From NCBI GenBank assembly GCA_007449985.2, contig VIIQ02000039.1, positions 558,001 to 622,000 of the forward strand: 64,000 nucleotides of DNA, written 5' to 3'. The notes below the pieces were generated by a model. It was not told the origin of the DNA. It worked only from the letters and a program-made list of their open reading frames with translations, and searched no databases. This document shows positions 1 through 64,000 of the stretch, piece after piece (the stretch's first letter is position 1; each line of letters begins with the position of its first letter). This stretch comes from Desmodesmus armatus. Lineage: Eukaryota > Chlorophyta > Chlorophyceae > Sphaeropleales > Scenedesmaceae. Made by a program: the position numbers and the translations under genes.

Positions 1-5115
<5,115 letters not shown>

Positions 5116-6255
5116 ACACATGCACACACACACACATGCCAGCACGCCTTGCTGTGCACATGGCAGGCCAGGTCTGCTTCCCCTTGCTGGGTTGCATGAC
5201 CCAGCAGCAGTTGACGGTCTGTACGGCTGATAGTGCGGCCGCTGTGCAAAGAGCAGGACGGCTTTACATCAGCTTTGCTGGGGGCTTGTCCTGGCTTGCC
5301 TTCAGCAGTGATGGTGGGTTGCACTGCTACAGCTGTGGTGTCTTATGACACATGCTTGTTGGCTTGTCATTTCGCAAGGGACCCAGTTGGGGTGTGCTGG
5401 GATGAGGTTGTGTGTGGGCAACAGCCTCAAGATAGAGGCGGTGTCAGCAGTCCACAGCATTGTGCATCGGATGGGGTGCAGTCCGGAGTGGCTGTGAGGG
5501 CGGAAGGATTGGGAGGGTTGTAGAGCAGTGGGCGGGTGTTGGCTGCGTGTCAGGGTTGCCAGCGGGTGGTTGTAGTGTGCTTGGCCTTGACGTAGTGTTG
5601 TCACATCCAGGGTGGGCTGTTGTTTCTGCGACATGCAGTTCCATCACAACAATTGTAACTCACCTTGGCACCACATCTTTTGTCTTTACCAGCATTGTAA
5701 TTGAGCTCCTGTGGATGCAGCAAAGATGTCAGCTACACCTTCAGCCTCTGCGATCTTACTACAACCTCCAGCCCAGCAAAAGGGCAGCAGTTGGCCAGGC
5801 ACCTTCATGTCACAGTGAGCCAAGGGTTGGGGGGCCCCGAAGCTCGTCTAGCTTCAGCTGCAAATGCATATGCATCACTAACCACTTCTTTTCGTTGACA
5901 GACACGGCAGCTTCAGCCTCTGCAATCTACAACAATACACCTTGCGGCCTGCCATACCAAGGTAGGGGGGGGGGTGTTCGGCAGGACATAGCTTCACCAT
6001 GCTTGCGACGGTGTTCACCTTAGTAATCTTCAATGTGTATGACTGGCACATTTGGCGGTTGCGTTGAGTGAGGTTCACAAGCAATACCCCACAAGCTTCA
6101 ATGGCCGGTGTGCCAGGCTGTCACTACTTCAAACCTTGTGAGGGCGTCCCCCTTTCTAATCAAGCTGCTAGCATTGTGTTTCTATTGCTGGGCAGCAAGT
6201 GGAAGAGTGTACAAACTGTCTTGTGGCTTACACAGTCGCTTCCACTTGATTGACC
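5116..6255. other. CDC48 3' flank and COQ9 5' flank, no gene seen
   Basis: No open frame here resembles a known protein. TGTAA at 5654-5658 is a candidate polyadenylation signal for CDC48. A weak direct repeat (a segment containing CAGCCTCTGC) occurs near 5742 and 5912. Confidence 0.5.
5654..5658 (+). terminator. Candidate TGTAA polyadenylation signal for CDC48
   Basis: TGTAA lies ~540 nt after the CDC48 stop. Long 3' UTRs are usual in green algae. A second TGTAA lies near 5695. Confidence 0.3.
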
Positions 6256-8603
6256 ATGCTGCGATCGCTTGCTACAGCTGGGAGTTCGGCCCTTGGTTGC
6301 TGTCAACTTGTTCCCAGCATATCATCCCTCCTACATCTCCAATCAACGCAATCAACCCTCCAGCAGCGCAACTCGGTCCACACAAGCAGAAGCAGCAGCT
6401 CCCCATCACCACAAGAGCCTGATGTGGACAGATTGCAGCAGCAGCTCCTAGACAATGCTCTGCAGCACGTCAAACGTCTAGGATGGACGCGTTCCAGCCT
6501 GTCTGCCGCAGCAGCAGACATGCAGCTGTCTCCTGCTTCTGTGGGCATGTTCCCTCGAGGCCCCAGTCAGCTGGTGGAACACTTCATTGCCCAGCAGAAT
6601 GCTGAACTGGACAGGTGGGCCATTAGAATTTTGGCGGGAACATCATTGAGAAATCCAAGCCGTCCTGATATCCAGCTTTCCTGCAATGGACAATGGGTGA
6701 ATGATACCCTCTGTCATTGGCACCCTCTGTGACACTGTCCTGTGCTTCTCTTCCTGTTCAACCCTAAACAGGGAGCTCCAAGCAGCACAGCAGCAGTACC
6801 TGGCTCTGCCTCTCAGGCAGCGGATCACAGCAGCAGTCAGGCGCAGGCTGGAGATGAACGTGCAGCACATCGACTCCTGGCCACAGGTGCGAGTGCATGC
6901 ATGGGTGCGCACCCCCTCAACCCCCCCCCCCACCACCCCCCCCATACACACACATACTCTAACACGGCCTGACACTTGTCAGGCTCAAGCGACCCTACCA
7001 ACATCAGTAGCACTGCACTTCAACTTTGTGGCTCCTGGCCACAGGTGTCTGTACATGCACGGGTGCGCACCCCCCCCCCCCCCCGCCCCCCACCCCGCCC
7101 CCCGGCCCAGCCTGACACATGTCAGGCTGGTGCAACTGTTCCAGCAGCAGTAGCAGTGCAATTCAGACGCGCCACAACGTCTAGCAAGGAAGGGAGCCTG
7201 ACAACATGCCCCACCATGCCACCAACCCAAGCTCCACATCACCTCAGGTGCTTGTTTGGCAATAACGGACGCCCGTCTCCTCCCTCCCTCCTCCCCCCGC
7301 CCTCCCTGCTCCCCCCCCCCCCACACACACATCCTTGTGGGGTTATGGGTGATATGCTTCATAGAACTGCTTGCATGTGACTGATATGTTGCCTACATGC
7401 TAGCTATACTTGTATTCTCTCTGCTTAACACACCCCGGGGCTGCCCCTGTACCGCCCGGTGCACACTGCTTGCACTTATCGCAAGGCGTAGCAAGCACCC
7501 TTGTCAAACACTCTCATCCCTTGCCCACCCGCTGTGCAGGCTCTCGCCCTCCTGTCCCAACCTGCCAACGCACCCGCAGCCCTGAAGCTGCTCACTCAGC
7601 TGCTGGACACCATCAACCACCTTGCATGCCTCCCTGGCATCACACGAACCACACCCACACGCATTTTACACTCCCCTGCCAGCCTTCAAACCAGACACTC
7701 CTTGTTCCTATCACGCTCCCCCCCCCCCCCCCCCACCCCCCCCGCGCAGGCCCTTGCACTCCTGTCCCAACCAGCCAACGCACCTGCAGCCCTGAAGTTG
7801 CTTACCCAGCTGCTGGACACCATCTGGTATGCAGCAGGAGACACGGCCACAGACAGCAGCTGGTACACAAAGCGAGCAGCGCTGGCCTCAGTCTACCTGT
7901 CCACGGAACTGTACATGCTCACTGACTACTCACCAGGCTACGCAGGTAAGCCAATATGGTTTGCCCTCCCTTCCCCTCTCCCCCACCCCACCACCACCAC
8001 ACACACGAAAACACACGTGCTGGTTTGTATGGTTGGCCCCAAGCCGCGTGTGAGCACGTCACGTCATATGCCACACATAACATTGCAGGCCAATATTGCT
8101 GGATGAGCTGGTCCATATTGCTATCACGCTGTCAACGCACATGCAGCATGCCACATGCTGCATGCTTGAGTCAACGCTTAGCATGGGTGGACCGGCGCTT
8201 GATGTTGGCTGATGTCGGAAGGGCGTAGCAAGCTTCCGTCAAGCCCATGGGTTAGTTCATCAGCCACACTGGCTTGTGATATGCACACGGCCAACGGCTA
8301 CAGTGGTGTGCGCACGTATCGCTTCCCAGACTTCCTTTGCTCATGTTGTGCTGTGCTGTGCGTTGTTGTGCTGTGTACTGCTTGTACCATGCAGACACTT
8401 GGCAGCAGCTTGAGCGGCGTATCGATGATGTGCTGTGGCTGGGCAGTGCAGCACAGAGCGCAGCAGCGCTGCCGCAGCTGCTGTTGCAGGCGCTGGCGCG
8501 GCTGCAGCAGCCTGCAGCTCAGCAGCAGCAGCAGCCGTCGCACCCGCCGCCGCCGCCGTCGCAATCGCTGCAGCAGCAGCAGCAGCCGGCTGCAGGGCAG
8601 TAG
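6256..8603 (+). CDS. COQ9: COQ9, ubiquinone biosynthesis protein (mitochondrial)
   Basis: COQ9 is a lipid-binding TetR-fold protein that partners the COQ7 hydroxylase in the mitochondrial CoQ synthome. Exons: 6256-6614, 6772-6886, 7750-7945, 8395-8603, totalling 879 nt or 292 residues. The ATG at 6256 is preferred over an upstream TTG. It opens a Ser/Arg-rich segment without acidic residues for its first ~45 residues, typical of a mitochondrial transit peptide. Family motifs seen are HVKRLGWT, VGMFPRGPSQLVEHF, then after the intron ALALLSQPANAPAAL, AAGDTATDSSWYTKRA, YLSTELYMLTDYS and RRIDDVLWLG. The protein ends in an unusual ~40-residue Gln/Pro tail that typical COQ9 proteins lack. Parts of exons 2 and 3 and the 3' tail have partial tandem copies next to them. 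Splice phases agree at every junction. Confidence 0.93.
7020..7050 (+). repeat. Partial copy of COQ9 exon 2 end with donor
   Basis: GCTCCTGGCCACAG followed by GT repeats the end of exon 2 (CGACTCCTGGCCACAG at 6871-6886). The following intronic bases, GTGCGCACCCCC, are also shared. A second shared motif, CCTGACAC-TGTCAGGCT, flanks the unit near 6968 and 7110, so about 140-160 bp was duplicated. Confidence 0.7.
7540..7614 (+). repeat. 75-nt copy of the COQ9 exon 3 start, protein-identical
   Basis: This follows a good AG acceptor and encodes the same 25 residues as 7750-7824 (ALALLSQPANAPAALKLLTQ, then LLDTI). The two copies differ at eight nucleotides, all synonymous, including one CTG/TTG leucine change. 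The offset is 210 nt (70 codons) and the frame is open through the intervening segment into the true exon. Confidence 0.92.
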
Positions 8604-8748
8604 CCGTATCTGTTGGTGCAGGCGATGGCGCAGCAGACAACCAATCATGCCGCAGCAACAGCAGCCAGCAGCTCAGCAGCAGCAGCAGCCGTCACACCTG
8701 CCGCCGCCGCAGCAGCCGGCTGCAGGGCAGTAGCCGCATCTGCTGGTG
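8488..8748 (+). repeat. Tandem duplication of the COQ9 3' coding tail including its stop
   Basis: Two ~130-bp units, about 8488-8618 and 8619-8748, share the CAG-rich Gln/Pro tail, the segment CCGGCTGCAGGGCAGTAG with the stop, and ~15 bp beyond. The first carries the functional stop at 8601-8603; the second lies in the 3' UTR. Confidence 0.8.
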
Positions 8749-9799
8749 GACCTGCTGGCACAGCACCCTGCAGGCTGGCAGCAGCCTCAGCATCAGCAGC
8801 CGCTGTGCAGCTGTCTGGTAGCGGCTGCAGTACTGTAGTGCCATTGCTGGTGTCAGGGGTTGTCAGCTGACAAGCTGGTTGCTGTTGGCGCATGCAATCA
8901 TGTTGCATGTGGCTGAGCTTGGAGGTTGTCCCGGATATTGTGTTATGTAAGGCTGTGCTGAAGATGCAACATCTATAGCTCAAGCTACAGCAGGGAATGC
9001 TACAGAATGCCAGAAGCAGTAACTCCTGCACTGTCTGACTGGTTTTTGTGAACTGGGAGAAATATGCTGGTGCTATTGCATTCTTGAGACTGGGTTTGTC
9101 AGCATCAGCTGTAGCTGCATGCAATTTAAACCGTCACATAAACTAGGATGTGTTTGAACAGCAGCGTGGGTGCAACAGCTGTCAACTGCAGAAGCCCTGG
9201 CAGAGTAGAAAGGGTGCCGGCCAGGTGTCCCCGGCCCACAGCTAGCTGGGTCCCTCCTGGAACATCCCTCTCAACTGTTGTGCCTAAGCCGCCACTTGGC
9301 ACCACACCTGACAGCAAGAAAGCATTGTTGCAGTGACTCAGTCAAAACCAAGAGGATGTTACAGAACATGATGATGTTACAGAACCAGTCAGCACGGCGC
9401 ACAAGACATACTCTGTGGCTTGTCCTGCAGTCCAGCAACCGTCAGCACACTGCATGCATGCAGGCGGCAGGGTCCAAACCTGTCCAACCCTATATGCATG
9501 CTGTACACTGGAGTCACACAACTTTCTTAGGCACATCCCTGCAACCGCCACCCAGTTGCACAGGACACAAAACTAGCCGCTTGGCGGACGGCAGGAGCCA
9601 CCCACCCGCCACACAACCTACGCACCACAGGCACACACAGAACGACACCGCAGCACACACCAGTGACGGGTTCTGTTGCATTCGCACCGTTACCTCTGAA
9701 AAACACATAAGCTGACCGCATGCCATGCCAGCATGCACTACATGCTAGCTGTGCAGTACAGACTGCACAGTACAAGACAGCACAGCTGCGCAGTGACCG
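8749..9799. other. Convergent 3' flanks of COQ9 and the CW-domain gene
   Basis: No gene is supported here. TGTAA occurs on the minus strand at 9363-9359 and 9381-9377, suitably placed as polyadenylation signals for the minus-strand CW gene ending at 9800. A plus-strand TGTAA near 8945 could serve COQ9. Confidence 0.45.
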
Positions 9800-10372
9800 T
9801 CACGCCGCCACAGTTTGTGCTCCTAGCTGCTGTTGCGAAGCAGGCGACTGCTGCTGCTGCTGCTGGGGCTGCTGTCCCTGCGGAGCATCAGCTGCTGCTG
9901 CCGCCGCCATTGCTGCCGTTGCTGCTGCAGCCTCACCACCACCTGCCACTGGCAGCTGCTGCTCCGGCACCTGGCCCCCTCCAACACCACCAGCAGCATA
10001 CGCACCCCCAACAGGGTGCAACTGCTGCTGCTGCTCCTGCTGCTGTTGTGTGCCTGTGACAGCTGCTGCCAAAGCCGGCTGCTGCAGCTGCTGCTGACCT
10101 GCCGCTACCTGTCCATTGGAGTCTACAATAGCAGCACGGGCAACATCGCTGGCTGCTGCTGCTGCTGGGTCGGGCACATGTTCAGACCCCAGGGGTTGCA
10201 TCACCACTGGGGTGCCTGACGCTGCCACCGCCGCAGCACCTGCTGCCTCCAACCCCGCTGTTGCTGCTGCTGCTGCATAGTCCGGCTGCTCCTGCTTTGC
10301 CGACCCGCCATTCGGCAAAGCCGCCTCGGCCTGCTGCTGCTGCTGTTGGTGCTGCTCTGGATGCTGCTGTGG

Positions 10373-10413
<41 letters not shown>

Positions 10414-13400
10414 CCTGCTGCTGCAGGAGCTGCCCATTCTGCTTGGCCGGCCCGGTGCCATTCGTCAGAGCTGCTAGCGTTGTTGCAGCTGCTGCCAGCA
10501 GCGCAAGCTGCGCCACACGCCACCGCTGCTCAACGACGCTGACCTGCTGCTGCACGGGCGGCGGCGGCGGCATCTCCAGCTGCTGCTGCTGTGGCTGCTG
10601 CTGCGGTGCCGCAGGCACTGCCTGCATTCCCAGGCTGATACTGCTGGTGAGAAGGTCCAATGCTTCCACCAACACAGCAGCAGCGTCAGGTGCGTAAGTG
10701 TGCAAGCCGTTCCAGACCCACACTGGGAGACCCAGCTGGCTGGGGGAGTGGCTGCTGCTGCTGCTGCCGCCGCCGGCGGCTGTGGCTGCCGCTCCTGCTG
10801 CTGCTGCAGAAGGTGCTGCGGACGCATCCCACAACCCACCATTGTCCTGTAAGCACGCAGGAGATCACACAGACACCAAGCGCATAGCAGTGGGTGTGAT
10901 GTCAGCCCACAGCCACACAGATAGGAACAAGGTAAAAGCTGATCCGAAGCAACGTCATGCACACCCAACAAAGCAAGGCCCCTTCAGCTTGGCTCATGAA
11001 AACTGCTGTCACGAGACACTGCTGGGGTGCGGCTGCACTCTTATCCTGTACTGAGGCAGGGACTTCAAGCAAGCCAATGGAGCAATCGAGCACAAGGGGG
11101 GGGGGGGGGGGGTACTCACCAAAATGCGTTTGCAGGCCACCTGCAGCTGCTGCTCCTCCTCCTCCTGGCTGGCAAAGAAGCGCGGCAGGTGCTGCGGAGG
11201 CCCTGCGGCAACGACACAGCACAGCACAGTACAGTGCAGCACACACAACAGGGCAGGAGTTGCATACGTTCTGGGCAAGGGTGCCAAATGCCAGTCGTCC
11301 CTGCTGTGTTTGATGCTAGCTCGGTGTGTTCTCCCCTGCGCTGGGTTCCCCAGCTCAACAGCGGACGACCTGCAGCGCTGGACCGTTGACATACACGTCA
11401 GCTGGTGTCCCACCAGCACCACTTCAGTGTCCGGCATGAGCCCTGGTGGCTCAAGTTCCAACCACCAACAGCACCTAGGTCAGGACCAAGCACACGTTTC
11501 CGCATGATAACAAAACAAACCTTCACGCATGGTGACAAAACAAACCTGCACGAACCCATGCAACACAAACACATCAGAAAAACACACAGGCAATCCCACA
11601 GACAGGCACAGATGACTGCCTTGCTTGCACACCTGTGGATCTGCGTTTGCGCTTCTTGCCCACGCCCCCGTAGTCCCACTCGTAGTCCTCGGTTGCATAG
11701 CCCTGCTGCAGCTCGCCAGACCGCCGCCGACGCGCAGCTGCACAGAGGGCGCAGCACAGCAAAGCATGGCACCGCAAGCAGCACAAAGACCATCAACGGT
11801 CAACACACGTGCGTGTGTGTGTGTGTGTGGGGGGGGGGGGGGAGGGGGGGAGGGGGGTCCTATGTCTGCATCCTGATGCACAATTCCACACCAACAGACC
11901 ATCACAGGGATCGGTACCTGCATCCTGATGCAACATTTCACACATGCAGGCCGTACCAGCAATTGGACAGCAATGACTTTGGGGACAGTGTGCACAAAGA
12001 CAGAGGTGAACGGAAGGTGCGCACTGTGCCTTGCATACCTGCCGCTTGGTGTTCCTGCTGCTCCATGTAGTGTTGCTGCTGCTGCTGCTGGTGTAGGTGC
12101 TGCTGCTGGTGGTAGGCATGCTGGGGTGACTGCAGCTGTGCAACTGGCTTCTTGAACTGCTGCATGTTGAAGGTCGGCAGCTGCTTGGCTGCAGTACAGA
12201 CAAATACATACACAGGAAAACACATCTGATGTCAGTGTCACTGTCACTAAGGTGCGTTACCGGGCTCACCCATTTAGGCGGTGACTGTCATGGCGGTCGT
12301 ACTGAGCTGACTCAATTCAATTCGATCCTGAAACATGCATGCCGGGACTGGGCATTTCCGACAATAAGGTCGACACAGCGAAAGCTGCATGCTGCTTACA
12401 AGTGCTGCAGTGGCAACCACCCAGGAGGCATGCAAGCAGGCCTTGAAGAGTGCATGTGCACCTCGGTAGCTGGTGTGCGTTGTTCGTGAAATGCAGGGGT
12501 GCTTGCTTGTAGTGCTGCTGTGTGAGCACTACGCCTTTCTTTGCCGAGGATCACAACACTGCTGCTGGCACCATTGCCTAGTTGGACAGGTCACTCACGT
12601 TTGGCTGCCGCCGCCTGCTGCTGCTGTTGCTGTTGCAGCTCGACCTGCCGCCTGCGCTCCATCTCCCGAGCCTCCCAGTCATCCCCGTCATCATAATGCT
12701 GCAGCAGAGTATGTCATGTGTCAGGTAGCAGGGGTGTGATGTTGTTGATTGATCACAGGCATGGGCCATGGCCCATCCTGTTGTTGGTGCCGTAAGTCAG
12801 GGCTGGGGTGCTGCAGAGGGCGCAGCCACTGCTGGATAATGTGCGTGTGGATGTGAGACAGGGACTGTTGGCTTTCCGCCTCTATTGCAAGCTGTGCAGC
12901 CCGCAAGGTGCCTAGACGCGCACAACTGCACACCAGTGGCGGGCATCTGCTCTGTATCACTGATCGCGATGGCAACAGTGCCCCCACGGCCTGATCAGCC
13001 AACAATATGCCGTTGACAGGTTCAATTGGGGCTGTTGCTGCAGGCATAGCTCCCTTCCTTGCCCCCTGCAAGGCAGTACCGCCTCTACTGCTCACCTCCT
13101 CTGGGAGGTCACATCTGTTGCGCATGGGGTCCGGGTTCATGCTGCAGAACCTGCAAGGGCATACTAACGTTAAACATACACGCCTACATGCGCTGCTGGC
13201 TTGCTGCTGCTGCCGGATCACGTCCAGCTGCTCACCATTCAACGTTGTCTGGTGGTGCCTTCACCCCCAGGGGCAGCTTGCGCCACTTTTTGCAGTTGGG
13301 CTTGTCGCACTGGACCCATACCTCTTCTATAAGCGTAGGGGGAGCGACAGGCAGGCCAAACAGAGGCAACCTGGTGCCCCCCACTGCTCCCTGTGCTGCT

Positions 13401-13423
13401 CCGCTTCCTTTCTTGCCCCTCAT
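9800..13423 (-). CDS. CW-type zinc-finger protein with Gln/Ala-rich tail
   Basis: CW domains bind histone H3K4 methyl marks in several chromatin proteins, so a nuclear chromatin role is inferred. Exons on the minus strand: 13423-13236, 13150-13096, 12698-12599, 12188-12039, 11737-11633, 11202-11120, 10846-9800, giving 1,728 nt or 575 residues with every phase consistent. The CW domain spans exons 1-2: VWVQCDKPNCKKWRKLPLG, then FCSMNPDP and RCDLPEE, with the expected Trp and zinc Cys residues. Exon 3 gives an acidic then arginine-rich segment (HYDDGDDWEAREMERRR). Exon 5 carries the basic run GKKRKRRST, a possible nuclear signal. Exon 6 has EEEEQQLQ. The last exon is ~348 residues, dominated by poly-Gln/Ala/Ser with one ordered stretch (LPVWVWNGLHTYAPDAAAVL). 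No other domain was recognised, so the subfamily is open. The start codon is the first ATG before the CW domain. Confidence 0.82.
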
Positions 13424-14156
13424 GGCTCCCAGCCCGCGGGCACTGCTCCCGACAGGTGATCAGAGTAGAACGATCTATATAAACGACACTTGCGGGGATT
13501 TGCCACGCATAGCAACGGGGTCGGTTTTCTGGCCGCTGTGCTGAGCGTCTAGGCCAGGTTACAAGCCAACGAGGTTAATCAAACACATATGGCCTCCTTG
13601 GTGCAGATTTCCGGGCCCCTGCTGCGTCTTTGGGAGCCCTGTTAGTTCTGAACAGCCCGACAGGTCCTCATGATTGCACGCTGTATGCTTATCTGCAGGC
13701 TCTGATCACGTAGATTCGCTCTAAGACGGGTTCCCCAGTGCCTCAAGTCCAGCTGGTGTGCATACAAAGCAGTTTCAACCCATGGCTTCTGGGGACAAGG
13801 GCACGGCCCCATTGCAGCCAACAAACTCGTGTCGTAGTGCTGGAACAGCGTCCACATTTGTCACAGCATGCCCTGCTGGGAAACTGGACCCCCTGGGGCT
13901 CACCCCTGTCGCCAAGGCAAGCAGCAGGGTGTAGTGCAGTCTGTGTACGATGCACACCGGGGCTTGCAACCAGGCAGAGTCCGAACATTATGCCTGTGTA
14001 TTTGTGCAACATCAATTCCCATCACATCCAGGCCTTCCCTGAATCCTATTTTGATCGCACACCAGCAGCAGGGCGCCTCTTTCACGTTCCTGTCTGCTGC
14101 AGCGTGACCATGGCCCTACCTCTGCACGCACATCCTGCACCCTGGACACCTTGAGC
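13424..14156. promoter_or_regulatory. Divergent intergenic region between the CW gene and the 14-17 kb gene
   Basis: This ~730-bp stretch separates two divergently oriented starts and probably holds both promoters and 5' UTRs. No TATA box or other clear motif was identified. An upstream exon of the plus-strand gene could also lie here, because the segment before 14214 looks like a splice acceptor. Confidence 0.35.
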
Positions 14157-16980
14157 ATGTGCAGTTCACTTTCATGGAGCCATACCTACTGTCCTGCACT
14201 CCCCCACGTGCAGGTGTTTGTGCGCCCCACATCCTCCAAGCGTGGCAAAAAACCAAGTGCCTTGGACAAGCACCTACGCCATGTGGTCCTCCTGCAGCGC
14301 TCCAACAGGCAAGCGAAGATTGTTTCAACTGGAGGACGCAGTGGCACATGACTTATGCAGACCATATACAGAAGTGCCGTGTTGCTGTTGCTGTTGCGCT
14401 CTGCAGTGCTGCAGCACCTGGGGATTTTGTGACAGTCCCCTGGGTCCTACCACAGCGATCCTTCACTCATGCAGGCCAACATCCGCGTACCTGCTGCTTC
14501 TGACACACGTCCTTACTGCTGCCGCATTTCCTTACTGCCGCAACAGGCACAGGGCCCACCAGCACGCAGCAACCGCTCAGCATAAGCACCAGCAGCAGCA
14601 GCGCTTTGCAAACTGGGGCCACAGGCTGAGGAATGCCATCCTGCGGAGAGGCAGCAGCAGCTGCTCCAGCGACCAAAGCAGCAGCAGCCCAGAGCCGTCG
14701 CAGCCAGTCACAGCAGCCGCAGCGCCAGCGCTCAGCCACCACAGCAGCAGCCAGCCTCACTACCACACAGCGGAAGTCATACAGTCCTGGAAGCCGGTAG
14801 CAGCAGCAGCACAAACAAGGGACCTGCAGGGCAAGCTCGCCATGCAGCAGCAGCACCTGCGCAGCAGCCTGCCGGCCGTGCTGGACCCCGACACCTTGGG
14901 ACCCGACTACCATGAGCGACAGCGGCAGAGGCAGGTTGAGATGGGGCAACAGCCACACCAGCAGCAGCACCACCACCATTTCGATCAGCACAATAGCACT
15001 ACCAGCAGCAGCAAGGCTGGGCAAGATGAGCAGGGCAGTTGCCTAGACGTGGATGCATTCCTGGATGCCCTCTTGCACCCAACAGCATCAGCACAGGCCA
15101 AGGGTGCAGGCACAGCGCCAAACCCCACACCAGCAGGACCCACAGCAGCAGCAGGAGCCACCACCCACAACAACTCCAACAAGCAGCCCGCAAACCCCGC
15201 TCAGCACAAGACCAGGCCCGGTAGCAGCTGCAGTAGGGGCCGCCCTGTGCCTGCTTGGGCAGTGACTGAGCAGGAGGCTGCTGCAAAAGGTATGTCCCTG
15301 GGGGTTCTATCGATGGGGGTTGGGCGGTATTGGCCGTGCGCTTGCCTTGGCTGTCTAGCATGCACGTGCTGTCTTTGGTCCGTATGAGAAGGCGGGCAAT
15401 GGAAGTGGGTGACAGACTATAGGAAGCTTGTGCATCAGCACACACGGGTGTACATGCCTGCCTGCTTTCCTGCGCTTCTAACAACGCCTAGTTTGCTGGT
15501 ACGGCATCAGAGCATGTGATACAACCATCCTGTCTGTGCTGCTGCTGCTGCTGGTGGTGGTGGCGGTGGTGTTGCAGAGGCTGCTGCTGCGGACGCTGAG
15601 GAGGAGTCCCTGCTGCAGTTTGCTGAGGAGCTGGACTGGCAGGAGCTGCTGCAGGACCTTGGGGATGAGGAGCTGGCAGCAGCATTCAAGGTGAGACTTG
15701 TGATGCCTTACCTTATGACTGGTCTTCTTCAGAAGGCAACAACTGGGCAGCCGGCCAGCAAGGAGTGGAGTGTATCAATATGGCACCGGTGACACTGCAC
15801 ATGGTGCCACACTCGCTGGGCACCTTACTGCACTCAATGACCTCAGGCTGCCGATTGTCTTTTTGCACGCGTATTTTTGAACATCACCCTACAGGAGTTG
15901 GAGCAGGCGGATGCTGCAGCGGCAGAAGGGCGCCCTGGCGCAGACAGGCGCTGGCAGGAGTGTTTCGTGACGGCACTCAACGCGGCAGCGATGAAGGGCA
16001 TCTCACACAGCAGCACGGCGGCAGCAGACGGCCCTGGCAGCAAGCAGGGCGACAGGTGCAGGTGGGTGACATGATGGACTTGCTATTGGGCTTGTGATGC
16101 ACGACTGGGGGGATGGGCTGTGATTGCATGGGATGAGCCTGGTATGACGCTGCCAGTCACATGGTCAATCAGGCATGTTGCTGGTTGGAACACGCAGTGC
16201 CTCTGCTGCTCTATTTGGTGTCAGCTGCCGCAGCCGGCAGCTGAACCGTACATGCGCGTAAGCCTGTTTGCGCATGAAGGGACGCTGCGCAAACTGCCAA
16301 GAAGTGTGTTGCTGCTGTGTGTGTGCAGTTTTGTGAGCTCAGCCAGTGCAGCAAGGCGTGCAGAGGCAGCAGCAACACGCCGGCAGCAGCTGCTTACCAG
16401 GCTGCACCGCCTCACAGGCACTCAGCACCCAGCATCAGTGACAGGTGCTGCTGCTGGGGCAGTTGCGGCGCCTTCTATCTGTGCCAGCACTGGCAGCAGG
16501 CTGGGCTCTGTGGCGGGTGGCGGCTACGCTGGCATTGCAGCAGGTGGGTGTGCAGCGGAACTGTCTGTGCTTCTGAAGGGATCAAGGAGTGTATGCATGT
16601 CATGCAAGCAGGTCAAAGTCCGTGTGGAGCCTGTCCCAGTTTGAGGCAATGCCTTGTGTGTGCACTGTGACGGTCAGCTGGTGTGGGTGATCAATGAGGT
16701 AGGCTGGCATCACTGTACCCTAGGGTCAGGCCTTTTCCTGCAAAAAGCCATGGGTCAGAGACTGATGTGTGCTGTTGTGCTGTGCTGTGCTGCAGGGGCG
16801 GGCAATGACAGCTGGGACAGCTCCACTGTTGTCAGCAGTGTCTGTGAGGATGTTGGCCGGCTGAGTGCGGCCCTGCAGCATGTTGAGGCTGGGCAGCTGC
16901 TGGCTGAGAACCCTGAGCTCAAGGGGGTGCACAGCACAGCCAGCGTGCGCAGCATGCTCAGCAGGATGGAGGTCGCGTGA
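14157..16980 (+). CDS. Unrecognised Gln/Ser/His-rich protein with helical C-terminal half
   Basis: Exons: 14157-14308, 14547-15289, 15578-15690, 15895-16055, 16329-16543, 16796-16980; 1,569 nt, 522 residues, all phases consistent. The first intron would use a GC donor (CAG then GCAAGC) and the CAACAG acceptor at 14546. Reading straight through instead changes frame and loses the match in character. Exon 1 encodes a basic segment (RPTSSKRGKKPSALDKHLRH). Exon 2 is low-complexity Gln/Ser/His. Exon 3 has an acidic helical motif, LLQFAEELDWQELLQDLGDE. The last exon is helical and ends SVRSMLSRMEVA. The true start is uncertain: a pyrimidine-rich acceptor-like site at 14213 suggests a missed 5' exon. 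I do not recognise the family. TGTAA at 17027-17031 may end the transcript. Confidence 0.6.
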
Positions 16981-17853
16981 ACGGGATGGGGGTTTGGCGT
17001 GGATGTGCATGGCAGTTTCAGCCTCTTGTAAAGCCCGGCGACGTTAACCCTGCTGCTCTGTAGGCAGCTGCTGCTGTCTAGGGCACGGCAACCCTTGCTG
17101 CTGCTTTGAGCAAGCACTGCTGGAATCTGTCGATGTACGGTCAGCGAGTACCGAAATGCAGGGGAGTCGAACCCCCAGCAGCACCGAGTGCTGCTGCATG
17201 ATGCCAATTAAATTGTGCCACGCTGAGCCTGGATGCATGGGGACGGGTCGCAAGGTTGTGCACAGGTAGACCGAAGCAAACATAACAGCATGTCCGGCTG
17301 CAACCCCGTGTGCTGCTGCCCTCAACGGGTTGGGCCGAAGGCAGCAGCAGGGGTGAGTGTCGAGTGGGGCACCATTCGGGGTCCTTGCGGCAGTTCCAAC
17401 CGCCAGGAACCTCCACATGGCCAACAGGTGAAGAGACATTGACTGAGCATGCCCCTGTGACAGACTTGCTGCTGGTGCTGCAAGCTGCCTGGGCTAGTCC
17501 TGCCTGGCCCTGTGCTCCCCCTATCACCTGTCTAATCCACCCTGGCCCGCTCCTGTTTGCTTCACAGCAGCCGGGCCCCTCCCGCCCTTTGTAAGCTGCC
17601 GAAGGCGATGTACAGACAGTGTACATCAACTAGGGGCAACTAGCTGCATCGCGACAGTGCGACACGATCTTCTCAGCACTCAAGCAACGGGCGTTCCCAT
17701 GCAGAGAGAAGTTGCTGGGTTTCGGGGTTCAAAAAACCGCAACAGCCCAGACAAACTGCGTCCTGAGACCGACTCCCAGACACATCAAGAAAGTGCATGT
17801 AACTTGAATTATCAGTTTGTTGATATGCGGCGACATCCCCAGACAGCAACAGC
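16981..17853. other. Intergenic, contains a tRNA T-arm-like motif
   Basis: No gene is supported. The minus strand near 17165-17185 contains GGGGGTTCGACTCCCCT, a T-arm/B-box-like sequence, next to a GCAGCAC/GTGCTGC hairpin. No matching acceptor stem was found, so it is not called as a tRNA. Confidence 0.35.
17027..17031 (+). terminator. Candidate TGTAA polyadenylation signal
   Basis: TGTAA lies 47 nt after the stop of the 14-17 kb gene. This is the common green-algal signal; placement is the only evidence. Confidence 0.35.
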
Positions 17854-20607
17854 ATGAGCAGAAGTCGTGCTCTCATGGCTTCACTCTCTGATGCTGAGCT
17901 GAGCCCGCTACCCAGGAACCTTTTGCAGAGCATATTGTCTTCCATCGACACATACACCTTGCACCGTGCAGCGTTAGTCAACAGCGAGTTTCGCGAGGCA
18001 GCTGCTGCTGTGCGGTCTGCTGTTCAGCTCCCCAGTGCCAGCAACAGCACAATCAGCCATCTGAAGGTGTACTTGCACCAGCATGGCTCTCACTTGACCA
18101 CTTTGAAGCTCCATGCAGCCCATGACAACTACTCCGGGCCTTGGAACCAGCTCCACACACTTCCTTCGCTTCCCAACCTTCAGCAGCTGAGCGTTGCTGG
18201 CTTCAACCTGCAGCTGGGGCCAAGCATCGAGAGCAGCGAGCCAGGAGTGCTGGCAGCACTTGCCGCTGCACCTGGTCCACGGCTGACGCTGCTAAGCATC
18301 GACCGATGCTACCTTCTGGACGGGCCCGGTGGGCTTTCTGGACTGGCATCGCTCAAGTCCCTCAAGCACCTGCATCTGGATGTTGAACACCACGTGTACA
18401 ACAGACCTTATCCTGCTTATGGACAGAACACCAGCACGGCACGCAATCCAGGCAACCTGCTGTCGGTGCTGGTGAAGCTGACACACCTGTCAATCGCCAT
18501 GACATCATGTTTCTCTTTGGAGCACCTCAGCTGCCTAACCGACCTGCAGGAGCTGCGTTTGCCTCATGGCGCCAGCAGCTACAAGCCTTCAGGCCCTACA
18601 GCCTTCCAGCACACCCACCAGCTGTCGCGATTGGACCTTGCTGAGTTTGAGTTTGAGGTCAGCACAAGCGCCATGCCCGGCCCAAGCCTCCACACCTACA
18701 CACTCACACACCTTGAGCTGAAGGTGGCTGAGGATTTTGATGCAGCTCTTCATCGTGCTGTCAAGAGTGCAGGTGCTGACTCTCTGCTGGGATCACTCAC
18801 ACAGCTGCAGCACTTGCGCCTGTACCAAAGCTTTGAACGAGACAGGGCCCTCACGCTGGGTGCCTCAGCGGCTGTGCTGGCGCAGCTTGAACAGATGACA
18901 CAGCTCACCTACCTGGAGCTTGAGTGTCTGTTTGACGAGGCTACACCCGCTGCCTCATTCTCAGCCATAACAGCCAGCAGCAAGCCTTGCAGTGCGGCAC
19001 CTTGCCCTTCAGAAAGGTGATGCTCGCGACCAAGTCCCCTTTGAGACCATATGGCAGCATGCTTTCGCGGCTGGACGGCAGCTACCAGAGCTGCACACAC
19101 TGAAAGTGGCAGGCCTCGCACGCTTTTCAGATGTTGACTGGATGGACACGCCATGCGACAGGAGCAGCAGCGATGCAAGTGCGCCCTCGGATAGTGACTG
19201 GAGACAGTCACTATCCGAGGACAGTTGGTGGCGGCCATGCAACAGGAGCAGCCTGCTCCGACTGTACGGCACAGTCAGTGACGCAAGTGCGCCCTCCTGG
19301 AAGGAGCAGTGCCTGGAGCGCCTGGCAAGCTGCTGTCCACACCTTCAACACCTGGACATCGTGCAGGCCCTGCCAGGACACGTGGAACTCGCCTCACTGC
19401 TGCACTTTGGTCACCTCACATCACTCACTGTGCAGTGCGTCAGTCGTGCAGATGCGTGGGACGTCCTGGCTGCGATGCCTGGCCTGCAGAGGCTTACAGT
19501 CGGCCACCCCCCAAAATGCGACGGCCCAAGCGTCCTGCCTGGCTGCATCACAGCATCAGGGCTGAGCCAGCTCTCAGCCCTGACATACCTCAACCTCATG
19601 GGCACAAGACAGTGGACACAAGCCACTTCGACAGCACCGGGCAGTATGAATGGGCTGAAAGAGCTGATTCTGCTTACAGGCAATTCCGCGTAACTGATGA
19701 CACGTTGGACGTCGTGGCTGGCCTGACCAACTTGCAGGAGCTGGTTCTACATGATCATGAGGAGATCACTGCTCAAGACATCCAGGAATTGACGGCCCTC
19801 AGGCAGCTCACTCGCCTGTTTGTGAAAAAGCCTCCGCCACCGGACAGATACCGGTGGAGGTACTCCGACACCGAGTCTTTCGGAAGTGATGTGGATCTAG
19901 ATCCACTGGATCTGCCGAGCATGGTGAGTGTGAGAGCAGCACTGCTAGCAAGCGGATGTGCACTCTGTTTGTTAAGGGTTGGCAGCGCTCATTATCCAAG
20001 CAGATATGCACGCCGTGCTGAGCTGTGACACAGTTCTTTCTGACGCCTGCTTGCGGCACAATTAAGATTGGTGTTGGGAGCACTTTGGCCTTGGATTTCT
20101 GGGCCAATTGCACTTTGCACTTACACAGATGCAGCTCCTGAACTCCCAACACATATGCAACCTCACCCGCCTGTTCAAACAACGGTTGAACTTTGTTTTG
20201 TGTTGCAGGAATGGGGCCGAGGCATCACATGCAACAAGCCCGTGTGGCCAGAGCTGCTGGAGCTGTTCCTTCAGTCAGAGTCCTCAAGCTACACGACCAA
20301 GCAGTCTGTGTTGGCCAACAGGCAGGCCCTGCTGGATACCCTAGGGCCTGAACTGGCTGCTGCACTGCCTGCACTGCCTCAGTGGATGCCCAACATGGCC
20401 TACTACGCGATGGGCGCTGAGTCCTTTGACATTGCGGCAACACAGAGGCCTGATCAGCTGGTATTTGCAGGCTTCGACCACGAGGATGATTTTGGCATCT
20501 TTGATGAGTATGACGGTGGGGACATTGAGACCACTGAGAGGTCGCACACGGCGCTTACCTTAAATAACGCTGATGAGTATGGAGAGGCAGCTGAGCAGCC
20601 AACATGA
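17854..20607 (+). pseudogene. LRR/F-box-like paralog 1, two frameshifts
   Basis: LRR proteins with an F-box usually act as substrate receptors of SCF ubiquitin ligases; that role is inferred only. The ATG at 17854 starts an F-box-like helix region (LPRNLLQSILSSIDTYTLHR, then ALVNSEFREA), followed by irregular LRRs of the xxLxxLxL type. The frame breaks near 18980-18991 after ITASSK. The repeats continue in the +1 frame (AGRQLPELHTLKVAGLARF) to about 19680, where a second shift returns to the first frame (FRVTDDTLDVVAGLTNLQEL). A clean donor at 19924 and acceptor at 20208 join the last exon, 20209-20607, which carries the family motif KPVWPELLELF and an acidic tail. Paralogs at 31.2 and 41.5 kb align across all parts. 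It is either a recent pseudogene or carries two base-call errors. Confidence 0.7.
19185..19220 (+). repeat. Perfect 16-bp inverted repeat inside the LRR paralog 1 reading frame
   Basis: The arms at 19185-19200 and 19205-19220 are exact reverse complements around a GAGA loop. The segment encodes SDSDWRQSLSED between LRRs. A short motif (GCAAGTGCGCCCTC) from the left flank recurs near 19282, so local duplication contributed to this insertion. Confidence 0.9.
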
Positions 20608-21440
20608 AGCTACAGCGACGAGGCGCAGCTGCCCATCGCAGCGGCCCCTCAGGTGGAGGAGATTCTGACAGAAGCCACAGCAATGCGGGATCGTCTGCCA
20701 AATTTGGTGCAGCTGCTGGCTGCACAGCCCGTGTGGCACTACCAGCCATACCGGCAGCCAGTGTACAGTGCTCCACCAGGACTCCTGACTGCTCTCATGT
20801 TCCAGTGAGGATTGCCAAGTTCTGCTTTTGGCGGCGTCCGCCAAGCTGCACACGGTGTCAGTGCCGTCCAGACATGATTTTGCAGTGATCGGTGACAGAT
20901 GCTCACTGCCAGGCCAGCAATGTCAAGGCCTGTGGCATCGGGTGCATTTGGGTGGGTGGACGCTTCATTCGCCTATGCTGTCCGTTTGTGTATGAGGTTG
21001 GCAGTTTGACATCAGCATTGGGTGACTCAGCTGGTGTCGTATGTTGCTTGCCTGAGCATTGAACCCTCATGCCACGTATTACACGGCGGTCATGTGCTGT
21101 GTGGTGATGGTCACGGTTTTTACAGTGTGCAACATGCTCAGCACTGCACAGCCCGGCTGCCCGGCATGGGGCCCAGATCTGACAATCGCAGTGACGCCCG
21201 ACACATGTTACTGCCAGTGCGGCTCATGCTTGTGGTGATAGTCATTTATGCACATGCGCACTGCATGTATGGCATGTGCAGCAGAATGGGTTGGCTTGAG
21301 CTTCATCACAACTTGTGAGGCTCTCAAGGGCCGTACTTGCGTTGCTGGGGGGGGGGGGGTTCTGGACAGTAGTGCAGTGTATGGCAAGCCACACACAGGT
21401 ACTTGCTATGGGGGTGGCAGTCATTGTATTTTATACCGAG
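20608..21440. other. 3' flank of LRR paralog 1, nothing recognised
   Basis: No open frame resembles a protein. A poly-G run lies near 21347-21359. The trinucleotide-rich repeat block starts just downstream. Confidence 0.5.
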
Positions 21441-21447
21441 TTTAGTG

Positions 21448-21950
21448 GTAGTAGTAGTAGTCAGTAGTAGTCAGTAGTTGCAGTAGTGCCGTAGGCGCTT
21501 GCAGCTTCTTCTGTCTGCATACATATCCACTTTTGCTTGTGAGCTTGCTGGTTTTCTTGCAGAATTGCAAGTCTGCATCGGCACTACCAGTGCTGACCGG
21601 GAGCTTTCTTAGCATTCATGCAGGAACGGAGCCAGAAACTGCATTACTTTCCCAGTTGTGCTGTTGAAATTTGCGCTGCAATGCCTCACCGCACAATATC
21701 AAGCTGCTCACTGGCCAGATCGAGATGAACTTCTGGAACAATCGGTGCCTTGTTTGTCACAGTAACCTGCGTGCCAACAGCTGATTAGCAACCAAAAAGC
21801 AAAGAGAACAGAGCGCACAGCTGCTCAGGGCTCGGGATCTGCGGCAACTCAGCCTGTGAGTGGGATCGGCACATGTTTCAGCATCCCTTGCTGGATATCC
21901 GCCCATGCCTCACCCAAGTGGCCTCCCTGCGCTGCCGGCTGCCTGGTCTG
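21448..21950. repeat. Diverged relic of repeat A
   Basis: It begins with GTAGTAG-type sequence and CAGTAGTCAGTAGTTGCAG, as the intact A copies do. It shares blocks such as GCAAGTCTGCATCG and, near 21857-21900, GTGGGATCGGCACATGTTTC. Many substitutions and indels separate it from the 23-30 kb copies, so it is an older member. Confidence 0.75.
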
Positions 21951-22429
21951 CAATGCCAAGACTGATGCAAGCACACCACTGCTGCGATTCTTATCTGCTG
22001 CACCCAGGGCTTATGCCCTAAAACACTCATTCAAAAGAAAGATCTGCACACCTCATTCTCGCACTCTCTCATTCAGCACCTCCACAAAATACGCTGTTAT
22101 CGCAATCAATCACGCATGCTGTCCTTTGGGCAATACTCTCACACACCCGCTGCTGTACTGCACATCTTTGACTTCATCAATCAACACACAACCAACCAAT
22201 CCAACTGCCTGCAACCTGTACATCTCTCGTGCCAAACAAACAAACACTGTGCAAAATCGTGCAGGGACACATGTCCCATACTCTCTCTTACTGCCACACA
22301 GCCACTCTGCCATACCACTGCTTCCACACTACATCCGCTTAGCCCCCCCTGGGGGGTGCATATCCACCATACGCATTTGCACTCACATGCCACACCTTTG
22401 AATGCACACCAATACCACTCTCATGCCAC

Positions 22430-22730
22430 AGGGGTCCATTGCTACTGCCACCTGGGTGCGTTGTCTGCCATGTGGCACTCAACATTGCTCACCACTTGTG
22501 CCACCAAGTCCACTTTCACTCTCACTCTCAACCATGATCACTTCTGCTGCCAATTTTTCACAGGGGCCAAGTACTGCTGCCGCCTGGGTGTGATTCCTGC
22601 CACATTGCACACAAAACTGCTCACTGCTTGTGTCACCAAAGCCTCACGTTCACTCTCACTTTCAACCACAGACACTTCTGCTGCCAATTTTTCACAGGGG
22701 CCAAGTACTGCTGCCACCTGGGTGCCTGGG
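22430..22730. repeat. Short tandem repeat, ~125-135 bp period
   Basis: About two and a half units share CTGCTGCCAATTTTTCACAG, GGGCCAAGTACTGCTGCC and CACTCTCACT-type motifs, with clear repeats near 22540 and 22675 and a weaker unit near 22440. No coding function is apparent. Confidence 0.75.
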
Positions 22731-22903
22731 AAAACCCATATTCCTCAATAATGCCAAACACTGTTCTCGCTCTGCGCACAAACACCTTTTCTGCTTGTCC
22801 CTCACCGTGCTGTCCATGCAACCATACTTCTGCTGCTACTACTACTACTGTGCTGCTGCTGTTTGCACGCAACAGCTTGCAATATGCATACGCCAAATGC
22901 AAG

Positions 22904-27282
<4,379 letters not shown>

Positions 27283-27319
<37 letters not shown>
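27283..27319. repeat. (GTA)n separating the two A/B arrays
   Basis: About 37 bp of pure GTA repeats between the third A copy and the first A' copy. Confidence 0.95.
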
Positions 27320-27320
<1 letters not shown>

Positions 27321-30055
27321 TAGCAGTAGTCAGTAGTTGCAGTAGTAGTGCACCTTGCAAACCATTCCTCTTCTGCACCTGCTTTGCTGCTGCTGGGGCA
27401 TGTTGGCAACCTGCTGCAAAACAGCAAGTCTGCATCGACACTTCCAACGCCTGTGGGCGCATCAGCTGCTTTCGTGCACCAACGGAGCCTTGAACGTGCA
27501 CTACTAAACCCACTCGATATAGCAAGGATTGCACCGTTGATTCTGCGCATTGCATGGCAGCGACTGCAGCATTCTGTTCTAGATCGTTCTGCTGTGGTGC
27601 CCTGCTTACTGCACCGAGGTGCAGCTGGCTAGTGGCACGCTGCACTGCTTCAGAGATAGCAACCAGCCTGGGTTCGGGGTCTCAGGTAACTCAGCCAAGC
27701 CAAGCGGCTGGTGAGTGGGATCGGCACATGTTTCAGCATCCCCTGCTGGATATCCGCCCATACCTCGCCCGAGTGGCCATCTCAAGCTGATGCCTGCTCT
27801 GCTTGCATGCCTTGACTGAAGCAAGCCTAACCGTGCCTGTTGTCTGCTGATCTGCATCAGGTAGTGAACCCTGTGCCCTGAATTCAAATGAGCTGTGCCA
27901 AGATGTCAACCCTCAACTGCTCCAATTCACTGCTGATTAGGGCATCATTGCTTTTTTGCCATGATTAGCTATTCTTGCCGTCTGTGTGAGGTCTGTCTCA
28001 CTTTCTGCTGTTGGCGCTTGGCGTACTGCATGGTTCGTGCTGGCCAGCCAGCTGCCGGTGTATGAGACTCCCACTCTCCACTCTTGCTAGATAGCTAATG
28101 CCAAATGCAAGGTAGTAGTAGTAGGAGTAGTAGTAGCCCTCCATCCACCCCTCTGCAGGCTTCACCTGCGGGTGGCCCATATGCGCTGCTATTACCAAAC
28201 AATGCAGTTGCAGCAGCGACTCTGGGCCACCCGCATGGGTGGCCACAGAGCCTACTACTGCAACATGTATTGCCGCAATACTATTGCGGTGCATGCCTGC
28301 TTGCACTTGGCACTGCATTGCACTGCACTGCACGGTGCATGGGTCATAGCCGTCTCAGCTGCAGCTGGTCTGCTACCTGCTGAAGAAAAGCAACCAATGT
28401 GCCCCAAGATGCATGCTGCCTGCTTGCTGATTTTTGGGCATGCCTACCTTAGATATCCTGCTATTGACGCATAATGAAGCATGCACGCGTTGGGTAGCTG
28501 CTGTGAAGGTTTGACATTGATTGCAGCCGCCATGGGCATGACCTGTGCACTTTGCTGTGTCACTGCTGTTTGTACGTGCGCACTTGCACCTGTGAGGCCG
28601 GTTGTTCTGTACTGTAGCTGGTTTTGGTTTGCTCCAGGCTAGCATACAGGCAGCTCAGTTCAGCATGGCGCCTAGGGCAGTATTCATACTGTCACACCCC
28701 GCAATACTGAGCATGTAAGCAAACCTGCTCATGCGCGCAGGGCTCCTGTTAGGGGCACAGCATGCACCGGATGCAGTCAGTACATGCCTCCAGGGCGGAC
28801 CTACGCAGGTGGTGTCATGCACCTGCCTCACATACGGCTCAAGGACAGCATAGCCGAGTACTACCATTCACAGTGCAGCAATGGGGCACCAATGGTGCCC
28901 TGCCCATGCTGGGCTTTACTTCTGCTGTTGCTGTGCTGGCTCGCCCCAACCCTCACGCAGCATGCTCTGCCTGCACTCGTGCAAGCTGTTGTTACTGCAA
29001 GGAGCTGCCTGTATTTGCTCTGCTGCATGCTGCAGCTTTACACTGCACCCCTAGGGGGCAGGGAGCACAGGCTGGCCCTGCTGCGTGCGCAGCTTTACTA
29101 TGCAGAACGTCAGCTGGCATGGGCATGGTGTGCATTTGCAGACAGTTCGCATCGAACAGCAGCCGAGGGGTCTCTCAGCTGCCTCATTGCTGTGCTGCCT
29201 TGCTGCTGTATGAGACCATACCCTGGCCAAGTGGTCACAAGTCCCCCAAGCCCGAAGTAGTAGTTAGCAGTAGTCAGTAGTTGCAGTAGTAGTGCACCTT
29301 GCAAACCATTCCTCTTCTGCACCTGCTTTGCTGCTGCTGGGGCATGTTGGCAACCTGCTGCAAAACAGCAAGTCTGCATCGACACTTCCAACGCCTGTGG
29401 GCGCATCAGCTGCTTTCGTGCACCAACGGAGCCTTGAACGTGCACTACTAAACCCACTCGATATAGCAAGGATTGCACCGTTGATTCTGCGCATTGCATG
29501 GCAGCGACTGCAGCATTCTGTTCTAGATCGTTCTGCTGTGGTGCCCTGCTTACTGCACCGAGGTGCAGCTGGCTAGTGGCACGCTGCACTGCTTCAGAGA
29601 TAGCAACCAGCCTGGGTTCGGGGTCTCAGGTAACTCAGCCAAGCCAAGCGGCTGGTGAGTGGGATCGGCACATGTTTCAGCATCCCCTGCTGGATATCCG
29701 CCCATACCTCGCCCGAGTGGCCATCTCAAGCTGATGCCTGCTCTGCTTGCATGCCTTGACTGAAGCAAGCCTAACCGTGCCTGTTGTCTGCTGATCTGCA
29801 TCAGGTAGTGAACCCTGTGCCCTGAATTCAAATGAGCTGTGCCAAGATGTCAACCCTCAACTGCTCCAATTCACTGCTGATTAGGGCATCATTGCTTTTT
29901 TGCCATGATTAGCTATTCTTGCCGTCTGTGTGAGGTCTGTCTCACTTTCTGCTGTTGGCGCTTGGCGTACTGCATGGTTCGTGCTGGCCAGCCAGCTGCC
30001 GGTGTATGAGACTCCCACTCTCCACTCTTGCTAGATAGCTAATGCCAAATGCAAG
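27320..30055. repeat. Second array, A'-B'-A'
   Basis: A' copies lie at 27320-28111 and 29264-30055 and are nearly identical to each other, with a handful of fixed differences from A (for example one missing base in CCTCTTCTGCACC). B' (28112-29263) is ~210 bp longer than B because of extra sequence around 28275-28530. Spacing between the A' copies is 1,944 bp. Like the first array, it begins and ends with A and is bordered by GTA microsatellites. Confidence 0.9.
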
Positions 30056-30300
<245 letters not shown>

Positions 30301-31185
30301 ATTGTGGTGCTGATTTGGCCTGGGGTGTTATGGTTATTGCCAACCATGGCTGACAGTCAGTGCTGACTGTGATCACATCATGATCATGACACTGTCAGTT
30401 GCTACTAGCCAACCGTTGGCTAGTTGTCTCGGAGACAAGCCAGGGCCATGATCAGAACAAGGGTACCTGTGGCTGTGGATGTAACTGTGCGGAGGGGCAG
30501 GAGCTTCAAGTTGTCGTCAGTGGCAGCATAGCAACCCAGCCAGTAATTTGAAATAGAGTGGAGATTTAGGGACTGCATGCTAATTCTGGAGTACACCTGT
30601 GCCACACACTACGGTAGGAGCACCACAGGACGCAAGCAGTTCAGCAAGTTCACCAGACAAGCTGCATGCAGCCATGTAATCGTGTGCGTGACGCATGGAG
30701 CTCCAAAGGTATCAAACAAAGGTGCAGGGAAATCCATCTGGCCGTCCGAGGGACCTTCACCCAGGATTGACGTGGCAATGACAATGTGACACAAAGGCAC
30801 ATTGGAGGGAACCCAAACGGCCACGAGTGCCGCTCAGATGTTGTAGTTGAAATATATGTTGTGTAAGAGGACTCGAATTCTTCCAAGAGCTTCTTGTCAC
30901 GTCCGACACGTGGCAGTTTAACGACAGCTGGCATTGTGCGCTCCGTATACGGGCTCGCCTAAGCATAACTGACCCGTTGCTGTGCCCGAGGAGTGTTTTC
31001 AACACTTGTATAGCGTACTGTGGCTCCAAGGCTCTGAACAGGTAAGCACACCGTTTCAACAGACTGGAACCACTGCTTCTCAAGAAAGGTCTAGGTCATG
31101 CTGACTGCCCTCCCTGAGCTTCTCGGATGAGTATAAGAGGCCACAAACGAATTCCTCTGTTCCCTAAGTGTGTTGCTGCCGCAGG
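30301..31185. other. 5' flank of LRR paralog 2
   Basis: No gene is supported. Palindromic segments occur here, including CTAGCCAACCGTTGGCTAG near 30406-30424. Several short minus-strand frames between 30609 and 31083 look like fragments of a decayed reading frame, but none matches a family I recognise. Confidence 0.4.
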
Positions 31186-32993
31186 ATGGCAAACGAAGCG
31201 CCCACAGCTGACGGTCCGTCAGCAACATCCCTGCTGTCGCTGCCGAACCCCTGCCTTGCGGCAGTGCTCACGTGTTTTGCTGAAGATCGTCACAGCTTCT
31301 TCAGCGCTGCAAGAACCCACAACAGGCTGCGTCAGGCAGCTGCGCTGGCACTGCCCAGCATCACAGTGGTTGTGCACAACCAGGAGCAGGCGGACAGCGT
31401 GCTGCTGTATCTGTCGAACCATGGCCAGCACCTGCACAGCGTCAGCATCAAGGGGGCTGAAGGAAATGCAATCACCCTCCGTCCCCAGTTTCCCGAAAAC
31501 ATGCAGCTCAACAGCTTCCGGCTTGAAGGGCTGCGCCTGCAGCTGCAGCCAGTCGGTGGTCTGGGCGCGCTGGGGCCTGCTCTCAAGCAGCTGCAGATTT
31601 CCAACTGCAAGCTGTTTGGCAACGACGGGAGGTTTGCAGCAGTACTGTCGCAGCTGCCTGGCTTAGAGCACTTGAGCATAGCATGTACCTACCAGAATAA
31701 CAGAGGCAGCATAACTGGGGTCCGCTTTCCCACCAGCATGCTGCAGCAGATGCCGCAGCTCACCCACCTCATGCTCTTTGGGGCTGAGCTGCTGGCTTCT
31801 GATGAGGACAGCCCCATTCCACAGCAGCAGATGTTGACAGGGCTGGTGGAGCTGCACCTTGCCTCCACTTTCCAAGAGGACAGAATGCCCAGCATCACAT
31901 CCAGCATGCTGTCAGGCGCAAGCCACATGACACGCCTGGGGTTGACTCGCTGCAGCTTCGAGGTTGACGCCCTTGTCGGCAAGAGCCAGCTGCAGCACGT
32001 GGACTTGAAGAGTTGCAGGATACATAATGGTACAGAGGGGCAGCCTGTCGCACATGCGCAGCTGTTGTCGCACCTGCAGCAGCTCGCGCAGCTGAAGCAC
32101 CTGGGCTTGGCAGGCAGCTTGGACGCTCCGGGTGAGGCCGACATCCCTGCAGCTGCCTTCTCCGCCCTGACAACCAGCAGCAAACTGCAGCACCTGAACC
32201 TCAGCAGCTGCATGCTGCTGGAGAACGCATGGCAGTACTTGTTCCCTGTTGGCAGGCAGCTGCCGCACCTCACCTCCCTGGCCATCACAAGAGTCAAGCA
32301 GCCTGCTGACAGTGCTGCTCTATGTCCTGAAGGCAGCCGCCTTGTCAGCTGCTGCCCTGGTCTGCGTTCCTTGGACATGCAGTACCTGCAGTACAGCGCA
32401 GACAGGCTGGCTCAGCTGCAGGGGCTGACCGGGCTGCACACACTGCGCCTGTCGACGCGTGGTCCAGCAGCACAGGGACTAGAGGCAGTGAGTCAGCTGA
32501 CTGGGGTAAGGGAGCTGGGCCTGTCTGTGCCTGACGTTCCTCAAGGGCTGTTGCTGCAGCTGACGCACCTGCAGAAGCTGACAAAGTTGGACTACACTGG
32601 GGCAACGAGCAGTGTCCGCTACACAACCCTGCGGCTGTCCGCTCAGGTGGGGTGCACCGGTGTTCCCGTGTCCCCATGCCCCTTCGCCTCCTGCAGCGTG
32701 TGGCTTGTATTTGTCGAGGAGCTTATGCAGCACACCATGCTGGCATGCAGAGTAATTGTTTTGTTGCAAACCAAACAAGTTGCTGCTGCTATTGAAGTTG
32801 GCATGAATGCTAGACCTGCGTCCTTCGCTTCGCCTATCTGCACTCTGTGCACTTTCCCACTACACACCACTTGGCACCTCGTTTACAGATTGGTATGCTG
32901 CTGATGCTGATCGTGTCTCTGACGTGTTGCTTTATGCAGGAGCCTGGTGACGAGCCTGTGTGGCGCCAGCTGCTGCAGCTGCACAATGCCTAG
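31186..32993 (+). CDS. LRR/F-box-like paralog 2 (intact)
   Basis: Two exons, 31186-32646 and 32940-32993, give 504 residues. The ATG at 31186 (MANEAPTADG) is chosen over an in-frame GTG at 31168. Residues ~15-60 form an F-box-like segment: LLSLPNPCLAAVLTCFAEDR, then FFSAARTHNRLRQAAALAL. About a dozen irregular LRRs follow, for example LQHLNLSSCMLLENAWQYL and GLHTLRLSTRG. The final exon, after a phase-0 intron, ends EPVWRQLLQLHNA, a motif shared with paralogs 1 and 3. It may act as an SCF-type receptor or another LRR scaffold; the sequence does not decide. It is the only one of the three family members here without a frameshift. Confidence 0.82.
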
Positions 32994-33238
32994 GATCAGC
33001 ACAGTAAGGGTGGCAGTGCTATGGGCTTGTGCAGGGTAGCCTACCTGGCTGGAAGCCGCTGGAGCAGCAGAGTGTCGACAGACGCTTGACGTGCAGACTC
33101 ACGTCACCGTGTGTGCAGCAGCAGCTGTCACAGCTGGTAGCAGCAGCAACACAGGCTGGAGGCTGTAGGGGATGTTGTGTGTGTGTGTGGGGGGGGGGGG
33201 GGGCAGCAGCGCTGCTGTGGCAGGAGTGAGGGTCACTG
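32994..33238. other. Junction between LRR paralog 2 and the retrotransposon
   Basis: This short stretch holds a (GT)n-poly-G tract near 33176-33203. No LTR-like sequence shared with the 3' side of the element was found, so the 5' boundary of the retrotransposon is not defined. Confidence 0.4.
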
Positions 33239-36200
33239 GTGGTTGACTCACTCATACTGATCACAGCTGCCCCTGCTGTTGGTGGTTTGACTAGTAACAC
33301 CAGGGACAAGGGATCTAAGAGGGTTGCGCATGTCCATCATGCTGGGGATCTTCGCACCAGCATCCAGCAGCAGCAGCAACAGCAGCAGGGTGTTCCGGCT
33401 CACAGCAGTGCGGCCCAGCAGTCGTCCCAGCTGCAGCCACAGCATCCCGCTCCCAGTGCGGCCCAGCAGTCGTCCCAGCTGCAGCCACAGCATCCCGCTC
33501 CCAGTGCACCAGCAGACAGCGACGACCGCAGCAGCAGCAGCGGCAGCAGGCATCCGGGCATGCTGAAGGAGGCGCGGGAGCTGCTGCCCAAGCTGACCAA
33601 AAGCATGACCGTGCCCCAATGGCGGGGTATGGTGGATCAGGCGATGATAGCAGTGCGGGAGATGATGCCCACAGCACGGTTTACAACGCGGGAATTTGCC
33701 ATCCTGCTGCGTGCCCGCATCGACTCCTCTCTGAACTCGGAGCTGGCAAACATGCCGGCAGAAGCAACCACCAGCGTCGACAGCCTCTTTGCAGCCCTGT
33801 CAGTGCTTCTGCCGTCTGATGAGCAGGACCTGCAGCGGCGTCTCGACGACCTGCCACCTCAGAGCACAGAGCAGGCCGAGGTAATCGCAGGTACAATCTA
33901 CAAGGCATACCAGGGGGCCCGGGTGCCGCTACCTGAGGGGGTTGAGCGCTACCAGCTGTTTGCGCTCAAGTATGCCACCCAGGCAGCCCTGTTCATCCAG
34001 CAGGCCCTGAGGACTGTCGCGCCCGGCAAGGCCTTTGGTTGGAACGACTTCCTTGCCATCTGCCGGCAGTACGACTCAGCCCAGCCTCGGCAGCAGCGGT
34101 CTGGTCGGCAGCAGTCTGGCCAGCAGCAGCAGCAGTCGGGCCAGCAGCAGCAGTCCGGTCAGCAGTCTGGCCAGCAGCAGCAATCTGGCCAGCAGTCCGG
34201 CCAGCGCCAGTCCGGCCAGCAGTACCAAGCGTCCGGTGGGCGTCAGCAGCAGCAGCAGCAGGGGTCCAGGCACGTGCGCTTTGCGCCTGCCGCCAATGGC
34301 ACCTCATATGAGGAGGAGCGCAGCTACGGCTCTTCCTCACCAAGACAGCAGGGTGGGAGTAGTTTCCGGGGCGGCCGTGGGGGCCGTTCGGGCTACAACA
34401 ACAGCAATGGCGGCAGCAGCAGCTCTGCGCCACCTTACAACAGCAACCCCTTTGCCGACACTCCAGGTGACTACGGCGGTCACTATGGGGGCTCGGGACC
34501 AACAGCAGGTGGGGTGCGGTACAGCAGCTTCCTGGCAGGGGCAGTGGTGAGGCCCGATTTCGCTCCAGCGGCTGGGTCCACCAGCATCTCGCCCCTGGCA
34601 GCGCGCAGCAGCAGCGGTCTGGCCGCTGCCTCAGCCAAGTCCGCGGGGCGCAGTGTGCCTCGTGCAGCAGCCGCTGTCAGCAGGTCTATCTCTGGCGCAG
34701 CACTGGGCTCCCTGTTGATGTCAGGCCCACCTCTCAACAGCGCAGCTGGCGTCGGCAGCACAGGCAGTGCCATCAGCAGGTCGGGGCTGTCCGAAATCAC
34801 ACCAGCAGACGAGGACTGCCCCGCCTACAGCAGCAGCGGTGGCAGTGCCCGTTTGTCTGCTGGGCAGTCTACCCACAACAGCAGCAGCAGTGGCAGGAGC
34901 AGCCTGGCGGCTGCTGCGCCCCTCTACAACAGCGGCAGTAGCAGCAGCACCGGTGTGCCTGCAGCCCTGTTTTCTTCTTCTGGCGGCAGCAGCGGCGGCA
35001 GCAGCGGTCTGCCTGCTGCCCAGCCTTCACACAGCGGCGGCAGCAGCAGCTATTCAGCTGCTGCACCCCCTGACAGCAGCAGCAGTAGCAGCGGCCCTTG
35101 CGCCGCTGCCCCTTCTTACAGTCCCGGCGAGCGGCTCACGTCAGAGGCCTTCTTCAGCCTTGTGCAGGCAATTTCAGCAGCAACACAGGCCCCACTGGCA
35201 GCGACAGCAGCAGCTGCCACGTCAGTGCCGCCAGTGCGCAGCCGTAAGCCACGGGGCGCTGAGCGTGTGGTGTCGGAGTCACCACAAGATGCAGCAGAGC
35301 CCCCTGCAGCAGCAGCGCCCGCCCCGGACCCTACGTTAGTGCGTTTGCAGCACCAGCTGCGCAACCTCCAGACCCCAATGTCCATGCAGACCCTCATTGC
35401 TACGGTCAGCGCTCCTGGTTTGGAGCAACTGCGGGCGGTGCTCACCCAGCTGGGCGAGGTGTTGGGCCTCCCCACTGGCTCATACGTCCCAGTAGCCGCT
35501 GGTGTTCTGGCGGCCTCTATACTGCAGACCAGCAGTGTCGACGAGGCCCCGGCATCCCCCGTGCAGCACCCCGGCAGCCCTGCAGGTTTGGCTTCAGGCG
35601 CCCTGCCTTACAGCAGCCTGGCAGCGGCAGTACGCAGCGATGGCAGTAGCAGCAGCAGCGGCTCTGCGCCCGCTGCTGGTCCCTCTCGCATCAGCAGCAG
35701 CAGCAGCCCCCGCGCGTCAGGACCGCCCCCTCCTGCCACGCCTTACAAGGATGCGGTGCAGTCGGAGGTGGTCACTGTCCCGTTTACCACACCCATCACG
35801 GTGACAGGTGGGGTTCAGGGGCGCCACTTTGGGACGGTTCTCGACATTGGGTGTACTTACTCAATCATGAACAAACCGTGGCTGCGCAAGAACAGCCATG
35901 TGTTCTTTTACCCCGGCAGCCCTGTGGAGCTGCTGGCCTTCGAGCCGCCCGCCCCCTCCCTGGGTGTCATGCTGGGCGACACACGCAGCCAGGCGACACA
36001 CCTGCTGCGCAACGTGCCTCTTGAGCTGGGTGACGGCATCTACAGGGTCAACTTCCTGGTCATGCCGCACTCCATGTTTGACGTTGCGCTTGGGCTTGAG
36101 TTTATGGACGCATACGCGGCGCGTGTGTCCACCAAGGCTTACGGGCTGCCCGGCACGGGCCCCCAGCTATACATCCCTACCCCGCGCTCCTTCTGCCGCC

Positions 36201-36325
36201 GCAGCCTGCAGCAGTCCTGGCCCGCCGGGCAGGCCTTCTACCACAACAAGGTACCGGGCCACTTCACCATCAGCAAGCAGCGTTACAACGCTGTGCAGGT
36301 GGCGCCCAGCTCCCTCTCTGCCTAG
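33239..36325 (+). CDS. Retrotransposon gag/protease ORF (Ty3/gypsy type)
   Basis: The frame is open from 33230; the first in-frame ATG is at 33560, giving 921 residues, and 5' truncation is possible. Residues after the ATG look like a gag capsid-type helical domain (about 33560-34080). A Ser-Gly-Gln repeat tract (34080-34260) and a long Ser/Ala-rich region follow. At 35,750-36,180 there is an aspartic-protease-like domain: GTVLDIGCTYSIMNKPWL, with DIGC in place of the usual DTG/DSG, then VALGLEFMDAY. No CCHC zinc knuckle was seen. The TAG at 36323-36325 ends the frame, and pol begins 53 bp later in another frame. Confidence 0.8.
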   Translation: MVDSLILITAAPAVGGLTSNTRDKGSKRVAHVHHAGDLRTSIQQQQQQQQGVPAHSSAAQQSSQLQPQHPAPSAAQQSSQLQPQHPAPSAPADSDDRSSSSGSRHPGMLKEARELLPKLTKSMTVPQWRGMVDQAMIAVREMMPTARFTTREFAILLRARIDSSLNSELANMPAEATTSVDSLFAALSVLLPSDEQDLQRRLDDLPPQSTEQAEVIAGTIYKAYQGARVPLPEGVERYQLFALKYATQAALFIQQALRTVAPGKAFGWNDFLAICRQYDSAQPRQQRSGRQQSGQQQQQSGQQQQSGQQSGQQQQSGQQSGQRQSGQQYQASGGRQQQQQQGSRHVRFAPAANGTSYEEERSYGSSSPRQQGGSSFRGGRGGRSGYNNSNGGSSSSAPPYNSNPFADTPGDYGGHYGGSGPTAGGVRYSSFLAGAVVRPDFAPAAGSTSISPLAARSSSGLAAASAKSAGRSVPRAAAAVSRSISGAALGSLLMSGPPLNSAAGVGSTGSAISRSGLSEITPADEDCPAYSSSGGSARLSAGQSTHNSSSSGRSSLAAAAPLYNSGSSSSTGVPAALFSSSGGSSGGSSGLPAAQPSHSGGSSSYSAAAPPDSSSSSSGPCAAAPSYSPGERLTSEAFFSLVQAISAATQAPLAATAAAATSVPPVRSRKPRGAERVVSESPQDAAEPPAAAAPAPDPTLVRLQHQLRNLQTPMSMQTLIATVSAPGLEQLRAVLTQLGEVLGLPTGSYVPVAAGVLAASILQTSSVDEAPASPVQHPGSPAGLASGALPYSSLAAAVRSDGSSSSSGSAPAAGPSRISSSSSPRASGPPPPATPYKDAVQSEVVTVPFTTPITVTGGVQGRHFGTVLDIGCTYSIMNKPWLRKNSHVFFYPGSPVELLAFEPPAPSLGVMLGDTRSQATHLLRNVPLELGDGIYRVNFLVMPHSMFDVALGLEFMDAYAARVSTKAYGLPGTGPQLYIPTPRSFCRRSLQQSWPAGQAFYHNKVPGHFTISKQRYNAVQVAPSSLSA

Positions 36326-36377
36326 AGCAGTAGGGTGCCGCTTCAGAGTGTCTTAGTGTTGTTCTCGTCCGTTGTCA

Positions 36378-39338
36378 ATGTCTGTTGTTCATGAGTCTTT
36401 TGTGGAGCCCGCCCCCGAGCGTGGCCTGCCCTCTGAGGCAGATGTTGAGGCAGTCATGGCCGCTTTGCAGTTGCAGCGGGAGCGTTATGCTCACCTCACT
36501 GATGAGCAGTTTCACCGGCTGCAAGTCTTGTTGTTTGCTTATGTGGATATCTTTTCTGTGGATGGGGCCTCTTTTGGGTGTGTGGCTCGGGATAAAGAGT
36601 TCTATCATCGCATCCCAACGGGTGATGCTCGCCCTATTACTCAGCGCCCTTACAAGCTGAGTTATGCACAGGCTGTGTGGCTCAAGGGTGAATTGGATCG
36701 GCTGCTCCAGTTGGGGGTCATTCGCCCCAGCAGTAGTCCGTGGATGTCCCCTGTTGTGATTGTGCCCAAGCCGAATGGGAGCTGGCGGTTGTGTGTTGAC
36801 ATGCGCTTGCTCAACAAGTGTACAGAGGCAGACCCCTACCCCCTCCCTACTGTTGAGGAGATGCATGCGGCTATGGGCGGTTGTGCCCTGTGGTCGAAGA
36901 TGGATTTTGTGAGTGGGTTTTGGCAGGTGGAGATCCATCCTGACGACTGCCACAAGTGTGGTCTCACCACCCCTCATGGCAACTTTGAGTTTGTGCGTAT
37001 GGTTATGGGCATGCAGTCGGCTCCCTCCACGTTTCAGCGTCTCATGGACACCATGCTGGCGGGAGTGGAGCATGCTAAAACGTATATTGACGATACTTTT
37101 ACCTTTACGCCTGACTTTGACAGTCAGATTGCGGCTCTTGAGCGTGTTTTTGAGCGCACCAGGGAGTACAAGCTCACCATGAACCCCCTGAAGTGCAGCT
37201 TTTGTGTTGAGGAAGTGGTTTGTTTGGGGCATTTGGTGTCCGCTGAGGGCATCAGTCCTGTGATGGACAAGGTGGCAGCCATTCTTGAGCTGCAGCCCCC
37301 TACTAATGCCAAAGCTATGCGTCGGTTTTTGGGCATGATGGAGCAGTACCGGAAGTACATCCCCCGCTATGCTCTCTTGGCGGCTCCTTTGCAGCTTATG
37401 TTGCGCCGCAATGTTGCGTATGTGTGGACGGATGAGGCTATTGTGTCTTTTGAGGCTCTGAAGGAAGCTTTGTGCTCGGCCCCCGTGCTGGCCTTGCCCA
37501 ACTGGGAGCAGCCATTCATCCTCACCACTGATTGGAGCCGTGTGGCTATTGGTGCTGTATTGTCACAGGAGCATCCGGGTACGGGTGAAGAGCACCCCAT
37601 TGCTTTTGCTTCTCGTGCGCTTACCCCAGCTGAGCGGAACTATGCCGCCACTGAAGGGGAGTGTCTTGCTGTCAAGTGGGGTGTGGATAAGTTTCATTAT
37701 TATCTGCATGGCCGCCACTGGCAGTTGCGCACTGACCACAAGGCCCTTGAGTGGCTCAATACTGCTAGATTCACCAACTCCAAGCTGGAGCGGTGGGCTA
37801 TGCAGTTGCAGGAGTATGATTTTGATGTTGAGTATATCCAGGGTTCTACTAATGTGGTGGCTGATTATTTGTCCCGTGCCTCTGAAGCCACCCTTGAGCG
37901 GGAGGATGGCACGCGTGAGTCTGTGGTGTGTGGTGTGGCTGGTGGTGTGGTGCCCTGCAGTTCTGCTTGGCCTGCCGAGGCCGCTAAGCAGGCAGACTTT
38001 GATTCTGTGGTTTGTGATGTATGCCAAGACCCAGGGGTTTTTGATAACATGGCCATTTGTTCAGGTTGCAATCGCTGCCTGCACCTGCGTTGTGTTATGC
38101 CTCCCCAGTCCACAGTCCCCACCGGTGAGTGGTACTGCCCCGGTTGTGACCCGCTGTTTGGCAATCTGGAGGAGTTGTTTGATGCTGCGCCCATCTTGCA
38201 GTACACAAGCTGTGACCCCTACTGCAATGAGGTTTTGCTTTCCTTTGTGCGCAGTGGTTATGATGAGGTTTTCTTGGAGGGTTTGCCTTCCCGCACAGCG
38301 CGTATTGTGCGCCACAGGGCGGCTTCTTTGCGCCCTCACCTTCGATTGGATGGTTGGTTGATGGTCATGCGGCATGGCACGTCTGGTGTCCCGCAGTGGC
38401 TCACTTGCCCACCTTTGTCTTACCGCTGGGACATCATTCGCTGTATGCATGATGCCCTTGGCCATGCTGGTACCCGTCAGTTGAGCGCTAGCATGAAGCA
38501 GCATTTCCACTGGCGTGGTTTGGATCGTGATGTTTCGTTGTTTGTTGCACAGTGTGATGCGTGCCAGCGGCGCAAGCTGGTCATTGCTGCGCCGCCGCCC
38601 CTCACTGAGCCCATTATCAGGGGCCCCTTTGAGCATGTTCATGTGGACTTGTGTGGTCCGTTTGACACGCCTGTGGCTGACCTGCATGGCAGGCTGTTTA
38701 TGCCTGAGAAGCCGATCAAGGCGTATGTTGTCCTAATGATCGACTACTTCACCAAGGCCGCTGAGTTTGCTGTCGTGTATGACAAGCAGGCCCCGTCTGT
38801 GGCGAAAGCTTTCTATTATTCGTGGATTTGTCGTTATTTTGTGCCCTCTCATGTCACCACCGACAATGGGTCGGAGTTTTCCGATGAGTTTAAGCACTTG
38901 CTGGCGCGGCTTGGTATCAAGCATGTGCACACCACAGCCTGCCACCCCGCAGCTAATGGTGTTGTTGAGCGGCTGGTTCAGTCCTTCAAGGCCATGCTTG
39001 TGAAGCATGTCAACGAGCACCCCCTGCACTGGTTGCAGAGTATGCCTGTCATGCGGCAGCAGTACTGGGCTCGTTTGCATACTGTTTTGGGCATGTCACC
39101 GCATGAGATGGTTTTTGGTCGTCGGCCTGTTCCAGTCATGCCCTTGGCGCGCGAGTTTATCGCTGCCGCTACTGTGGCTGACGTGTCGGTTGTGCCTGAC
39201 GAGTTTGAGTGCCCTGATCCCCATTCACATGTTTATCATATGCGGCGGTTGTTCGAGGGTTTCGATGCTACGGTGTCAGGCGATTCGGCAGCAGTTCGCC
39301 AAAAACGCAGCTGCTTGGCCGTTGCGTGGTGGCAGTAG
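36378..39338 (+). CDS. Retrotransposon pol: reverse transcriptase, RNase H, PHD finger, integrase
   Basis: The ATG at 36378 follows an in-frame TAG at 36354, so pol is a separate ORF of 986 residues. Reverse transcriptase spans roughly residues 60-290, with RLCVDMRLLN, a gypsy-type catalytic YIDD near residue 235 and CLGHLVSAEG. RNase H follows (TTDWSRVAIGAVLSQE, then ATEGECLAVKWGVDKF). Residues ~545-595 form a PHD finger with a C4-H-C3 pattern: CDVCQD, CSGCNRCLHLRCV and WYCPGC. The integrase has the HHCC zinc motif (H...H, CDACQRRK) and a DDE core: HVDLCGPF, TTDNGSEF, NGVVERL. Domain order RT-RH-IN marks Ty3/gypsy. The frame ends prematurely at 39338, and the integrase C-terminal part continues in the +1 frame. 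Confidence 0.92.
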   Translation: MSVVHESFVEPAPERGLPSEADVEAVMAALQLQRERYAHLTDEQFHRLQVLLFAYVDIFSVDGASFGCVARDKEFYHRIPTGDARPITQRPYKLSYAQAVWLKGELDRLLQLGVIRPSSSPWMSPVVIVPKPNGSWRLCVDMRLLNKCTEADPYPLPTVEEMHAAMGGCALWSKMDFVSGFWQVEIHPDDCHKCGLTTPHGNFEFVRMVMGMQSAPSTFQRLMDTMLAGVEHAKTYIDDTFTFTPDFDSQIAALERVFERTREYKLTMNPLKCSFCVEEVVCLGHLVSAEGISPVMDKVAAILELQPPTNAKAMRRFLGMMEQYRKYIPRYALLAAPLQLMLRRNVAYVWTDEAIVSFEALKEALCSAPVLALPNWEQPFILTTDWSRVAIGAVLSQEHPGTGEEHPIAFASRALTPAERNYAATEGECLAVKWGVDKFHYYLHGRHWQLRTDHKALEWLNTARFTNSKLERWAMQLQEYDFDVEYIQGSTNVVADYLSRASEATLEREDGTRESVVCGVAGGVVPCSSAWPAEAAKQADFDSVVCDVCQDPGVFDNMAICSGCNRCLHLRCVMPPQSTVPTGEWYCPGCDPLFGNLEELFDAAPILQYTSCDPYCNEVLLSFVRSGYDEVFLEGLPSRTARIVRHRAASLRPHLRLDGWLMVMRHGTSGVPQWLTCPPLSYRWDIIRCMHDALGHAGTRQLSASMKQHFHWRGLDRDVSLFVAQCDACQRRKLVIAAPPPLTEPIIRGPFEHVHVDLCGPFDTPVADLHGRLFMPEKPIKAYVVLMIDYFTKAAEFAVVYDKQAPSVAKAFYYSWICRYFVPSHVTTDNGSEFSDEFKHLLARLGIKHVHTTACHPAANGVVERLVQSFKAMLVKHVNEHPLHWLQSMPVMRQQYWARLHTVLGMSPHEMVFGRRPVPVMPLAREFIAAATVADVSVVPDEFECPDPHSHVYHMRRLFEGFDATVSGDSAAVRQKRSCLAVAWWQ

Positions 39339-39582
39339 TCGTGAGCTGGCCCAGTTGAAACCTGGTGATTTAGCTTTGGAGGTTGTGTCTGGGCCTGTTT
39401 CTACTTTGGGTGAAGCTGTCAAGGGTCCCTTCAGGGTTGTTGAGGTTCGCGGCAACGGTGTGGTGGTGCTTACCACGGGCAGCACTGACTTCAAGCAGGC
39501 TGTGCATTTCACCCGCAACATCGGCAACTTGGCTCGGTATCTGGATCGTGCTTCTGTGCGGGCTGCTATGGCGCAGTCGTAG
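39270..39582 (+). pseudogene. Frameshifted 3' end of pol: integrase GPY/F domain
   Basis: In the +1 frame relative to pol, reading resumes with RQQFAKNAAAW and continues through LAQLKPGDLALEV and GPFRVVEVRGNGVVVL to a stop at 39582. The GPF and the surrounding beta-strand pattern match the GPY/F module that ends many Ty3/gypsy integrases. A one-base shift around 39275-39295 separates it from the main ORF, so this copy is disabled or the base call is wrong. Confidence 0.75.
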
Positions 39583-40670
39583 GCTTGTGGACATGGCAGG
39601 TGTTTTTTTGCTGCTGTGGCGGTAACAATCCTCGCGCTACATAATGTAGTGCAGGGTCACTGCACAGTGTAGGTATGGTGTCAGCAGGGTTCTAGCTGTA
39701 CCCTACTGTCACCTGGCCCTGGGTGCCTATACCTGCCAGCCTGTGCAGTGCACCTTGATCGGGTGGTTGTTGTCTTTCTCTTGTTTTGCGTGTGTTACCG
39801 CCACAGTTTGCAGCCCTGTCCCTCTGTCCCTGCCTGCGCCCGTTGTGCTGTTGCAGATTGGTGTGTTTGTGTGTGGTCATTTGGCCAGCTGTCTTGTGCA
39901 GTTGCCGGTGTGGCTTGGCTGGTGCAGCTTTGCGGTTGGTGTGGTTTCTCTTTTGGTGGGTCTCAGGCTTGTTTGGTTGGGGGGGAAAGGCCTAGGCCTG
40001 ACACAGCTTGGTGTAGAAATGCATGCAATGCTGTGTCATTCCTAGCAGAGTCGGATCAGCCTGAGCCCCACAGTAAGGTTGTGAGGGTTGCAGTGGTTGG
40101 AGCAGTTGAAGCAGTGGAGCAGTTGGAGAAGTCCTGTGGTAGCAGTTGTGGCAGCAAGCCGTGGCATTTGCAGCAGGTGTGTCAGGTTTGAGCCCGCATG
40201 TGTGTACAACACACTGTGAAGGGCCAGGTTCAGGTCAATGTGCTGACAGTGTCATGCACTTGGAAAGGATGTGCCGCCCAAAAGTGGTGTGCGTCGTCCA
40301 AAACAACTCGGTAACAATCCTCGCGCTACATGAGCATCACACTGCCCCGATTCTGAGACGACTGTGTGTAATTTTGGCGTATGTTGTCGTACATGTCTGG
40401 TGTTGTGTCCCCTTTTGCAACAGGTGCAAAGGACTTTTGTTCCCCCGGGAGGCCTTGTGAGCTTTTGCGTTGTGTACGGGCTTCGTTTGCTTGCCACATT
40501 GGTTGAGTTGTTGAGTGGCATGCCGGACATTTGGGCCCTGGTGCGCTTTTTTTTAGTGGTTGATGTTTGCTGTCGTTGCTGTGTACATAGTTTTGCAGGG
40601 GTGTCATCCACTAATGTGGGAAGGTCATGCTGCATGCAAGCATCTGTAACATCCTAATTGTGCATCACTG
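39583..40670. other. 3' region of the retrotransposon, possible LTR
   Basis: A perfect 23-bp direct repeat occurs at 39620-39642 and 40309-40331. A purine-rich tract, GGGGGGGAAAGG, lies near 39979, and TGTAA occurs at 40646-40650. These would fit a 3' untranslated region or LTR, but no matching copy was found upstream of 33239, so LTR limits cannot be set. Confidence 0.4.
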
Positions 40671-41474
40671 CACCTCAACACAGGCAGTACACAGCGTGCT
40701 GTCAGCTACTGCCTCAGCATTGAATCCTGCGCATTGCCAACAGGCTGTCTCCTGCCGCCATTGCATACCAGTGTGTCAGTTTTTATGACGGGTGCCTGAG
40801 GAGCTGCTGAGTGTGACAACTGGTGCTACTCATCGGAGACAATTGCAAATGCCTTGCAAGCCAGGGCCACACCAGGGTCGGGGGTGGCTGTTGATGCAAC
40901 GGTGCAGTGGGCCGGCATTAGCCACAGGGAGCAGCTTGATCCAACCCACCTGGTATGTTGCAGATACCGGGGTGAGATGGTGTTTGCATGCCATGCCAAG
41001 TTTGGAGCCTCTTAATAGCCATCATACGGTATGGTAGAGCCTACCATACCGTATGATTTGGTTGCACTGCACTGCAGGACTGTTTGTCCCTGCCGTAGGT
41101 CATCTGTCACAAACACAGACAGCACAGCTGAGAAAAGACCTTAAAAACAACACAACTTGCATCAAAATTGTGTTGACAGCCATCTGAAGGCCTTGCTGAG
41201 GCCGTGCGATTTACTAAGACCAGCCCGCCAACTGTACAGTCTTATCGGCACCATACAAAAGGCGGTTGGCAACTAAAGTGTTCCAACCTGAATATTCTAC
41301 AATTATATCGATGCATATCAGACGCAATCTGCTGCAGGGCCCGTAGCTGCTGTTCTGAAGGTAGGTACAGCAGAACTGCATTGCAGCCTACCACTTATTA
41401 GGTGGGCCAGACTGACTCTTCTTCACGCCCCCGCATTACTACACGATGGCTAAAGTTGTGTTGTTCTTCTGCAC
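40671..41474. other. 5' flank of LRR paralog 3 with a strong palindrome
   Basis: No gene is supported. A perfect 17-bp inverted repeat (arms 41021-41037 and 41041-41057, 3-nt loop) is the main feature. Confidence 0.5.
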
Positions 41475-43319
41475 ATGTACAGCATGACAAGTAAGGCACC
41501 CAAGGCGAAGGAGTCAGCTCCAGATTCAGCACCATCGTTGCTGCTGCAGCTGCCGGATCCTTGCCTGTTGGCAGTGCTCCAGTACTGTGCTGACGACCCA
41601 CAAAGCTTCTTCAGCGCTGCCAGATCACACAGCAGGCTGCATCAGGCAGCTGCGCTGGCACTGCGCAGCATCACAGCAGTGCTGACACAGCAGCAGCAAG
41701 TCAGCAGCGTGCTGCAGTACCTCTCAAAGCACGCTGAGCATGTTGCCAACATCAACCTCAAGGGCAACGGCTGCTTCATCTTCACAATCCGTCAGCTTCC
41801 CCAAAGCCTGCAGGTCACCAGCTTGCAGCTTGACCGCTTCGCCCTGCAGCTGCAGCCTGGCAAAGGCTTGCGGGGCGTGCTGGGGGCTGCAGGAAACAAA
41901 GCTCTCAAGCAGCTGCGACTCAGCAACTGCCAGCTGCTTGATGACTCATCGGATGGGCTGGAAGCAGCACTATCCAACATGCCTAGCCTGGAGCACCTCA
42001 GCATGAGAACTCTGCGCTGCATGGATTCGAATCCCCCAGTCTGCTTTCCGAGCAGAGTCCTGGAGCAGCTGCAGCAGCTTACCTACCTTGAGCTTGTTCA
42101 CATCCAGCTGCAAGGCCCTCACTCAGAGTCGGACTCTATCCCCCAGGGAGTCCTGCAGCCCCTGCAGTACTTGACTAGCCTGGTTGACCTGCGGCTTGAT
42201 TTTCGTTGGTTTCCGAGTTGGGTTGACGGCATCACTGCCAGCATGCTGTCTGGTGCATGCCACATGACACGTCTGAGGCTGTCATACTGCTGTTTAGAGC
42301 CAGCTGCACTTGCGGGCAAGACACAGATGCAGCACCTTGAGTTACGGAACTGCGCGGTGCCTGATGTTACAGCAGGAGTGCAGGTCTTCTCACACCTGCA
42401 GCAGCTGCATCAGCTGACATACCTGACGGTGGCTCACAGCGGGACAGCCCAGCATCGGGGCCCCAGTGCAGCGAGCAACATTCCCGCCAGCCTATTTCCG
42501 CACTGACGGCCAGCAGCATGCTGCAGCACCTAGACATCTGCGGCTGCGTGCTGCCGGCAGGAGCATGGCAATACGTGTTCCCTGCTGGCAGGCAGCTGCC
42601 GCACCTGCAGCACGTGAACCTATCATGCTATGATGCCCCAGCGCTGGAAGGCAGCCGGCTTGTCAGCTGTTGCCCTGGGCTGCAGTGCCTCCACATGCAG
42701 GGGCTGCCGCACAGCCCAGAGCTGCTGGTAGACCTTCAGGGGCTGAGTGGGCTGCACACACTGCACTTCTCAGTTGCACATGGTTCCCCAGCAGAAGGCG
42801 TGCAGGCAGTGTGTCAGCTGACAGGGCTGAGGGAGCTGTCTCTGCTTGTTTGTCCTCACACCACGGAGTGGCAGCTGCTGCAGCTCACTCAGTTGCAGCA
42901 CTTGACACACCTTTACTACAAGGGACCATTCTTTGGTGCTTTCAAGTACTTCCACTTCATCAGACAGGTTGGTGGGCGGGCACCTAGCACTGCTTGACTG
43001 CTGTGCTGAACTAGAGGCACACAGATCAAACACGCACTGCTCTGCCTGACAAACAGCACAACAAACTAATCAGCTTGTGTCAGTTGACCGGACTCTCAAG
43101 CTTATGACACACACAGTGAACTGGATGTTTTGCCACACTTGGTGTTGACTACGGCTTACGTCAAACTGTACTGCTTGTACTGCAACCGATGCAACCGGGT
43201 TTTCTCGTGTGCAGGCGCCTGTTCATGAGCCTGTGTGGCGCCGGCTGCTGAGACTACTCACTACTTGCGACGGCTACACCGAAGGGGCACAGCAGGCGGC
43301 TATGGCACATACGGAGTGA
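41475..43319 (+). pseudogene. LRR/F-box-like paralog 3, one frameshift
   Basis: The ATG at 41475 (MYSMTSKAPKAK; a second ATG at 41484) opens the same architecture as paralog 2. The F-box-like segment is LLQLPDPCLLAVLQYCADD, then FFSAARSHSRLHQAAALAL, followed by LRRs. Near 42,490-42,500 one base is missing relative to paralog 2: the frame reads LFPH-stop, while the shifted frame gives ALTASSMLQHLDICGC and continues through SRLVSCCPGLQCLHMQGL. The donor at 42968 and acceptor at 43214 add the last exon, 43215-43319, with the family motif HEPVWRRLLRLL. Apart from the single deletion the gene looks intact, so recent inactivation or an assembly error is likely. Confidence 0.72.
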
Positions 43320-46189
43320 CCCAGGACCCTGACACGATTGTGTGTGGGCTGAAGGTGTTAATGTTTGTGTCCCCTTCTTGCAAAACTGGATGAAGATCTG
43401 CTGGTGTTCATTCATCGTCCCTTGCCAAGGAAATGATAGAATCTTTGGCTCTGTGTCCTTGCTGACATTGCTGGGTTGTGCCAGTGTGTGCCACACCGGG
43501 CAACCAGCCCCAGCTGTTGCATGTAGCATCCAGGGGTTTGCCGTTGCTGTGTACACTGCTGTGGATGCAGCATCTTTCAGTACTACTTCAGTACTCTTGG
43601 TAGTACCAAGGCAGCCCAAGCTGGAAACAGGAACAGTGACAACACATGAGGGGGTCAACAAGTTTACATGCAAGCCAAGTGACAAAATCTCAAGAGCACC
43701 GGGTGACAACACTGGGTAACTGTCTACAGACACCAAAAGCAGGAATGAAGCACTGTACGGTCAAAGCCATGCAAGGACAAGAAGTGTGACGAGGATGGCA
43801 GCACTCAACAGTGTGAGCGCTCAAGCGGAAAAAAACCAAAGGGGATGCAACCGCAAAAAAGGCAGACAGACATGCCATCGGAGTCCTATCAGGCGGCTGT
43901 GAACTGATATCTACCACTATCTGGCGATCACCTCACTCCCAAAACACTTGCAGGGACAGCCTGTCCACAGAGGCACTACACCTGCCAGTACTACAGGGTG
44001 TGACACCCTATGCACCCCAAAACAACCTGTGCTGCCCATAGAGCTTCAAGCACACACACAACATGACCGTGCGTCGGATGAGTGCAAGTCATGTGTCAAC
44101 ACACTCCATGCACATGCTGCAGACTGAGACAGCTTCACACATGCCACATGCAGCAGCAACCCTGCGCCTGGCATGTCACGCAATCAGATCAAGTGCAGCC
44201 GTACTTTGCAGCAACCTGTGCAGCAACCTGTGCAGTCATGTGCATGTGATTGTGCATGCGACAACAAGATGTGCAGCAGTGTCATCGTGTGTGCTGCCAG
44301 AGGCCACCCCTCCAGCCCTTCAGTGTGAAAAGTGCAGCTAGCTGGGCGCCACAGTGCAATACGCACAGGATCCGTGCGTCCATGTATGCACAGGCTGCAA
44401 CAACAGCAGGGCTGGCACCGCAGCCAGGGATTGTGTTTCGTTCAAAAGGGATGCAGCAGTGAAGCTACGGCAGCGGAAGCAAAACCAAGCATGTACACGA
44501 CACCCCAGACCTGCAGGCTGCTGGCAGCTGTAGGATGCGGTGCCATATAACAAAGCACCGTCTGCAAAACAGACGAACAACTGGCATAATCAACTGGCCA
44601 GCATACAATCCGGGCACAGGCTACACATGCTGAACACCGCGCAGGCATACGAATCATTGCAAGGGAAGATGTCAACTAACAGGCAGGCAGCATGAGCGAC
44701 TGTCAACACCATCAAAGATGTGACTGCGCTCCTGCTGCCTGCTGTTGGGAACCACCACTTCACTGACCGATGGTCCCCAAGCCGGCCACCAGCACATGAC
44801 AAACACTCACCAAACCAGAAGTGCATCGTCTGCAGAATTGTCTACCAGCAAGCTGTGCGCTGGAAACAGATATGGACAAGTACTGGGAGTGGATGGGACG
44901 GTAGTAGAGTTGACTGCCTGCGCACGTTCTGCCCGGCTAGCATTTGCACACCACGATCCATCCACACAACACCCCAACTGGCTGAAAGGAATCACACCAG
45001 CACAAAACCAACATGTCGCCGCTGACTGTGCCGCTGTTACTGCGGATGCAAGGTCAGCTAGGCAAAATCCAGGCCTGGCCACCGCCACACCCCTACACAC
45101 ACGTACCCCCTCTTTCCCCCCCTTCACACACACACCCTCGCTGGAGCGGCCCCTCCGTGTGCAGGGTACAGCCACCCTTGCTCCCATCTTATCCGCTGGG
45201 TGTGTTGACAGTCTGTCAACTGTCAACTAGTAGCATCCAACAGGAACACGCCATGATGACCAATTGATTTGGTGATGCCGTAATGCACACCCAGTAGTGA
45301 GAGGGGGTTGCCGTGCTGGGCCCTGGTGATAATCGTCACGTGAGTCGACGTCGTGAGTGCAGTACCTGGTGTTTCCTGCCGCCGCTGCTGCTGCCGCCTG
45401 CGCTGCTGAGGCAGCGTTTCATTGGTGCGCTGCTGTCTGTCAGTCACCAGCACAGCAGATACATTGTCGCAGTCACTGCTGCCGTTGCTGCAGGCAGCTG
45501 CGAGCTGCTGCTGATGTCGTATGCACCGCAGCGGCTGCATCGTCAGCGCCACTGGTGCAGCCTGTAATGCTGTCAGCTGACTGCAACTTGCAGACCGGGG
45601 GTCTGCGATGCAGCTGAGCTGCTGCTGGTGCAGCATGTGATGCTGATAGCTGATCCGCACCGCAACCACCCCGCACCCCACCAACACCCCCCCCCCCCCG
45701 CAATGGGTCTGTGATGCGGCTGAGCTGCTGCTGGTGCAGCCTGCTTGAAGCTGCTGGCAGCACTTCTTGATGGCTGATCGCTGCTTACTGCAGTGGAGGG
45801 ATTGCCAGCCGGGTGACATCCATCCTGCACATATACACACAGATGCCACACAGATAAATCAAACCAGTTGTTAGGCGCCCTGTGTCTAACCCCTACTCAG
45901 TTGGTTATGTTCGCTGGAGTAGCCTCTCCTGCACACAACATGACCTGGCAGACAAATCAAACCAGTTGGTTAATGCCCTGTGGCTAACCCCTCCCAAGCT
46001 GGGTGTGTGTGCTGTAGTCAAAACTTGAGCCTCCAGTATCAACGCTGATGGTTCACTGAGTGGGCAGCACAACCCCACTGAGTGGGCAGCACAACTCCAA
46101 CTGGACAGCTCAGGGAGCAGCTGTTTTCTTTTTCTAACCGCAGAGCGGCTTACTATTTCATTTGTTCATTTGGATCTCAGCTGTACGAC
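43320..46189. other. Gene-poor stretch between LRR paralog 3 and the Cys-rich gene
   Basis: No coding region is convincing on either strand. Short tandem duplications are frequent: a ~107-bp pair near 45598 and 45705 (GATGC-GCTGAGCTGCTGCTGGT), a pair near 45855 and 45954 (AAACCAGTTG...), and GAGTGGGCAGCACAAC twice near 46057 and 46080. Confidence 0.45.
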
Positions 46190-49100
46190 TTAACAGGATC
46201 CGTCAGATGTGTCCTTGCTTGTGGCCATCAGTGACAACTGCCAAGACGCGCCGCAACTTGCCAGGCTAGGCTGGCCGGGCCACGAGGACCCACTCAGCCC
46301 AACCTCTCTTGACCACGCAAGTGTACCCTTACGCTGACCCACATGGTCATGATCCAGGACTTGGTACTCGCCAACATCTATGACACCTCCTGCTACTTTG
46401 CGCACCCACCGACCAATCTTCCAGTCTGTACGCAAAAGAATCTCTCGTCTTTATGATTGCGCACCCCCCCCCACACACACACACTCACCTCGTCATTGAC
46501 CTCTTGAACTCGCCCAGCTGCACGATGCCCCTGATGAGGCGACACGTCTTGGGACGGAGGTCGGGGTTCGACGTAATCTGGACGGTGATGCCAGCGCACC
46601 TGCAGGCGCAGAATGGCAGTACGTGATTTTTTGATGATTTGAAAGAGTCATGGAGTTTAGTGCGCTTTGAGAGCATCAGCTTGCCAGGTTCACCCGTCCC
46701 AGCACACTCAAATGTACTGCACTGCGGTCCGGCATGATGGTGGTAGCTTTGCGCGCTGTCGAGCCCAGCAGTCATTGCCGCAGTGACGTGTGTAGACAGA
46801 GAGCGTGCAGCCAACCGTACAAAGAGCCAGTGGAAAAGGGAAGCCAAAGTACTGGCGCTATGTCGAAAGCTGTGTCGCCCTGGGCATACTCACGTGATGT
46901 CAATATCACAGGCATTCAGGCAATCCTGCAGCTTTGTGAAGCTGTTCTTGTTGGGAGCATCCGTCTGGATGCCAACATTCAAGGCTCCGGGCTCCTGTTG
47001 CAGAACAACAGCACAGCAGACAGCTCGCTCAGCCTCCAAACCTTCATGCGTGGGATCTGCTCAGCTCCCCACCTTCACACTGGTCGTCCCCTTTCACATG
47101 CCAGGTGTAAAGGGGGTTCTCGGTTTTGACGGCACACAAGTTGTACCCTTAGACCGTGCAGGGGGTTGCCCGCCCATTGACAACAGCGTTGCCCACAGTT
47201 GGCAAGCCCAACATGACGCGGAAGCTCAGGGACGCGCTCTAGGCTCAATTTGGGCTACCGGTGTCAGATCACCCACAACACCGGCATGTGCTGACCACTG
47301 AATATGCCTGCCTGCCTGCTCGGGCCTACCAAAAATGGTGGTTATTTTTTTTACTTGCCTCATCATGATGCAGTGGTACTCAGGGCTACATGCCTGATCG
47401 GGCAGAAGTACTAAGGGAAACTCAAGACTCCCCTCATACAAGGCACACTGCCCACCGGCCACTGCTGCTGACTGCCCGTCCAAAAACAACAAAAACCGTG
47501 ACTCGCTTGCCTAGGCTGATAAAACCCGACCCACCTGATAGAAGCTGTACTGCCCACTGGCCACTGATGCTGTCCCACAAGGTCGTTCACAATGGAGGGG
47601 CCTGCCAGTTCGCCAGCGCCCACCACTCCAGGCCCCGAAATGACGCCGGTGCTGGGCCTTGACGCAGCATTCATGCCAACATCACCGCTGGGAATGCCCT
47701 TGAAACCAATGATGGGCTCCCTGTACATTGATTGACGGAATGAACGTTGACACAGTGAGCTGAAGATACTCGAAGACAGGGTTTTTGCACAGGTTTACCG
47801 AGGTTTACCAATCATTGTATGACAATGATTGGAAGGGGAGATGGAGCTGGCGATGCGTCATGCTGCCGCTGTGCCGTCAGTCGCTCTGTTCCGGGTACTT
47901 TTGCCTCTTCGAGGTTATCCCCCAGCGCTGGGAGCGCTAGTCGGATAAGCTGCCAAAGCCGAAGCAAGATCATTGCTCAACAGCAACAAGAAACCAATGA
48001 GTGCGTCAGGATTGCATAGCAGGTGCAGATGGTGGTGCTGACACTGTCAGCACCACCTTCGCCATGTGGCACATGGCGAAGCGGAGTATGCTACCCATAT
48101 GCGTGCTGTCATGCAGATGCACTAGCGGTGGATGCACATGGGTGCGTAACACCGGGGGGGGGGGGGTCCTAATGTCCTTACCCGACGAAGACGATCTGTG
48201 CAAGGTTGCGCACATAGCAGTGGCGAGCGACATAGTCGTATGTGACGTACTGACAGGTGTTCGTGTTGCACCTGGCGACGCATGCGGCAAAGGTTGCCGT
48301 GTTGGTGTAGTGCTGGATGGTGTTGTTGCCGGTAGTTGGCAGCCACCTGGACGAGCCGACAACAGCAGCAGGCACACAAGTACACGTCAGGGACTGGTTT
48401 GTGCCCCAATAAAGGTCTGTTGCTGCAAGTGTGCAGCATTGCATTCGAAGACAGATGAACTCATAAGCAAGTGTTGCCGCCTTGGCGCATGTAACCCCCC
48501 CCCCCCAAAAAAACATTGGTGAACAAAGCTGGGGAACCACGTTAGGACCCTCAATCCCACAAGCGCGGTCAGCGCAAGCAAGAAAAAGGCTCACCATGCG
48601 CCGTCAACCATCTGCCCAAATTCTGCCAGGCAGTCTTTCGGCCCGTAGGCCCCAGAGGCGCCACAGTCCTCGGGGCAAACACATCGTTGTCAAAACCCCA
48701 GGAGAAAGAGAAGCCGACTTCTGCGATGGCACATTCCAGACACGCACTGCCAAACTCCCGGCCGGCAGTACCTGTGGTGCGCGGAGAAGGAAGGTAACAG
48801 TTACAGTATTGCCTCAGCCAGGATTTTGTTTGGGGGGGAGGTTGTTACAAGTAGATACTTTCACCGCAAAGCGGTACTCTCAAAATTGAGCGACCCTGGC
48901 TCAACCAATTGAGCAACCACAAGGGAGCCAGAGGCTTATGGGGGAAACCCGTGCAGTGAAGCGTCAGACAGGCGAGCTCAGCTGCATTGAGCACAGCTGC
49001 ATTACACACAGCTCAGCTGCATTGAGCATTACACACAGCTGCATTACACTGTGTGGCACACAGACCTGAACATGCATGCCATGTGCTTTCCAAGGGCATG

Positions 49101-52100
49101 GTGCCAATGCCATTGTTGTGCAAGTGGACAGTTGTTGTTGCGCAGTAATAAGAAGTAGTTGCTAGGAGGGTTGTTGCCAAAAGTATGAGCTTTACAGCAC
49201 AAGCAAGCGGTGTGCTGTGTTGACATGACAGTGTGTGATGTGTGACATGCGCATGTGCTCACCATAGGTTGGGTTGTTGGGGCCGCCACACTGCGAGGCG
49301 CAGTTGGTGCCACCCCAGCCGGGCAGACACACTGCAGCAGCCAGAGCGTTGAGCACAACACACGCAGCAGTAGTTACAGCAAGTTACACAAGTGAGGGGC
49401 CGGTCCTTGCTGCCAGATAGGCCTCGCTGGAGCTGTCACAGCTGATTAGTAATCAAGCCCAGCCGAGACAACCCTGAAGACACGACCCCAAAAATGCATT
49501 GATGATTAGTAAGTAAACATCAATAACACCACCAACACTGTCACGACTCACGGTTGCAACTGTTTGCGGCGTCGCCGCCACTCTTGCTTGTTGTGCTGCC
49601 TGTGGGGCATGCTGTGCACATGGCCGTGAGGTTGGGCGTGTACTCCCTGTCATTGTAGGTGCCTGCAAAGCAGCAGCAGCAGCAGCAGCTGCTGTCAAGG
49701 CCATGCACCTGCGCTTGCCTCACGCTGCCATGGCATTGACAGCCGCAGAAGGTTCTGCCATCGCTTGAGAGGTGCCTTGCTGCTGTCCCAGCCCCTGAAC
49801 AGCCTCAGAGGTGCTTCCAGATCCGTAACAAATCTACGTAGTATACTTTTGTAACCAGAGGTTAAAACGAGGCAGGTGGGGGGGCTCTAGGTACGAGAGG
49901 CCAACCCAAGTTGGCCAGCAGAGCTGTTGTACTGTCAACAAACTGTCAATGAAGCTCACCTATGGGGCAGAGTTGGATTTTTCCGTCCACCAGGCCGTAG
50001 CCGCGAGCAATGCCGCAGCTGGCTTTGGTGAATCCCTTGCCCACACCCTCCGTGGTGGTGCCAAACTCACAGGCAGTGCAGGTCCTGCAGGCAACATTAG
50101 AAAGCAGGGCAGGAAGGCACAACAGGCATGAGCACAGGCTGTCACCGGGTGTTGGCCACTTGCTAAGTGACATGGTCAACCAACAACATTTCCCCCCACA
50201 CCATTCGTGGTGGTGCCAAACTCACAGGCAGTGCAGGCTCTGCAGGCAAGCACGACAAGCAGGCACAACAAAACAGGACAGCAGTTGAGTTGGCACAGAC
50301 AGGTGTTGGCCACCCACTAAGTAACTAGTACTACCCACAACAAAGGTCGCAGGTTGTTCTTTGTGCTCAACACTTGAACCTGCACAGCCCCAACACCAAG
50401 CCTGTGCGCTAGCTGCAGCTGTGTGCAGGGTGCATAGCCCTGCTGCAGCCTACCTGCCAGGTAGTCAGTGACTGTACCAGAACCAGTCATACTCACGAGT
50501 CTCTGGGGTTCCAAAAGCCCTGCCCACAGGCCTGCCCTCCACGGCCAGACATGCCTAGCCTATCCCAACCATATGCATCAGTTAGAGTAGTCCTGAGTGT
50601 GTATGCCTGTGCACTGTGAACAACTGCTCTGACAGCCTAGGCTATAGCCCGGTACTCACGAGTAAGAGTCCCTGGGGTTCCAGAAGCCCTGTCCACAGGC
50701 CTGCCCTCCACGGCCCGACATGCCCTGCCCGTCCTGAGTCACACAGGCCAGCACGTCCGTGAATCCACCGGTGAGTGGTGTGTCGCCATTTGTGACGAAG
50801 TACTGTGCGGAGTTTGGGAAGTTGACCCTGTCGCTCCGTGCCACCAGGTTTTGACCGCAGGGCTGCATAGAAGACAAGCATGCAGTGTGTACGAGAAACA
50901 AATTCAGAAGGTAGAGCGACGTGCAGCAACAAAGTGAGCAATCCAACATGTGTGCGTGCGGCCGAGCTACGTGGGTTGGTGGGTGTTGGGTGTTCTTGGG
51001 GACTCAGAAGCCGCCAGTAAGTGGTGTGTCGCCGTTTTTGACGAAGTACTGTGCGGAGTTTGGGAAGTTGACCTTGCCACCAAATTTTGACCGCAGGGCT
51101 GCATAGAAAACAAAGCATGCAGAGTGTGCGAGAGAATTAAGCAAACTAAGGCGGCGTGCAGCAGCAGATTGAGCCAACCCGTGTTTGTGCGGACGGCTAC
51201 ATGGGTTGGTGGGTGTTGAGTGTTGTTGGGGACCAAGAAGCCGTCGCTAGCAGGGTGTCGCCATTTGTGACAAAGTACTGCGCAGAGTTTGGGAAGTTGA
51301 CCTTGTCGCTCCGTGCCACCAGTTTTGGCCGCAGGGCTGCATAGAAGACAAAGCATGCAGAGTGTGCGAGAGAGATCCAGCAGACGCAGCAGAAACAGGT
51401 AGCGTGTGTGTGTGCGGCAGATCTGCCTGTAGCTCTGGAGCTGCATTGGTTGGTGGATGTTGTTGGGGACTCAGAAGCCACAGCTAATTGCAGAAAGAAA
51501 GAATCCGGTACACCCCCTTTGTATCGTAACGCCATAGGATTCCTCCCTTTGGCCTCGCATCCTGTAAGGACGGTTGATCACATGCATGCTCGAGCTCCCA
51601 AAACGTCACCCCCTATGGCTCACCCTGCAAGGTGCGGGTGAGAGGCCGTAGGTCACGCAAGACCTTTGCATAATGCCCCACGCAAGCACCTGGTTGTGCA
51701 ATGTTCATTACCATATACCCCAACATGTCCATTCCCATGAACCCCAACCCCCTATGGCTCACCCTGCAAGGTGCGGGCGAAAGGCCGTAGGTCACGTTTT
51801 CCACGCCGTACTCGTCTCCCATGCAGTTGCGGGCGCCAGGAGTTGGCGAGCGTGGAGAAGAACAACCCTTGGCCAGCCTTGATGTCTGCGACACACAACA
51901 ACGGGGGGGGGGGGGGGGGGGGGGTCAGGTCGGTACGGGCGGGGGAGGAGGGGTAGGGGGTGCATCTGATTCAGTGGGTCATGGAACGATCGCACGAGGG
52001 AATGTTACCCAATGCCAGCATGCCAAAGTCTGACAGATCCCAATCAGCTACCCCCTTGAGTCACCATCAGCACGCGCTGATACGCATCTGCAGTGCAGCA

Positions 52101-55100
52101 CACACTTTGCCCTTGCATGCATGTATCACCCACTACATACAGTGTCAACACACCTCCCCCTGTCTCGGGAGGTCTGGACCCTGTGACGGCTGCTGCTACT
52201 GAGGTGGCCATCACTGTTGCACCTGAAGACTGCTGTAAGTGGGGTACTGGGGCTTGTCTGTTAGGTTTGGGGGGAAAACCCTAACCTCACAGACAAGCCC
52301 CAACACTGCACTTACAGCAGTCCTCCAAGGTGCCGGGTGCAACGGTCATGGCCACCTCAGTAGCAGCATACGTCACGGGGTCATAATTCGTCACAACCTT
52401 GGTTCATCTGCATCACCCCCCCCTCCCCCCGGGCCGTCTCGATGAACATCCCCCCAATAACCCTCACACATGCCCCACTCACAGCAATCCTCGGGTGCAA
52501 CGGTGATGGCCACCTCAGTAGCAGCATACGTCACAGGATCATACTTCGTGACGACCTCAGTTCTGTCAGCAAATACACCTTCGCCACAGGATATGCAGGA
52601 GGATGCTTCAGCTGCTGGCTTCCAGTCAGCCCTGTAGGTGCCGTCGGGGCAGATCTTGGTCTCCCCATTGGCCGTGAAGTGGCCAGGAGGGGTCACTGCA
52701 AAAGTAGGGGGGGGGGGCAGGAAGGAGGGGTGAAGGTTGGAGGATGCTTCAGCTGCTGGCTTCCAGTCGGCCCCGTAGGTACCATTGGGGCAAATGCTGG
52801 TCTCCCCATTGGACGTGAAGTGGCCGGCAGGGGTCACTGCAATTGTGATAGGAGGCAAAAACTCACTGGACAGCATCACTGCTTGACCAAAGGCACTGCT
52901 CTTTCCTTGTTCACTTCCAACACTTCAACTGCCCCCCCCCCCCCCCCCCGCTCCATTTCAAACACCCACAGACTCCCCCCCCCCCCCCCCACCCCGCACA
53001 ACCGTTGACCTTTCGCCTCTGGCCCAGCCCCCCCCCCCCCCCCAAGCCACTCACAGCATTGCACAACGCCCTCAGCGCCCAGCTCCTGAGTCCACTGGAT
53101 GGAGCCCTTTAGGGCACACCTTGATGGTGGGCTCACACAACAACATGACCACTTGACCTATTGAACCCCTCTTTTCTTGCCGACCTCAAATTTGAAGTGG
53201 TCACTTCGGTCGTGCAGTGGGGGGGGGGGGGGGGAGAAGAATGTGAGTGAGATGGGGGGCAGCTGGAGTCATGACTCAAGTCAAGTGCCCACCATCTCAC
53301 CCACATTCTCCCCCCCCCCACTGCACGACCTTTCATCTCTGGCCAGCCCCCCCGACCCCCCCCCCCCCGGGCAACAGTCACTCACAGCAGTGCACAACGT
53401 CCTCAGAGCCCAGCTCTTGGGTCCACAACCCATTAGGGCACAGCTTGATAGTCGGCTCACTGGACAGCAGGGTGGCTTGAGCCAACACACCCTTCTCTCC
53501 CTCTACCGGCCATGACACTCCAACTGCCCCCGTCTCTCCCTCAGCTGAGCAACCTCACACCACATACTTACCCTGCCCCTCTGCACCCCTGTCTAGCTAC
53601 AGCCCCTCCCCTTGCCCCCCCCCCCCGGCGGGACAGGCACTCACAGCATTGCACAACGTCTTCGGAGCCCAGCTCCTGCGTCCACAACCCATTGGGGCAT
53701 AGCTTGATGGTGGGCTCACTGGACAGCAGGGTGGCTTGAGCTGACACCTCACCACTGCCAGCAGCAGCAGCAGCGGCGGCTACACTGGCAGCAATGGCCT
53801 TGGGGGTCACTGCTTGGGTGGGCTTGCCGCCGGGGCCTGCAGTTATAAGCAGAAGACATGGCATGTGCTGTCAGCAACAGATTCTGCGTGTTTCATGTAC
53901 GGTTTCGTCAGTGGCAGTGACCACAGCGGCTTGGGGGTCACTGCTGGTTTGGGCTTGCCACCGGGGCCTACACATCGAAGCATGAGTGCAGGCATTTGAC
54001 AGGGGGCACGAGAGAGCGTTAGCAACGGTGACTGGGTGAGTGTATGGAGCTTAGGCAGCAGCGGCAGCTACACTGGCAATAGTCTGCCTTTGTGGTCTTG
54101 GCTGGGTTGGGCATGCCATTCTACTACTACTACTACTACTACTACTACTTTACTGGATCAGGGCCTCGCCTGATCGCCCTTTCAGGAGCCAAACAAGGCT
54201 CATAGGGCATAAACACTCCTCAAAGAACTCGCATGAGAGAACTGCCATTCAATGGCAGTCGAACTGGAGCCTGCACATGCACTTACAGTAGTAGCCTTGT
54301 GGGCATAGCCTTGCTTCTGTCACCTCCCCGGTGGCATCGTCAAAAGTGGCGGGGTAGTAGGACGGCTCAACGTCTGCACACCACACCACCAGCAGCAGCA
54401 GCAGCAGCAGCCCACATACGGTGAGAGCGGGACTGATGACAACATACAGCTGTTCGGGATACACGCTGGATAATGCTGTCTCGTTGGTTCTGCATATGTT
54501 GCTGCACTGCAGCACACCGAGCATGGTCACATCAAATATTCATCCAAGTCACACCCTTTGCAACTCTCTACCCATGAAACTCACAGGCACAATCCCTGCG
54601 GAACCTCGATGCTTCCTTCAAGGTAGTCACTCCAAAGGGGCACTTGGTGCAGTTGCCAGCACCCTTGCTGCCGCTTAATGTGCCAACTTACCCTCAACAT
54701 CTCGTTGTTTTCACCAAGTATCCCCCCAGCAGACAGCATGCCATCACGGTGTGTCCTCCCCCCTCCCCCCCCCCCCCCCTGGCCCCCCCACACACACCAC
54801 CTCCCCAGCATGAGGCACACCACTATCCATCACACTCACAGGCACAGTCCTTGCGGAACCGTGAGGCTTCCTTGAAGGTAGTCACTCCAAAGGGGCACTT
54901 GGTGCAGTTGCCGGCACCCCCGCTGCCACCCTTCCACTCCCCCTTGGGGCAGGCAGCAACCTGACCAGGGGCCTTCAGGTAAAAGCCAGCAGGGACGACT
55001 GCAGCACAACGAGGGGGTGTGAGGTGTGGGCGGGGGGGGGGGGGGGTGTCAGGGAAGCAGAGTAGGGTTGGGGGTCAAAAACCTAGGTACAGTTGGGCCC

Positions 55101-58100
55101 AGGTAGAAGCAGAACAATGAGCGCGGGGGTGGGGGGCAGTGGAGGTTTGACAGGGTGGGCAACCTGTGTGACAGGAGAGACTTTGGGGCAGGCAGCAACC
55201 TGACCAGGGGCCTTCAGGTAGAAGCCGGCAGGGACGACTGCAGCACAATCAATTGGATGGGGGGTGGGGGGGGGGGGGGAGAGGTGCGACGGGTGGGGTG
55301 GGAGTGCCAGTACACTTGTGAGGGGAGGGTGATCGGCAGGGATCACTGCAGCACCCTGCAGGGGGGGGGGGAGTGCAGGGGAGGTGTGAGGGGGTGGGCA
55401 AGGTGTGTGACAGGAGGCCCTTGGGGCAGGCAGCAACCTGACCGGGTGCTTTTAGGTAGTAGCCGGCAGGGACAACTGCAGCACAATCAACACCCCGGGG
55501 GGGGGGGGAGTGAAGGTGTGATGGGGTGAGCAAGGGGTTTGTGGTGAGAGGCCCTCGGCAGATACAATGCAGGGCAGCAGGTGCTGATAGTCTCAACAAC
55601 GAAGATCTGTTCCCATCCCTTCATTGGTGCTGTCACACTGAGCCAGACATGCAGCAAGAGTAACGTGGTGACTCCCTCCTGCCTTTCTCCCCCCCAACTC
55701 ACTGCAAGCAGTAGGGCTTGTCTGCATCACCAGACCATCTGTAGAGAAGCCGGTAGGACTGCAGCACACAACAAAACACACAGTTTGTCACGGGCCCGGA
55801 TCCAATTGAGTGAGTCAGCACGAAACACGCCTTGTATCAAAGACCGCTTTGTGCGCCAACAACACAGCTGGCAAGAGCTGCTGCTGTTGTAGGCTGCTGA
55901 GCACGACTTCAAGTCCTCTCACCGGAGGTACTAGCACTAAATGAACCCTGAACCGCCGATTCACACTGCTTGAACCCCAAGACTGCGACCCTGAACATGA
56001 TCCAAGAACAAATGGCACTCCAGGCCCGACACCCCGACTAGGACGCCTAAAGCCTGAACCCTAGCCCTAGCAGCCCTGCAAGTCTCACCAAGGCATGCAC
56101 TGGGTGCTGCTTGCGAAACCCTAATCTGCAACCCCCAACCGAAACCCTAAGCCCTCGCTTCAAGGCCTGAAGCTTGAACCCTAGCCCTAGCAACGCAGCA
56201 GCTCTCACCAAGGCATGCACTGGGTGCTGCTTGTGAAACCCTGAACTGCAACCCCCAACCCAGACCCTGAGCCCTTACTTCAAGGCCTGAAGCCTGAACC
56301 CTAGCCCTAGCAGCACTGTGGGTCTCACCAAGGCGTGCACTGGCGCTGCTTGAAGCCCTCAATGCAGTTTACCTTCAACCCCAAAACCCTCACCCTCAAG
56401 CCCAAAGCCTGAACCCTAATGCTAGCAGCACTGCAGGTCTCACCAAGGTGTGCATTGGCGCTGCTTAAACCCTGAACCATTGCTGCAGCTTTACCTCTAA
56501 CCCCCAAAACCCTCACCCTCAAGCCTTGAGCCTGAACCCTCGCCCTAGCAGCACAGCAGGTCTTACCAAGGTGTGCATTGGCGCTGCCTGCGGAAACCTC
56601 TTATGAAAGTGTCCACGGGGCATGGTGTGATGAAAGGCCTCGAGTTGGCATCGAAGCTCATGAAGTAGCCGGGGGGGTTCACTGCAGGGTTAGGCAGAAC
56701 CAGGGGGGGGGTGTAAGGAGGGGCGTTCGTGGGCGAGATGGAAAGAAGAGGAGTGACAGAGTGAGATGAAAGGCCTCATGTTGGCATCGAAGCTCATGAA
56801 GTAGCCGGGGGGGTTCACTGCAGGGTTAGGCAGAACCCCGGGGGGGGGGGGGGTGTAAGGAGGGGCGTTGGTGGGCGAGATGGCAAGAAGAGGAGTGAGA
56901 GAGTGAGATGAAAGGCCTCATGTTTTCATCGAAGCTCATGAAATAGCCGGGAGGGTTCACTGCACACAGGGCAAGACAAGGCATGACGATGCAAAGATGC
57001 TGAGAATTGTTGCAGGTACATGCCACCGTCAAAAATTTGAGAGTTCTTCCAGAAGTAGGTTTCCGGGGTTCTGGAACCTTGGGCTGCAGAAGCCCCGTGG
57101 GAAACACCCCCCCTTCCAGCAGTGGCCTTCTGTAAAGGGGGGCGATTCCGGAAGCCCTATGGAAGGCATCTTCCAGAAACAACCGTGACAGTGGCTGTCC
57201 ACATCTCAGCCGGTCGGGTCAGGGCGACATTACTGGCAGCGGGCAGAACTGACGAGGAAAACACTAAAGACCTGGAGTCTGAAACCCTCTAAACCTGATG
57301 CCACAGGCCTCAAACATCACGACCCTTCAATCCATAAGCCCCTCTCACCGCACATCCAGTCGTCTACAGCCCTCAAGCCCTCCCACACCCCAGGGTCCTG
57401 TCCACAGGCGTCATTTGCCTTTGACTGACGTTCAGGGTTAACCACTCAAACCCTGGCACAACAGCCCCCAAAACCAGGAAACGCCTGCGCCTTGCTCACA
57501 TCAGAGAACTCCCCATAGGCTTCCCTCGCCTTGAGACCCTTCATACCCTGGCGCTACAGGCCCCAAACCAGGAAGCGCCTGCGCCCAGCTCACCACATGC
57601 ATATCGTCTCCCGCCCTCACATCAGAGAACTCCCTATAGGCTTCTCTCGCCTTGAAACCCTTCATACCCTGGCACTACTTGCCCCGTAGAACTCAGAACC
57701 CAGAACCCTTTACCCGAAACCCAAGAACCCAGAACCCTGTGCCCCGCTCACCGCATCCCTTGTCCTCTGCCACCCTCTCCACTTGTGTGAGCATGCCAGC
57801 TGGGCAGGGAACCATACCAGGGGGACTGGCTGCAGAGTAGTCCCCGCCAGGGCCTGCAGGGGGGGGGGGCAGCAACACAGGGCATGCAGTGCAAGATTCT
57901 GAGATGTAGTATGCGAGTGAATTCAGAAACAACAATCGAGGCTCCACAGGGCACCATACCAGGGGGACTGGCTGCAGAGTAGTCGCCACCAGGGCCTGCA
58001 GGGAGGGGGGGGGGGGGGATGCAGCAAATCAGTGCATTTGATATATATGAGAGAGAGTCAACATTCAAGGCTGCAGGGAAGGCTTTAGACAGACTAGTTG

Positions 58101-60426
58101 CCGCCAGGGCCTGCAGAGAGGGGCAGGGGCGATGCAGCGACACAGGGCATGTGGTGCAGTTTATATTCGTGGCTGTAGAGGGGGCCCCGTGGCTGTACAG
58201 GCCTAGGGGGGCACCATGCCAGGGGGCCTGGCTACAGAGTAGTCCCCGCCAGGGCCTGCAGAGAGGGGCAGCACCAAAACAGCAACGCAGGCCATGCAGC
58301 GCAACATTATGAGCTTCAACATGCGAAAGAGTTGAGGCTCATCACCATACCAGGGGGACGCGCAACAGAGTAGTCCCCGCCAGGACCTGCCGGGGGGTGG
58401 GTGGGGGGGGGATTTTGATACTTCAGACGACAACGGCTTTTTCTTTGCCCCCTGACTTTTGGTCCCCTGACTTCAGGCCCAAGCCGTGTAGTGCAGGTGT
58501 TACGTATCCAATTCAAGGGCGACCCAGGGCACCATCACTTGGGGAAGGGGGGGGGGGGGGCGGCTGGCACGCAAGTGGCGCACCCCATACATGCAAGTAG
58601 TTAACACAGTGGTTGCACAAACCTGACGCAGGCCGCTGCTGTTGCATCGCAGACTCCCAGGCCCGGTCATATGGTTGGCTAGGTCACTGCGGTTGCTGCG
58701 GCTGCTGCTGCAGTTGCTGTGTGAATGCTGCTGCTGCTGCTGCTGGTAGTGCCCATGGTAATCACTAATGACTCATCAGCCGGTTTGCTGCTACGGTGCT
58801 TCCTGCCAGCCGGTCATCAGTGTTTCCTTGGCTGCCTGGATGCTGGTTCTGTGTGCCAAACTGCTGCTGACCACGCATCACCCACAAAACCCGGCCGTTC
58901 TGTTAGATATTTGGTGGGTCATCACACGGTTGCCGCCTCGCATGCCTCTCCACGTCTCCCCCCCCCCCCCCCCCGGTCCTCCCCCCCACCTCTCAACCTA
59001 CATGTGAAGTTGAAGGGGCAGTCCGTACACATGTTGACCTTGGTGGGATCCACTGTGGGATTGACGCCATAAAACCCAGGCTTGCAAGCTGCAAAACACG
59101 AAGCAACACCGCAGCACAGCACAGCACGGCACCATTATGTCAGCGCAACACAGCAGAGATCAGCAGCTGTAGCATTGGTGGCTGCTGACGGAGCAGCGAT
59201 GCAGCACACCCCCCCCCCCCCGAAGAATAGGGGTGGCCCCTTGCCCCAAACCACCCCCTGCCTAGATAGACATGTCCTCCCGGCTGCTGCTGCTGCTGCT
59301 GCTGCTGCCGTTCAAGAGCTCTGCTGCTCATGACACTAACAGACCAGCAGCCTGCAGGGAGGATGAAGCCCCACATCCATGCCTAACGCCCCCCCCCCCC
59401 TCCCACCCCATCCCATCCCCCCAACCACATATCCCAAACCCCCTTCCGAACTGCCGCGTTGTTGGGTGGCGGGGTGTACCTAGTGGCTGGAATGGCATTG
59501 CTAGCAGCTCCCACTGTTCAGCAGGTAACCGAAAACCCGTTCTGCTTTGTTTTTACTCACTGGTCTGCCCACAACTTCAAGTTGCCCCCTGCCCTCTGCC
59601 CCCCCCCCCCCCCCCCCGTGGGCCCCCTGCCGCCCCACATCCAGCTGCAGCTCATGGTGCAGGCCAGTTTGCAGCAGTTGCTGACAGAAATGACACTACT
59701 AGCCCTCCCCTCCACACACACAGGCCCCCTGACACCATCCCCCCCCCCCTCCACACACACATCCTCTCTGCTTAACACACACCACCAGCACCAGCACCAG
59801 CACCAGCACCAGCACCAGCACCAGCACCAGCACCAGCACCACCACAACAACTCCAACTGCAGCGCGCAGCGCAGACCAACTCAGGCAGTTGCTGGCAGCA
59901 GTGACACTGGTATTCCAGCCTTGTGAGGGCTGCTGGTGGCCCCTCCCCCCCCCCCCCCCCCCACCAAATGCCAACACCCAGCCGTAGCTCCCACTGCAGC
60001 CCCACTCACCGCAATTGCCATTGACCATGTTGACGCGTGTTTGTTCAAGCACTTGGTGCAGCGCCAACTGCCGCCCCTGGTTGCATTGTGCACACAAAGC
60101 CATGTCCCTCCAAACACACAAACACCCCCCCCCCCCTCCACCAGAGCCCCCTGACCCCCCCCCCCCCCCCTCGGTGCTGCAGCCCCACTCACCGCATTTG
60201 CCATTGATCATGTTGACACGGAGGTTGTTCAAGCACTTGGTGCAGCGCAGGCCTCCAGATGTTGAGTCCTGCACACAAAAGCCTGGCGCACAGCCTTCGG
60301 GGCAGAACGCACTCTGCTGCAGCTGCCGCCCTGCATTCCTGCTGCTGCTGCTGCTGCTGCTGCTGGGGGCGTCAAGCACAACTGCACCATCAGCAGACGG
60401 CAGCTGCTGCAGCTGCCGTCCTGCAA

Positions 60427-60458
<32 letters not shown>

Positions 60459-60896
60459 ACGGCATTGGCACCTGCGCATTTCACAGTGACATCAAGCTGA
60501 AGCACTTCTGATAAGCAGCAGGCGTAGCTGCTGCTGATGATGACCTAAGGGTGGTTTACACTACGTGGCGTGATGTTCGAAGCCCAGCTGCGCCACGGGT
60601 GCGGCCCGTAGGAGCTGGTTGGAAGGTGGTGGTGGTGGATCTGCTGTTGGCTTCTGCTGCCATGCCTACAACACGCTCCGAGAGTGCCTGGCACAGCTTA
60701 CAGCGTGCGTAAGCTGACATAGTTCATAGAGCTGGGCCCTAGCGCGTATCGTGGGGGGTGGAAGGCGTTCCCACCCGCACCGGAGCCAAGAACTTCACTT
60801 ACCTTCACTGTGCGAGGCAGAAGGCGCCAGACGTGCATTTGCAGATACTGTGAGTGCTAGGAACCACAAGGCATACACGCAACGCTTCGGAATCAT
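46190..60896 (-). CDS. Secreted Cys-rich modular protein, ~21 exons
   Basis: The start at 60896 opens a signal peptide (MIPKRCVYALWFLALTVSAN). Minus-strand exons: 60896-60803, 60507-60193, 59088-58990, 57853-57752, 56681-56567, 55758-55703, 54998-54840, 54373-54287, 53836-53645, 52695-52483, 51885-51763, 50862-50660, 50084-49960, 49662-49552, 49331-49263, 48771-48595, 48422-48182, 47720-47579, 46994-46894, 46599-46489, 46448-46190; ~1,030 residues. Most introns are phase 1. The first two thirds are Cys-rich modules of the ephrin-receptor/GCC2-GCC3 type (CTKCPFGVTTF, CTACEFGTTT, CTACPTGSTT) with spacers like GYYLKAPGQ. CLPGWGGTNC resembles an EGF fold. The end has PAN/apple-like pieces (CVARCNTNTCQYVTY; LQDCLNACDID; TCRLIRG). 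Exon 11 needs a one-base shift to join its halves, and the exon 18 donor and exon 21 acceptor are phase-based choices. An extracellular or cell-wall role is inferred; no transmembrane segment near the C-terminus was noted. Confidence 0.75.
50190..50570 (-). repeat. Copies of the exon 12 end and exon 13 start within intron 12
   Basis: At 50495-50560 the minus strand repeats the end of exon 12 (RGGQACGQGFWNPRD) followed by GTGAGT. At 50195-50245 it repeats the acceptor and start of exon 13 (CTACEFGTTT...). Both edges of the same intron are therefore duplicated into it. Confidence 0.8.
51005..51345 (-). repeat. Two copies of the exon 12 start in intron 11
   Basis: At 51245-51345 and 51005-51105 the minus strand repeats the acceptor and first ~95 nt of exon 12 (VNFPNSAQYFV-NGDT). 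Each copy has a CTATGCAG acceptor. The second has an internal deletion of ~16 nt. Confidence 0.85.
51608..51798 (-). repeat. Copy of the exon 11 end with donor
   Basis: The end of exon 11 and its GTGAGCC donor (51750-51798) recur at 51608-51657 with only a few changes. The copy lies in the downstream intron. Confidence 0.75.
52172..52395. repeat. Foldback (inverted) duplication of the exon 10 end
   Basis: Arm 2 (52277-52382) is a direct minus-sense copy of the end of exon 10 with donor. Arm 1 (52173-52268) is an inverted copy, reading TEVAITVAPEDC-type sequence on the plus strand. The arms are about 95 bp and mostly complementary around a short G-rich loop. The intron RNA could form a long hairpin. 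Confidence 0.85.
52741..52840 (-). repeat. Copy of the exon 10 start in intron 9
   Basis: The minus strand repeats the acceptor and the first ~95 nt of exon 10 (VTPAGHFTSNGETSICPNGT against LTPPGHFTANGETKICPDGT). After ASS the copy diverges into a G-rich intron. Confidence 0.88.
53051..53483 (-). repeat. Two copies of the exon 9 end with donor in intron 9
   Basis: Segments at 53382-53483 and 53051-53140 repeat the final ~90 nt of exon 9 (LCPNGLWTQELGSEDVVQC) and the GTGAGT donor, with growing divergence. Poly-C runs (poly-G on the sense strand) separate the units. Confidence 0.85.
53930..53970 (-). repeat. Copy of the exon 9 start in intron 8
   Basis: The minus strand repeats GPGGKP-AVTPK after a GTAG acceptor, matching the start of the exon at 53836. 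Confidence 0.75.
54583..54680 (-). repeat. Copy of the exon 7 end with donor in intron 7
   Basis: The minus strand repeats GNCTKCPFGVTT through RDCA and then GTGAGT, matching the last ~85 nt of exon 7 with scattered changes. Confidence 0.85.
55183..55492 (-). repeat. Two copies of the exon 7 start in intron 6
   Basis: Copies at 55183-55245 and 55425-55485 repeat the CTGCAG acceptor and VVPAGYYLKAPGQVAACPK of exon 7. Each unit also carries a poly-C run (poly-G on the sense strand). Confidence 0.88.
56050..56590 (-). repeat. Satellite-like series of the exon 5 end with donor
   Basis: The last ~28 nt of exon 5 plus its donor (real: 56567-56590) recurs at 56438-56465, 56323-56350, 56203-56230 and 56083-56112, a 115-122-bp period. 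Each unit carries CCCTAGC-type filler (minus-strand GCTAGGG). Confidence 0.88.
56767..56965 (-). repeat. Two copies of the exon 5 start in intron 4
   Basis: The acceptor and start of exon 5 (VNPPGYFMSFDANSRPF) recur at 56767-56822 and 56908-56962, reading FMSFDANMRPF and FMSFDENMRPF. Each is followed by the same AG-rich filler. Confidence 0.88.
57753..58390 (-). repeat. Four copies of the exon 4 start in intron 3
   Basis: The acceptor CTGCAG plus GPGGDYSAASPPGMVP of exon 4 (57853 downward) recurs with its acceptor near 57995, 58110 (short), 58255 and 58386. Units are ~110-150 bp and contain poly-C runs (poly-G on the sense strand). The exon at 57853 is chosen because only it continues with CPAGMLTQVERVAEDKGC. 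Confidence 0.88.
60004..60080 (-). repeat. Copy of the exon 2 end with donor in intron 2
   Basis: The minus strand repeats the exon 2 end (CTKCLNNLRVNMINGKC) as CTKCLN-RVNMVNGNC with a one-base deletion, followed by GTGAGTGGGGCTGCAG as at the real donor (60192). Confidence 0.85.
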
Positions 60897-61587
60897 GACT
60901 GCATAGACTAGACTAGGATAGTAAAAGGAGCTGCGGAGACAACTGCACGCGTATGGGAGATAGATAGCGTGAATCAATCGTCAGGATAGTGTGTGGCTGC
61001 TGGTGTGTGGGTTGTACAACAGTGTTGCTCATCTTCACCACGAACTCTGGTCAACTTCGCACCCCGCTTCAAACCGCAAAAAGCAGCCCACCGACGGCTA
61101 ACTCCGACTGAAACACGAAACAATATCCTCAAATCGTCACCCAGATGCATCTGTGTCTGCCTCATGCCGGTCCGAGAGCTCTGCACAAGGTTGCACCCTG
61201 CTGCTGCCAGCTGCAGCATCAAGCATAGTGGTAGCACACGCACTGACGCCCCCTTCACCCGATGGGTTTGCACAGCGCCCCTCACCTTGCCCACCTGGAG
61301 GCAACAGCAGTCAGGAGGTTCCTTTATCCGCCCAAGTGCTGTGCACAAGATTGCACCCTGCTTTTGCTAGCACCAGCATCAAGCTCAACACTGGCGACCC
61401 CTTCGAGAGAGGGTGTGCAAAAGCTGCTGTTTGTGAATGCAACTATCAGCATAGATGCGGAGTTTGGACGTTGCCGTCGCAAGATATGCCCTATAAGGGA
61501 AGTCAGATCTGTATCTGATCAGTTGGTCAAATGCACCCTCCTTGGCCTTGACCGTTACGAAACGGTCAAAGGGAATCAGCATATGCT
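60897..61587. promoter_or_regulatory. Divergent region between the Cys-rich gene and UNG
   Basis: The start of the minus-strand Cys-rich gene (60896) and the plus-strand UNG gene share this region, which probably contains both promoters. A ~165-bp direct duplication (CTCTGCACAAG / GTGCTGTGCACAAG, then TTGCACCCTGCT) occurs near 61180 and 61345. Confidence 0.4.
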
Positions 61588-62277
61588 ATGAAAGCAGCTT
61601 TGATAGTGGCTCCACGCACAAGTCCAAGGTTCACTCTGCTGCAGTCCACGATTCGCAGTTGCAACTGGCCACACGCCCCTCTTTTAGCTCTCCTCGTATC
61701 GTATTCTTCTCATGCTGCAGCGGATGTTTTCTCCAGGCTTGGTCGCACGACACAGCGCGTCTTGCATCAACAGAAGCCTGCACTTTTCTCCACAGATCAC
61801 ACCTGCTTTGACTGTCTACCCAGCACACTACTGCTCTGCTGCGATGCAGGTATGGCCGTTTAGTAAGCTGCTCGTAATCATTTCCACCCACGCAACCATA
61901 CATACCAAAGGCCGCACCAGTGCCTTGTCTTGCTGTGAACCAAGGGAAGGGGGATCCACCTCACACCGATGCCGTATGCATGCATACTGGTCCCAGCCAC
62001 AGCAGTGAGCTGTACGTACCTCTGTCAACCCACGCAACCATGCATTCCCAAGGTTCCACCAGCACCTTGTCTTGCTGTGGTTGGGGATTGGGGGCCCCAC
62101 CGCGCATGCCATAGTGTGCACACATGGTCTGGTTCCAGCAACAGCAGCAGCAAACCATACAGATTCAACGCATTGTTACAGCAGCACAACCAGAAATACT
62201 TTACAGAGAAGGAGTATAGCAGCTCCCAGAATCAACACAACCAACAAGGTCCTGTATGCTGCCATGTGCGTGTGCAG
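61588..62277 (+). other. Probable 5' exon(s) of UNG, unresolved
   Basis: An ATG at 61588 opens MKAALIVAPRTSPRFTLLQS, a transit-peptide-like start with a donor at 61853. Its phase does not join the exon at 62278, so at least one more junction is missing. A second open frame from the ATG at 61969 runs straight into 62278. A ~140-bp tandem duplication (CCACGCAACCAT...CCTTGTCTTGCTGTG) lies at 61888 and 62028. Confidence 0.35.

Positions 62278-64000
<1,723 letters not shown>

Follow-up and report, generated by a model that had tools for sequence, protein, structure and literature searches.

Intronic minisatellites are arrayed in tandem, with units that measure tens to hundreds of nucleotides, whereas many of the cases described here consist of one or two old copies that are recognised by the piece of exon they carry; patch-mediated repair, in turn, was reportedly described in rice by Vaughn and Bennetzen in 2014. 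Among documented systems, a potato gene gained a new intron through a duplication across an intron–exon boundary (PMC4974935). There, as here, a local direct duplication over the acceptor boundary carries the branch site, pyrimidine tract, 3' splice site, and a piece of exon; potato, however, is a single case with a new spliced intron, whereas the sample from this one genome yields dozens, at acceptor and donor edges alike, whose copied splice sites are candidates for use. Small tandem duplications also arise from the repair of breaks with complementary overhangs by CST and Pol alpha-primase, according to PMC8355091; there, as here, the products are short direct tandem duplications, and the end-joining described is a plausible mutational step in our case. 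Introners (PMC9860276) resemble our case in that splice sites are seeded throughout a genome, but here the copies derive from their own neighbouring exon, and the spacers we compared have no family in common—an all-against-all comparison of chosen spacers gave matches mainly through G/C runs, so that an element family common to the sites did not emerge, and a mobile element was rejected as the source of the spacers. Among the literature matches listed, a scope outside which most subscription journals lie, we found no description of a genome-wide pattern of exon-edge copies. Tandem duplication across splice boundaries is known as an intron route from single cases; here its level is unusually visible and its length unusually narrow.

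The DNA analysed (the window) is a 64,000-nucleotide stretch of the alga Desmodesmus armatus, part of a 115.8-Mb genome assembly of 831 contigs. The rbcL in this assembly is of the green lineage, its full-length matches being 90–92% identical. The principal locus of the window is a gene for a Cys-rich protein with Ephrin_rec_like repeats (Pfam) and five relatives. The closest of these, P0001 (878 aa), matches the whole query at 54% identity and, because it lies on a 2,767-base contig, reads like an mRNA. Twenty exons were set by aligning the gene with P0001 and P0002 and applying a splice-site model. Comparison of the gene with itself (threshold of at least 30 bits) gave 27 intronic matches to exon edges, either starts or ends, involving 10 neighbouring exons between E2 and E18; two of the matches are doubtful (one CAG-rich, upstream of E2, and one of 37 bits at E18) and 25 solid, bearing out the figure of about 25 partial exon-edge copies in the first-pass annotation. 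The start of E5 is copied two times and its end four times, and E7, E9, E10, and E12 have copies of both start and end. The features are as follows.

46489..60896, minus strand: Cys-rich gene (spliced model; relatives P0001–P0005; Pfam Ephrin_rec_like, 4.7e-12)
60807-60896 (E1) to 46489-46599 (E20), minus strand: the 20 modelled exons
about 46190-46425, minus strand: terminal exon, outside the modelled set
60404..60456, minus strand: doubtful CAG-rich copy near the E2 start
59994..60064, minus strand: copy of the E2 end with donor GT, 92% (E2 = 60193-60331)
58209..58409, minus strand: third and fourth copies of the E4 start (fourth 58344-58401)
58090..58158, minus strand: second copy of the E4 start, 78%, with an in-frame stop
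57947..58011, minus strand: copy of the E4 start with acceptor AG, 94% (E4 = 57752-57853)
56761..56964, minus strand: two tandem copies of the E5 start, unit about 142 nt (E5 = 56567-56681)
56045..56566, minus strand: array of copies of the E5 end, donor GT included, 4.6 units of 120 nt
55183..55508, minus strand: two tandem copies of the E7 start, unit 239 nt (E7 = 54840-54998)
54568..54672, minus strand: copy of the E7 end with donor, 89%
53930..54117, minus strand: two copies of the E9 start (E9 = 53645-53836)
53027..53488, minus strand: two copies of the E9 end with donor (53296-53488 and 53027-53136)
52739..52842, minus strand: copy of the E10 start, 89% (E10 = 52483-52698); in frame with E10 (141 nt), it could therefore be exonic instead
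52334..52405, minus strand: copy of the E10 end, 89%
51608..51657, minus strand: copy of the E11 end plus 16 intron bases, 96% (E11 = 51763-51885)
51007..51373, minus strand: two tandem copies of the E12 start, unit 238 nt (E12 = 50660-50862)
50497..50555, minus strand: copy of the E12 end, 93%, with zero amino-acid changes
50195..50342, minus strand: copy of the E13 start (E13 = 49960-50084)
47426..47470, minus strand: doubtful copy of the E18 end, 37 bits, donor lost (E18 = 47535-47720)

The same pattern had been reported for three further genes of the window, and here the outcome was mixed. Three copies were found in the locus named CDC48 by the first-pass annotation (Pfam: AAA) and one clear and one weak copy in COQ9 (Pfam COQ9, 5.9e-30). 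For the locus labelled UNG, a shortened peptide from the two exons that fall within the window matched no Pfam family and so gave no confirmation of the label, and the two matches at this locus are weak (40 and 46 bits) and CAG-rich.

1217..1281, plus strand: start copy of CDC48 exon 1357-1524, spacing 124
3906..3965, plus strand: start copy of CDC48 exon 4005-4132, spacing 92
4734..4779, plus strand: end copy of CDC48 exon 4373-4509, spacing 267, 96%
7524..7614, plus strand: start copy of the COQ9 exon ending at 7945, spacing 213
8546-8683: weak COQ9 copy
63374..63926, plus strand: array, 187 nt x 3, following exon 63094-63223, which was earlier labelled UNG

To place these copies in the context of the genome, we used loci picked solely by protein family—the best 30 kinase, 30 helicase, and 23 ABC matches, with 1.5 kb of flank on each side—giving 83 loci, of which 77 entered the counts of partial exon copies, anatomy, fate, duplication families, and G/C runs after removal of six that overlapped. 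Exon models came from a small gene finder trained on the family matches (median exon 182 nt, median intron 257 nt), and their edges are approximate except in core exons and the Cys-rich gene; eight of the 83 loci, with in-frame stops in the core, were modelled without it. Direct local repeats of at least 45 bits numbered 74 pairs in 27 of the 83 loci, with no inverted local repeats and no repeats in 83 between-locus pairings. Partial exon copies numbered at least 41, in 17 of the 77 loci, a lower bound since the search skips copies that overlap a predicted exon (whole-exon copies could likewise escape it), and they affect 8 of 63 homology-backed exons. The first-pass claim of a genome-wide process had been staked on a rate above that of random intron–exon pairs: when exon pieces were searched in the non-exon sequence of a different locus, 77 pairings produced no match, and none was found inverted within their own locus, compared with direct matches in 17 of 77 loci searched with their own pieces. 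Exon parts range from 76 to 100% in identity, and the proposal of a genome-wide process that is probably ongoing is supported.

An assembly artefact, with haplotypes merged or repeats misplaced, could mimic such a pattern, and an apparent one-base deletion in the G run of E16, seen by eye in the alignments, hints at residual homopolymer errors. We regard this explanation as very improbable: the copies diverge by up to 24% from their exon with a codon-position pattern, arrays hold copies of several ages, 17 of 77 loci are affected, and, of the candidate loci that were scored, none but the gene itself exceeds 66% identity to any piece of the Cys-rich protein. Derivation of the copies from a second gene copy or haplotype that had diverged found no support either: a 564-aa genome search gave mostly about 40–55% identity among those candidates, and 595 bp of sequence surrounding the E12 copies had no match but itself.

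Pooling the copies of the Cys-rich gene at a 38-bit threshold (26) with those from elsewhere (41) gave a set of 67, in which the exon part measures 18–103 nt (median 57) at a median identity of 89%. Exon starts are copied upstream and exon ends downstream in 66 of the 67, and the lone exception, in locus L053, seems to reflect an exon called on a copy; together with the absence of inverted repeats, this sidedness makes the copies local and direct, as small tandem duplication predicts. The predicted edge is reached by 58 copies, while nine end inside the predicted exon, and the matches extend into the intron by at most 17 nt in 38 cases and by more in 29 (more than 40 nt in 20). Successive copies are spaced at a median of 143 nt (interquartile range 126–176), with 48 of 67 spacings within 113–184 nt and three below 100. 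The earlier statement that copies stop at no fixed length is therefore right for the copy ends, which vary, but not for the spacings. Poor detection was rejected as the reason why short spacings are missing, as planted duplications of 70–90 nt were mostly recovered: at mutation rates of our own choosing, and with 30 young and 30 old duplications per unit length, 28 young and 18 old were found for a unit of 70, 26 and 23 for a unit of 90, and none for a unit of 50.

If the copies are products of tandem duplication, the intron part of the unit should also be repeated, and here the evidence is divided. Contiguous tandem arrays with homologous intron parts occur at E5, E7, E12, and in loci L028, L053, and L063, and in two young cases the match covers the entire unit (L080, unit 113, 98.6%; L049, unit 85, 98.7%). 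Among 24 chosen copy pairs, comparison of spacer with outer flank retained intron homology at z>2 in six (mean z over the pairs 1.55); the remaining 18, which include pairs with exon parts 95–97% identical (L034, L067, and E11), count against simple tandem duplication unless intron turnover is very fast or filler DNA is involved. Turnover does appear to be fast: third positions differ by 17% between the paralogs L066 and L073, yet for three of five introns the identity comes to within 0.02 of that obtained with shuffled sequence, as it does for the single intron compared between L027 and L033. Introns in this genome thus appear, from these alignments, to lose similarity quicker than synonymous sites, so that an old duplication would leave an island of similarity at the exon edge. 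This would explain much of the missing spacer homology, although the account is strained for the 95–97% copies, at whose junctions filler DNA is possible.

The 18 pairs lacking intron homology speak for a rival, an insertion in which two nicks 40–100 nt apart around the splice site lead to duplication of the intervening segment around unrelated filler, and the matches often stop a few nucleotides beyond the splice site even in copies 95–98% identical, consistent with the 38 of 67 that reach 17 nt or less into the intron, nine of them ending inside the predicted exon. The six homologous spacers and the 29 matches that extend beyond 17 nt point the other way, as does the lack of a common repeat family among the compared spacers, which match only through G/C runs apart from the overlapping E4 spacers and two weak matches between L027 and L049. 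We consider insertion with a long target-site duplication rather unlikely; plain non-homologous insertion as the origin of all copies is weakened by the same six spacers.

A related issue is whether exon edges are preferred. Duplication families number 47, 31 touching an edge, 11 in sequence not called exon (some of these in loci without a gene model, L061 and L080), and five inside an exon, whereas random placement of units of equal length would put an edge in about 33%, by edge criteria that differ somewhat from those of the observed count. In that 31 of 47 families and 58 of 67 copies reach or cross an edge, the duplications do cross intron–exon boundaries, as a route to intron gain demands. 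The excess counts against unit placement without targeting, but it is no proof of targeting, because edge copies remain visible longer: intron-only duplications that fade sooner can produce it. A boundary-targeting process is not needed. The young whole-unit cases are two only, one of them located at an edge by the model of an overlapping locus (L082). Duplication of both edges, as expected of whole-exon duplication, was not the pattern: two of the 47 families (L037 and L074) span a whole predicted exon, and no whole-exon copies were found among the pooled 67 (26 of them in the Cys-rich gene), a set that excludes copies themselves predicted as exons, or for the 69 core exons.

We then considered the fate of the copies. 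At the 61 amino-acid differences between exon and copy in the Cys-rich gene, a relative agrees with the exon alone in 35, the copy alone in seven, both in six, and neither in 13. Stops account for seven of 158 changed codons, against a neutral expectation of 3.9%, with no depletion. Splice dinucleotides are retained in 51 of 57 copies, by our estimate about as overall divergence predicts, and the sequences suggest that copies mostly decay. At the same time, replacement changes (158, compared with 195 silent) are rarer than neutral decay predicts, which counts against our preferred explanation; the ratio of third to other positions is 2.66 (bootstrap interval 2.15–3.31), with codon counts within one exon not independent, and copy-unique changes fall as 24, 25, and 56 over the three codon positions, the oldest copies including changes of the exon lineage. 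The deficit may reflect weak constraint, a trading of roles by exon and copy, or the capture of sequence from alleles that had diverged.

Taken at face value, this deficit could mean that the copies are functional, as alternative splice ends or decoys held by purifying selection. The third-position bias resembles that of real paralogous exons, exon parts have few indels (7 in 1460 aligned bases, compared with 65 in 2094 for intron parts), splice sites are mostly retained, and the replacement ratio is uneven among copies (p 0.012). Against this, the changes lie mainly on the copy side (35 to 7), stops are not depleted, partial exons would often break the frame, and the mRNA-like P0001, at only 54% identity, has each exon segment once, with intronic copies appearing in the alignment only as additional weaker matches. 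On balance, a function of the copies is distinctly improbable.

Runs of G or C had also been linked to the copies. Runs of seven or more occur in eight of 19 introns with copies and in 22 of 135 length-matched introns (250–1200 nt) without (odds 3.7, p 0.013), and duplication spans hold 34 runs compared with 15.7 expected in the same loci. The association is therefore present but weak, and it may be partly a consequence, because duplication itself multiplies runs, and partly an effect of intron location.

The observation is real and general within our sample, and small tandem duplication with selection for intact exons is most likely its source; to the explanation that small tandem duplications of mostly 115–260 nt, decay, and selection for the intact exon account for the copies we give a probability of roughly 0.7. 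Such duplications would arise often across the genes of this alga, and their units would fall without special regard to exon edges. Many would nevertheless span a single edge, because exons (182 nt) and introns (257 nt) barely exceed the unit. An event spanning an edge would keep the exon whole and add to the intron a partial copy that includes the splice site, upstream for an exon start and downstream for an exon end, whereas whole-exon and exon-internal events would probably be removed by selection. The copies would then decay, the intronic part of the unit first. The mutational step may lie in replication slippage or in the repair of nicks or breaks close to one another, and G runs may help. 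Tandem duplication of this kind does not account for the narrowness of the spacings, which counts against it, as do the nine copies that end inside predicted exons.

A bolder version is possible, if tentative: a preferred duplication step of about 140 nt, tied to G runs of the coding strand in introns, with edge copies temporarily under partial coding constraint (for example, through swaps of exon and copy), so that the genome would keep many ready splice sites in reserve. A length near 140 nt is close to the size of one nucleosome or one Okazaki fragment.

Exon-edge copies that carry splice signals could feed the birth of new introns and, as first suggested, might also supply alternative exons or proteome noise. 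A genome with boundary copies of graded age at about one exon in eight would allow the whole course of events, beginning with a duplication and ending in decay or in a new intron, to be traced within one species, and would make the length and rate of duplication measurable.

Runs of seven or more G (or C) were counted on the coding strand, separately for each intron half, across the predicted introns of the Cys-rich gene and of 77 non-overlapping loci from the same genome, which were chosen by protein family (kinase, helicase, ABC). Among the 77 loci, G runs numbered 40 in the 5' halves versus 5 in the 3' halves, and C runs 5 versus 7. Introns of the Cys-rich gene carried 14 G runs in their 5' halves versus 7 in their 3' halves, with C runs at 5 versus 10.

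Within the coding portion of this gene, alignments inspected by eye show exon E16 (48594-48771) apparently lacking one base in a G run, relative to the frame of the relatives P0001 (the closest, 54% identical) and P0002—seemingly either a frameshift or a homopolymer assembly error. An inverted repeat (52177-52382, 76%) lies at a copy of the E10 end, and 52177-52244 matches 52473-52540, at the end of E10 itself, in reverse at 88%. The gene belongs to a large family of Cys-rich genes, with relatives on contigs C710, C62, C35, C630, and others; among the candidates scored in the search of this genome (G000), 76 of 87 matches to the protein fall outside the gene itself, mostly at about 40-55% identity (maximum 66%).

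Elsewhere in the window, 21443-30301 holds extended GTA arrays and large tandem repeats, one with 1,735-nt spacing and 99.9% identity, and 33368-38794 resembles a retrotransposon (reverse transcriptase match RVT_1, 2.9e-13).

Finally, L080, a locus of the protein-family sample, carries a 113-nt tandem unit (L080:2551-2809, 98.6% identity). With boundaries placed by eye, the unit apparently comprises the last 7 nt of an exon, the entire ~76-nt intron, and 30 nt from the exon that follows; a whole intron thus seems to have been duplicated.
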